Under the pieces are notes generated by a model. It made no database searches. It was given only the letters and a program-made list of their open reading frames with translations, and was not told where the DNA came from. Shown here in pieces: positions 1 through 64,000 of a stretch of 64,000 nucleotides of DNA. Numbering within the stretch: position 1 is the stretch's first letter; every line of letters begins with the position of its first letter. The DNA is from Ectocarpus siliculosus. Lineage: Eukaryota; Sar; Phaeophyceae; Ectocarpales; Ectocarpaceae. A program made the translations under genes and the position numbers. The stretch is taken from positions 6,962,300 to 7,026,299 of the forward strand of contig FN649751.1 in the NCBI GenBank assembly GCA_000310025.1. The letters are read 5' to 3'.

Positions 1-1100
1 GCCAGACAGCGCCTGAAGAACTCCTCCGCCTCCTCTAGGCGCCCTGCGGTCTGAGCGCATCCACCAAGCGAGTACAGCGACGTGGCCACCTCTATATCTT
101 CTCGACCCAGCTTGGCCTCCTCAATCGCCAGACAGCGCCTTAAGAACTCCTCCGCCTCCTCTAGGCGCCCTGCCTCCTGAGCGCATCCACCAAGCGAGTA
201 CAGCGTAATGGCCACCTCCAAACCCTCTCGACCCAGTTTGGCTTCCTTGATCGCCAGACAGCGCCTGAACAGTCCCTCCGCCTCCTCCAGGCGCCCTGCC
301 TCCTGAGCGCATCCACCAAGCGAGTACAGCGTATTGGCTACCTTCAAGTCCTCTCGACCCAGCTTGATCTCCCTGATCGCCAGACAGTGCCTGAAGAACT
401 CATGCGCTTCCTCCACGCGCCCTGCTTTCTGAACGCATCCCCCAAGCCAGTACAGCGTGTTGGCCACGTCCAAATCCTCTCGACCCAGCTTGGCCTCCCT
501 GATCGCTAGACAGCGCGTGAACAACTCCGCCGCTTCGTCAAGACGCCCTGCCTCCTGAACGCATCCGCCCAGCGAGTACAGCGTGTTGGCCACCTTCAAA
601 TCCTCTCGACCCAGCTTGGCCTCCTTGATCGCCAGACAGCGCCTGAAGAATTCCTCCGCCTCCTCTAGGCGCCCTGCCTTCTGAACGCATACACCAAGCG
701 AGTACAGCGGCGTGGCCGCCTCCAAATCTTCCCGACCCAGCTTGGCCTCCCTGATTGCCAGACAGCGCCTGAAGAATTCCTCCGCCTCCTCTAGGCGCCC
801 TGCCTTCTGAACGCATCCACCAAGCGAGTACAGCGTGTTGGCGACCTTTAAGTCCTCTCGACCCAGCTTGGCCTCGTCGATCGCCAGACAGCGCCTGAAG
901 AACTCCTCTGCCTCCTCCAGTCGCCCTGCCTTCTGAGCGCTTACACCACGGTTGCCAATCACCATTCGAATCATGACGGCCCAGCGCTTGATGGCAGGCT
1001 GGATGTCAGGCTGCAGCTTGAAAACATTTCGCAGCACGAGGGTGTGTCCGAATACAGTGTCGTTATTGGTTGCGCGCCATTGTAGTATTGGACAGATCAT
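1..1100 (-). CDS. Tetratricopeptide-repeat array protein, partial (runs off the left edge)
   Basis: One frame is open on the minus strand from an ATG at 1098-1100 to the window edge. An in-frame TAA lies eight codons upstream of that ATG, so it is either the start or lies close to a splice acceptor. After about 58 residues of unrecognised, helix-like sequence come seven full TPR units and part of an eighth. Each is exactly 42 residues: the matching point recurs at 883, 757, 631, 505, 379, 253, 127 and 1. The unit reads approximately GRLEEAEEFFRRCLAI, then an E-A-K-L-G-R-E-D helix turn, then LYSLGGC. This is the kinesin-light-chain/NB-ARC-associated type of TPR, a protein-interaction superhelix. 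No NB-ARC domain is visible here. The gene continues to the left, so its C-terminus and partner domains are unknown. Confidence 0.8.
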   Translation of the reverse strand, partial: MICPILQWRATNNDTVFGHTLVLRNVFKLQPDIQPAIKRWAVMIRMVIGNRGVSAQKAGRLEEAEEFFRRCLAIDEAKLGREDLKVANTLYSLGGCVQKAGRLEEAEEFFRRCLAIREAKLGREDLEAATPLYSLGVCVQKAGRLEEAEEFFRRCLAIKEAKLGREDLKVANTLYSLGGCVQEAGRLDEAAELFTRCLAIREAKLGREDLDVANTLYWLGGCVQKAGRVEEAHEFFRHCLAIREIKLGREDLKVANTLYSLGGCAQEAGRLEEAEGLFRRCLAIKEAKLGREGLEVAITLYSLGGCAQEAGRLEEAEEFLRRCLAIEEAKLGREDIEVATSLYSLGGCAQTAGRLEEAEEFFRRCL

Positions 1101-4100
1101 GCAAAAGAGCGGTCTTTGATGTTAGTCCCGATCGGTTCTACTCTCAGTCCGGTAGCGGATGTCTTTTTCACCGTCTTCAGAATGGGCGCGGCAGACGACG
1201 CACTGGCCCCAGGCAGTTCGCTGCCGTCTCGCGTGCTTTCCGGATCATCATCACCATGCTAGGAATACGAACGAGGAAGAACCTCGCCGCCAAACAGTTT
1301 CTTCACAGTCGCTGGGAAAGTATATAGGCTGGCGTTCGCCGACAACAGTGTCGTGTTCTATCCCTGCAACCGCAACCAATCGATTTACCACCAGTGCATT
1401 TCTGGTGCCCCTAAACAATAGGTTTCTTGCTTCGGCAGGGGCCATAAAATCTGACGCTAACTCTAACCAACCCGAACCCCAAACCCACACGATAGGTGCT
1501 GCAAGTAGGTTGGCGCTGGGTAGATAAGTTCAGGTTGGCGTGCCGGCGTTGTCGCCACTGCATGGCTTTGATGGGAAAAATTCTATAGTAGGTGGTTGTA
1601 CCGGCATACTGTAGTAGATTGGCGTCGATGCAGTTAATCTGGGCAGCCCACAAGGTGGTGGTTAGGTCACGATACGGAGATGACATGATCACGTCTCGGT
1701 CATGAGTCGCTCATCGCGACGTGGTCCTGCCAAGATTGCGACTCGGCAATGACATTATCATGACTGGATCATGACCGGGTCATGACTTAGTCATGACCCG
1801 ACCACTACGGTCAGGATCGGGTCACGGTGTTGTATCGTCGGTGATAGAAGCAATTTTCGCTAGGGGTTCGAAAAACTCCACCGACGTATGAGTTCGCACA
1901 CACTGAGTTCGCACACACAGAGACTTGCCTCGAAACAATAGCTTTCTCAGGTCCAGAGAAAATACGGCACCTCTTACTGGGGTACGTACTGCCCTGTGCA
2001 TAGAAAATGCAAGTTCATATGTCCGCCAATCCCTATAGCCGGTTGATCCAGAATAGTTTCTATTCGGCCGAAATTCGCGGGAGTGTCGAGAGCTGGCAGG
2101 TCAATTCAAAATGACTTGGCATTCTAAGTTTGAAGAAGATGACACACCGTCAGAGATTTAAAAAGAAAGTGTGCCCAAGGTGTTATAGCTTGAATGGACC
2201 TTGGACTCGGTGCGATCTGTGCCTCAGATACGCATGCCTCCAAGCATCAGAGTGTGCCGACGGCAGATATATAATCGTATTGGAGCAGCAGCTGTCAGTC
2301 TGATGTCGAGACCGCCAAAACCGAGGCAGTCAAGCACCGCCGGATGCACCACTCGGGCTTAACCTTAGTGAGGGCGAGTGAAATACAGTCGAAAGTGGTA
2401 GCTTTTTTCCAACAGCCGATGAGATGGTGGCTCTCGCTTGGCAGGGATTCGGCTTAAAACTGACAACGCTGCTTCGTGATCATTCATCCATCAATTTTGT
2501 CAACTTCCAGAGTCTACAGCACGTACATACATGTAGCCTGTTGAGCTGTGGTTCTTTCGGCCGAATCAGAGCATATCTAGACTTTTGAACATTTTCGGGG
2601 ATGAAGGCTCATCAGAAGCATGCCCGTCCAAGCCCGTTGAGCACCAATAACTTGAGGTATGCATGTTGAGCGTCCTATGTGTGTAGCTCCTCCATTTGTT
2701 ACTCAGTCTCTGCATCTTCAATCCTCAGAGTTTGCTACGCAATGTACTGAACCATCTTCTACCTGAATTTGCGCTTGCCGCTTCATGCATATATCAAACT
2801 TCGTCATCCATCGACACGATGAGATCATCCCTTCTTATTGTCTATACCTCTCACCAAAGCTTACCCACCTGGAGCGGCGATGTAGGGACCGACGTCGTCG
2901 AAGCGCTATGTAGGTCGTCGGGAAGAGATTTGAGAGTGACAAAGAGGTGTGAGGAAGAGAATGAATGTGGAGGGTGGGAGAAGGAGAAGGAGGAGAGTTG
3001 ATCTTGAGATGGTGAAATTATTGTAGGCCACAACTTGCGCACCTCGGGAAAACTAGTTCGTCGTGCGTGTTGAAATCTACATAAAAGTAAATCTCTTTGC
3101 GACTGTGTATGTATGTACATGAACAGACTCGGCACACCTCGGCTTTTTCTTTCTTCTCTCGCGGCGGTATGTTTTTTCTCGCGATTACTTCTCAGGGGCA
3201 CGTAGAAGGGTCGTCGGTATATAAACGCTCTTCTGGCCTGGAGCTCGGTAGGCCTCCATATGACGCGTGTGGGTGACGATCAAAGTTGCTAAAAATCGCT
3301 CATGGGAGCGCGTTGTGCGCAGGCGAACCCTGGCGAACCTATTCTGAACCCCATCAACCGACAGTTGAAATATTTGCCTCTTTGCTTGCCTCCACATTCA
3401 TTCAATCATTCGCTGTTTCCATATCGCTGTGACTCTTCGTCGTGTCATTGCAATATCCAACAGTACCTTCGTTTGCTCTTTTTACGCTTCGCAGCGGCCC
3501 ACGTAAAACACTCCTGCTGTAGACGACAAGTCATAACGCATGCACCCGCAGTGTTGACCATGTTTTGTTTGTGGTGTTGTTTCGGGTTCAAATTCGGTTC
3601 TTATTGGAAATCTGCCATCACATGACATCGTGGAAGACGTCTGATTTTTCGCTGGCAAGTTGTGTCCTCTCGAGCTGGCTCCAACGCAGAATATCTACGT
3701 GCGCAATGCATGTTGTACCGAATACGAACGTTGTAAAACTGCCCATTAAAAGTATGACACACGGCCCCTTTTCGGGCTGTGCGCACATACATACATGCAT
3801 GTCGTCTTACGCCACCCGCGGGAGGCTTGACACCCACGTCCCTAAGGAAAGTCTCGTATGTGCACACATCGCCTACAGTATACAGGGCATATTTCATTGG
3901 TGTTTGATTTTGTTTTTCTTGACTGTATCGTTACGTACGATGTTTTTCACATAAGTGCCATCACGCGGTGGTTTCAAGCACCTTTTCGCCTCGGGAAATG
4001 AAGATCTACAAGCCGTAGTTGAGGTGTTTGCACAAGATCGGTTTTCATTGTACATTGGCGAATCCCCTTCTTCGGTGGCTGCCTCAATCCCAACCCGTCT

Positions 4101-4534
4101 CACCTTCCGTAGTCATGGTAACCGCTGTTGACCAATACGCACAGGAGTGCGGACGTGCCGGCGAGACGGAGTCAGAGAGTTAAAGAGTCCAAGAGTAACA
4201 ACAGCTGGTGAAAGTGCGAAGAAGAGCGAAGAGCACGAGTACAGAACATGCCGGTTCGTCGACCGGAGAACCAGTTCCGATCATTCTGATCCCTGACGCC
4301 ATGACCACTCACAGGCACGCCGAAGGCGTGCCTCCGGCAAGTGCAGCGAGACTGGCCTCAGGCAATTGACCCAGTAGAGAACTGTACAGGGAATGTATTT
4401 TAATGTGCGTTACTGTGCAGATGGTATTGTGCTGAGCACCAGCTGATGTCACGGGTGTAATTCATCAGTGTTACGTGACTGGGTTGATTTTACATGTTTT
4501 CGGCTCACTCAGCAAATCGACCCCACCGTACTCA
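1101..4534. other. Spacer without a recognisable gene
   Basis: Short open frames occur on both strands but overlap one another, show no domain and have no consistent splice structure. The only structure I see is the 11-bp tandem repeat at 1758-1800. Confidence 0.5.
1758..1800. repeat. 11-bp tandem repeat of the palindrome TCATGA
   Basis: TCATGA begins at 1758, 1769, 1780 and 1791, exactly 11 bp apart, followed each time by C and a variable linker. A further isolated copy lies at 1700-1705. A palindromic core at about one helical turn could be a cluster of binding sites or a small satellite; no gene start is close by. Confidence 0.7.
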
Positions 4535-4690
4535 GCACTATCGCAAAAAATGGATAAAAATCACGGCAAATTATACAATTCCGTACTAGAGATAGAGGGT
4601 TTATCGTGCATGCTATCGTGCATGTAGTCCCGAAAACCTTCCCTTGAGCGAAAATTGAACACAGCTCACGAACCTCCTTTCACTCCCACT
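4535..4690. repeat. Dispersed repeat, copy 1 (second copy at the right edge)
   Basis: From CACTATCGCA through ATAAAAATC to TAGTCCCGAAAACC this segment matches 63880-64000 in the same orientation, with several substitutions and small indels. It has no open frame. It is probably a fragment of a transposable element; ends were not determined. Confidence 0.6.
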
Positions 4691-4778
4691 ATTCTGGACC
4701 ACACACACACACCGCAGTCACGACCGCAGTAGTTCGGGCACCGAGGCAGTACGTTGACATCGGCTCCGGTGTGCGTTA

Positions 4779-5306
4779 CAGTACGGGCCCGGAGATATGA
4801 AACGTCAACATCGGGTCGAGGCTCAATCCCTAATTTTGGGTCGAAGCATCAGCCGAAATGATTAATTTTCTTTAAAAAAATGCATTTCTTATTCCTTTGG
4901 ACTGTCGCATCCTCCTGATGAAGTATTTTCTTATTATTTCTGTGGCTAAAAAGCTGAGTACAGCATCTACAGCCGTGGGTAAAGCAGCCCGCGGAGGCGC
5001 GGAGTAGCTAGCGCGGAGGCGGGGGGGGCGCGCGACAATAGCCACTCTCCCCACCTACAAAAAAAAACACTGTTCAGCTGGTACGGGGGGGGTGGGAGCA
5101 CGGAAGGAGCAACAGTGGAACGTTTCTTATTAGACACGCTCCCCCAACAACCCTTGTTTCGTATGTGTTGGGGGTATCGCACGATCATATTTCTTATTGG
5201 GACGTTTCCCATGTTGTGGCCGAGGTTGAGCTGTGTTTCTTAGTCCTTTTTTCTTTTTGTTCGAAAAAGATTGCGCCGAATGTTTCTTGATTGCGGGCCC
5301 GTACGG
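4779..5306. mobile_element. Short inverted-repeat (MITE-like) element, diverged copy
   Basis: The left end (CAGTACGGGCCCG) and right end (CGGGCCCGTACGG) are near-perfect inverses of each other. The interior, read forward, matches the reverse complement of the element at 8443-9028. Shared segments include GGGTCGAGGCTCAAT near the left end, a TTATTCCTTTGGACTGTCGC stretch and a poly-G/poly-C tract. No transposase is encoded, so it looks non-autonomous. It is older and more degraded than the copy in the CFAP300 intron. Confidence 0.65.
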
Positions 5307-6457
5307 CCTCTCTGCTCTCCATCGCGCAAGCGGGACCCCCGGTTGATCACATGTTGAGGGTGCTGTGTGTACCCTCCCGTGGTATTTCCGTTTGGATCTT
5401 ACAGGAGTAGGCAGTAGTTTGGATCCGGAAAGAAAGGACATGTCATGTCTGCCCCACATCGGAGACAACTGTGCAATTTTTAGTACTGCGTGTACCCCTG
5501 CGTACATTGCTCATATACGTGCTTGTGTGGTGGGCTGCCTCTTGGTCTGTCTGATGGCCTTTATGGCGCATATCTTTTTTATCTTCAGGCGAGGAACGCC
5601 ACGATCTTTCGGCGCACAAAGTTATCGTGCTGCTATCGTGCATATGGTTAGACTCGAAATGGGCCCAGTACCCAACCGGTTTCCCTCCACCCGCTACAGT
5701 GGTAGTAAAGACTTCACATCCCGTTCGACTACACCAGTGGTCGTGTGGCTTACCCATATGCATATCACCCGGGGGCATGTTCGGAAAGCTGTGGCACTGG
5801 TTGGTCGCGATATTTTGAGTTCCGACCTTGAGGCGTTCGTCAGCAAGCGGCAAGGGAGGCAATCGAAGCCGCTGAAACCAACCATAACATACGGCACCTC
5901 AAGCCTCACGCGAATAGGTGGCAGCATTGGATCGGTTGAGATAGTAGTGTGCATGTCAGGTAGAACAAGTGATGTCAACGTGGTGAACACCTCGGAAAAT
6001 GCTGGCGTAGCAATGACATGTGGTGTATGACTTAGGGATACGGTTGGATGGGGTAGACCTGGGTATGACATTGTTCAAGCCCGCTACAGTTGTAGTTCTT
6101 CAACTTGAAAAAATTCTGGAAACGCTGCATTTCTCATGCCCGCGGAAGGACCGGGACCGAACGGTTTCTTGAACAAGACTTTCGTCTACCGTGCAGCAAG
6201 TACGTCCAGAGACACTCTTCTCTTGATCAAATCTCAAGCAAAAATGAAACTCCCACCAAAACCACACGCTAGGGGCCAGAGCGGCGGTTCCGCTAGCGGT
6301 TCGTTCAACAACGTTGATCGCAAAGTAGCACAAGTAGAAAAGTGTTGACCTTTCGAACCTCTCAAATGCAATCCCGTGCCAACCCGCAAGAACCTGCCCC
6401 ATAAATGCGAACATGCAAGGGTGAGGGAGTGCTGGAGTAATCGGCCAGGCCTACGAT
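5307..6457. other. Spacer; open frames judged spurious
   Basis: A 221-codon frame on the plus strand (5365-6030) overlaps a 139-codon frame on the minus strand (5443-5862). Neither shows a recognisable domain, repeat or residue bias. The phrase TGCTATCGTGCAT near 5630 also occurs in the dispersed repeat at 4.6 kb, suggesting another fragment of that element. Confidence 0.4.
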
Positions 6458-9400
6458 TCACCAGAACGGCAAGAACTCTTTCCGGAGCACGGACGCGCGC
6501 TTCTTCGCGAGATCGACAACAACCAGGCAGGTGCTGTGTGGCGAAGACGACTCCGACGGTGCACATTTCCCTTTCCAGAATGAGGACATGCCACCACCAC
6601 CACCATCACCGTCACTCCCTACAACCGCCCCGTTGCTGCCCTCTGATGATGAGATGGCGCTCTCCGGATTGTTCTTGCTGGCGTCGTTGCCGTTGTGGTT
6701 GTTCGCGGTGGATGCCTCGGTGACACGGTAAACCTTGCTTGCGGCGATCTCCAGCTTTCCTGTGGAAGCGTTCTTCTGGACGGAGACAAGATCCTGGGGT
6801 ATCAAGTGAACCAGCACAAGGAGGGTGTATATTTGTGGGAGGTATTGGCATGTATATCTCCGGGATAAAACTCGGGTTGGGCACGCACGCCATCGCGTAT
6901 GTGACAGTTTCTGACAAGTAAGGGCGTGAAACTCGCTTGACCTCCGTCTGACGCTTTTTCAACAAAGAAACACCCCCAACACAACATAGTGCAATATATA
7001 CGCACTGTGTAAGATTCACATTAATTGCGCGGCGGTGTCACTAATTCGAGGATTCTCCTCTCTTCGCTTGCAAAGATGTTAGAAGCACCTTATACAGCGC
7101 CTTTGCTGCCTTTGTGTAAGGTTCCAGGCTATCGTCAGGCTGACACACTCCCCCACCCACGGCCAGAACCCGGAACACGTGAAAGAGGAGCTCCTCCTGC
7201 TGGGCAGGGGAGAAGGCGTCGGCGTTCTCAGAGTCCGGGTTCACCAGTAGCTCCCTCAGCTTGTCCGACACGGTCACCCCGTCGAAAACGTCAGGAAAGC
7301 ACCCGCGCATGTTTCCCGTCTTGCTAACAATCCCTGGTTTGAATCGGAGGGTCGACGTGGTCGGGTAATGAGGTTTCACACGTACGGTGGGCCGGGAAAT
7401 TGTAGCTGAGGCGTTTCCTTAGACAAGGCTTTTAATAGTAACTTTGGGGTCACTCGACGGCGGTTGCAAAAGGTGGTGGGCCCAAAACCAGATTCAAGGA
7501 CAAACAAAACAGAACCGCTCGGCAGAATGCCTGGCGGCTTGCTGCACATTCCGCGCTACATGTAAATCCAAAATGCATGCGACCATGAACTACTGTACGT
7601 CAAGATATGCGTGTTGTATTTTATCTGCGTCAAAATTGTTTTTTTCTCTAGTTCTGCACCTTGCAGTACACGATCTCGGCGTACCAGCAAGGCTCACAGA
7701 AAAGCACTAGGATTCCTTCCACAATCCACAACTTGATCTGTAGTCGAGATGTTAAGCATTTCTCCCCCCCTCTCTCGCGACGAGTCGATTCAAAAACTCA
7801 AATGAACTTACGGAGTCTTTGAGAGAACGAACGATACTTCATAGTAGAATGCATCGGGAAAACACAATGCAGGAGTGCCTCCCACCCTCCCGATGACTGA
7901 GTTTGATTCACGCTTGCCCTGATGTTTGCTTTCTTCCTCCTTGTCACCTTTGTCAATAAGGCAGTTGAAGAAATCCATCGACATGGCCGTGCACTTCAAC
8001 CTTTCCCACTGAACGCTCTCGACACTGGTCTTCGTACCCTGCACCATGTGTTCCATCCACGCATGAGAGTCAATCAGGAAAGAGGAGACAAGACGAGGGT
8101 TGCATCTCTTACACGCAACCCATACACCGGTAACGTCGTAGACCAACAGTCAAGGAGCCAATGACGGGCACTACATTTTCGGCCGCGCGATTCCGTCGAC
8201 CGCGTGCTTTGTTTTTCCTGCTTCGGGTGGCGCATTGTGAGCAGCGTGAAGGAAAGCCAATACGGAGAATTATGCCCATCACCAGTTTCGTGGTTGACGG
8301 CAAGATGGGCGCTGAGCACCTGCAGCTTGCGGCACGATCCTGCTTGGCAGGACTATGCAACCTCCCTATCGTCGATGCGATGTACGCGCAGAATCGGCGT
8401 GAATCCTGCTGATAGGTGCGATGGACATGATACATACAGCTACAGATAGCGCCCGCAGTTAAGAAAAATTCTGTGAAGAAAAAATCGCTCAGGTTCTTAT
8501 GAAAGATAAGAAAAAAGGGCTAAGAAACATAGCTCAATCTCGGCCACAACGTAAGAAGCGCCCCAATAATAAACATGATGGTGCGATACTCCAATGACAT
8601 CAGAAATCTTCGGTGCTCCCACCCCCCTAACTAGCTGAACAGATTTGCATTATTTTTTGTAAGGGGGCAGAGTGGTTGTTTTCGCGACCCCCCCCCCGGC
8701 GCTGCTGTTCACTGTGCTGCGCTGTAGTACTGCCACACATCGCGGACAACCACATGCTCTCCGCTGTTGTACGGGTTTGATGGCACTCTCCACCACCTCT
8801 CTCTCTTGAGGGCTTGATGAAGTGGACTGTCCTCAGACATCAAAAGGCAGAAACTTGAAAATACGAAGTACTTGTAATATGGAATAAGAGGATCGGGAGG
8901 ATGCGACAGTCCAAAGGAATAAGATATGGCATTTCAGAAAATGGACTGCTTGGGCCGGTACTTCGACCCAAAATGTACGATTGAGGCTCGACCCGACTTT
9001 TACGTTTCTTAACTGCGGGCGCTATCTGTACCGTCTCCCCTCACCCTTGGCTTGGTTGGGTTGTCGACGATGAACGTAAGCAACTGGCGTAGGAAGGTTG
9101 TCTCCTCATGCACCATGAAGGTTGGGCAGAATTGCACCTGTGTGAGAGTAAGTGTATCCTCCATCCCCCTGCCGAGAATTAACAAACAGGAAAAGGTTGA
9201 TCTTTATTATTACCGTCGAAGATATTTATTTGCCCCCCCTGCCCTTGCAACCCATGCTGGAACTCTAGACTGATGTAATACAGATTTTGTTGGATATGCG
9301 CATAGAGATCGACGGAAGAAGAACGATCAGATGATACAGACTGAAGAAATGTGCGTCGTCTCGTGTCTGAGGGTAGCCTAGTCGAGGCGCCGTAATTGTG

Positions 9401-9681
9401 CAAGAGGCTGGTCTACTTCTCTACTTCAAACATCTCCACATTCACCTTATTTTTACTGCGAGAAAGATCTACTGCTGTGACGCCGCGTGTCTCACACACA
9501 CGGCTGTCCCTTACCATTGTCGAAGGCTCTCCTTGATTTCTTTCTGGTCGAAGAACGGATCTCCACTCTCCCTTGTCATTTTGAAGTCGTAGTGGACGCG
9601 CGCTGAAGGTAACACATCCTGCCCGTCCATCAAACCTTGAGTCATTTGGGTTGTTGCGACCGAACATGGAGAAACGGTCAT
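6458..9681 (-). CDS. CFAP300: CFAP300 (C11orf70) homologue, cilia- and flagella-associated protein, five exons
   Basis: Exons on the minus strand are 9681-9515, 9168-9045, 8038-7948, 7333-7089 and 6793-6458, with the stop at 6460-6458. All have GT-AG borders and the phases chain (2,0,1,0), giving 963 nt and 320 residues; the human protein has about 270. Recognisable stretches are ESLRQW, then QFCPTFMVHEETTFLRQLL (human-like VFYPYHSEAFFLNLL), CTAMSMDFFNCLIDKG, VSDKLRELLVNPDSE, and LYK joined exactly at the exon 4/5 border to DLVSVQKN, as in animals. The last exon carries a low-complexity Ser/Gly/Asn insert before a final VVVDLAKKRASVL strand. CFAP300 is a cytoplasmic factor for assembly and transport of axonemal dynein arms, which fits an organism with swimming gametes or spores. 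The homology is from memory of the family; the exon chain is read directly. Confidence 0.9.
8441..9030. mobile_element. MITE with exact 26-bp terminal inverted repeats, in CFAP300 intron 2
   Basis: Positions 8441-8466 are the exact reverse complement of 9005-9030; each end begins TACAGATAGCGCCCGCAGTT. The outermost TA on each side is probably the duplicated target, placing the element proper at 8443-9028. A TA target is typical of Tc1/mariner-type transposons. There is no transposase frame, so it was moved in trans. Its right end is only about 14 bp inside the intron from the exon-2 splice donor. The exact ends suggest a fairly recent insertion compared with the relative at 4779-5306. Confidence 0.85.
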
Positions 9682-10083
9682 AATTTCACCCGGCGGCCAC
9701 CAGTCCCCAAATCAAATGGTGTATGTAGCAGACCTGCACGCTCGCTGTTGGCGAAATGGTAGCGAAATGAATACCGTTGAGGAAGAAGAGCACGAACCGC
9801 TTGAAGTCTACCAGTGTCCATCCATCCAGTGATGATGTGGGATGATATGACAATGATGCGCAAGATGCGGCGTATCCAACACATGTCGTGGCGGGGGGTA
9901 CGCGAAGGAGACTGCCAATATTGTCCCCCCTCCGACATTTCCGAGGGTTGGCGTCGTCAGGGAATCGAGATGGGTGTAGCGAGCGACCTGCGCTTCGGGG
10001 GTGCGATGGGCTGACGCTCCCACAACAACGCCAACACACAGAACCTTGGCACTTTCTGGTGGCGGCAGCTCCACCTGCATGCG
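9682..10083. promoter_or_regulatory. Divergent intergenic region between CFAP300 and the SET-domain gene
   Basis: The proposed start codons of the minus-strand CFAP300 gene and the plus-strand SET gene face each other across 402 bp. Any promoters must lie here or in the 5' untranslated parts, so a shared bidirectional promoter is likely. I see no clear TATA box or other element I would name. This depends on the first exon of the SET gene being correctly placed. Confidence 0.45.
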
Positions 10084-12019
10084 ATGGTGACAATGTTCGA
10101 GGTTGGGCAGGATGTTGTAGTTGCCCAGAGACAGTGGCCTGGTGTGAACAAGGAGGGCGGACCAGGGAGGGTCTCGAAAATCAACTCCGATGGCACCATA
10201 GCGGTTGCCTACATCATCGGCAACCGTAGCGAGGCTAGGGTACCACTGAAGGTAAGATCCACGGTGGTGGGTGCCGGGTCTTGCGTCTTGCATACACGCA
10301 AGGCGAGGGAAAGGACCTCGCCTTGAAGCCCTTGTAAGTAGCAAGTAGTGGGGTAAGTGCCTGAAGCCGAGCGCGCGAACTTTGAAAATACGGTGGTTCT
10401 CTTGCTGTTTGTGCCGATTTGCTCTGTCCGCCCGCGGCAAAGCTAGCAGCAGTACAGCACAAGGTTGGTCCCAGCACAACATCACGGCCGTACTTGGATC
10501 GCCATTGTCGTCACGTTGTCTGGTTAAAAACCGTCATGTTTGGCAGGGGGCGGATCTGCCCGTGCCACAATGAGAATCGATGTTGCATAATCGGCCAGCC
10601 TTCTGCTGTGGTGCGATTTCGAAATCATGCCTCATCAAGCACACGGGCAACCTACAATCGACACGCGACCAGACGTTGTACGTTGTTGTGCCAAGAGGCA
10701 CGGGGGACGGGCGGATGAGAGGTGCCTCCAATTGAGCTTGTGGTGCTGGTCAATATGTGGAGTTTGATCCTGGTGTAGATCCGTCGACCGCGTACTTTTG
10801 TCTGCTGGGTCGACGCCCGCAACTCGCCTCTCGACGAAAAGACTGCTGTAGCCCGACATACATGAGAACAACCTGTCGTTTTTTGAACATGCTCTTTGTT
10901 CCCCCAAGGAACACCCACCTGTAGCGCCCAGTCTGTGGATCGTTCTCCAAGGCTAGGCTAGCCTGTTGTGAACGTGTGTTGATACCACCACATTTGAGGA
11001 TCCATGTATGTCTCGCGGCCAATCCCACATGCGCTTTGACGTGTAGGGCACGCGCAGCGAGAGTGTGGTGTACGATATTTTTGGGCTCTCCGTTGCAATT
11101 TTGAATGTTTTTTGTTCAACATTTCGATTTCCCCCGCACGTGAACGGGCACACATCCCAGTGCGCCTGTCTGTGGTGGTGTGTTTCGTGCGATGAGCGCC
11201 CGCCGGACTCTCCAAGCGGTTTTGTGGTCTATGATACCACGGGTGTTGCTTCTTCCGTGTGTCATGAATGTTGCGTTTCGCCGATTAAATTATTGCGTAC
11301 GTACATGCTAATGTATACCAGGTATGTAGCTGTGGCAGGAAACGCCTCTCTCAAGAATCGCCAGGACCTTCCGCAACAGCATGCCATGTTGACCGTTACG
11401 GATAATTTAGCCAAGAGGATGCACTTGGAAAACATATGTCCAATTTCCTTTGAATTCATGAATGCCGCACTACGCCATGAGAGCTGTGATGGCCCGAGCT
11501 GCTTCGTTTCTGCTCAAGTACAATGCTACGCGGGGGGATGGCACTTGGACGAGGACACCGCAACAAGCACACAGACCCATGTATCATTCAAAACCGGCGC
11601 GTGGTATTGTTTCCCTCCTATCCTGGGTTCAGTTTTTCCATACTCATTCTTCAATATATATTTTTCTCGTGCGGTACAAAAACTTCTAGACTATCATCAT
11701 TTTTCCTTACCTTATCTTGGGCTAGCTGGCGACCACCACGATTGTTTTCCTTTGCTGAATATCGACACGGCGAATATATATTTTTGGGAAATCAGCGTGA
11801 TGGTGACGGCAACAGGAGCAGTTGTCTGCCGTTGCATGAGTCGCAAGACGCCTATTTTGCTCATTTTGGAACCGAACCGCGACCACGTGTCTACAGTATG
11901 TGCGACTTCTGGAACAACCCGAGGGGCCAACGGGGTCGACGGGGGGCGTTCGAAGCCGTTCGGCCACGAGGTCGCTGCGCGGAGCGCGGGCGGTTAAGGC
12001 CCCGAAGCAATTCGACGAG
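10084..12019 (+). CDS. SET gene exons 1-2: small N-terminal beta-rich (Tudor-like) domain
   Basis: Exon 1 (10084-10251) starts at an ATG and encodes FEVGQDVVVAQRQWPGVNK followed by GGPGRV and DGTIAVAYIIG, ending AAG|GTAAGA. Exon 2 (11897-12019) begins after TCTACAG and ends GAG|GTAAGG. Joined in phase 0, the border reads RVPLK|YVRLLEQPEG, completing the last strand of the domain. I know similar WPGxNKxGG modules from stramenopile chromatin proteins but cannot name the family securely. The link to exon 3 uses a weak acceptor upstream of 12437, so these two exons could instead be a small separate gene. Confidence 0.6.
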
Positions 12020-15000
12020 GTAAGGGGGGTCGGGGAGCACGAGATCGAGGGAAAGGTGCACAATCTCCATAGCTGCATCTGCTGGGAGGTTCATGGCAGA
12101 TTCGCGAGGTGGTACACATCGCTCCTCAGAATTCTAAGCCCGCTTCGTTGCAGGGTTTCTTCCATACCTCACCGTATACGGAGGGGGGGGTCGAAATGGA
12201 AGGGTTTGTGCCAAGGGAGCTTGGGTATGCTCTGCAGCCCCGACCCGCTGATGCCCTGCCAGAAGCGTGAACGTTGCATGTACTTCTATTTTTTTCTGAA
12301 CACTTGAGATTCCCGTTGTTCACCCCTGACCTCTCGCCTGCTGTGCATCCCCTCGACTCTCCTTGTGGAACTTTCAATTTCCTCCTAAATGTTAATAAAT
12401 AACACACCCGTGCAACACTGAAAGACGGTGGCGAGGATGTCGGCTTCAGCAACCGGCCCCGAGCTGCCGGAGCTCGCCGCAGGCACTCCCAAGTTCATCC
12501 ACCAGCAGGTGAAAGACATGGAGAAGCTCATCTCCAGGATAGAGAAGGAGGACAGCTACGAGATCTTTCGCACAGAGCTCGACCCTATAGAGAAGCTGAA
12601 GGGCACGGAGGGAGCGGAGGGTGACGAGCAGAACGGCGGCGATGCCGACCGGAGCGGGTTTGCATGGGTGACCGCCGGACGCGGTCGAAGAGTTACTTCT
12701 TCTACTGCTGGTGGTGGTAGTGTTGGGAGTGAGGAGGGGGCTCCGCAGTCGTCGGACAAGAAGCGGGCAGGTTCGCCTGTCCGTGGCGATGGGGGCAGCG
12801 GGGACGCGGGGCCGGGTCCGCCATCGCGCAGGCGGCCTAGGAAAGGATCGTCGGTGGCGGTTAACGGAGGGGAGCCTGCTGCTGCGGTGGCGGGTGCGGA
12901 TGTCCCTACCCCCCCTCGGCGTTCGCCGTCCACGGCTGTGGAGGATGCCATGAATGTCGATAGTGAGGGAAAGGCCGACGAGGAGGGCGATTTGGCGGCA
13001 ACGGGGCGGAACGGTGTGCTGCTGAAGGAGTCGCAGCACCCTGTCAAGCCCAAGGCGCCGCCGATCAACCTTCCCCAGATTAGGGAGCGCTTCGTAAGGG
13101 GTTGCTACGTTCCCGCGCCCGGGTCCTACTTAGTTCAATCTCAAGAGGCCGTGCCTGCGCGGGGGGAGGCTAGCGGTAACCAGGCGCCGTTGCTGACGTC
13201 TGGGGACGACGACTCCACGCCTGTGGCAGCGGCAGCGGAGTCGAAAGCGGCGCCGACGGCAGCAGCGGCGGCAACGACGACGGAGGCCGAGACCACCGGC
13301 GGTAACGCTGCCGTCGCGGGTGCCTCGAAACGGTCGCGGAAGAGGCCATCGTTCTCGAGATCGGGGTCGTCGTCGCCACCCCTACCGTCCCAATCCCCCA
13401 AGGAGGAGGCGACGGAAAAAGCGGCGGAATCGCCGGCCCCCGCCCCCGCCTCCGGTACTGCTGTGACGAAGACGGCTTCGAAGGCTTCGAAGGCTTCAAA
13501 GCCGACCGGGAAAGCCTCGTCGTCGTCGCTGCAGACCCGGCCGACGCCGGTGTTACCCCTCACGAGAGACTCCGGGAGGCTCGGCGGCGCAGCGAAGCTG
13601 ACCTTCGACTACGAGCCCCTGCTGGACTGGGCGGGGCTGCGCGCGGACATCGCGGGGATGGTGGGCAGGATGGTCGAGTGGGCAGAGGACTGGAAGTCCG
13701 ACAGGGAGCAGGAGAAGAACCAGCGGCGACAGCGACGGCGGCGACGGCGTTGTCGGGCGGATGGCGGCGGGACCGGGGGCGACGCGAAAGGGAAGACGCA
13801 GGAAGCTGGGGGCGAGGGGGAGGCGGAGGAGGAGGAGGACGATGAGGAGGGGGAGGAACACGTGCAGCAGAACTTGGAAGACGCCAAGCGGTTCTTGGCC
13901 AACGCAGACGATCTGTACTCCAAGCACCTGGAACGGGCGGAGAGGGAGGTGAGTTGAAGAAGGGAGCATGCATGGGAGCTGCAGGTTGCGCACTCGTAAA
14001 GACGGCATCAGTGTAGCTCGGTAGTGTAAACGCGGTCTGGGCAATTTTGTGTCGCTTCTTCTGCCTCTGTAGTTGTGTGTGCGATCTCGTCTGCATGAAA
14101 CCTGTCTGAAGCATCTGTACCCTCCCGTCTTGCTGGTTTGATCCGGGATCTAGCGAAAGCTTTGACAATAGTGGTGCAAGAGTACGTTTTCGGTTATTTG
14201 ATTTCGAGGGTGCACTCGGCGAAAGAGGTCACATTTTGAAAGCACCACAGTCCGCCTCCCTACCCAAGAGAAGAGACGACACACATCACACATGATATAT
14301 CATGGGAGATTACTTGGTTCGCCGCTCTGTTTTATTTCCAGTGGTCGGCGTCACTTGATAGTTTTCGTCGTAATGGCCAACCAACCCTAACCAGGGCAGG
14401 AGGTGGACATGTTGGGTGCTGTTGTTCCTACTGGCCTTGCGGGACTCGACTCAATTAGACTCGTCTCTGGGGTATTTGTAGAGTGTCTAGGTCACGGAGT
14501 CGGGTGCTGCAGTGCTTGGATTTCGACTGACTCGAGTCAGTTTTGTTTCTTGGCGTCTAACATCAGCATCTGCTTCTCAAACTGTTGTGATGCTTGCAAC
14601 GCCCGTTCGCGAGGACAGAGGTACGCCTACGCGGTTAAGCGGAGTGTGGATGACCTCATCAGGGAGAGCAACTTAGCGGCCGTACAGGTGCGTACAGCAG
14701 GCGGTTGTCTCTAGAGAGGGGAATCAAGGCTGGACGTTTTGCTCTGCTTGTCGATTTTCTGTAGGCGTTTGTAGGCGAAACGGTTTATGTTCCTTGTCGA
14801 TGTTTCTTTTTTATCGTGTGTGTAGAGGTAAATAGCAACATCGCCTTAGGCACCTGTCCGGAAACGTCCTGTTGATGATCATGATCATTTTCGTCTGCCT
14901 CTGGTGTGGTGTGGTTGCATATTGATACCGTCCGCTATATTTTCCCTGCCTCAGACTGTGCGTCCCTCCTTCCCCCTTTTTTCCGTTGTCGACGTTAAGA

Positions 15001-18000
15001 CATGACGCCTGTTCTTTACTTTTTTTTGTTAGAAGGCAGGCGTTGTGTCTTGACTCTTGAGTATCAGCAACGCTATCGCTGGTATGTTGGTATGTTGGCA
15101 TGTTCGGTATGGGTAGAAGGGGCTCCATAACCCGTGTCGAGTGAAATAGTATGATATAATCGTGATGGGTACCCCCGCCCTTGCGTCATGTCGTGGACGA
15201 ACCATCCTCCTCTACGCGTATGGTTATGGATGGATATTTGCATGGACTCAAATGGATACGTGTCTGAGGGACTCCCCTAGCCCGAAGGACGATTGACCCC
15301 CCCCCTCCCACCGTGTCGAATCGATTGCATTCCACTATTCCATGATCTTGTCCGTGGATATTCAATGGACTGAACCGTAGTGGAATTACCGCAGCGCCAT
15401 TCTCTTGTGGATGCGGATGTTTTTGGGATGAACTCGACCTAACTGGGATTTCCGCACTCCATGTTCTTCCGAATGGATGTTTTGGGATCAACTGGACCTA
15501 ACTGGAATATAACCAGGGAGAGTTTCGGACGGAGCCGTTCCCGCTTCGAGTGTACCAGCAGTACCTGACGACGTACAGGCCGGCTCGTGATCTTCGCCCG
15601 GAGGATCGCAAGGCGATCGAGGTGGATCTGATATCCGACCTCCCCGACGGCTATGTGACGGAGGTACTACTGAATGTACAAGGCGTGTTGGTAACCGTCT
15701 TTTCAGGGTCTTGACTTGCGGGTGGTTCCACCATGCCCCTGGACTTTCTCTCTCTTGTTTAGAACAGCCAAAAATGAGAGGACGTGTGATTTTTGCCTGA
15801 AGATGAGGTGTCACTCCTGCTGTGACCTGTTTCCGGATGTTGGGGTGGCGTTTGTTGCTTTATGACAAACGTTGCAGCTTGATTTTGTTGGCTGTTTTCG
15901 CGTAGCGTGCTTTGGCCCCTCTCACGCGTGCCCACTTTTTTCTTTTCTCGGCCTTCGGTCTATTCACCCCCTTTTTAATGTCGTCCCGGCAACGTTTGAC
16001 ACGAAAAAACTCTCGACGAATGTGTCCAGGCGCACGGCTCGAACGATGACTACAGCATCAGTGAGGCCTGGATGCGGACTTACATGAAGGAGTCATCCGC
16101 TTCCAAAGCTGGTGCTTCCTCTGCTTCTACGACGCTTGCGATCGCAGGGGAGGGGGCGACGCAAGAATCGGTCGGGGGCGGTGCGAGCGGTGCCGAAAAC
16201 GGCGGCAATTTTCTCAACGACGAAGGCATCCGGGCGCAGGCGAGCAGTGATACATATTTCGCGCGAACGGGGGACGTAAACCCTCGTTCAATGCTTGTCC
16301 AGGGTACCATGCCACATGATGATATGCATAAATGTTCACCTAGACCAGTATTTTGGCAGATTGCACCAGTTTGAAAAATTGTGCTTCGTGTCGATTCATG
16401 AGCCCCCTGACGACAACAAGCGTTGGTTTTATTTTCTCTTTCGCTGTTCCAGGTCTCGAACCTGTTGGAGAAGATGTGCACCATGGTCTCGATCAATATC
16501 AAGAACGACAAGAACGAGGTGCAGAAGCAGCCCCTCACTCTGACAAGGTACAGGGTCAAGAGCGACTCCAAGGGTACCTCCGCGAACAGCAAGGGCGCAG
16601 GCGACAGCAAGGATGACGTGGTGGTGCCTGCACAAGAGGATGGCAGCCTAGGGCAGGCACAGCTTGAGGTGTGCCGCTTCGTCCTTGTTTTTTTTTGTGT
16701 GTGTGGCGGAAGGGGGGTGGGGGGTAGGATTTTTTGTTCAACTGTTGCTGCTGCTGTTGCTGTCGTTGCCTGTTTGTTATTGTAGGTTGATTGTTGATGG
16801 TGCTGTTGTTGTTGTCGCTACTGTTAAATGGGTGTTGTTTCTTAGGTCAGTGTTTGGTGCTGTAATGTCGTTTGTTGTTTTTGCTGGTTCCACGGCTGCC
16901 TGTGTCTTCGATCTAATGGTTTCTTCGGTTGGTAACGTGTCGTTCGATTTGGCAGCCCTTAGGCTGTGCGCTACTCCACCGTTTGACACGAACCATACCA
17001 TACGGGAACATGGTCGGCTTTATGGTGTTGTTTGGACGCGAAGGTCTACGCTCTGAAGGACACTGATATTCATCGTATCAAATTGTATGACGCGTCTTTT
17101 ACGCCTCCCGCGACTACAGGAGCGGAGCGTGTGGGGTATCGACTGCTACACCCGCAGCAACGTGGAGCACATGCTCGATCTCACGCTGGGCCTCAGCAAG
17201 GAGCAGGCTCAGCACTGGATCACTACGACCCTGCTCCCAGCCTTGAACCGCCAGAACGGGCCGAGGGGGGTAGACATGCTGCCGGCACTCCGAGATCTTT
17301 GCAAGGTACGGTTTCTGCACCCATTCTTCGCCAGAGAGAATGCTGCTGTTGGATGTGATGCATTTTCTAGGTTGTTGAGTTCTGCAGCTGTTTCTATCGC
17401 GCAAACAAGAAAATATAACACCGAGTCATGCAAGTATGTCACCGGTCGTCGTGAGTCGATCTATTTCCTGACGAAATGAACATGGGAAGCAACATGACCC
17501 GTGGGTGTTGACACTGTCCACACTGCTGTCGACATGAAGGTCATCCCGGACGGAGAGACGGAGGAAGAGCTGGAGGCCTCCAGGGCCCGCGCTGAGGCGG
17601 AAGAGTTCGAGCTAGGTCCGAAGGCCGAGGGGGAGGACTTGCTTGCCGCGCAGGCGCTGCTTCACGCTATCGAGGGGTGAGCGAGAGAAAGACACCGAGA
17701 GAGACGTGGTGACGGCTGTGAAAGTGCACGACACGCGTGATTGGTGCATTGTCGATTTCCTGCCGAGTCTTTCTTCCTCCTTGTTTTTTTTTTGCACCTT
17801 TTAAACTCAGTACCACATTTCTCTCTCGCTTTTTTTTTTCTCTGTTTTCTTTCATCAGTTCAATTGAACAAACGAATGAAACCAAGTAGAGGCATTCCAA
17901 GTCAGCCCTTTTGTTCTTTTGCAGGGGCGGAGTAGGTGAAGAAATGAAGAAAGGTTTTGACGTTGTTTATTCCATTTGAGTAGTCGAATCCCCTACGTCA

Positions 18001-21000
18001 ATGTCTTGCGTGTTCACTCTTGTCTTGTCTTCCTTCTTCATTTGGCTCATCTCTAATCCTTTATGTCAATGCCTTGTGTGTTCGCTCTTCTCTTGTCTTC
18101 CTTGTTTGATTGGCCCATCTCGTTTGCCCCAGGCTCCAGCTGCTACACCAGGAGCACCGTGCAACCGAGTCGTTGGTCCGGTGTTACTTCCACAGCCACC
18201 CCAAGGGCACCGGGGTCATCTGCAAGGCGAAAGAAGGACTCAAGGCGGACACGTTTGTGTCGGAGTACCTCGGGTGAGTGACGGAGTGAGAGATAAAAAG
18301 AAACAGAGAGAGAGGGAGAGAGAGAAAGAAATGGGATGCGAAACGGCATGAGCGAAGTTTGTCGCGCGTGCAACAAGAACAGTACTTAAGCGTAAAACAT
18401 TCTGGTGTGAGTCAGGGAGATGCGTCGATGTACGCCGAAAGGTAGAGCTTCTAAAGCAGATGGGACGGCTACATTTCCTTGCGAAATATCCACCTTAACT
18501 GTTGGCAGCCAAGAACAACAAGTGATCCATTCAGTTCAATCGGCTGAGGGCCCCGCGGTTGTCTTTTTTGCGAGAGAAAGGAAGGTGGCAGTTACTGGCA
18601 GATGCTACGGTTCCAGACCCAGTGGACATGAATGAATGCACACTTCCCGGTTGTTGCTTGCTGTTGCTAGGGGTAGCCAAGTGTGGCCCGCTACTGCAGA
18701 GTTGAGAGCAACGAGCTCATGCTGCTACACGCGGTGATCGAAATATCCTCTCGTCTGGGAATGCAACACTGTCCCGACATACGTTTCCTGCGGCCAACAT
18801 CTCTCCCCCCACACACACACTTTGAACGACTCCCCAGGGACCTGTACCCGTCGTGGCGTTGGAACGAGAAGCTGAGCGCCATCGAGGAGGCCAAGCTTAA
18901 GCACGGCCTTAAGCCAGACCTGCCCGACTTCTACAACTTCATGATGGAAAGACCCAAAGAGGACGCTCGCGGCTTCGGACTGCTTCACGTCGAGGTGAGA
19001 ACAAATGCTACTCCTATATTTTGTTGTATGCCCCTTGGGGGAGGGTTGGGAGATCGTTTGTCCTGGATATAGTTTGTGCTTTTCGGGAGGGTTTTGTTTT
19101 GTGGCGATGTCGTCTTTGGTGCCGTTTGCGTGTTGTTTTCGAAGCTCGGAGGTTTGCGTGGAAGCACGACTCGATTTGCTGTCCGGGCGGATGGTCTGTT
19201 TGCCGTGTGTAGCTAGTGGAATAGATTAGGAGGTAGCGCAACCGTTTGGAAGTGTTGGGTTGTTCCTCCGCCGACCGCTTAGTGCTTGCTGGCTCGGTGT
19301 CATGTGCACGTGCAACTCTTGGCTGGTTATTTTCGCTAAAAGTGGTCGTGTCTCTAAAACTTGGGTGACTACTGGTGTGTTGGTGTTGTTGTTCAACCAA
19401 GCCTTGGGACTGTGAAAGTCGTAGGTCGCCAAGATCACATATCGGCCGGGAAACGTGTTTGCTGACATCTTGCCTTCCTTAATTGCCTTCTCGTTTGCGT
19501 GCATTCCTCTTCCCCCTCCTGCCCCTGCTGCTGCTACTGCTCTGCTGCTGCTGCCGCTGTATTCCCGTTTGTGCTGTCGTGTGGGGGACAACACGCAGGC
19601 GGGAAACCACGTGGGCAACTTTTCGAGCTCCTTGTCCCACAGCTGCAACTCGAACTGCACGACGGCAACGTCGGTCCGGAACGGGAGGCTTTGTGTAACG
19701 CTCTCCACCACCCGCGCCATTGCCTTCGGTAAGAGAAGCACATGGCAGAGGTGTGGCAGAGAGTCCGGGGGCTTGATCGGGAAGCAGGCTAAAGACACCA
19801 AACTTCGAGTTTGTGGGGGTATTGGAGGGGGGGAGTGGGACCGATCCATTCCATAGTTTGAATGGCCCCTGGACAGCTGTGTCCTGCGACATTCGCAAAA
19901 CGTGTGGGCGTGTTTCGGCTGTGTTCCTGCGCTTTCGACTTTGTAGCTTGATAAAAATGAAACACAGTTGGGTGGGGTGCATCTTGGAGCACGTGAACCT
20001 CGAAGATGTGAATCTTGAACAACGTGCATGATGATCATCAGGAGAGGAACTGACGATGAACTACGGCGCCATCACCTCGTGCGAGACGGAGTACGGCAAG
20101 GCAGTGTGCCTGTGCGGCTCCAACCTCTGCCAGCAGAGCTTCATGACCTTCACGGGCATGGACAGCTACAGCAAGATCCTACGAGGACTGGGACCCCTCA
20201 TGGTCTTCCGCGGTCTGATTCAGGTCGAGTCAAGAGTTATTCCGGTGTCCCGCCGGGCGGTTTGGTTGTTCCATCATGTGTGCTGCTATGTGTGCTTACA
20301 AGTAGTGCACCTGTGCCGTGTAGACGGCGGGAGAATTGGCTGCGTACGAGTGGTGCCCGCTTAGAGCTAGTAATGCTTGCTGGTAGGTATTTTTCTGTAG
20401 GTCATGATCCGACGTGGCCCCGGGTACGTGAGCGCGTCGCAAGAGTGCGACCTGCTTAGCCACGCCCATTTTTTTCATTGATTGCCACCGTCCACGTGCT
20501 TACCCGGCCTGGTTACATCCCTTGCACCCTGCACCCTCCCTTTTTTTTCGTGGGACGCCTCCCCGCTGACACCCACCTTGTCATTGTAACGCGGTTCGGT
20601 AACAGTCTGCTGCCGACACACCGATATCCTCGGGCGAGCTGGAAACGCTGCAGAAGTTCGGGCTGAAAAGCTCAGCCCTGGGCGACCTCTGCCCGATCTG
20701 GCTCAAGAAGTTTGCCGCCATGCAGGTGGGGAAGCACACCAGACAGTACGTATGTAGCACCAGAGCCAGCAAAGAGTGGCACCGGCAGCAGTGTACGGGC
20801 GAGTCTTGCCTTTCGGGTTGCAATAGGTTGACTGGCTGACGTTTTTCTCCACACTTACGCGTGGCACCCAAGCCCAGGCCGCAGCCCGAAGAACCTTCCT
20901 TACGTTTCGTCTTCCGCCCTTGTGCCTTGACTCTTGTTGTTGTTATTGCTGCTGCTTGCTGCTGCTTTTGCTTCTGCTTCTGCTTCTGCTGCTGTCCACC

Positions 21001-24000
21001 ATTGGCAGCTTCGGTACGTGGAGTTCGAACGTCGAAAGCTTCCACCGACACTCATGGCCTCCGGGGACCACACCTACCAGGTAACGTGACGGCGATGATA
21101 CCCAGGACTCTGGTGGCAAAAGTGATGGAGATCACGTCTTGACTGTTGCTCCGCGAGCCCAGTACCATACCGATCGACAATGCCGCGCACCGAACATTAC
21201 CTCGGACGTGGTACCCGATCCCATTCACCGGAGGATGGTACTTAGTCGTGCTGTTGCGTGCATGTAGGAATGCTAACCTCCGGATCTGTTGTTTGTGGTC
21301 GTCTGGTTCAACGCCCGATGACGTATCTTTGTTAGAAACCTACGCACAAGACGGCGACGCGCTCAAGGACATAACTCTAGTGCCGTCCCCCGCCACCACT
21401 GTTGTTTTTTCCAGTCGGCCGACATCGAGAGCCACCAGGTCATGGACCGCCGCATCCGCAGCCTGGTGGAAGTGCTGAGCGGGGTGTACCACTTCCTTCA
21501 AGAGCAGAAAACGGCGCACTCCCGCCCCCTCCCGGAGGGCTTCGAACCGCCCGCGCCGGCGGCAGGAGGAAGAGCGGGGGCGGCCAACGAAGACCCCGCG
21601 ACGTTGGCGGAGAGACCACCGCTGAAGCTTCTGGTAGACGACGAGGTGGTGGAGGCGCTGTGGAGCGGGCGGCAGAGCATGATGCGGAGGCTGCTCCGGA
21701 GGCTGGAGGCAATATACTGTGCGAAATTGGTCGTGGAGACGCCCGATCCTGAGGATGTGAGTTTTTTTCTTGCTTCGGAGTCTTGCTGGTGTTGCTGCTG
21801 CTGCTGCTGCTGCCTTTCGTAGTCGTCTCCGTTGTCGTTGGTGCTTCGGCTGCTGCTGCTGCTGCTGCTGCGGCAAGTTGCGTATGTTTATTATTAGAGC
21901 TTCGATCGCTCCAACCGGCCGTTCGGCTAACCCTTGGGTATGACTTGCTTTTTCTCATTGCTTGGTTTTTGTTTAGTTGCTGCCTCATTTGTTTCTCGCT
22001 CAGGTGGCCATGTGTTATTGATTGATGCGAAGCTAAAAGGCACCTCCTCCAACATCGCACACACATCTTGCTGAGTCCAATGCCATCCATGATGGCGAAA
22101 CCTCGACATTCCTCATCTTCGCGGGGATACCATACCAACGTCTACGACAGCCTTACATTTTCGAGCGACCCCCCCACTCCCCAATACGCCTCTTTGTCAG
22201 CATCTCGCGCAGCGATGACACTATTCATTTGCCTTTGGCTTTTTCCCTCTTCGTTTCCCGACTTACCCCGTGTCCCGATAGATTCAGCGCCGCCCTGCAA
22301 GAAGGGTGACGAGGAGACCTGCTAGACCGAGGGCATCAGGGGGCGGGGGCACGTTGCGCGTTGCTGTTCCCCGTCGCCCGCGTGTGGCGCAGCCGGTGAT
22401 TTTGCGAGAGCGCATCCTAGTGTGGGACATCTCGAGGCGGAGGTAGGCGTTACTGCTATCGTTGCCGCCGATGCTCTTGTTGCCGACGTCATGGATCGCG
22501 TGGGATGGTTGCAAAGAGACCTGCCTAGCCTAGCTGTGGCATAGTTTCCGTTGGTTCGACTGCTGTGCTGTGGCATAGTTTCCGTTGGTTCGACTGCTGT
22601 GCTGTGGCATAATTTCCGTTGTTGGTGTTGCGAAGTGCGGTGTTGATTTTTGAACCTCGTCAGTCCGCCTACCATGCCATGCGTCTCTCGTTCCTTCTCC
22701 GAAGCCTCATAGCTCGTGTGAAAGCATGCTGCATCGCCACACGGGAAGACAAAAAATCCAGCCTGCATGTGTTGCGCGCGACTTTCATGGAATGCAATGG
22801 TCGACACCCTTGTGTGGCAAGGCTGCCTGCTGTGCATCGCTGTGGAGAATCGACGGCCTTACCGACTATTCGTGCCCGCTAGACGACCCGCACACTAGCA
22901 CCGCTGTTTCACCTAACCTACTGCCGACGGCTTAAACTGTTTGTTCTCATCGCGGACTTTTGGGTGTGCAGGTGCATCATGCTTGAGGCACCCCCGCGTG
23001 ACGAGCTGGTAGCCTGGCTTAACGCGCACCCGAACGCGGAGGTCTACACGGGACAGGGCGACCCACATGACGGTCCGGGTGAGGGCGGGATCATGGCTGA
23101 CAACGGCGAGCCGCGGTCCCAGCACGACATCATTTACCTCTGGGATGCAATCAATCGGAGACGCCTGCCTCTCGAAGGTCAGTGGGCGTCGTTTTGAGAT
23201 GCGCCTTAACTCCTTCGTACGCTAAACGCGTTCCGAGGGAAGTGCTGTCAATTGGGTGATATTCCGGTTGGACAGAGTGAACGTTACGTTTGTGAATAAT
23301 AACACGCCGCGAATGGACGTGTTGTGCAGCGAGGACTTTGGGTTGGGTCAACGCCTTTGGGGGAGATGAGCGCTGCAGTTGCGTTGTGTGTGTAGACTTT
23401 CACGTCTCTCTTTCCGTCTCTCTTGCTCCTCATGCCCCCTTTCTTCTTGCGCTCCAACGCTCAACGTAGGCTCAGCGCGTTTTTTCTTTGTTTGCTCTTG
23501 CCAAACCCTTCCCCACGAGGCCTTGTGTCTTCCTGTTAAACATACAATACAACAAACTGGTACAGCGTACTGTAATAAAAAAAATGACGCGCTTTTTAGG
23601 CCCCTATCGCTATGATCACTTGTGTGTCTCTGATGGCTTTATTCCCGCTCCCCGCCTCTCATCCACAGAGTGTCCAAAGAGGAGGAACGTGGCCGAATTC
23701 ATCGCCGTCCGGCCGCACCTGTTCCTCTACGCCGGCCAAGACATACCCGAGCAAATCGCGTGGTACGGTGCGTGGGAGGCGAGGGGGGTCGCAGACGCCT
23801 ACGCGGCGGTGACGGCCCTGGCGGGCGGGGACGAGGACGAGCGCATCCCCCTGTGGAACACCGTCACCAAGGAGAAGGTCACCGGGAACGGTGAGACTTC
23901 GGGCTGTGAACGTCTGTTGGTTGGCGAACAACAGTCTCTCTCTCGCTCGCTCTCTCTCTACCCCTTCGGTGCTTGTGCCCTCTTGGTGGCCACTTGTTTG

Positions 24001-27000
24001 CGTTACTACCATTATGCTGTCGCTCTTCTCGCCCACATTGCGTGTGATGAGACCGCAAGCAATCCTCGTCAGCAGGCAGTACTCGCCTCGGCGTGAGACC
24101 TGGCAAGTTTTGATGTGCGAGAGGATCGCATGCTCGCCAGCCTAACACGATTGCACGCGGCTGCATCGCCTGAAAGTCCTCGTTCATTTTTTTCGTTCAT
24201 TTTTTTTGTTTTTCACTTATTGACTACACCCGCACTCCGCCGAACCCCTCCCATTCCCACTGCATGGTTGCCAATTTCCACCCCGGTGCCTCCGTGCGTG
24301 TTGTCGCAGATGCTCCAAAGCGCGAGGGGATCCACATGTTCCTTCGGACACGTCCGCACATGCAGCTCTACACCGGCCAGGGGTATGAGCCGGACGACGC
24401 CGGGGCAGTGCCGCCTCCACCACCACAGCAGCAGCGGCAGCAGCAGCAGCAGCTGCAGGATCAGCTGCAGGATCAGCTGCGTCAACAACAGCATCAGCTG
24501 CTGCAGCTGCAGCAACAACAGCAGCGGTACGCCTCAGACTTCGCGTCATCTTCACCGCGCACCGATGGGTCGCCAGAAGCCAGAGCGTCGGCGGACGCGA
24601 ATGAGACCGCCGCCGCCGCTGCCGCCGCCGCCGCTGCCGCCGCCACCGTCGCTGGTGCCGCAACCGCCGCTTTCCACCGGGCAACGGTGGATCAGGTCAG
24701 CGGTCGCCATGCTGCAGGGCATCCGCCTGGACGTAGCCTATCCCCCTGCAACGTATGGGCCCGTCAGCCAGGTGATCCCAACCAAGCCGGACGGACCACG
24801 AGCGGTAGCGCTCCGGCGCCGGGCGGGGGCGGGGGCGGCGACGTCGCCGGTTCTCCGGCGGTGCGTTTTGAAGGCGCCGTACCGGAGAGGGCAGCGGCTG
24901 CTGTCCACCGCCACGAGGCGCAGTCGACGACAACAACGGCGGCAGGTGGGGCCGGTAGTCATCAGGCGCGCGCTCCCGCGTCCCCGTCGTCGGTGTCATC
25001 GCTGGAGACAGGGCGCGATCACGACCCGCGCGCCCCGCAGACGGCGCTCTTGGCCATGATTGATACCGCGTCCTCCTCCCTGAATGGCTTCGACGGGAGC
25101 ACGGTGTCGCCTAGGTCGGCCGGGTGGGCCGGCCAGTTGCAGCCGGGGACCGCGGCGGCGGCAGCCGCCGCTGCCGCTGCCTCTGCGATGGTGAACGGCG
25201 GCTACACGTTCCACCAGCAGCACCACGCCCACCAAGCGCCCACCGTGATCAAGCAACCCCTACTTGTTCATCAGCAGCTGCCGCAGCCGCAGGCCTTGCA
25301 GCGCTGGGGTCAGCCCTCAGTGCCGCCGCTTCCCGCGGGGCCCGTTTGGATGCCCCCGCACGGGATCGCCACGGCGGCTGCGGCGGCAGCGGGGCCCGGA
25401 GGGGCGGCGAACGGGTTCATGCCCGTTCCGTGCGCCCCTGGGTCCATGGCGGCAGCAGCGGCGGTGACGCCCGAGTATGCCTTCAACGGGAACTTGCCGA
25501 GGTTCCAACCTAGCATCGCGTGGGGCGGGGGGTTCGTGGGGCAGATGGGCGCGTGGGGCATACCCCCCTCTGCCATCCCACAGGCGGGGCTCGGCGGAGT
25601 TCCTACGGCGGGATTAGATCTCGCTGCGCTAGTGCAGACTCTAGATGGCACCTCCAAGGCATCCAAGGCTAGTGCAGCAGCAGCAGCAGCAGCAGCGACC
25701 CCCGTGAAACGGGCGCCTGAGCCTGAGAGGCGGGCTGCTCCTCCTTCCGTACTTGGGGCTGGAGGCGCTGCTCAAGCTGCCGGTGCGATGCATGCTGCGT
25801 CTGCTACTGCTACTGCTAATGTTGACACGGGTCCAGACGCGAGCGCTGCGGAAGCGAGCTTAGTGGGGGTACGCCGGGTGCGCGAAGAGCCGAACGGCGA
25901 CGGCGGCTTGGGCCAAGGGCAGCAGCAGCAGCAACGGCAGCAGCAACAGCGAGAGCAGCAGCAGCAACAGCAACAGCCGCCGCCGCAGCAGCAACAGCAG
26001 CAGCCGCAGCCGCCGCCCCAGCAGCAGCAGCAACAACAACCGCCCCAGCAGCAACATTATCAACCGCCGCAGCAGCAGCAGCAACAACATCAACCGCCGC
26101 CGCAGCAGCAGCAACAACAGCCGCCGCCGCCGCCGCCGCAGCAGCAGCAGCGGCAGCAGCAGCAGCAGCAGCATCAACAGCAGCAGCAGCGGCCGCACCA
26201 ACAGCACCAACAGCAACCCCTCCACGACCAGCGCGTATCGACACACACGCCGGCACCAAACAAGAGGTTCAAGGGCAGGGGGGGTGCCGTTCTCAGGGGG
26301 CGTGGAGGCGCCGTGCTGAAGAACCAGAACAAATCTCCCAGCCCAACCTCGTCATCCGCGAACCTACATGCCGGCGGCGGCAGTGGCGGCAGGGCGGCGG
26401 CGGCAAACGGATCCGGGGCGGCACCCTCACAGACCGCGGAGCACCCGCGGCAAGGCCCCAGAGGGGGCGACGCGGATGGCGGTGGCGTGGCATGTAACGG
26501 GGATAGTGGGGCCGGAAAGCGGCCCGCCGCGGACCGTGTTGCGGGGGAGGGGCTGGTAGGGCGTAAGAGACCCGCGGCTAGGAAGGGCAAGGGACCGGCG
26601 GTCAAGGGGCTTGTGGGTGGCAAAGCGCCTGCGGCCAACAAGCCGGTAGCGGGCGGCAGTGGGCGCGGCGTTAGCGACGCTGAGGTCAGCGGCCGTTTTT
26701 TGTTGTTGTTGTAGACGGACTCTTTGTTGTAGTTGATCTTTTCCGCTTCAAGACATCGACGAAGCTTCCTTTCGGCGCTCAATTCTCAAGGGATATGATC
26801 CGGTGTGCCGCAGTCTAGATCCCAATGTCGTGTTCTGCACGCGGAGAAGTTCGCCGCAAGGCTTTTTTCTGGAACTTGTCCTTGGCCTTGTTGACCTGTT
26901 CCCGTTTTTCGTCCTTCCTTGCTGCTGTGGGGGCACTTGTTCGTCTATCAATCGTCTTTGGCAGTTACAAAGAATCCTGTCCGGGGGCGACCCCGATGAC

Positions 27001-30000
27001 CGCATATATATGTGGGACCCCGTGAGGGAGACCAAGTCGTACGGCGTGAGAGCTCCCAAGCGGAAGACGCTGCCCGAGTTCATCAAGGTATGATATGTAT
27101 GCGAGAAAGAGCCGTCCAGGAGGCCAAGCGGTGCCGGCACCCCCGCTATGCCACTGCGGTTTGCCTTCCAGCCCCGAGGAGAGGCCGTCCTCCCATGTAC
27201 AATGCTGTCGTGTACCTTTCTTGACGAGATGCCCACGAATCACACCGGAGCCGTGTGGTATGCATGTCTTGGGTATGTTGTTTTCTCACCGCCCTTATCT
27301 GGCCGCTTGCGAAATAACGGGGAGCGGGAGGCTATCCAGGCCGCCGCCTTGTTTCGTTCTTGACGTGATGGGCATCATAACTCATGTTAGGGTGGGGGGC
27401 AATATTGTACCCCCGTGGCCGCCGCCGATGCTCCCCAATTTGTCCGCCTTTGTAACCTTTCCCCAAGCCGTCATTAATCAACGCCCGCATCCCCTCTCCC
27501 CCCTCGCTCCCTCGTCGTTTTGAAGAGACATCCCTTGTACGAGCTCTACGTGAACCAGGACTCGAGGGCGAAACCCGGCTCGTCTGGCTCTCGGCCTTCG
27601 GTAACGTCTGGCTCTCGGCCCTTGGCATCGTCTGCCTCTCGGCCTTCGACAACATCTGGCTCTCGGCCATCGGCGGCCTCAGCGGCGGCCGGCCCACCCC
27701 CGTCGAAGCTCGCAGCACAGGAGACCTCTCCCGTCAAGACGACGACGATCCGACCCCTGGACCGTAAGGCGTACAATGCCGGGAGGGATGTCATCATGAA
27801 GATCCAGAGCAAGCTTGACAATGATGTGGTGGCCCACAAGGCTCATCTCAAGAAGGTGAGAGAGCGAACCCGTTTGTCTTCAGGCTGGTAAGCGCCGCGC
27901 GTGGAATGGTGCCGAGCCCCGTGATGAATCGTTCACCGCGCGCGACCTCTGCAGACATAGACTTGTGAAGATGGCCGCCAGGGTGCGAGTTGTACCACGC
28001 CTTGAGATGGACCCTTCTCCGTCTGATCACTGCGATGTTTCCTGTCTCGCTCTACGTGAACTTGGTGCTTCACCATATTTAGCTTGCCCTAATCGTATGT
28101 GTCGTCCTCCCGCCTGCCCTACGCTGAAACACGACCATACGCCGATTGGTCGTTGTTGTTCCGTACGTGCAGGCGCTGCTGGAAGTGCGAGAGCTGTTGC
28201 TCGGCCTCCGGACGCTGCCGAACGCCCGCAACAAGGCGGCAGCGGACGTCCTGCTCCTCCTGGCCCACACGAAGACCTTCGCCGAGCCAACCAACTACGC
28301 CACGGTGGTGGGGGACCCCGTCCAGGTCCTGGCGAAGGAGATCGGCAACAACGTGCCCAAGGCGGTGCTTGCTCGTTACAAGACCGAGAAGCGCTTGGCG
28401 ATGCAAAAGAGAAAGAAGCGAGACTCGAGGGCGGCGGCTGCGCTGGCCGCTGCCGCCACCGCCACCGCCCCCGACGGAGACGCAAGAGGAGGAGGAGCAG
28501 CATCAGCAAGGGTAGGGGCGGTAGACTCTCCGTCGTCTCCCCCGTGCACACCGTCCCGAGCAGATGCTGGAGGTGATGGTTTTGGTGGTGATGGTGATGG
28601 TGCTGCCTCTACTCCTGGGAAACCTTCCCCAGCGGGTGTGGCCACAGCCGCCGGTGACGGTGATGGTATGACGACACCTTCGGCGAGGAGGGCGGGAGCA
28701 GGGCAAGCGTCATCGCCAGACGAAAATGAAACCGCTTCGGGCGCTAGCGATCCCGCCACCACCGCCGCCACCGCCGCCATCGCCGCCGCCGCCTCCGCCA
28801 CCGCCGCCGCCCCCGCTGGCAACGGGAAGGGAAAGAACAAGGCGAGGAGCGGCAGCCTCGCCCGCGCGTCGGCCATGGTTAGGGCCAAGGCAGAGAAGAC
28901 AGCAGCGGCGGAGGAAGCGGCTGCTGCTGCTGCAGCGGCGGCGGCGGCGGCGGCTACGGATACTCCGAAGGTCGCGGAAAATGGGAAAACCCCTGAGAAT
29001 GCCGCTGAAAATGAGAGCGGATCGTCCGACTGCGAGTCGGAGGCAACAGCACTCGCGAGCGAGGGGGAAGGGGCACCAGGAGCGGCGGCGGCGGGTACGG
29101 CGACAGCAGTGAACAGCGGCAGGAAGCAGCCGGCCGCAAGGGCAACGGCCGCCAAGTCTGCGTCGCCGGCGCCTGCAACCGGTGCGAAGCCTGCTAGCGT
29201 CGGCAGCAAGGGGAAGAAGCAGGGCGGGTGGAGCAAGAGAGCCAGGGCTCGACAGAGAAGAAGCACGCCGGCGAGGCCGAAACCCCCTCCGAAGCCGCAG
29301 GGACCGAAGCCGGGAGACGGGTGCCTGAAAGGAGACGAGGTGTGTTTGGCGCCGCTGTGTATGTTGTGTTGGCCGGTGTTCGTCGTGGCAGGCTCCACTG
29401 TCTTGAGCAGCTAGTTGTGGGTGTACTATGGACCGCTAGAGATGCCCGGTTCCGCCGATCACCATATTTCACTGTCGCTCGCGCACAGATCCTGTGCGGT
29501 GGCAACGTAGCAGAAAAGTGCCGCTCTTGTTTCTTCCGCATGATTTCCGCTTTCCTCATATCCAGTTTCGCTCTCAACTCCCCTTGTTTGTCCACGGTCC
29601 TTCCGTCGCGGAAAATTGTCTGCGTTCGTTGATCTGGTGCAGGTGATCCACGAGTACTGGCCTGTTTCCGGGCCTCACTTCGTTCTGGCACAGCTCCTGC
29701 AGTGGCACAATGATGGAGAGGGGGGTAACCCCAACGAGCCTTTCGACGACAAGCTCCGAGGGTAAGCCGCCTTCTATTACCTACCCACACACCGTGCAGC
29801 GCGGACTATAATAGCGGGTCGTGCTACTCTGCCATCTATCGCTCACGTACTTCGGTCGGCGATGCGGTATGACTTTGTTTTCGACTATCGTTTTAGCTTG
29901 CATGAAATACGATATTTCGCCTTTGTCGCTCATATTGTATCGGAAGTGGGGACATGCGGGTGTTTTTTCTCTTGCGCCGGTTGTGCCGAGCAGAAGCCTT

Positions 30001-33000
30001 GCTTTCTCTCGCACCCGCCTGTCCCATTCGCGCCTCCCCCCGGACACAAACATCTGCGACATTTGCTATATGGACCCCCACGCAACCGCGCGCCCCCCCG
30101 CAGTTGTGTCCGCCTCCCGGACGTCCTAGAGGCGTACGAGGGCATCGGCAGCTACACCAAGGACCAGCGGAAACTCCTCGTGACCCACCTGGAAGACCCA
30201 GAGCAGAGAAAGCACCCCTGGCCCGCCAAGCTCGACGTCGCCTTCGGCAAGGAGGACCCGGAAGAGCTCGCTGCCAAGGAGGCCGCCGCCTCTGCCGCCG
30301 CCGCTGTAGGCGAAGATCGAGGAGACCGTTCGGCGGCAGGAGACGCCGGTGCCGGTAGCGGCGGCGGCGGCGGCGGCGGCGCCGAATCGGCCGCCTCCCC
30401 CAAGGGCGACGCGCCCGGCAGCGGCGGCAGCAGGGGACCGGGGGGGAAGTTCACCGGAAAGGGTAGACGCGCCGGGTTCGGTGGCAAGGGGGCAGGGGCG
30501 GCCGCGGGGATGGCGGCCCCCGCCGGCGGGCTTGTGCTCCTCGGAAGCCCCATGGTAGACGCGACTCTGGAGGACACGCAGGGGCTCAAGGAGGTGATCG
30601 AGATCTTGAAGCGGGAGACCGGGCTCTCGGAAGGCGCTAACGGGGACGAGGGGGCGATCACTTTGAGGATGGAGGTGTGTATGATGCTTGTGCGGGCGGG
30701 GGCTGTGGGGTAGGTGGAGGTGGTCGGGAGTTTGGGGGCGCAGGTGGGGGCAGTCGGGCCGAGGAGAGAGAAGGGCAGCGACGGGCCCGGCTGCTGACGC
30801 CTTGCGTTTCGGTTTTGAACGAAGGTCATGATTTGTGTTTCACCGCACGTTGACTTGGATGTTTGATCGACCAACGGGCATGGGTGACCACGATATATGG
30901 CAAGGTTTTGTTTCGGCAGATCCGTGCACGTCTCACCTCTCATGACTGTTTTAAACAACACATGTCTGGGTCGGCGTCGGTGGAACAGGAGGACGGGCCG
31001 CAGAACAGCACACCCACTCCGTGGGCTCAGTGCGACAGGTGCCTCAAATGGAGGAGAATACCCTGGCACATCGACCCTGAAACGCTCCCAGAGTTGTGGA
31101 CTTGCGAAAACAACACCTGGGATCCAGAGACGGCCAGCTGTGACGTGAGCTTTGTTCCGTCGTTCATATTGGAAGTGTGTACATGCAATGTTCTTATGGA
31201 ATGTTATTTGTACAACGTGTCAAATGTTTGTCTTGTATCATTCGAAGCTTCACTACGGTCATCATTTTTGTCTTTGGTATTCGTTTGTGTGCGATGCTGC
31301 CCGTCGCTGTCATCGTTGCTCTCTTGTAGCCTAGCCAGCCGTGCGATGGAATGGGCGAAGTCAGGAAAATGTGTGGTGTGAGCTCAGCAAAACCGAAGTC
31401 GTGGCACCACGTGCGTTGCTCTTGTTCATCAGGTTAATGCTATCAGCCGGTCGCTCCCCCCTGCCCCGCTTTCGACGTGTGTCCTCCTAAATGGCCTGTT
31501 TGTTATTTGAAACCTCAAATGTAGGTGGCAGAGGTTGTGGACGAGGAGGACATGGAGGCCTCGGTCATTGCCGGCTCCGCTATCGTCGAGGAGAAGGCGC
31601 TAGTCGTGAGCTCTTGGATCGATGTTTTCTGCAACCAGACGCACAAGTGGTACCCCGCTAAGGTAATCAAGGAAGACAGGGAGGGAGACCGCGTGCTGGT
31701 GCAGTTCTTCGGCTGGTCGGAGAGATACAACCAGTGGGTGTCCAAGGTGCGTTTGGTGGCGGTGCGTTTTTATGGCCGGTTACAGGCTGGGGGTTAGGGG
31801 AGGGTGCCTGATGGTGGCCGCGAAACTGCATACTTTTCTTGATTTTCTTGCTTTTTTTGCGGCATGTTGTTCTGTGTTGAACTTTCGAGAAGAAGATCGC
31901 GTGGTACATCTGTTGTGGTGATAAAATGATGCTTTTTTGCCGGGCAGTATTTGCGTTTGCAGCTATTAGTTTTTCCACGTTTTTCGGTCATGTGCCCCTG
32001 GCTGGCCCAACTACCCGCTGGCGCTTCAATGCTGAGCAGCCAGTTCGAGAAACCTGACGTGTATGGTATTCGTTACCCCCATCCCCCGACTTGGTTGGAG
32101 GTGGTTCGGGGATCAGGCCGTAACTTGGCACGATTTTTTACCATCATCACTGGGCGTGTTGTAGGGAATCGAGCTTTGCATGTCTTCGTCCGAGTTCCCG
32201 CCCTCGCCCTTTCACTGACATTGCTGCCGTCCCGCTGCCTTCGCCTTTGCCGGTGACGTTGTTCTCGGTGGAACTCACGTTGCGCAGAAGAGCAAGGACC
32301 GCATCCGCCGGGTACACACCCATACCCAGGAGGTCGCACCCGCCCGCAAGTGGCTCAAGTAAGTAGACAGGCCGGCCAATCAAGTATCAACGGCTAGCGC
32401 AAAGAATGGGCGGAGAAGCTTTGTGTGCCAGCGTTAGTGTTTTGGAGAGGGGAAGGCGATGGGCGTTGTTGGTGCTCAGTATGTTGATTGTTGTCGACCG
32501 TTTTTTGTTTCGAAACACACCGGTTTCCGCGGTCGAGGCGATGCATACATGATACCAGCAACTCCTGGAGATCATGACGCCCCGCTGTTGCCACTCACAA
32601 ATGCACGCGGTCACTCACTGTCGCCGCCGCCTCGTCCTCTGGAACGTTCACGTATGCGGCAGATTCCGCATGGTGTTGTGTTCACTACCAAATATTGTTG
32701 AAATCTTGCTGCTTGTAGGTTCATCGCTAGAGTGTTTTGGGTCCTCTCTTACGCTTCTTGCTTCGGTTGGTCTTGTTTTTTGTCATCAGTAAAATGTACG
32801 GCCCGGGGTCCGGCGGTGGGTCCGAAGCGGAAAGGAGCGAAGCGGAGACCAAGCACCCGAAAAAGGGAGGGAGCGATAGAGATGGAGGTGCATCAGGCAG
32901 CGGGTGTGGCTCCAACGACAAGCGAAAAGCCGTGGTGTTGGCGAAAACCGCCACACCAAAGGTGCGCATCTCGGCGGGTCAGATGGGACAGGTGGAGACG

Positions 33001-34905
33001 AGGGATTTGCGGGCAGAGACAGAGGCACAGACAAGCAGAGGCAAAGAGATGCTCGAACTTCTACTTATGTATCAACCATGTCGATGGTATCGTACTCGTG
33101 TTGGCCATAGTTCCACCGAATCTGCAACTTGGCCAGAGGCACCACCCGGAACACCGTATCATACGCAACGCCAATTACTGGTTGTCCCGCACCTTTCCCC
33201 CGAACAAGCACCTCTTGCCCCACCTGAAGAAGGCCCATCATTTCTCTCTCCGCCCCCCCCCCACCAGTCTGACTTCGTGTACTACGACGGAGCCCCCAAG
33301 AGTTCGCTTTCGAGAGAAGAGAGAACCGAGGCGCGCCGCAATCGCACCCCGGCCGGACCGCATCCGCCGCCCAACGCTAGGTCGCCCCTCGTCCGCAGAA
33401 AGCTTGGCGGGGCTGCCAAGAGGAATATGGAGAGAAAAATGGCAGCCACGGCGGCGGCGGCAGCGGCGGCGGCATCAGCAGCGGCGGAAGTGGAGACTGG
33501 CGAAGCTTTGGGTGGCGAAGGTGATGGCAGCGATACGCCTGGCCGGCTTGGGGGGGCAGAGGCGGCGGCTGGTGATTGTGGCCGCGGAGACAATTTTGGA
33601 ACCGAATCAAAGGATTTCGAATCCGCAGCTTCGGCGGCGGCGGACCGCGCGGTCCACAGCAAGGCGGCGGAGCACTTCCGGAGCTGGACCTCCAACGGAG
33701 ACAGCGAGGGCGCCGTGGCGGCGGCGACGGCGGCGGCGGCGGCAGCGGCGGCCCTGCTGAAGCGGGGCGAGACCCCTTTCAAGCAGGACGAAGCGGACCA
33801 CGCCAAGAGCCTGCTGTCCGGGCTGGCGACTGCCTTCCATTCGTCGCCGACGAGGGTGGCGAAGGAGACCTGGAAGCGATCATCGGGCGGGTTTGGCGAC
33901 TCGCCAGCGGAGCAAGACAACGGCCGTGGCAGGAACGGAGCGGAGGCCGGGGGGCGGTCCATGCTGACCATCTCGGCTCGGGACAGAGACCTCGCCCACT
34001 CCCCGTCGTCGTCGGTGTCGTCTTCGCCGGTTAGGGGCAAGCGGGTCTCGCCCATGTCTTCCCCACTGTCCTCCAGGATGATGACCCCTCACCTGTCCAT
34101 GGACTACCACCGGTCCGAGAGCCCGGGAATCGGGGACTCCGCTGCTGGGACTGAAAATGGCGGCGACCCCGCTCGGACGGAGAACGGCGACAGTCAAGCA
34201 GCCGTAGATCATCAGCACAGCGGTGGTTCGAACGGCGATCAATCGCACGACGGCGGAAGCGACCGCGCGGACGAGTGCAACAACTCGGGTTGTCTCGAGG
34301 GTGGGGATGGCCATGCCCCGAAGACGCAGCCTCCTTGCTCTGCGTCCCCTCTCCTGCGCAGCGCCATCAACGGAAACAGCAGCGGTGGTTCGTGTGCCGC
34401 CTCCGCGCCCTCCTCCACCACGGCGGAAGTCAAAGGCACTCGGCAAGATGGGGAAGACAAGGCCAAGGGCGACGACAACGCCAGGGACGACGCTGCCAAT
34501 CCCATGGCAGGCGAAGGGGAAACCACTCCCAGCACCAACACTAGCCGAAGCAGCAGCAGCACCACCGGCAGCAGCAACAACAGCCCTACGGCTTCCAACT
34601 CTGCTGACAAGCCAAGCTCCCCGGTCTGCCCGCGCCTCCCGACACAGGCTGAGGCCGTTGACGGCGACGCTTGGGCGTGCAACGGCCGCCGGGACGCCCG
34701 AGTCCCGGTCCGAGTGCCCCCCACCCTGGCCTGGAACCCGCCCCCATCCGACCTCGCCTCCGGAGGCTTGCAGCGCTCTTGCAAGCGACGCAAGATGCTC
34801 AGCGACGTCGCTCCTTCGCCGTCCTCGTCCTCCTTGACGCCGGGCCTGATGGAGGCGGAAGGGTGTGCTGCTACGGCGACGCGTCGGCCTTCTTCCGCCC
34901 CATAG
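10084..34905 (+). CDS. ATXR3/SDG2-type histone H3K4 methyltransferase with CW and chromo-barrel domains, about 30 exons
   Basis: Exons: 10084-10251, 11897-12019, about 12437-13948, 14619-14687, 15517-15663, 16030-16275, 16453-16668, 17120-17305, 17540-17676, 18133-18273, 18838-18994, 19599-19728, 20042-20223, 20606-20725, 21009-21080, 21415-21756, one or more unresolved near 22.3-22.6 kb, 22972-23177, 23669-23890, 24310-26684, 26965-27087, 27526-27855, 28173-29339, 29643-29761, 30104-30674, 30989-31144, 31525-31746, 32288-32358, 32790-32961, 33268-34905. Nearly all borders are GT-AG with matching phases. The SET, post-SET and C-terminal blocks follow the order of plant ATXR3/SDG2, which trimethylates histone H3 lysine 4 in the nucleus. 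The CW zinc finger and chromo barrel downstream should bind methylated histones. Doubts: exons 1-2 or 26-30 could belong to separate genes, and one segment near 22 kb is unsolved. Confidence 0.75.
12437..13948 (+). CDS. SET gene exon 3: long N-terminal exon, mostly disordered
   Basis: Open from an in-frame ATG at 12437 (or an acceptor just upstream) to GAG|GTGAGT at 13948, 504 codons. It opens with an alpha-helical stretch, FIHQQVKDMEKLISRIEKED, reminiscent of the first helix of a bromodomain, but the rest of that fold is absent. The middle is Ala/Ser/Pro-rich low complexity. Near the end come a conserved-looking acidic-aromatic stretch (FDYEPLLDWAGLRADIAGMV), a basic cluster (RRQRRRRRR) and an acidic run. 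The basic cluster is a plausible nuclear localisation signal. If exons 1-2 are not joined, 12437 is the natural start. Confidence 0.7.
14619..17305 (+). CDS. SET gene exons 4-8: region before the SET domain
   Basis: Five exons, 14619-14687 (23 codons), 15517-15663 (49), 16030-16275 (82), 16453-16668 (72) and 17120-17305 (62), are all phase 0 at both ends. Every one has an AG acceptor and a GT donor. Sequence landmarks are RYAYAVKRSVDDLI, GEFRTEPFPLRVYQQYL, VSNLLEKMCTMVSINI and SVWGIDCYTRSN. The last resembles the VWGID(C/P)YT motif that I recall ahead of the SET domain in plant ATXR3. No separate enzymatic domain is seen; the region probably scaffolds the SET fold. The donor chosen for exon 6 (GAC|GTAAAC) is the one that keeps the phase. 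Confidence 0.75.
17540..20223 (+). CDS. SET gene exons 9-13: catalytic SET and post-SET domain
   Basis: Exons 17540-17676, 18133-18273, 18838-18994, 19599-19728 and 20042-20223 chain in phases 2, 2, 0, 1. The S-adenosylmethionine-binding G-x-G is GTGVICKA, followed by FVSEYLG, DLYPSWRWNEK, DFYNFMMERPKED, the cofactor loop SLSHSCNSNC, then the catalytic GEELTMNYG and the post-SET zinc motif CLCGSNLC. The combination of YPxWxW, FYNxxxERPK and the CLCGSxxC post-SET immediately after the SET domain is the signature of ATXR3/SDG2 rather than Trithorax or SET2. All residues expected for activity appear present, so the enzyme is probably active on H3K4; the substrate is inferred from the family. Confidence 0.9.
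20606..21756 (+). CDS. SET gene exons 14-16: ATXR3 C-terminal homology, first part
   Basis: Exons 20606-20725, 21009-21080 and 21415-21756 (40, 24 and 114 codons) are all phase 0. They encode LGDLCPIWLKKFAAMQ, YVEFERRKLPPTL and a longer helical stretch with DRRIRSLVEVLSGVYHFLQ and LLVDDEVVEALWSGRQSMMR. As I remember Arabidopsis ATXR3, the matching stations are FERTKLP and a similar VRYVMR...LVDELL helix pair, in the same order after the SET domain. The function of this helical region is unknown. Introns here carry CTG/CTT-rich pyrimidine tracts just before the acceptors. Confidence 0.75.
22268..22560 (+). CDS. SET gene: conserved segment with unresolved exon borders
   Basis: Two short pieces look coding but do not chain in phase with the exons around them: FSAALQEG at about 22268-22291 and, in another frame, LVADVMDRVGWLQRDLPSL ending near 22535. 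Both resemble consecutive stations of the ATXR3 C-terminal region (LSPHLEEG and LKELQRSLLWLRDEIRDLP, as I recall them). The flanking exons require a total length of two modulo three. At least one small exon or a different border is therefore missing from my model. A sequencing error is also possible. Confidence 0.4.
22534..22620. repeat. 34-bp tandem repeat, about 2.5 copies, in an intron
   Basis: CTGTGGCATAGTTTCCGTTG starts at 22534 and 22568 and recurs at 22602 with one change (AATTTCC), a period of exactly 34 bp. It begins at the 3' end of the conserved segment described above and may affect the choice of splice donor there. Confidence 0.8.
22972..23890 (+). CDS. SET gene exons 18-19: first two copies of the PKR/GQ-W repeat
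   Basis: Exon 18 (22972-23177) encodes APPRDELVAWLNAHPNAEVY then TGQG, a spacer, and IIYLWDAINRRRLP. Exon 19 (23669-23890) encodes CPKRRNVAEFIAVRPHLFLY then AGQD, and later IPLWNTVTKEKVTGN. Both exons end in phase 1 right after the W(D/N) half, so the introns sit at the same place in the repeat. Two more copies follow in exons 20-22. I know the W-N...K(I/L)xGN-APxRxNLxEYLxxHPxxEVYxGQD pattern as a recurrent unnamed module in eukaryotic nuclear proteins, but I cannot assign a function. Confidence 0.75.
24310..26684 (+). CDS. SET gene exon 20: third repeat copy followed by a very long polyglutamine/low-complexity exon
   Basis: The 2,375-nt exon opens after GTCGCAG with APKREGIHMFLRTRPHMQLY and TGQG (repeat copy 3), then enters low complexity. 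A Gln-rich block lies at about 24423-24530, Ala runs near 24608 and 25153, and a Gln/Pro-dominated tract spans about 25918-26220, written mostly with CAG and CAA codons. A Gly/Lys/Arg-rich basic tail ends GAG|GTCAGC. Large open frames on the opposite strand are only poly-Leu and poly-Ala shadows of these repeats. Such tracts are usually disordered and can drive condensates or coactivator contacts. Length variation between strains is expected. Confidence 0.8.
26965..27855 (+). CDS. SET gene exons 21-22: fourth PKR/GQ-W repeat copy and linker
   Basis: Exon 21 (26965-27087, 41 codons) reads DPDDRIYMWDPVRETKSYGV then APKRKTLPEFIK. Exon 22 (27526-27855, 110 codons) continues RHPLYELYVNQD, so this copy is split inside the PKR half. 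Then follows a five-fold GSRPS-like tandem and a helical stretch, KAYNAGRDVIMKIQSKLDND. Both exons are phase 0. The intron between them is pyrimidine-rich before its acceptor. Confidence 0.75.
28173..29339 (+). CDS. SET gene exon 23: helical start and Ala/Ser/Lys-rich linker
   Basis: After GTGCAG the exon encodes ALLEVRELLLGLRTLPNARN and an amphipathic stretch to VPKAVLARYKTEKRLAMQ, probably still part of the conserved helical region. The rest of its 389 codons is Ala-, Ser- and Lys-rich low complexity ending in a basic cluster (WSKRARARQRRS), and the exon closes GAG|GTGTGT in phase 0. The basic cluster is another candidate nuclear localisation signal. Confidence 0.7.
29643..30674 (+). CDS. 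SET gene exons 24-25: ATXR3 C-terminal homology, last part
   Basis: Exon 24 (29643-29761) encodes VIHEYWPVSGPHFVLAQLLQ and ends in phase 2. Exon 25 (30104-30674) completes the codon so that the junction reads LRGCVRLPDV, then EAYEGIGSYTKDQRKLL, KHPWPAKLDV and, after a Gly/Ala insert, LLGSPMVDA. Plant ATXR3 has the stations TRGCLSLPDV, RPWPKDK and GSPMFDA in this order (from memory), which is the strongest support for the family call outside the SET domain. Exon 25 ends ATG GAG|GTGTGT in phase 0, so translation continues into another exon rather than stopping here. Confidence 0.8.
30989..31144 (+). CDS. SET gene exon 26: CW-type zinc finger
   Basis: The exon follows GGAACAG, is 52 codons long, phase 0 at both ends, and carries WAQCDRCLKWRRIPW, LPELWTCENN and a final Cys in ETASCD. 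This is the CW pattern of four zinc-binding Cys and conserved Trp. CW domains read histone H3 with methylated Lys4, the mark expected from this enzyme. An ATG at 30961 is in frame just upstream, so a separate downstream gene starting there is possible, but only 286 bp of unremarkable sequence separates it from exon 25 and the phases match. Confidence 0.85.
31525..32358 (+). CDS. SET gene exons 27-28: chromo-barrel/Tudor-knot domain
   Basis: Exon 27 (31525-31746, 74 codons) contains WIDVFCNQTHKWYPAKVIK and VLVQFFGWSERYNQWVSK. Exon 28 (32288-32358) continues KSKDRIRRVHTH and ends CTCAA|GTAAGT in phase 2. The WYPAKV and F-x-GW-x-x-RYxxWV signatures are typical of Tudor-knot/chromo-barrel folds found in MRG and MYST-type proteins, which bind methylated lysine or nucleic acid. 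It follows the CW finger directly, giving a double reader module. Confidence 0.8.
32790..34905 (+). CDS. SET gene exons 29-30: disordered C-terminal tail
   Basis: Exon 29 begins at 32790, completing an AA|T codon, and probably ends at CCAAAG|GTGCGC (32961). Exon 30 begins after CCACCAG at 33268 with SDFVYYDGAPKSSLSREER and runs to a TAG at 34903-34905. The frame is open straight through the proposed intron, so intron retention would also be readable. The tail is rich in Ala, Ser, Gly and Asp, with one helical stretch (RAVHSKAAEHFRSWTSNGD). No domain is recognised. The gap starts 17 bases after the stop, so alternative 3' structure cannot be excluded. Confidence 0.65.
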
Positions 34906-34921
34906 AAGAAAAATACATCAC

Positions 34922-35420
34922 NNNNNNNNNNNNNNNNNNNNNNNNNNNNNNNNNNNNNNNNNNNNNNNNNNNNNNNNNNNNNNNNNNNNNNNNNNNNNNN
35001 NNNNNNNNNNNNNNNNNNNNNNNNNNNNNNNNNNNNNNNNNNNNNNNNNNNNNNNNNNNNNNNNNNNNNNNNNNNNNNNNNNNNNNNNNNNNNNNNNNNN
35101 NNNNNNNNNNNNNNNNNNNNNNNNNNNNNNNNNNNNNNNNNNNNNNNNNNNNNNNNNNNNNNNNNNNNNNNNNNNNNNNNNNNNNNNNNNNNNNNNNNNN
35201 NNNNNNNNNNNNNNNNNNNNNNNNNNNNNNNNNNNNNNNNNNNNNNNNNNNNNNNNNNNNNNNNNNNNNNNNNNNNNNNNNNNNNNNNNNNNNNNNNNNN
35301 NNNNNNNNNNNNNNNNNNNNNNNNNNNNNNNNNNNNNNNNNNNNNNNNNNNNNNNNNNNNNNNNNNNNNNNNNNNNNNNNNNNNNNNNNNNNNNNNNNNN
35401 NNNNNNNNNNNNNNNNNNNN
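34922..35420. other. Assembly gap (run of N)
   Basis: 499 undetermined bases between the end of the SET gene and the gene-poor right part. Any 3' untranslated region of that gene lies in or beyond it. The true length may differ. Confidence 0.99.
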
Positions 35421-38400
35421 TAGTGTTCTCTGAGGTAGGCTGGGAATATACAGAGCAAACCAAGGGGATGGTTTGGGAAGGGACCTTGGCCGTATCCCGT
35501 TCTTTTCACGCTCTCGTTTTCATGTGGGTGGGTATCGGGTGATCGTGGTGATGTGAAAATTATGTTATACACTCCAGAGTCCGCGCACGGCTCTGAAAGC
35601 TGGAAATTAATTCAATGTTTGTAGTATGATGACTGTAGTGAAGAGTGAATAGTGGTGCCTTGTCTTGTTCATGTATGAGAAGGCATATTTTGATCGATGC
35701 AGAGACGGACGGTGGGCCGATCGCATGCTTGTCCATGTAGGGTTTGGGATAAGAGAAGTTTAAATGCGTCGGATGGAAGGAGGAAGGAAGGCAACAACAA
35801 GTGGTACAATAGCTTGGATAGAGAGTTGACGGAGAGACGTGTTAAATTAGTGAAACACAGGGATGCACGTGCAACAATTCAGAGGTCGTGCTTCCGCGGC
35901 GAACACTCTGCTGTAGTGTAGATACTGACACTTAAAAACGGGGGAAATTATTGTTTTCCGAGTGGGAAACATGATTTGTCAGAAAACACACTCCACCCGC
36001 ATGGCTTTCCTGGGGATAGTTCCACGTCGGCGGTGACACCCTGGTGTACGCCCGAGTGGGGTTGAAGTGCTATTTCACTCTGTTGTCAGGGATACTTCAA
36101 CCGGAGCATGATATTTTCCCCACGTTTTCTGAAGGCGCGAACTACTGCGGCAGCTGATATGCATATGTCGTTACCGACGATTTGGATATCGATCGATGGC
36201 CACGCACAGATTTGATATGTCTTTACTTCAAGGATAACACATTTACACCGGAACAGGTTCTGTGTAGCTAATTCTAGCCACCGCGAAAAGAAGGCGAACG
36301 CACATATACACAATCCGGAATAGCAACACAGCCGCTGGGTGAGCTTTCGTGAACGTTTACTTCACGAGAGCTCAGCAGTACCGTATACGACACAAGATAG
36401 CACACCCCCTGTACCGATTTTCAGAACTCGATTTAACGATTTATCGACAGCAGAAGGGTGGGGGTGCCGAAAACGGCGGCGTTGAAGCAAGCCTTGTGGT
36501 CGAGAGCTTTCCAATTTCATCCTCTTCGTCATGGAGTAATCGAGCTTTCACAATTTGTCCAGGGGGTAAAGTTGTCTTGTGTCGTATTCGGCACAGCAGC
36601 ACGCAGAAGGCAGTTCGAGCCGAAGAACGCGACACAAACGAATCTCTCCGAGAGCGAAAAACGCCTCCATCCATTATTACAGGTTATTAACGGTCCCGTT
36701 TGCAATAAAGCCAGTTTCTCGATTACGAAAGGCTTGGTCTTGGCATTTAGCAATCCGCTGCTGTAGATCACCCTCGTAGAATCGGAGTCTCCTTGTTGCC
36801 TGGTTTATACGCGCGACCTGGGATTTGATCTGACACCTCCAGGCCAGCGCGCGAATTGCACAAGAAGGTCGGGGGGCGATGAGGAGATCCCTCAACGCTC
36901 CAAGGTGAGATGTCTCCTATTATTCTCGCCCGCTGTACAATAGAGCCAGCGAGACAACGCATCATCGTTTTCTCGTGACGCTACTGTCCCTTGCTAGCTG
37001 GCCTACGTTGTAGTACACTGTTACCACACGTACGCAAAGGAAAAGGCGTTGCGGTGTGGCGAGATGGGCGGCGAGTTGTAGCCATGCACCTCGAGGGTTT
37101 TAGAAACTTGAGGCGCAGCTTTGACGGACTAAATCTAGGCTGCATGTTCCTCAGGGGCAATCTCCCATCTGTTCCGTTCTTGCCGCGTTCGTCAATAGCA
37201 TACAAGATGACGACACTTTGGTTTGTCCCGGGTGAAGCAAGCGAGATGCAAGAAGGAGAGAACTTGCAGAGAGAAGGGCGAGAAGACGTTGTTGGGGTTC
37301 GCTGTCAGTTGCCGAGAAAAACGACGTCGACACTAACGAGACGAAGTCAGGTTTGTTTCCAGGAAAAGCACACGGGAACTTGGGGACTAAGCCCTGCGTT
37401 GGGTTTCTCGGCAGTCTGACCGGTGATGCCAGTTTCAACGGCTCTTTCTTGCTACTACGGTCGCTTCATTCATCATGTTTGGCGTGGAAGATCACGGGGA
37501 ATACGACCCCCTTCCTTGTCGTTCGAAAGCGGGGTGGGTTGAAGTTGAAGAATAATCTTGCGCGAAACAGGAGAAATAGAGCTGGCGCAGAGCCTGCTCA
37601 CAGAGAAGTCTGCAATAAAACTAGGGTCTTCAGCTGTAGTTCCTTGCTGCCCCGTGTAACTCCTTGTGGATATCGCGTGCACATCGCGTGCACCGTACTT
37701 GTTGGGGCTGTACAGGAACGAACGAGTGTAGTTGATTTTTTCGTTGTCAACCATTATTGAGAGCTGTCACACGCTCTGGATCTTCAAGCATAGACTAACC
37801 AATGAGTATAGTATGCCCTCTCCACTTTCATGAAGACTACAGTAGACACAAAACCTGGTTTTGCCACCCCTCTTGGTAGCGTGCGGTATAGGCACGAAAC
37901 AGGGAATACTTTAGCGAATACTCGAATATCAAGGTTGGCCTCCCATCATCAGAATGCCTGTTTGTAAACTATGAGTCTTGTGTTTTGTTGGCCCATCATC
38001 CAATAGGGAAGATGAGTTCCTCTCCTTGTGAAGGAAGGCGTTCTTCATGTCCGCTACTGGGTTCTCGTCCCGGAGATCAACACTGCGGTGGTTTTCAGTG
38101 AAAAATGCAGCGCTATCTCTTCAATGCTTTTGTGTATTGGCGGAGATGCATTTCAACCTTCATAGTCTATGCATATATAGACTATCTCACAAACGAGCTG
38201 ACTAAAACACTGGTTTACTCAATCTCAAACCTTTTTTGCGCCATTTGCCTGGGCATCCGTCCAGCCTCACGGATACGCGTGAGCGATCACGTGATTTTCA
38301 GCCGCTGGTTCGAATGCACCCGTTCTGCTGCGTGGATCACATGCTGCTGGCGACGACCCGACAGACCTAGTCCCAACCGTCAACCTGTGCCCTTGCATCC

Positions 38401-38767
38401 TGCACGGAAAAAGTCGATCTTGTTCCGGAAAATGTGGGTCATGTAAGTTGTAAGTCCTGCCTGTCGATGTTGCCTGTGTCAAAGTACACAAAACACACTT
38501 GGTGATATCCCTGGCGAATGTGTTTGATAAATTTGACTCGAAAAAATCGGACGGGTTGCGAGACAGACGAGAAGACGAACATAATACTACGCACGTCGAA
38601 CTCAATGCCCTTTCTTCTGTGCTCCAGATTCAAGTGCGCGGTTTCACGCATGTTCACAAGACGAAGAAGAGGGAGTGCCTGCGCAGAGGGTTTTCTCGGT
38701 GAGTGACAGAGGCGCGCGCCTTCCCCCGACCCACGCAGTGTACGTCTCCTGTTCTTCTCTGCCACAG
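35421..38767. other. Spacer without a recognisable gene
   Basis: Open frames of 65-142 codons occur on both strands and overlap each other; none shows a domain. A stretch at 36458-36672 reads somewhat like coding sequence (ALWSRAFQFHPLRHGVIELS) and could be an upstream exon of the PARP gene, but no phase-consistent chain was found. Confidence 0.45.
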
Positions 38768-40833
38768 TCTGCGGGGACAGGAAAGAGGGGTGCCAAACTG
38801 TACCTAGCCGTCCCAAAACAGAGCGTGTTTGTCCAGAACGGGAGAATCCATTACTGGACACGGAAACAAACATTGTCGACGATGATCGCCCAGAACGGCG
38901 TGGTTTGTGAACGAGGCCTACCAGCAGTTCTGCACTCTTGCCTGCGCCAAGGAGGACTACTTGGAGGTACTTCAGTACCAGTGGCGTGAGGTGTCAGGAC
39001 TTCCCGGATGCTCAAGGTCCACTCTACATACCCTCTTCGGTATCAGCCTTCAAGCATTTCAGCAGAACGCGGTGAGGTTTCGATGCTTGGAATTCAGTGT
39101 GAGAGGGACTGTTGGTGTCCTTTTCATTATTTGTTCCCACGCTGAATGGAGACGATTCACCCCTAACAGGAACTCTGAGCAGCGCTTGGAATTGACCAGC
39201 AGTAGCCCCTTTGTTGCAGACATGCATTGTGTGTTGATTCAACGAAGTGACGGGCGCGGTCGTGCCGAACAATGACTCGTCGGCCGTCGGTCATGTAAGC
39301 GTTGCACATGGGCCAGCTTGTGTTCTTCGCGTATTTTCACCACGGTTCAGGCACCGTCCCCTTAAAAATGTCTTGCCCCCTTGCGCTTCTTGCCACACAG
39401 TTCCAGAGCCCACACTTGAGTCGTGTGGTCATAGAACATGGCGCAATTAAAGTGATGCGTGCGGAGAGCTCGCGTTCCGGATTTGCGCTCCATTTCTTGC
39501 ACAAGGACCACCCCAGGAACAAATCCGTCAGAAAGACTTTCGTCACGCAGTGGAAGCACAAGTGCCGCGAGCGCTTGTCGGTTGTGGACGTGATCGAGAT
39601 CGTGGTGCGTATCAAGTGGCGTCAGCATAACAATGTATACTGTTCCGAAATGCGCCAGTGTGGCGTCCGGGTGGTATTTTCACAAGTCGTTGGATACTCT
39701 CTGAACACACCAAGACGGCTTCGCACGTGTCCCACCTTTGTTTCCTTCGGGTGTGTTCACTGTTTAAGGTGCCGCACGAAGTCCAAGAGAGGCACAAAGA
39801 GTACAAGAGAACGGTGCCAAATGTGCACCAACGGTTTCACGGCACCTCGTGCTCTAGCGCGTGTTACTTCCACGTGGGGGTGAGAAGCGTGTGCACAGAA
39901 TACGCGTCTGCAATTGTTTCTCGCCGGTATGATTGTGTGGTGAAGATATGGGCGCGTTTTGGTTCGTGTCGCCATATTTCACACGGAACGAATAATATTG
40001 AAGTCTTTTGTCTCCCTGATGATTACATTGAAGTTCGCTTCTGGTTACATCCTCGTTTTTGGTTTGAACGGGGCTTCCCGCGTGCTGTGCATCAGGGACC
40101 CATATGCCTTCGGCCTGAATGCGCGGCCTGCAACATCTGCATGGGCGGCTTCAAAATCGGAGACAATATCGGTCATTCGCCGATGAGTTCTGCCAGGCTG
40201 AGGTATGGGCAGGAAATTTATTTCAGCACCGTGTCCGGCAAGGCCGACGACTTCGCAATGAAAACTTCAAAGGCGAGTTAATATTTCCCATTTCTTCTGT
40301 GAACCACTGTTAGAAATGGAGTGACGCAAACCTGTACCTGTGCAATGATGCATCTAGCTGATACGTCATGGCCCGCATTTTCCTTGGAGGTCTGGGCGAA
40401 TAAGACACTCATGAAGAACAATACGCCGAATGGCAGCCCTGGAATTCAGAGACTTTTTGCAAACGTCCGGTGTATGAGGTATGTACTGTAGGCCAGCAGC
40501 AAGAACGTTTGTACGTACTTTCGCAGAGAGCAACCGGGCGTAACAGGAAACTCGGCAGGCAAGCAGATGTACGTTTAGTGGGCAGTAGGTTGTAGCACTT
40601 TGATAGATCCGTGTTCTCTCCCGAAACACGTGCAATCATATCGAAACTTTGTGGGTGGTCCTTCTCATCACCAGCCACCAGCCGAAACAATGCTGCAGGT
40701 GGCAGCAGACGGTTGGAGGGTAAGGTTCATGATTGTGGCTGATGTCGCAATCGGGGACCCGTTCGTCACTACTGAAACTAACTTTCAGGGCATGACAAGG
40801 CCGCCACACGGGTACGATTCCATAGTAGGCAAG
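38768..40833 (+). CDS. PARP-family ADP-ribosyltransferase, incomplete
   Basis: Likely exons: a Cys-bearing piece at about 38894-38966 (FVNEAYQQFCTLACAKEDYL), 39401-39604 (68 codons), 39769-39879 (37), 40096-40272 (59) and 40699-40833 (45), the last four phase 0. The catalytic fold is clear: VPNVHQRFHGTSC, CAACNICMGGFKIGDN, RYGQEIYFSTVSGKADDFA, VRFMIVADVAIGDP and PPHGYDSIVGK. Of the H-Y-E triad, His (RFHGTS) and Tyr (IYFSTVSGKA) are present. The last strand with the catalytic Glu is not found downstream, so this is a truncated gene, a mono-ADP-ribosyltransferase or a fusion. Small Cys-rich modules before such PARPs also occur in fungi. The start and upstream exons are not identified. Confidence 0.75.
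40273..40698 (+). other. Probable GC-AG intron in the PARP gene
   Basis: The exon ending MKTSK is followed by AAAG|GCGAGT. There is no GT donor at a usable place, while the rest of the donor consensus is perfect for a GC intron. The acceptor TGCTGCAG at 40691-40698 keeps the frame into VAADGWRVRFMIVADVAIG. Confidence 0.55.
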
Positions 40834-41081
40834 GTGAGAAACGCCACCAAGCTGTGCCGAGGCTGCTGAACCAACACGTATCTGTCAAGATAAAGCCATG
40901 CATACCTAGTCCTCTAGTAGCTTCCCAAACCTTGAGCCCCAAGGGTATTTTTCCGGTCGAGGTTTTCTATTGCTGCCTCATTGGTGCAGTATAGAGTGAC
41001 TCTTTGCTCGGTCGAGCATGCATTGCGTTGGGCCTGCCACACCTTGAGGTGCACAAGCCGTTCCCCGTACAACCTCGCTTA

Positions 41082-41376
41082 TCCCCAGCACGACGTGCAA
41101 TGTTTCCGCGTTAACATCCAAACAGCGGGGCGACTGGACGAGGCGGAGGAGCTGCTAAGGCGCTGTCTGGCGACTAGTGTGGCTAGACTGGGTGAAGATG
41201 ACATCAAGGTCGGCAAAGTACTGCACCAACTTGGTGTTTGCGTTCAAGCGGTCGGGCGACTGGACGAGGCGAAGGAGCTGTTCGGGCGCCGGCTGGCCAT
41301 CTTGCAAGCCAAGCTGGGCCGAGAAGGACTCGAGTTGGACCACTCGCTCTACTGCCTTGATCTTCGACAAGCTCAG
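41082..41376 (+). pseudogene. TPR array remnant (about two and a half units), end exon
   Basis: After TATCCCCAG (41088-41096) the frame reads through GRLDEAEELLRRCLA, LHQLGVCVQAVGRLDEAKEL and ends SLYCLDLRQAQ|GTAAGG at 41376. The end matches the end of the 15-unit array at 49270 (RYCLDLCLAQ|GTATGG), so this is the same terminal TPR exon in a duplicated locus, reduced to few units. Its acceptor is in phase with the last visible PARP exon, so it could be spliced to it. Whether it is expressed, fused or dead cannot be told from sequence alone. Confidence 0.6.
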
Positions 41377-43300
41377 GTAAGGCAAGTAGATGTTGGTAGC
41401 TTCGCGAGGATTGGACAGATGTCGTTATCGCAGGCGATCTTTTTGTGGTCGTTTCGTACCCAGCACGTCTTACAGCTTTGACTTCCAGGCATTTGCGTAT
41501 AGGGAAGACTTAGATTTACACCTACCACTAAATCAGCCAACACGAAGGGGATAAACAATAAACAAACACGTCCAATCGCTAGATTCACGGTCCAACTGTC
41601 TCCTCGACCACAACTCTCTGACAATCGGACAACCGAAACTTTGGTTATATGTAGTTCAGTTCTTTCGAAGCGAACACCTCATCTCCTCAACGACGTGGGA
41701 GTGTAACTTCTGAAGCTGGGAATGGTCCCGATGTATTCGACATATGCAGCCCGTACATCATTAGTTTGGTGGTTTTTCGTGCCTCGGCAAATCTCTCTCT
41801 TGCGGAGGGGCACGCCGGAGCCTCGTGGGTATGTTGCCGTGTGCATGCTCAGAATAGGCATCTGTGGCGGGTACGCTGGACGCGGAAAGTCGCGGGAGCA
41901 GGTTTTCCATGTTCTGCGGAAAGAAGGCCCTGTCAATCAGAAATATAGCCCATCAAAGACGCGAGAAAGGAAACGCCCGTATGCTCGTTGCAAACACGTC
42001 TCCCGCCACGAACGACAACAACATGCCGCTTAATCTGATCGCATGGCATATGTGTTCCCATAACCCATCATATATTGCTTCGGAGATGGTACCGTCGCCT
42101 CTGCTTGATGTATCGCGCGAGTTTGCAGTTTGTCCCTCCCCGAGAACAACGTTTCCTCACAGCCGTTAGTCTTCGCATTTGGGTGATTCCATCACTATCT
42201 CAATTCAATATTGTGCTCGTCCACACTTCGCCGCGGGCAGAGCGATACACTGTAGACTATGCATGCACCCACACTTGGCTTCTGGGAGCGTGCGCTCGCG
42301 TCTCTGCTTGTAACGCGTTTCGGATATTCTTTTCAGTTCCAACAGAATCTACAATCGCAAGAAAATATCGCCGAACCAGTGGCCGGTTCACTTGTACTCA
42401 AATCCCATAACAGTTGGGTGAATCCCCCTGGCACTTGTTGTCCGCGCGGGATGGCTCCGAAGAACGCATGCGATGTTTGTAACAGAATCGAGCACTATTC
42501 GTATCAGCCCTCGGGAGGCTTGTAACCCGTGTCCCGCGGGGAGGACCTTGAATTTCATGCAGACTGACAGACGTTATCCGGGTTGTTATACGTATCCGTC
42601 GGGTTGTGAAAGAAAGCAGGGAGAGACTTACCGATTTCGGTGCCTATAGGTTGCATTTCAGCATCTCGTTTACAATAGGTCCAAGGAATATCGAAGCTTC
42701 CCTAAGGCACAGGGGATAAAGGCGATTTGCCGATTATTGGTGTATGTTGGATGAGGCCCCCGTCCCCGCAGAGGACCTTCCTTGATGTATTTCCCCATCC
42801 TTCGTGAGCATATGGTGCCAGTAGATGCTCTGGATATTCCGTAGATCTTAGCAAACAGTGAAGAGACTACAAGGCATTTGTGGAGGTAGCCGCCCCGTGG
42901 CGGTCGGGCACAGGATCAAACGGTTCCGAGTTCTGGCGGAAGTTGCGGAAGGGCAGCTATTGCGGAAGAAATCATAATCGCCGCATCTTCGAGCGCGTCT
43001 TGAACAGAACACTACAGTCAAAAGCTCGGTTTTCGGCACCATGAACCGTAGGAGGAAATTTCCAGCGAAGGCCGCCGTTAACGTGAACGTTTGCCCTTCT
43101 CTCAAAACCGGATCACTAGTGACCAGGGGGGCAGGGTGGGCACCGATTACAACCTACCTGCGAAAGTTGGGGGAGGATTGGAGGATGGAATCAAACTTGA
43201 ACACATTGTTTGTCTATCCTGCCAGTCCGTCGTGCTAGTTGGAGTATCGCCATTATTCGAGATGCGGATTTTTCGGCACACTACGGCGTGCATCCTCCCC
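41377..43300. other. Spacer within duplicated module, left copy
   Basis: No coding exon recognised. Positions 42748-42822 (GCAGAGGACCTTCCTTG and surroundings) match 49830-49915 (GCAGAGGATCCTTGCTTGG), placing the segment between the TPR end and the RING exon in both copies of the tandem duplication. Confidence 0.5.
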
Positions 43301-43676
43301 ACCCTATAAGTGGTAGCCGTTGCCCAACCTACCCGCAACCTCGTATCTGGCCACTGGCCATACCCTGTTTACCCCACACCCCGCGGGCCCCCTTGCTGGT
43401 CCTCTCCGTGCTTCTGCCTCGGCCGATTCCCGTGCAAGAGGCGCTTCGAGCGACGTACCGGTTATTTTATACACCACGGTCTACGGAACACGACGAGGAC
43501 ATCAACGAATGCCAGGTAGTAATGCAGCGGTCCTCCTGGCGACAAGGCATCGTTCGTCGTAAGATCGAAGTACAACCGGCTAGAAGCGTTCCTGCCTCAT
43601 GGCTGAATGTGCGTTCGTCTTTCCCTGCCCTTGACTACCTGTACCGCCCGAACCTTTCGGCTCGATCTATTCCCAG

Positions 43677-43806
43677 GTATGCTTCGACAACGAGATTTAT
43701 TGCGCGTTCATTCCCTGTAGGCACTACCACTGCTGCGTCGAGTGTGCCCCTCGCAGTCGTGTGTCGCACGGCCGTCGCGCAAACGGTCAGGATCTTCAGG
43801 CTCTGA
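43677..43806 (+). pseudogene. RING-finger terminal exon, frameshifted copy
   Basis: After CTATTCCCAG the frame reads VCFDNEIYCAFIPCRHYHCC and VECAPRS, then loses phase. In the next frame the expected ending (VCRTAVAQTVRIFRL, then TGA) is still visible. Compared with the intact copy at 53144-53281, about ten bases covering the E-C-P step are missing. This removes one zinc ligand and shifts the frame. PCGH has also become PCRH. It is a decayed paralogue. Confidence 0.75.
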
Positions 43807-43837
43807 CTGTGACCGACATTGATTGCCCTGTACATAC

Positions 43838-44155
43838 CGGTCGCCCCGGTGGTCTAGGTGGTATCCTCGAAACCTTCTAGAGGTCAGGTCAGGGGTTCGG
43901 ATCCCGGCGTTAGCGAGCTTTCTTGCAAAGTGAGCTTTTCTCTCGCTTCCGCTCCTGGTCTAGTGGATAGCGCTAGTTCGTGTGTACACAGAGGGAAGAG
44001 AGTGCTGAACTCTTCTCGCACTAAAAATCGAAGGCAAAGTACCGCAGGAGGGGAGGGTAGAGAGGGGCTCTTCTGTGTGACCACGGGATGGATGGAGTAA
44101 ACGGCACTAGTGCTGTGAGCGCTGCTTTGAAGTGAAGAAGAAAAAAAAAAAAAAT
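43838..44155 (+). mobile_element. Probable tRNA-derived SINE with poly(A) tail
   Basis: Compared with the other duplication copy, about 350 bp are extra here. The insert starts with a tRNA-like head: an A-box-like GGTGGTCTAGGTGGTA and a B-box GGTTCGGATCC about 50 bp apart, the spacing of RNA polymerase III internal promoters. A second TGGTCTAGTGG follows at about 43952. The insert ends in AAGAAGAAAAAAAAAAAAA near 44150. The head does not fold into a sound cloverleaf, so it is not a working tRNA gene. Target duplications are not clear. Confidence 0.55.
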
Positions 44156-44632
44156 GTGTCAAGTTTTTGTCTATGCTTGACATCGTTCAATTTGCATCCT
44201 CTGACCATTGCTGTAAACCACACGAGAAAACCCGGCAGGTAAACACTGTGACAAGTAGCACCCTCAACAAATCAATGCACTGGGAAGATTCCGAGATATC
44301 GAGCTGATAATGCCACCCAGAGAATACGCTGGAAAGCGACGGAGGAGAGGGAGCAAGCATGGCGCAGCAAAGAGTTTCTCGAGTACCTGGTAGTGACTAG
44401 CTTTGAAGGTGTTCATATGGTTTCAGGAAACAGCGGGAACGTTAGTCTAAGAGATAAATATCGTTGTTGGGAGATGCCGTGAACCGAAATGGCTCAAGAT
44501 TGTCCGGGTTTCAGAATGTCCTGCAGAATGCAATGCAGACGGAAGGGGCCAACTCCACTGACGGTTAGCTCGTAGCATCACCATGCAGGTCGGAGTTCAT
44601 CCTCAATCAACGCGTTTAAGGGTCCCTGTTGT

Positions 44633-44677
44633 ATTAGTAGTAGTAGTAGTCGAATTAATAGTAGTCGTAGTAGTAGT
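44633..44677. repeat. (TAG)n trinucleotide microsatellite
   Basis: Roughly a dozen TAG/GTA units in 45 bp, interrupted twice by TCG or AAT, followed by a TTG/TTGTT-rich stretch. The right duplication copy has a TTG/CTG-rich stretch at the same place (about 53798-53830), so the tract arose or expanded after duplication. Confidence 0.75.
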
Positions 44678-47032
44678 TTTTGTTGTTTTGTTGTTGTTTG
44701 TGCTGTCTCTGCCCAGTACCTTCTACAAGAATCACCCGTACAAGTTCAACTGATGCGGGCGCCTTCCCTGTTCACCGGCCAAAGCGTTACATCAGAGAAC
44801 AAAAGAATGATACACGACAGGTGATAGAGGAAAGTGCAGCAGCTGCGGCAGGCTTCTATTATACCCTTCAGTTGTTCGAAATCGTGAAACGCAAGGAGCT
44901 GACAGACATCACATTTTCTGTACCAGTCAATAGCTGCCTCGCCAACACTATACGTGCGGTACAAGTACGGTAGTCCTGGTACTGCTGTAGAAGATAGAGT
45001 GAAATCGCAGACAATAGTGCCAAGTACATCGAGCTGTAAATGGGTTTCATCAACCGCCATAATAATGACGCAAACCTCACATTCTTAGAACTTCGCAGCG
45101 CGGGTATAGCGGTGCCTTGGTGGCGTGGCGAGCAATTCCCAAAATCAGACCAAATTGGGAGTGAGGTTGTGAGTCTCGAGGTCCACCACAAAGAAGCAGC
45201 GGCTCATCACGGAAGAACATGGCGAACCACACGATCCGGAAACCACGTCACACCCTGCTTGAGTGAGCCGTGTGCTGATGGTGTCAACTCTCCCCTTCCA
45301 TGGTATTGATACTTGAATGTTCGGGGCCAACTCGTGGGGCTTAATACACCAGCAACCGGTGGCGTGTGCTACTGTTACTGGGTGCCAGTGTGCTGTTGGC
45401 CAGCTCTCTCAGCTGGTGGCAGAATTCCTCCACTGTGAGTGAGGTGGATACTGCCACCGTACCCATGGCAAAAAACACCTCAACTTGAATACTCGTCCAA
45501 GTACTCGTCCGTCCGGTCCTACGAGATTGTGCTCGAACCACCTGTTGCGGCCCAAGATTGGCGTGTTTTGCTCTTCCGAGTTTGAGCCTGGATGTCGACC
45601 TGGCTGTGTTCTTTTATTAACTGGATGACATATCGTGCGTGGGGGCAGGGGTTATGCATGTGTGCAGCACGCACCTGATTTCCGACCTGCGGCCCCTCGC
45701 TCCCCCTCTCCATTTCTGGGCTCGGGGCTCGGGGCCATTCCGTGATTCCGTGCCTCTGGGCTGCAAAAAATGCGGCACGATTGCCGACCCAAAGATGGAC
45801 GAGCCCGCTGATTGGCAGCGGACCCCGGTCCCGCCGCGATATCCTCTCATCTTCTCATCGTCGAACCTCCTCTCCGCACTTTCGCCTCTCTTCCCTTCGC
45901 AGACGCCCGGCTACCTGCATAGGTGCTCAAGGTGAGGAACATTTAGTGAGAAAGCATGGTTAAACATGAAGGGTTGCTCAGGTCATCGGACACGTAGCGT
46001 CGGGAGCTGGGTAGCAGCCAGCAGGGTGAGGGACGCGGCCTTCACACGGTGAGGATCAGGAAGACGAAGCCGAGCTTTAACTTTGCGCCGCGTAAACGTT
46101 GTAGGAAGGCACACTGTACGCTTATGGCGAGGTTTGTCGATCACAGGTTCGTGGCCTTGAAACTGCGCTTCTAAGGATAGGCTTTCCTCGAGCATAACCG
46201 GTGCGGCCTCTATTGCAGAGTGCGCGAACCCTGAAAATAGGAATGATGAGTTAGAGATTGAGTGAATCACTTCCAGCTGGAAGCTAACGATGCAGTGATT
46301 TTTCGCCGAATCCCCATGTAGGTACACCAAGACAACATGCACCGGCCATTTTCGGCTACGGCGCTCGGCAACACCTCAGTCGGGCCCGACTGGTGTCTCC
46401 TGCCGTGCTTGCTGTCTGGACATTGAACTGGTAGCTGCTGCTCAAAGTGACTCGTCTTTTATTTGTAGATTGATGCAACCAAACATACAAGTAACTGAGT
46501 CACCGATCGCACTACTCTGTAGAAGGCCCATTCAGGATGCACCAACATTGGCACCCACTTTGAGGCTGAGATAACAATGTATCGTGAATGCCTACTGTAG
46601 GTCACGTAGAATGAATCTGTACGCTCGACCGCATACATCTCTGCAAATTTTCGGTCGATCTACAATGGTCTAAATTCTGCATCAACCGGCTCTTAGGCTT
46701 CTAGCATGTCAAACTCATCCACAGTAGCACTACAGTAGGAGAATCTATCGAGCATGTACTGTAGCACCACGAGAGGATATCCTTTTGAATAGAACTATAA
46801 CGAGTGGCTTTGCGGGTTTGCGGTCGGTCGTTACCACGCGCGAGCTTGTTGAGCAAACTTTGCGACGCAAACCTACGGCCAGCTTGTTGTGTCGTCGCCT
46901 GCGCGCGACCTTCAAATTTCGGTTGGTCCCTTTCGAAACTATACCTCGTCGGGCTGGCTATAAACACCGACTTCATACTTTTTCTCCGGAAGCCCCTGCT
47001 TCCTTCAATGCGCTTCGTAGGAGGTATTTTGT

Positions 47033-49270
47033 GTGGAACAGGACCCCCACAGAGAAACACTCTTTTGGGAAGAGTTCCCTCGAACATATGTGCAACTGCA
47101 GTACATGACTCGAACACAGAGGAAACGACTTCTGGACACCTACCGTATCCCTCAGTTGGATGAACTAATGCGTACGCCCTTGGGGATGCTCGGAGATTCA
47201 AAAATTCGCGGCAAACCATCAACACGAGCACCCATTATAACAGGAGAATTGTCACACTGTTCAATGTTTGAAATCATCACACAGCCAAGCTGCAAAGTCA
47301 AGCACTGGAAGTTCGAGGCAGGGAAGGTGATGTCGGAAACGCAAGCACTTCGCATCCATGGTGCACGAGTTCAGAACGAAGGACGACTGAAGGAGGCGGA
47401 AGACATATTCAGGCGCTGTCTGGCGATCGAGGAGACCAAGCTGGGTCGAGAGGATGTGCAGGTAGCCATAGCACTACACGACGTTGGAAAATGCGTTCAG
47501 CAGTTAGGGCGATTGGATGAGGCAGAGGAGCTGCTCAGGCGCTCTCTGGCGATCAAGGAGGTCAAGCTAGGTCGAGAGAATATGCAGGTGGCCTACACAC
47601 TACACGAACTCGGTTTCTGCGTTCATATAGCGGGACGGACGCAGGAGGCGGAGGGGCTACTCAGGCGTTGCCTGGCGATCAAGGAGGTCAAGCTGGGTCG
47701 GGAGGATGTGCAGGTGGCTTACACGCTGCAGAGGCTTGGTGAAAGCGTCCGCCAGGAAGGAAGGTCAGAGGAGGCGGAGGAGCTGTTCAGGCGCTGCCTG
47801 GAGATCACGGAGGTCAAGCTGGGTCGAGAGGATTTGCAGGTGGCTGTGGCGCTACACGACCTTGGAAAATGCGTTCAGGAGACAGGGCGATTGGATGAGG
47901 CGGAGGGCCTGTTTAGGCGCTGCCTGGCGATCAAGGAGATCAAGCTGGGGCGAGAACATGTACAGGTAGCCAACACGCTGTACGAACTCGGTCGGTGCGT
48001 TAATGAAGCAGGGCGACTGGAGGAAGCGGAGGGGCTACTCAGGCGCTGCCTGGCGATCATGGAGGTCAAACTGGATCGAGAGGATCTGCAGGTGGCCTAT
48101 ACACTACAGGAGCTCGGTGGATGCGTTCAGGTAACGGGACGGCTGGAGGAGGCGGAGGAGCTGTTCAGACGCTGCGTGGCGATCAGGGAAGCCAAACTTG
48201 GACATTACAACCCGATGGTGGCCTGCACGCTCCACAGCCTTGCAAAGTGCGTTCAGGAGGCGGGGCGACTGGAGGAGGCGGAGGAGCTATTCAGGGGCTG
48301 CCTGGAGACCATGGAGGTCGCGCTCGGTCCAGAGGATTTGTTAGTGGCCACAACGCTCCACAGTCTTGGTGAATGTGTTCAGCAGACAGGGCGACTGAAG
48401 GAGGCGGAAGAGTTGCTCAGGCGCTGTCTGACGATCAAGGAGACCAAGCTAGGTCGAGAGGATGTAGATGTGTCGTATACGCTCCACAGCCTTGGTGAAT
48501 GCGTTCGTAAAGGAGAGAGGCACGAGGAGGCGGAGGAGCTCTTCAGGCGCTGCCTGGCGATCAAGGAGACCAAGCTGGGTCAACAGGAGGTGCAGGTGGC
48601 CTACACGCTGCACGAACTTGGTGAATGCCTGCAGACGGTAGGGCGACTGCAGGAGGCAAAGAAGGTGTTCAGGCGCTGCCTGGAGATCAGGGAGGTCAAG
48701 CTGGGCACAGAAGACGTGCAGGTCGCCGTGACGCTGCATAAGCTTGGTCAGTGCGACCAAAAGGCAGGACGGCCGGAGGAGGCGGAGGAGCTGTTCAGGC
48801 GCTGCCTAGCGATAATGGAGGTCAGTTTGGGCCCACAGCATACAAACGTGGCCGTGGCCCTGCACCGTATTGGTGAATGCGTTCAAAAGTTGGGGAGATT
48901 GGATGAGGCGGAGGAGCTGTTCAAGCGTTGCCTGGCAATCAAGGAGGTCAAGCTGGGCCGAGAGGATGTGCAGGTTGCTACGACGCTGCACAGACTTGGC
49001 GAATGCATTCTGAAGGCAGACCGACTGCAGGAGGCGGAGCAGGTGCTCAGACGCTGCCTGGCACTCAGGGAGGTCAAGTTGGGCCGAGAGGATGTGCAGG
49101 TTGCCTGCACCCTGTACAGCCTCGGGGAGTGCGTTCAGAAGGCGGCAAGTCGGCAAGAGGAGGCGGAGGAGCTGTTCAGGCGTTGCCTGGCGATCACGGA
49201 GGTCAAGCTGGGTCGGGAGGATGCGCAGAGGGCCTACACACGGTACTGCCTTGACCTTTGTCTTGCTCAG
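47033..49270 (+). CDS. TPR array protein with 15 tandem repeats
   Basis: A single open frame runs to a TAG at 49291, but the last coding base is probably 49270, where LDLCLAQ meets a GTATGG donor, as at 41376. The first about 115 residues are unrecognised (possible ATGs include 47033, 47104 and 47330). Then come fifteen TPRs of 42 residues, only the last one residue longer, with consensus GRLEEAEELFRRCLAI, K-E-V-K-L-G-R-E-D-V-Q-V-A and LHELGECVQ. The type is that of kinesin light chains and of NB-ARC-TPR proteins; no motor-binding or NB-ARC segment is visible. The array is not interrupted by introns. The C-terminus lies on an exon further right; the RING exon at 53144 is a candidate. Confidence 0.8.
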
Positions 49271-49291
49271 GTATGGATAAGCCTGGAGTAG

Positions 49292-52200
49292 TACGTTGTT
49301 TTCGATGGATGGAAAATTTCGTGCAACAAGACCGTTGATCATAAGATATCCAGGACATGAAAGAGCGTTCACCTTGAGATGTCTGATGGAGTACAGTCGA
49401 TAATAATGGGGAGGAAATAATTGAACCCAAAGTACACACTCCCGTCTCGATGAACAACTGCTCTATTTGGACGGAAACACCTCTTCGACCTCTTCGACCT
49501 CAACGCTCCGACAACCGTACACCATATTCTTGTTCGATTTCTTTCGCGGTAAACAATCACACCAATCTACCACGTGCGGTAATTTGTTACTATTCCTGTT
49601 TCTCTGCAGCTGGAAAGTATCCATTTTTCGAAACCACTGACAGAAAATTCATGAAGGAGTGCGCGAGGTGACCACTATCGGTTTCGGCGCAAAAAGGTTT
49701 CCCTAAACTATTCGTATAGACTATTGATGGCCACGCCTTTCAGTAGCTCCGAGGAATTACGAAACTGCAGAGGCGGCGGGCAGGTAGACTGTCAACTAGT
49801 AATTCGCGAATGGAAGCCTTGGGTTGGAGTAGGCCTCGCGCCCCGGCAGAGGATCCTTGCTTGGCGTAAGTCCCCACGCGAAGTGGGAGCTTCGTGCGCG
49901 TATGGTGCTGGTACGGTATCTGGGTGAATTGTCGAACGACACAAATTACCGCAACAGGCGATCCCTACGGTAAGAACTTTATGCCCACCTCTGGTGGCGA
50001 GGGTTTGGTGGCGGGTATAGGGGTGCCTTCTAGTCGTGACTTCAAATGTTGGTTTAAAAGGCCAAGTGGATCGATACTTTAGTGTTTTGTCCTGTTACCC
50101 TGCCGAGGAATATTCATGAAGTACGGTATATTTTACAGATATGAGGCCTCCATGGGACGGCCCGTGGTTTCGTCGATGCACCGCTACAAAGCTGATTGTA
50201 CCCCCCGCCGTTGATCACTCAGGCAATACAATACGGACTGGTTTCATCGCAAGCACCTTTGAAACTGCAAGATGTTGCGTGTGTGCCGTACTCTGGAGAC
50301 TACCGAGATTGCCAAAGGTGGTCTCAACGAAATACCTCCTTACGGGATCTCTCTTCTAGCTACCCGGCCTTCATAGTGCTGTCGACTGGTATCCCGACGG
50401 TGAAATAAAAAAACCCAACGCGAAAAGGATGCATCGTAGGTCGCCCGACATGCCGTTCTCAACCGCAGGACGGGTGTCATGCCTGTTGGTCGTGTCGGAG
50501 GGCGGCCACGATGTGCCCCGCGGCCGCGTAGAAGGCGACAACAAGTTCCCGACAATCTCCATCTAACCCTACCATTGCCTCCCCCCAATGCCCGAAGCTG
50601 ACTCCCAAGCGCACAACCGAAGGTCACATCCCTGGACTCAAATTGTATCTTTGAATGGGTAGGAACCACGGTAATGTTCATTAAACTCCCCAAGGAACTC
50701 CCAAGTTCTGCCTTTTTTGGCGCTCTATAGCTTGAGAAACGCGAAGGTTTGGCGTGAGCATGTAGTTGCCTGCAGCGGTGCGTTGTCAATGTGGAAATCT
50801 TACATTCCATCGGCAAACAGTTGGGAACGGAGGACGGGCGACGCGAATGGGCTTTCGTGATTGGAAATGGTAACGTTGTCGTCATCACAACGAATCAAAG
50901 GTATCAGCCAAAGCCGTGCACGGGAATATTGCCCTGGCAGACCACGCGATGGCCTGGGGTGGCGTGTAGAAGCTCTGGCATTCCCCTCTGGGCCTTCGGA
51001 TGGAGTACCTTAAGGGGCACTAGATACTACACACCGACATCAGAAACCCCTTAAGATACCCTCGAGAACGTCACACGGCGTGATGAAAGTTGAAACAGCT
51101 TGCCAAAGACGGCAAGCCATCGGTCGATTCATCACACCGGTGACATGAGACACTGCACCCCATCAAGCCGTTTCAAACGAATTGCCTCGTATGTGATCAT
51201 TGTATTGAATATTCGCATGTCCGTTCTAGCTCGAATGATACTCGCACGCTCTGCGCGACGTGCTGGTCAAAGTTTGAACGTTCCCAACGGGGGGTATACA
51301 ACAACTCGTAACCAGCGGAGTAGTGCAGCCTCATGGCATCGCACCCTCTCACTATCACACCCCTCACGATAGACGACAGTTTTGTGTTAAACCCACCACG
51401 TGTTGTCAAACTCCACTCTACTTTCACAACGCGAAAAAAGACCAAACAGTGTGAGATTGCGTTCTTGACCATTTCAGCGATCGGCTGACGTCCACACCGA
51501 TGAAAAAGATATCATACCCCCTGTAGAACACCACACCACGTGACAACATTCAAGTCCTCAAGCATTGTTCACCGAGATGTGGAAACTTCTAGCAAACTTC
51601 TAGTCCGCCCCTTGTCAGTGGGGACAGCACCGCCGCTTGTCATGCCAGCCAGGCATCTTGTTCCACGAAAGCCCGCCGCAAACCTATCACGCACAGCTTT
51701 CAGGCTTGGAGCCTCGACATATTCCATGTTTCCTTTCTCCTGAAACAATGCACATGAGAGTTCCGCGCACCTCCGTGAAATCGGGTGGCGTGCGTATAGA
51801 ATGGCAGGAAATACAAACGAGTGGTTTGAGGCAGGAATACAGTTTCAGAACACCCAAGTCCATGTTAACGTCACCCCCGAAAACACTTTCCATCGGTGAA
51901 GCCCCATGACTTCGATGCCGATCCGGGTTTAGCGTAGGGATGGCACGCAAATTGGTAGAAAATGTAAAGTAGTTGTAATCCGAGCTGCTGGTACTATTGC
52001 AGTGTGCCCATCACGTAGTGACTCCCCTTGTTTCTTTGACGACGGCTACGTGCAATCTTCAGTTGGTACAGTCGTCGGATAAGAACGTTGTCCCCAACGT
52101 TGATGGGTGCAACAACTGTGTTTGGGCGATACAGTAGCCCAAACAAACCTCTGCAGTACTCTTTATCTGTGCTAGACACGGATGTGTGCCTCGCGGAGTG

Positions 52201-53143
52201 ATCGGTGTATGCGTTTCAACATCATCGCGTTCGTGTTTCTTTCCGATATATCATGAAGATAACTCGCACTTGCAGTGGTCGTCCTCAATTGATCATAACA
52301 TCTTCCAAAATTGCTTCACGGACACAACATCGCCCCTTGACATCAACAGAACTCGTATCCTCTCCAGCTGCTCGGCGTTACTGCCTGTATTCTCAAGACG
52401 GAAAGCCCCAAACAGGGCGACCCTACAAGATACATTGGGTCATACATTGAAGGGGAGGGTGTGGAAACCTCGGGGAGAGTCACCATCATGACTTGCCCCA
52501 TGTCTTAGAAATCTACCGAAAGCACTCGAAGAGTCAAAGGTGTAGGGACCAGCCCAGTGGTGGGCCGTGGCGGTGCGATTTACCCTTTTTTCCGATCTCA
52601 TGGCCGGAAGAGGCGGGGAGAGACTTTGAAGCACGCTGCAACTCTGAGCGCTTCGTCCACGCTAGAAAAAACAGCGTAGCCAGAAGCATAGTTGGTCTGC
52701 GGTACACCGTAAGAAATTTCCAGCAAACGCCATCATATTGACTACTTTCCTACAACGGGAGGCCCTGCCCAACACAGATCCCGCCCGACCCCTCGACGTT
52801 CGTCTGGCTGCTTCTGTCTATAGGCTGAGTCCCGTGCAAGCAACGCTTCAGACGAGGCGCCGGGTAGTACATGCAGTACACCTAGGCCTGAAGAACACGA
52901 CGAGCACAGCAACATATGCGTCGTGAGTGCTCCGGGTGTAGTGGTCACTTTAAACGAAGTTTGAACCGTTCTCTTGTGTGTACGCAGCGGCATGCAGCGG
53001 TCCGCCGGGTGACGACGGGTCATTGGTCGTAAGATCGAATCAACGGGCTAGCAGTGTTTCTGACGTCAGGAAGATTCTGCATGCGACTATCCTGCCCTCA
53101 ACTACCACGTACCGCCCCAACCTTCGGCTCGATCTATTCCCAG
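49292..53143. other. Spacer within duplicated module, right copy
   Basis: No exon recognised with confidence. Short frames overlap on both strands. A 9-bp inverted repeat, CTTAAGGGG / CCCCTTAAG, sits at 51009-51055. The segment at 49830-49915 aligns with 42748-42822 of the left copy. Confidence 0.45.
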
Positions 53144-53281
53144 GTGTGCCTGCACGACGAGATAAATTGCGCGCTCGTTCCTTGTGGACACTGCTTCTGC
53201 GCCGGTTGTGGCTCTCGAGTTCGTGAATGCCCCGTGTGTCGCACGGGCGTCACGCAAATGCTCAAGACCTTCCGCCCGTGA
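53144..53281 (+). CDS. RING-finger E3 ligase, terminal exon
   Basis: The exon follows CTATTCCCAG and reads VCLHDEINCALVPCGHCFC, AGCGSRV, RECPVCRTGVTQ and MLKTFRP before TGA. This is a compact C3HC4 RING: C-x2 region, PCGH, FC-x2-C and CPVCR, of the kind found at the extreme C-terminus of many algal and animal (IAP/XIAP-like) ubiquitin ligases. One feature is odd: the first Cys pair is reduced, VC followed by LHDEINC, as is usual in that subgroup. Upstream exons are not identified; the TPR array at 47.0-49.3 kb on the same strand could belong to the same gene. Confidence 0.75.
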   Translation: MCLHDEINCALVPCGHCFCAGCGSRVRECPVCRTGVTQMLKTFRP

Positions 53282-55444
53282 CTGTGAACGACATCAAGTG
53301 CCCCTATTGATACTAGATTTCACCCTATGCGCGTCATCGTTCCAGATACAACCTCTGACCGCCGAAGTTGAACTTTTGTAGACCACAAGAAGCGAAAACC
53401 ATGCTGGTAAGCACTGTTTCCATAAGCAGCAGCCTCAACAAATCTGTGCTGCTCCAGGCAGGTTGCGAGGTATCAATCCAGTGATGCCAGAGAGTAGAAC
53501 CAGGCTGGAAACAATGGAGGAGAGGGAGCATGCCTGGCGCAGTAATGCCTTGCGCAGCAATAAACTTCTCGAACAACGAACAGTTTTCAGTGGCATTGCT
53601 ATGGTTCAGGCACCAGAGGAAACGCGAGCCGAAATAATAATAGATGTTGTTGGGAGGAAAACGTGAATCGAAAATGACCCAAGCCAATCCATGTTTCAGA
53701 TTATCCTGCAAGCAATTACGGAACGGGCCGACTCCACCGACGGTATCTCCTGGCACCACATCTAGGTAGGAATTCGTCCTCTATCTCCATGTTGTGAGGT
53801 TGTTGTCGTTGCTGCTGCTGTTGTTATCTTTACCCCAATAATTGTTCGGTCTCTGCTCCGTACGTCCAAAAAGAAACATCCGCACCGGTTCAACTGACAC
53901 GGACGCTTTCCGTGGTCAAACACAAACTCTCCCAAAAAGGTAGCAGTAGTTGCTTCACATGGAGCATTGAAACAAAGATTCCTAGGCTCAAATATTTGCA
54001 TCAATGCTGGCGGTGGATAGCTTTCGAACGAAGGGTTTCAGACGAGGTGGTCCAAGTATGAGGTGAGGGCATCAGTCCCCTTTGCGACAGAGGTACGTCT
54101 TTTTTCAGATACATTCGGGCGCAATCCGCCGCGCACTTTGTCATGTGGGCAGACGCCACTCGACAACAGAGGAGACTCAAGGTTCTCGGGTAATATGCGC
54201 CGCATGAACACCGTTTCTCCCCCGCGGCGAGTCGGAAGTCAACAATGATTCGTTCGTTCTCGGTGATACGGTATCACCGACAACAACGATGCCACACAGA
54301 CACCGACCAAAACCTCGCCCTTGCCCCTCGAGGCGCTTGTCCGTACCCCATTCGCACTTCCAACGGCTTGATACCGCACCTGGCAACACCAAACCATTGC
54401 GTGCGACGCTCATGAATACACCCCCCGTAACGTCGCAAGCGCGGAACCTCCTCGTCTTGTCTCCCACCCTTTTGCTGGAACGCATCCCCGTTGTCGTATC
54501 AAACACAATAGCACACGCATGCAACGACAGAGATACTTACATTTTCCGATGTGCGGGTAGGGGCGCGCCTTTGTGGTCATGTCGAACGACTCTCACATTC
54601 ACACCAATAGGGAGTGAGGTTGTGAGTCTCGAGGTCCGGTACAGCACAAAGCAGCGGGTCGTGATCATGGACGAATCTGTTGGACCACGATCCGATTTCC
54701 CAGTCACATCCTGCTTGATGAGGGACCGGGTTCCTGCTGCTGTCGACCCTCCCTTCCACGGTCTTGACAAGTCTGGCCAGTCCACTGTTTGGCACTGCTT
54801 GGAGGCCGATTCGTGAGGCTCCTCGCTGGCGGCGTGTTTGGCCGCTGGTGCTGAGCTGGCAATGTGGACCAAGCTGTTTCAGCTGGTGGTGAATTCTTCC
54901 GCGGTGAGACAGATACAGCAGTAGACCAATAGAAACAATCAGCGGCCCCAGAGCAGCACCCACGCGACTACAGCCCCGCCGACAGGTTCGCCCTTCCCTC
55001 CTTGGCTTGTGCATTACAAAACTTCCCGGTGCCGCAGCCGTCCTCTGCTCTCCACTGCGTCTAACACAACAACAGCCGTTTTACAGTCCATCGTCACATT
55101 TCCGCTTGGTGCAGGGCGTACCACCATTTGGGTAGGTAACCTTGGCACTGAAATCCTCCGTATTTCCACCATAGACTTCCTCGATCCAGCACTTGCGATA
55201 TCATGCTCGCAGCACCTCGTTGTACTACATGAGAGTTTGTTGTGGCCCCAGATCCCAGATCGGGTGTTGCCCTCCCCGTTGGCACGAGGCGACGTTGCGG
55301 CATATCTTTCGTCTTTGGGTCTGGTTGTCGACCTGGCTTCTTTGAAGCATCATTGCTATAAGCTAGATGTCATATCATGTGTGGGGAGAAAGAAGAGGCA
55401 GAAGTCATTCGTGTGTGCAGCACAGCTCGGTTGTCTGATTGCTG

Positions 55445-55471
55445 TCTCTCTCTCTCTCTCCCTCTCTCTCG
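55445..55471. repeat. (CT)n microsatellite
   Basis: An uninterrupted CT run with one CCC interruption, TCTCTCTCTCTCCCTCTCTC in part. Confidence 0.85.
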
Positions 55472-55639
55472 GGACAGCAAAAAACGCGGCACAATTATTT
55501 AAAAGGCGGCGGGATTACAAAATTGCAGGAGTCACGGCGTCGGCCAGTGAGCGACCGCCATTTGAAAACCAAAGATACTGGGTATGTCTCGAATGGGTAG
55601 TCTTTCTGTGTGTGTTTTTATTATTCCTTAATACTGCAG

Positions 55640-55674
55640 CTCTCATCTCGCCATCTCGCCATCTCGCCATTTCA
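55640..55674. repeat. 8-bp tandem CTCGCCAT, about four copies
   Basis: CATCTCGC repeats every 8 bp with the last unit degraded to CATTTCAC. It is a small private microsatellite near the right end of the duplication. Confidence 0.8.
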
Positions 55675-56639
55675 CCTTCTTTTCCTGGCCCTCTCTTAAC
55701 CCCTTCGACCTAGCCCCTCGTAGAGGTCGCTACCTAAATAGGTGCTCGAGGTGAGTAGCCCTTGGTGAGAAGCATGGTTGAACATGTGCTTTTTAGACTA
55801 CAGTATCAGGTCGTCGAATGCGTAGACTATGAACTGGGTAGACTATCAAACAGCCAGCAACACGTTCGTGAGCGGTGCTTGGCACTCAAGCGGTGTGAAG
55901 AGACTCTTGACTGCGCTGGGTTAACGTTGTAGGAAAGCACGTTCAGCAATTATATACACCCCAACTGTTCACGTTAGTGGCCTTGGAACGCTTCTGACAG
56001 GCCTTCCGCGAAAGAAACGAAACCATGCACAACATGAGACTGACGGATGGTGCACATTATCTCTCCTAGATTTGTCTGCCTGCCGTTCTGCCTGCGGGTC
56101 TATCTCTCTGCCTGCCTTGCTGCCTCATCACGTTGTCATTCGGAAACTCCGAACCACGAACTTGTCTGCCGAACCCGCGAGGCGTGAGAATCATTCAATC
56201 GGCCGCCCGTCCTCAGTCCTCAGCAAAGTCTGAGCCAGTCTATTCACTGGTGCCTCGTTCGGTTTTAGGCTGTGTCAAGTGTTCGACCCTCTCAACCTCG
56301 AAACACGGGGTGCCCCTGACTTCTGACACACGCAATTTGCTCCGATTGCGCCGATCTCCCACAATTACCTTCCATCTCACATTAGACCTCCGTCCTCCGT
56401 CAATGTCCAACAGCAGAATGGATAGCCCCCGAGGCTGGAAGATGTGGGTCTACAAACGTGCAATGCTACCTGCTGCCCAACGAGAAGGACTTAACTCGAC
56501 CACCTGCCCGGCGGAACCTTATTTCACGCGTGTGCACACGATCATTTCATAAAGTATACAAGGTCTCCCTTCGGGACGTGGGTGTCTACCCTCCCGCAGG
56601 TGACGCAAGACCACATTCGCATTGCCCGAACAGGAACCT

Positions 56640-56880
56640 CGCAGAGCTAGCGGGCACCCACCCACACACAACGGACACCCCTCCCAGACTAACGGTCACC
56701 ATTCCCGACTAACGGACACTCTCGACATATTGGCACCCCCCCCAACTAACGGGTACTCCCCCCCCCCATAACTGGCCCACCTCTTGGTTCGGGGCACCCC
56801 CGCTCAACAGCGGCACTCCCCGACAACAACGGGCAACCCCCTCCATTGTGGGCACTCACCTGTGCTTACGCGTACCCCTT
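56640..56880. repeat. C-rich short tandem array (left arm of an inverted pair)
   Basis: About ten degenerate units of roughly 18-24 bp around CTAACGGGCACTCCCC. Their inverse, GGGGAGTGCCCGTTAG, makes up the array at 57515-57700. No gene is seen. Confidence 0.75.
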
Positions 56881-56934
56881 GGCGCCGTGTTTGGACGAAG
56901 GGAACGATGCAGGATGCACTGAATTTCCCGGACA

Positions 56935-57510
56935 GATACACTGTATTCCCTGATTACATACACAATATTCATTTATCAGATACGCTAAACAATTTATTCT
57001 GTATTCTCTCGTCAGATTCACTTTATTCTCTCATCAAGTACACCGTACTCGCTCGGTATTTCACGTTATCCTCTCGTGAAATTCGCTGTAGTCCCTGATC
57101 AGATTCACTTCATTCCCTGACCATACTTACTGTGTTGTTCCCTCATCATTTTCGCTGTACTCCGAAATCAGGTTCACTGTATTCCCTCATCCGATTCACT
57201 GTATTCCCTCATTAGATACGCTAGATTCCCTCATCAGGCTCACTGTTTTCCCTTATTCGGATACATACAATTGTAGTTGCTGATCATATAAGTTGTATTG
57301 GCTTACGAGATTCACCTGACCAGATTCACTGTGTTCCCTTATCCAATTCACTGTATCCCCTCTACATATTCACTGCATTCCCTCATCATGTTCACTGTTT
57401 TCCGGCATCAGATACGCTGTATTCCATTTTCAGGTTCACTGGTTTCCCGTTGTCGGATACATACCTTTATATGCTGATCAAATACCCTGTACGCCCTGAG
57501 CAGATACACT
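56935..57510. repeat. 22-bp minisatellite, about 25 degenerate copies
   Basis: The unit is close to TTCACTGTATTCCCTCATCA plus two bases. The best-preserved units are at about 57175-57245; others differ by several substitutions and one-base length changes. Frames on both strands are short or chance. Confidence 0.8.
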
Positions 57511-57514
57511 GGGG

Positions 57515-57700
57515 GAGCCCCGAACACCCGACGGGGGTGCTTGCTATAGTCGGGGGGGTGCCCGTAATGGGGGGAGTGCCCTTCAGTCTGGGGTGGTGAC
57601 CGTTAGTCGGGGGCAGTGCCCGTTCTGAGGCGTTGTGGGGGGGAAGTGCCCGTTAGCCCGGGGAAGTGCCCGTTGGAGAATTTTTACCCGTATCCAGGGG
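57515..57700. repeat. G-rich short tandem array (right arm of an inverted pair)
   Basis: Units such as GGGGGCAGTGCCCGTT and GGGGAAGTGCCCGTTAG are the reverse complement of the C-rich array at 56640-56880. Several G-runs of four to seven close together give quadruplex potential on this strand. Confidence 0.75.
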
Positions 57701-57844
57701 GTGCCCTATTCTGCCACAAGTCCCCCACCGGTGGGGCACATCCGTAGTTTACCCCGCCGGCCGTGTTAGCACCTGAACGGAACCCTTTGAGCTTAACGAC
57801 GGGTCATACGGTAGCCCTACAGTGCAGCAACACAGTTGAGCGTG

Positions 57845-58345
57845 TCCTGTGTCGACTGGAGTCTTCTATGACAACATACAGCTGGTGGGGCAAGCCATGT
57901 AACCCACCAATGCCGAAGGAAGTGTATGGTTCCCACTGGGTGTATGTAAAGCTGTGTGGCGGGAATACTTCATGTGCTGGTCGCCTCACCAGCTATCAGC
58001 TGCTATGTGCTGTGCGTGCGTGTTTCACACATATTTGTGTGTCGATTGGAGTGTTGCAGGGCTACATACAGCAGTGGGTCTGTGTAGCTGAAGGGGAGTC
58101 TGCCTGCAAGAAAATAGAAGGCAGTGTTCGCTACCCACGTCAGGTGTTTGGCGAAATGCCGCGGGATTTCCCGACCTGTTCGCTGCCCCAGGTGCTGCCT
58201 GCTGCTGTGCGCTGTGTGTGCATCGACCACAAACTCCTGCAGGTGCTTGTGTGTCGATCGGAGCCTTGTAGAGGGAGATCTAGCTGGTGGGGTCCATTAC
58301 GTTATCTACCCCACCAGTGGGGTAGCGGAGCATGTTCCCCACCAA
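57845..58345. repeat. Diverged tandem repeat of about 190-210 bp, three copies
   Basis: The landmark GTCGA(C/T)(T/C)GGAG occurs at about 57851, 58041 and 58253. Each time it is followed by ACATACAGC or TCTAGCTGGTGGGG and preceded by a TGCTGTGCGxGTGT stretch. A 236-codon frame across it (57763-58473) has no recognisable domain and looks like a by-product of the repeat. Confidence 0.6.
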
Positions 58346-58836
58346 CCGTGGCACCACCAAAACTGTGCTGTTTCGGCCTCACGATGGACCCAATGATACC
58401 CCTGCAACGCCGCAACGCATTCGTTGAAGTCCTGTATCTTGTAAAAGCGAGCTACAGGTGGTGGGATGTTTGAGCGTTAACCGCCCCACCGGTGGGGTGG
58501 TTAAGAAATTACCCAATGGTGAGGTGTTTAGCCGTGTCGATAAAAATTTGATTATTGAAAACTCCGTAATTGCGGCTGGTGGTATACTTGAAGTACGGGA
58601 GGGGGGGATGTACTCATACTCGCAGCATGCCGTAGTCGTTAGACCATTGACCTCCCTACGAAGCCAAGACGGAGCACGCCGGGTTCTCGCCGGACCAGGC
58701 TCTCACATCACCAAGCGTGAAGGACCTTGAGTAGGGACGACTGAAAACCAAGAAGAGTCGCCGTGCAGCGAAGCATGGTCGACAGCAGCAGCTAGCAGCA
58801 GGTAGTTCCTGATACCGCCTCAAACCCACACGCGCA

Positions 58837-58925
58837 GTCGGCACTGGGAAGCACCAAGAAACGTTGATGCCCAGCGATATGCATGAATGAAGAGGAAGTC
58901 AATATGTGAAACTACTGATGGAATT
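58837..58925. repeat. Partial copy of the 60.9-61.4 kb repeat
   Basis: CACCAAGAAACGTTGATGCC with GCCCAGCGATATG matches about 61240-61270. Immediately after it, AATATGTGAAACTACTGATG matches 60927-60946. Confidence 0.7.
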
Positions 58926-59009
58926 CTGAAGTTGTAAGCTTCAGTCTCCGACCTAAATTTATTATTGTCGCAAACCCTCTAGCTTCGATTCCTCCACCCT
59001 TGCCCGGCC

Positions 59010-60690
59010 GTGTCTCAAAAGCCGATCTCGACCTATGGCGCACGGCTCGTGACACGTCGAGTTTGCCTCGACACGGCATCCCAACTCATGGCCAGTCGCG
59101 AAGTGTGGTCGACATCCGCGTGCAGTACCGTACGTCACAAGCGTGCGGCCATGTGCGACCATTCGCGCTGTTTCTCTCTCGTGTTGACTGGTTCGCCGTC
59201 GTCCTGTCCCCGTCGCTTTTGTTTGGAAGATTCAAATCTCATGGTCAGCTTGTGTGGTAGAAATCAACAGAACGATGTCGACCTGCGGTGTGCGGTTCGC
59301 GATATCTTGAGTATGCCTCCCCTGGCCAAGGTACGTCGACGTCCGCGCGCAGTAGCATACGCCAAACGATTGCGCCCATATGCAAGCATGCGCGCTGTTA
59401 ACTCTCTTGTCTTCACCTTGAGCGGTTCGACGTCTTCCTGTCTTCATCGCTATTTTTGTCTTCTGGAGCTATTTCGGAAAAATCGAATCTCAGAGTCTGG
59501 TTGACAGCAACCAATAGACCGATCCGAAATCGCCTCATGGCGCACACCTCGTGAAATCTTGAGATTGCTTAGAAGGCATCACGTTCGTCACCCTCCGAGT
59601 GCAGCAGCATACGTTACAGTAGTGTCGACCATGTGCGACCATTCGCGCTGTTTCTCTCCTCTTCGGCGACCTATTGCCAACAAGTCATGATACGACGAAA
59701 AGCGCGCACGGTGCGCCGATGTGCAAGCGTCCTGCACAGTCCAGCAATATGCGACCATGTGCATTCATGCGCGCTCTTCACGGCTTGTTCTTGTTGACAT
59801 TTTCTGGAAAAGATGAGCCTCAAGGGCCCTTGCAGCGTCATCGTCCTGATTCATCAGCAGGGATATTTCCCGTGTGCATACGAAAGCAAAATACAGCACG
59901 GGCAATGCTGCAGCAATCAGAAGGGATTCGTTCGCAATTTTCCCATGTGTCCCAGCAGAAAAGCGATATCATACCCCATACACAACACGAACACCCGATT
60001 GATAACTTTTGGATCCCACAAAATGTCATCGCACGGGGGTGTGGTATCTTGTGCAACCTATGCTCAAAATCTTAAAAATACTAATTGCTACGGACCGCGG
60101 GTGTCGGTGTCCACGGCGCCGCAATCGTGTACGTACTCAGCAGCGCTCCAGCAGCCTGAGAAGCTCACCAGCATCTCAAGGACGAGGGTCTCGCTCACCA
60201 ATGTATCTTGTTGTTGTGTACAATCATTCTTTCATTCGAAGTATCGATTGCTCGCGGGCGAAGGTGGTTTGATTTGAGCCTGGGGCCTCTATTGCTTCCT
60301 TAAATAACCTCTGTAGTTCCCTGCCTCTTGCGCCTTCTGCTTGTGTCCTCGCGCGTGTTCTGTTCGTGTGCTCAAGCGCCGCTGCTCGTGCTGCTGCTAC
60401 ATTTGGTACGGGTGTACGCTTAACCCCTGTGTACGGTTTTCAGGAATGTACTTATTTATGTGTGTGGGCAGAGTTACCAATGCGACTTACAGTAGTGCCA
60501 ATGCGGCATACGGTGTGTAGATGTTCAAGAACGCTGTCTACGCCAGGATTGCGCAACCATGTGCGATCATGCGCGCTGCTTCTCTCCTCTGCAGCGGCTC
60601 GCCGTCTTCCCTGTCTCCTGAAAGATTTTGCTCCGGAGAAGTTCGGACTACATACATCTTTGAATCTCAGGGTCCGCCAGCAGCAACCGC
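59010..60690. repeat. Family of about 230-250 bp repeats, five diverged copies
   Basis: The landmark CATGTGCGACCATTCGCGCT (or close variants) occurs at about 59150, 59378, 59630, 59756 and 60558, each followed by a pyrimidine-rich TTTCTCTC stretch and, in several, by a GGTTCGNCGTC segment. The first copies are in tandem and the last is displaced. No coding function is evident. Confidence 0.65.
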
Positions 60691-60900
60691 ACCAGCCGAT
60701 GTGATCGATTCATGAACATCCATCTGCATCTGCATGTCAACATACACATGCACTACGTGTATATGCATGCAGCACGGGCAACCCATTCAGAGATCGAGCG
60801 TTGGGGCTTTATTAGCCGTCTAGGAAGAAAATACAGTGAACTGCAATAAAAAACAGCTTCAGACAGGCAACGCCGATGATACTCGTTGCGTTGATTCATC

Positions 60901-61425
60901 ACAATGAATGAAGAAGAAGCCAAATATGTGAAACTACTGATGGACAATCGTACGCACGTACGTGCATGTAGGTCTGGGTACGTACACACAAAGAGATGGC
61001 GCTACGGTCTGAAAGATCCAAAGCGACACACGACAAAGATGTTCGACATAACCCAAACGCGTAGTCAGTCCGGCGATGTGCATGGAGAGGAGGGGAAGCA
61101 TATGTGGAGCTACGCATGGACCGTCATACTTGATAGCCCTTGGTCATGTACACGAACAGAGGTATCGCAACGTTTTGCACATTCAAGGAGGCACACAACA
61201 AGGTATACGGCATGATCCACACGTGCAGATGGTACTGGGCAACACCAAGAAACGTTCACGCCCAGCGATATGGGTGGAGAAGTCAGGAAGCACATACAAA
61301 TGTGGAGCTACGCATGGACACTCACGTACTTGAACAGCCCTGGTAGTGCATACGCAAAGAGGTATCGCGAAGTTCTGCACGATCTAAAGCGGCACCCGAC
61401 AAAGGCGTAAGACATGACCGAAATA
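60901..61425. repeat. Tandem repeat of about 180-195 bp, three copies
   Basis: Three successive units share AATATGTG(G/A)A(G/A)CTAC, a segment ending AGAGGTATCGC or AGAGATGGCGC, and GGCAC(A/C)C(A/G)ACAA(A/G)G near the end, at about 60925, 61100 and 61295. The units are 80-85 percent alike by eye. Confidence 0.7.
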
Positions 61426-63879
61426 CTTGTGAACACTGCCGCAGCGTGCAGCAACGTTCGTCGACAGGAGGTGCTCCGCTCTGACTCGAGCATAGGAAAC
61501 ATTCTGTCATGGCAGTGGAGTACGTATTGCCGTGCCAATCGTTATGTTTCGGTTTCCTTGTAGTAGGGCCAGGTAGGAGATATTCCCAACGAGTCCCTTT
61601 GCGGGGCGACCAAAATCTGGTGACACCTATTCATGCATCTGTTGGTCGGCAGCATCATGTGACAGGTGCACGACACGCGCACGGTTGCTCGCATCGCATT
61701 GAAGTATGCTTCGTCGTCGCATGGGGTATCCCATCGGGTCATGGTCTTCGCGGTAGGCAAACATTCTTGGTCAATGTCTGGTCCATACTGCGGTACTCAC
61801 AAAATATCCTCGAGCATTTTTTTTCCCCATACTAACAGTACAAATGTGTCACGACACGACGACCATCCTGTGAGAATATGTGTAACACGATAACATGATT
61901 GTGTTGGTGTACTTCCTGGCTGAGATATTCAATTCCGATTGTGATTTCCAATTGTCTTTCATCTACTGTAGCCCATCGGATTGCAGCTGTTCACGTCGTA
62001 TGTTCATATAGTAACAGTGTCCATTCCTGGCTGAGATATCGAGCTTCTCGCGTTGAGGAACCAGAAGCGATTCGTACGTATACACCCCCCTCCCCACCGT
62101 TGCATGAGTCACTGGCCTAGGCAACCCAGGGGGAGATGTCGGTTACGGGGTTTTCGCGCCGGGCGTCGCCACAGTTTCGCTGCTCGGAGCACGAACAGGT
62201 GGCCCAAGCTTGCAAAGAACAGATATTTGCAAGTGTAGACTATGCCGGAGGCTGGCATGGTCTGGAAGAAGGCCGACGCAATCGGCCAAACCGTTTTCGT
62301 GTGGGAGGTGTTAGGCGTTTCTACAACCGGTGGTGTTGCACGTTTCCTATTTTTGAAGCGGTTCGAAGTATTACGTATTTGTGACACTGGTTTGAGCAAC
62401 ACGCCGAACAGTTGTGCCCAACATGCCGAATAGTTCGGAAGGCCTGTCTCAAAGAGTCGAGCTTCTCGTAGGAGGCCATGCATTGTTGTTTTCGCTGCCG
62501 ATGCCTCGGGGACATTCTCGAAGGGGATTTATGGACGTGTGTGCCGCAAGGTTTGTGAGGCGCGTGAGTGAGTTCAACCAGAACGGGCAGTGCAAGCACT
62601 GGGGAACAAGAGTTATTGAGTATCATTGGAAATTTCCAAGATATGGTAACGAGTTGAGAAAGCTTGAAGGTCATAAATCACCGCACGATGGAAGACACCG
62701 ATGAAGGTTCCCGCTGAGGCCAGAAAAAAAGTAATCTGGATGCAGTAGTAGTATTCTTCTTTTTTAACGTTGACGTCATATGCATCAGGGTACCTGACAC
62801 AAACGTCGTTGGTACGGGGGCCGTTGTTGGGCTGCTTTATGTAGCTCCCTGGATTCGCGCAAGCGGTCACTGCTGGGATACGTCAATGTAGCTCTCATGT
62901 TCATAACACACCCCGCCAAAGCTCTAAAAACTTCATTACCATGTTGCTCGAACCAAACGAAAAAACGGTGCCCATCAAATGTTGATAACCCTAGAGATTC
63001 TTGTGGCAAGCTAGGGTTATCCCCTGGTTAGAGGTACTCCAAAACGTACGGACACCCCCCAAAAGCCCAGCTGCTCTTGTAGTCCTCATCTGCCCTACGT
63101 AGTCGACGCCATGAAGGCAAACCGCGGTAGATCAGATTTCATTCGAGCGAAACGCCTCCTTGCATGTTCTGCCCGCACGAGTTGACAGCGCCGTGAGATG
63201 GAGCCAGTTTCTCCTCAACTTGAGAAGCTCAGAGACAGAGAGCCGATTCTTGCACCTGCAGTGCAGCGCCTCCGTGAGCCCGAAAGAACCTCAGGGTTGC
63301 GTTGACCTCGAGAAAACCGACGCGAAACGTGTGGAAGGGGGTCCGCGAGCAAATTACCCCGCGGCGATCGGCATGGCTCAACGCTCACGGTGAATCGGTA
63401 CGTGACTGGGATAATTTGAATGTTTTTATTTTTTTCCCCACAACTGGCTCTGCGGTCAAAGATCTTCCAAACATGCGTGTACACCCGTAAATCACGGCGG
63501 CAAGGATGGTGCAGCAGTGGGTCCATGTGTGGGGCTCACAGGGATGGGAACGCAGTATATGTAAGGGTGATGAACAGGAGTACTGTAGTACTACTGCTGT
63601 ACAGCAGTAGCAGCTATGCGGAGAGAAATAGACTGTACAGCAGTAGTAGTTCCTGAGCAGGTGTGCATGCCTGTCTCCGACAGCATCCATCCGCACAGAG
63701 GGTGTACCTGTGTAAGCAATACCTGTTGGCACATCTTCTCCACCTCATCCTTGTACAGAGCATACGGCAAGCGTAAATGCTAGCAGCGCTAGGTGCGAAG
63801 ACGCTGACGGGACACCGCCTCACAGAAGCGCCAGATCGACGAAAAAAACAGCCCGCTCATCAGAGAATCGAGACCATCA
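61426..63879. other. Spacer without a recognisable gene
   Basis: Frames up to 124 codons overlap on both strands and carry no domain. Apart from the hairpin at 62984-63021, I see no structure I can support. Confidence 0.45.
62984..63021. repeat. Perfect 11-bp inverted repeat (hairpin)
   Basis: GATAACCCTAG at 62984-62994 pairs exactly with CTAGGGTTATC at 63011-63021, with a 16-base loop. No gene end is recognised close by, so I do not call it a terminator. Confidence 0.8.
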
Positions 63880-64000
63880 ACCACTATCGCACAAAATGCA
63901 TAAAAATCGTGAAAAATGTTACTATTCTGTACTACGAATAGCAAGCTGTGATCGGAGCTGTAGTCCCGAAAACCGTTGCCTTTGAACGAAATTTTGCACA
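63880..64000. repeat. Dispersed repeat, copy 2 (cut by the right edge)
   Basis: Matches 4535-4690 in the same orientation: CACTATCGCA, GCATAAAAATC, a TTCTGTACTACGAATAG block and GTAGTCCCGAAAACC. It is likely part of a longer mobile element continuing beyond the window. Confidence 0.65.

Follow-up and report, generated by a model that had tools for sequence, protein, structure and literature searches.

It seems that a locus of the brown alga Ectocarpus siliculosus, located in the window of 64,000 nucleotides of contig FN649751.1 analysed here, encodes an ATXR3/SDG2-type histone methyltransferase fused within a single gene to a CW zinc finger and a Tudor-like barrel; the probability of this reading can be put at about 0.65. 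The predicted gene (12437-34905) comprises 28 exons encoding 3729 aa, with GT-AG introns, all joins in frame and no internal stops, and contains both the writer half and the reader half. The introns range from 177 to 829 nt in length, with a median of 382 nt (n = 27). The sequence-only reading had placed the fusion at 17540-32358, and the gene model extends past both ends of this span. All the elements that this reading named were found: the exons of the SET/ATXR3 type, the exon for the CW (30989-31144) and that for the barrel (31525-31746). The phase 0 that it reported into the last two holds for joins 23/24 and 24/25; the exon preceding the CW exon, numbered 25 there, ends at 30674 and becomes exon 23 when numbering starts at the ATG at 12437. 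The phase agreement at the CW join is weak evidence, because 19 of the 27 introns are in phase 0 anyway. The gene as a whole and its writer half contain the following features:

12437..34905, + strand: whole gene in the single-gene reading, predicted from the computed exon chain
18221..20067, + strand: SET domain, aa 868-989, exons 8-11 (PF00856, 44.6 bits, cut-off 22.4)
20101..21062, + strand: first part of SDG2_C, profile positions 2-100 (PF19633, 74.1 bits for the piece covering exons 6-14, cut-off 27)
24310..26684, + strand: exon 18 of the gene model, the end of BRK repeat 3 followed by a Q-, A- and P-rich stretch of about 760 aa
27784..28361, + strand: second part of SDG2_C, profile positions 198-284 (39.5 bits uncut, cut-off 27)
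29643..30227, + strand: third part of SDG2_C, profile positions 289-372 (26.9 bits uncut, cut-off 27)
30537..30620, + strand: end of SDG2_C, profile positions 384-411 of 420 (10.7 bits, weak)
33268..34905, + strand: last exon of the gene model, a low-complexity tail ending in the stop TAG

The writer half shows the domain order expected of ATXR3/SDG2 methyltransferases, with SET above the Pfam cut-off and SDG2_C, split by an insert, directly after it. A second SDG2_C stretch was also reported within the piece covering exons 6-14, without coordinates, and a second piece of the protein, from which low-complexity stretches had been removed, reached 69.8 bits for SDG2_C. The profile is nearly complete by 30620, before the CW join. 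SDG2_C is the C-terminal domain proper to this family, and its presence bears out the earlier ATXR3-type assignment and supports the prediction that the writer half is an ATXR3/SDG2-type methyltransferase. In the genome searched (G000), SDG2_C was found at a single locus, this gene, and all four matches of the SET query at E 0.001 were its own exons. No Pfam family exceeded its cut-off in exon 18, and a scan of the last exon at E up to 1 returned none.

Plant ATXR3/SDG2 proteins share the succession of SET and SDG2_C. Arabidopsis ATXR3/SDG2 is stated to mediate H3K4me3 (PMC9372134), and the vanilla orthologue is given as GYF_2-SET-SDG2_C (PMC13132833), which is consistent with the earlier suggestion that the plant enzyme lacks the CW-barrel module. 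Unlike the plant proteins, the algal protein showed no GYF_2 match before SET in exons 1, 3, 4 and 5 or in trimmed pieces, a scan that a diverged GYF could escape. Four BRK-type repeats and one exon rich in Q and A break up its SDG2_C, which, if the gene is fused, is followed by the CW and Tudor-like domains.

The four related repeats that interrupt SDG2_C had not been noticed in the sequence-only reading:

22396..23071, + strand: BRK-type repeat 1, aa 1258-1306, exons 15-16 (Pfam BRK 18.2 bits alone, below the cut-off of 23)
23114..23754, + strand: BRK-type repeat 2, aa 1321-1370, exons 16-17 (no Pfam match alone)
23827..24395, + strand: BRK repeat 3, aa 1395-1444, exons 17-18 (Pfam BRK 33.3 bits, cut-off 23)
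26986..27573, + strand: BRK-type repeat 4, aa 2215-2264, exons 19-20 (Pfam BRK 18.5 bits, below the cut-off of 23)

The Pfam cut-off is passed by repeat 3 only. Compared with the other three, repeats 1, 2, 3 and 4 scored 31.7, 45.8, 49.0 and 41.7 bits, respectively, and for repeats 1, 2 and 4 none of 2000 shuffles equalled the score. Assignment to BRK relies on the Pfam profile and this mutual likeness, because in the PDB comparison of repeats 1-3 chance-like matches to Klotho and glucosidases (E 0.05-0.09) ranked above the CHD7 and CHD8 BRK structures (E 0.21-0.45). In the remodelling ATPases BRG1/BRM and CHD7/8/9, BRK occurs once or twice, whereas the algal array comprises four BRK-type copies in a methyltransferase. 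With the groove residues taken from PMC7096718 as the reference, the second proline is present in all four repeats and the AP pair in three, as in the BRK domains of these ATPases. The conserved helix tryptophan is kept in repeat 1 only and is replaced by phenylalanine in repeats 2-4. A Pfam BRK search of the genome returned one weak match below the cut-off and missed the gene's own repeats, which introns split; a search with repeat 3 at E up to 10 gave four matches, none outside this gene and two representing the query itself.

The reader half and the region linking it to the writer half are as follows:

30675..30988, + strand: proposed intron 23 (donor 9.56 bits, acceptor 2.85 bits); under the two-gene reading, the 3′ end of one gene, a gap and the 5′ end of the next
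31022..31533, + strand: CW zinc finger, exon 24, final residues in exon 25 (PF07496, 63 bits, cut-off 27.5)
31612..32314, + strand: Tudor-like barrel, exons 25-26 (PHF20L1 Tudor1, 1.1e-6)

The closest solved relative of the CW finger is the CW domain of MORC3 (3.5e-10), with which it shares the WxQCDxCLKWR core and the acidic tail. Both pocket tryptophans of CW readers, W2989 and W2998, are kept in the alignment with MORC3. Unlike in MORC3, no ATPase module was found in the algal protein, and binding by its CW is a prediction. If the fusion exists, the protein resembles ASHH2/SDG8 in uniting a CW reader and a SET writer in a single polypeptide. In ASHH2/SDG8 the SET domain writes H3K36 and is preceded by the CW, whereas the algal SET is of the ATXR3 type and the CW follows it and is nearer to that of MORC3. 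CW domains are described as readers of H3K4 methylation, and ASHH2/SDG8 as a methyltransferase with a CW domain preferring H3K4me1 (PMC9043364). From the kept tryptophans and the likeness to MORC3, binding of methylated H3K4 by the predicted finger is plausible. A cassette exon at 31330-31377 (acceptor 5.74, donor 5.01) was left out of the model; it would split the finger from its acidic tail.

The barrel had been labelled a chromo-barrel, and the name Tudor-like fits better. Its best solved relative is PHF20L1 Tudor1, and four Tudor cage positions, with the cage taken from PMC13285377, are kept, whereas no chromo-barrel profile exceeded its cut-off (Tudor-knot 13.6 bits, cut-off 20.8; MSL3_chromo-like 16.7, cut-off 28). 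The Agenet profile reached 24.6 bits (cut-off 27), and PWWP and MBT profiles also matched below their Pfam cut-offs. A structure model of exon 25 alone had moderate confidence (mean pLDDT 64.4), and Foldseek placed Tudor domains on top, in weak agreement (best E 0.051, none below 0.05). The methyl states preferred by PHF20L1 Tudor1 are those of H3K36 and H4K20, and its tandem Tudors bind DNA (PMC13285377); thus, the barrel need not read H3K4.

The decisive region is the join at 30675-30988. Fusion is likely and is better supported than separate genes, with splice, coding and gene-order signals pointing in different directions. The open 28-exon chain, the strong donor at 30674 and the two in-frame acceptors favour the fusion. 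The donor ranks joint fourth among 27. Elsewhere in the window, 12 of 4077 GT sites score as high, and so do two of 1192 GT sites on the antisense strand of the gene body. The intron of 314 nt is of ordinary length for this gene, and the coding score falls from 0.67 in the 23 codons before the donor to -0.06 in the 12 codons after it, which also argues for splicing. Less favourable are the weak acceptor at 30989 (22nd of 27, equalled or exceeded by 734 of 3819 other AG sites), the small frame-specific drop in coding score across the donor (0.52 to 0.23) and the unusual G-richness of 30675-30800. The in-frame acceptor at 30920 is stronger (7.36 bits), but its use would add non-coding-looking codons. 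An alternative last exon of the ATXR3 part, 30744-30797, was rejected: it looks coding on one measure and not on the frame-specific one, and needs a 69-nt intron, shorter than all 27 here.

The absence of an obvious gene break claimed earlier does not stand, as the proposed intron contains an in-frame stop, TAG 30711-30713, met by unspliced read-through past 30674, and an in-frame ATG at 30962, the candidate start codon (30962-30964). Two same-strand neighbours, an ATXR3 gene stopping at this TAG and a CW-Tudor protein of about 760 aa starting at this ATG, are the main alternative, in which the reader would act in trans or elsewhere. We consider it rather unlikely. It gains from the weak acceptor, from the near-completion of SDG2_C before the join and from the nine codons MSGSASVEQ, the most coding-like by both scores of the 27 stretches preceding acceptors (1.7-2.7% of open intron windows are as coding-like), with non-coding-looking codons upstream of the ATG. 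However, two genes would leave the strong donor unused and would have to place a 3′ end, a promoter and a 5′ end within 248 nt (30714-30961), where five upstream ATGs would burden a separate mRNA. Moreover, the ATG at 30962 has C at -3, and 9 of the 27 exons have an open in-frame ATG ahead of them in any case. Neighbouring Ectocarpus genes are reported to show a strong tendency to alternate strands (PMC4513859), to which a same-strand tandem runs counter; locally, alternation is not strict, the next downstream coding-like stretch found (47387-49237) being on the same strand, which weakens this argument for the fusion. The CW profile scores 61.6 bits at this locus in the genome, where at least three CW matches lie at at least two places; because CW is found at few places, its chance adjacency to the sole SDG2_C locus found is unlikely. 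In a third reading, a single gene would yield the long fused enzyme and also, through an internal promoter near 30962, a short CW-Tudor mRNA; the strong donor and the coding-like start would then both be accounted for. This reading is highly improbable, as it requires both events and has no direct support. None of the poly(A)-like motifs AATAAA, ATTAAA and TGTAA occurs in 30675-30961, nor in 35421-36500 beyond the final stop; because of the latter, and because the organism's signal may differ from these motifs, their absence was not used as evidence. The earlier proposal of a writer-reader fusion thus keeps the donor, the in-frame acceptors and the strand tendency on its side, and has the weak acceptor and the coding-like stretch from ATG 30962 against it.

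The fused gene would give one very large ATXR3/SDG2-family enzyme whose SET and SDG2_C region would, by family, methylate H3K4. The BRK-type repeats and the Q/A-rich stretch in the middle of SDG2_C are probably protein-binding modules, and the intron with donor 30674 would link the enzyme to the reader half. With H3K4me2/3 bound by the CW finger and a second methyl-lysine or DNA by the barrel, the enzyme would stay on nucleosomes already bearing its own product, favouring re-marking of active promoters. SET and SDG2_C above their cut-offs, the CW score, both CW tryptophans and four cage positions speak for the fused-enzyme reading. That one polypeptide, with a BRK array in its SDG2_C core, is a writer of H3K4 methylation and, through its own CW and Tudor-like domains, also a reader of it is a tentative proposal. 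The sequence itself establishes the domains, the repeats and an open, consistent exon chain; we infer the spanning transcript, the binding and catalytic activities and the feedback loop, including self-spreading or maintenance of H3K4me3, from these predictions. According to PMC13076208, PRC2 is absent from brown algae, as are DNA methyltransferases except for DNMT2-like ones, and their active promoters are marked by H3K4me3. If true, the proposal would mean a self-contained read-write loop at the active promoters of organisms whose lineage has lost both PRC2 and DNA methylation, a direct candidate for the persistence of promoter states, and would bring a domain of mainly remodelling ATPases into a histone methyltransferase.

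No retrocopy spanning the join was found in the genome, the seven matches comprising four own exons, two of the other CW gene and one weak match. Among viral contigs the CW-Tudor query gave five pattern matches and the SET query three, and among prokaryotic genome contigs the SET query gave 18; none was confirmed, and both collections are silent on brown algae. Among the matches listed by keyword searches, titles and abstract beginnings named no ATXR3-type SET protein with BRK or CW. Ectocarpus methyltransferases are reported to have novel domain structures in many cases, with a supplementary table (PMC7784034), and the SET-BRK-CW-Tudor architecture may already be tabulated there.

The window was located in contig C26 of the 189-Mb genome, and the hand-built model of the gene under study comprises 28 exons running from an ATG at 12437 to a TAG at 34905 and encodes 3729 aa, with all introns GT-AG and all joins in frame. 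The sequence-only reading proposed an ATXR3-type SET enzyme fused to CW and chromo-barrel domains at 17540-32358, a span that corresponds to exons 7 to 26 of this model and falls short of it at both ends. The domains are real and the exon chain is open, but the observation was borne out only in part, because a stop codon and an ATG stand inside the proposed intron; the odds of the readings are unaffected by this.

Features of the gene and its 3' flank
12437-34905, plus strand: gene under study
24310-26684, plus strand: exon 18, 2375 nt, largely low-complexity sequence (Q, A, P), separating BRK-type repeat 3 from repeat 4
30675-30988, plus strand: proposed intron 23, with the stop codon at 30711-30713 and the ATG at 30962
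30989-31144, plus strand: exon 24, encoding the CW domain
31330-31377, plus strand: candidate 48-nt cassette exon (acceptor 5.74, donor 5.01 bits) lying after the CW exon and before the barrel exon, which, if used, would change the CW tail
31525-31746, plus strand: exon 25, encoding the Tudor-like barrel
34923-35420: run of about 500 N beginning shortly past the stop codon, so that the 3' end of the gene is unreadable

The SET domain scored 44.6 bits (Pfam cut-off 22.4). The adjoining SDG2_C, a domain found at the C-terminus of plant SDG2/ATXR3 proteins, scored 74.1 bits (cut-off 27), and a second SDG2_C piece reached 69.8 bits with low-complexity stretches omitted from the query.

SDG2_C matches of uncut pieces (profile positions of 420)
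22-100: smaller uncut piece, 45.5 bits (whole piece)
198-284: uncut piece, 39.5 bits
289-372: uncut piece, 26.9 bits
384-411: uncut piece, 10.7 bits, weak

Both SDG2_C matches in the genome (2 of 2) and every SET-piece match at E 0.001 (4 of 4) lie within this gene. Among solved enzymes, NSD2, NSD1 and SETD2 were closest to the SET sequence alone, with MLL1 and SET1 lower. The ATXR3 catalytic domain is described as atypical among H3K4 enzymes, yet H3K4me3 in Arabidopsis is mediated by ATXR3 (PMC9372134). Vanilla ATXR3 is given the architecture GYF_2, SET and SDG2_C (PMC13132833). Here the domain scan, which covered exons 1, 3, 4 and 5 and the trimmed pieces, found no GYF.

The BRK-type insert is a firmer novelty than the writer-reader fusion. 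It consists of four repeats of about 50 aa inserted in SDG2_C (aa 1258-1306, 1321-1370, 1395-1444 and 2215-2264). Taken alone, repeat 3 matches Pfam BRK at 33.3 bits, above the cut-off of 23, against which repeats 1 and 4 score 18.2 and 18.5 bits; repeat 2 alone gave no Pfam BRK match. A profile of any three repeats scores the remaining one at 31.7-49.0 bits, and no shuffled control out of 2000 did as well in any of the four tests, 1607-1792 of them having received any score. Seven columns are invariant across the alignment of the repeats. The repeats are only distantly related to animal BRK domains, since in the PDB the BRK structures of CHD7 and CHD8 matched repeats 1-3 no better than E 0.21-0.45 and ranked after chance-like matches. 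All four genome matches to repeat 3 fall in this gene, in a search made exon by exon, so absence elsewhere does not follow. The BRK fold is similar to the GYF peptide-binding fold; a passage in PMC7096718 calls its function unknown and names as bearers remodelling ATPases and a single splicing regulator from Drosophila.

The CW domain scored 63 bits (Pfam cut-off 27.5), its closest solved structure being MORC3 (3.5e-10). The preferred methyl state varies among the CW domains of ASHH2, MORC3 and ZCWPW1, and the pocket is formed by two tryptophans and completed by a C-terminal element, Glu453 in MORC3 (PMC9043364). In the alignment with MORC3 both tryptophans are present and the CW tail is acidic. 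An Asp of this tail is aligned at the probable position of Glu453. The barrel matches PHF20L1 Tudor1 at 1.1e-6 with cage positions Y29, F47, W50 and Y54 identical, while D23 and Y24 are beyond the aligned region, where inspection by eye gives N and Q. Binding of H3K4 by the barrel is not to be assumed, because the published ligands of PHF20L1 Tudor1 are H3K36 and H4K20 in their mono- and dimethyl states, and the tandem Tudors of PHF20L1, which bind DNA, are no longer methyl-selective on nucleosomes (PMC13285377).

The SET writer and the CW-Tudor readers are probably fused in one gene product (probability about 0.65); the weights of the three readings are judgements, not computed probabilities. 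Donor 30674 is strong (9.56 bits, joint 4th of 27). Of the 4077 other GT sites of the window, 12 score as high, as do 2 of the 1192 GT sites on the antisense strand of the gene body. The leave-one-out matrices behind the splice-site scores are rough, being built from the 26 or 27 introns of a single hand-made model, and the decoy sets may contain true sites of other genes. Past this donor the codon score falls from 0.67 to -0.06 and the frame-specific score less, from 0.52 to 0.23. Neighbouring Ectocarpus genes tend strongly to lie on alternating strands (PMC4513859) and CW matches in the genome are few (at least three, at two places), so a chance same-strand neighbour is unlikely, although alternation is locally not strict (coding-like 6476-7283 on the minus strand; next downstream, 47387-49237, on the plus strand). 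Two separate genes are a rather unlikely arrangement, but other signals argue against a single gene. Acceptor 30989 is weak (2.85 bits, 22nd of 27; 734 of 3819 other AG sites equal or better), and the nine codons before it, from ATG 30962, rank first in coding likeness among the 27 such stretches by both scores. The stronger in-frame acceptor 30920 (7.36 bits, a level reached by 72 of 3818 others) brings poorly scoring codons (4.3% of exon windows as low by the frame score over 14 codons; 0.0%, rounded, by the other score over 13). Phase 0 at the join and ATG 30962 itself carry little weight, since 19 of the 27 introns are in phase 0 and 9 of 27 exons have an open ATG in frame ahead of them. 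Production of both fused and separate proteins from the locus is very improbable.

If the product is fused, recruitment would be its likeliest mode of action: the CW finger would bind tails already bearing H3K4me2/3, the barrel would supply a further contact, and neighbouring tails would be methylated by the SET domain. We infer all these activities from the families. ASHH2 is specific for H3K36. It carries CW and SET in one protein, a logic related to that of the proposed fusion (PMC9043364). Unusual fusions also occur elsewhere among stramenopiles, one example being SET with JmjC in Phaeodactylum, confirmed on cDNA by its authors (PMC3145265). The Ectocarpus annotators may already have seen the present architecture, as a passage in PMC7784034 describes the domain structures of many Ectocarpus methyltransferases as novel. 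The kind of enzyme is known; the BRK-type insert and the likely writer-reader fusion are what is new.

A second gene, on the minus strand of the same contig (L001, G000:C26:5447500-5456500, G000 being the genome searched), carries several CW fingers within long exons of low complexity; three CW-like stretches were seen by eye and two match the Pfam model. A 1767-aa open frame on another contig (G000:C27:3539805-3544097) has 11 weak Agenet matches and possibly encodes an Agenet repeat protein. In the window, 21-1019 (minus strand) and 47387-49237 (plus strand) are coding-like and consist of similar short repeats, TPR-like by eye.
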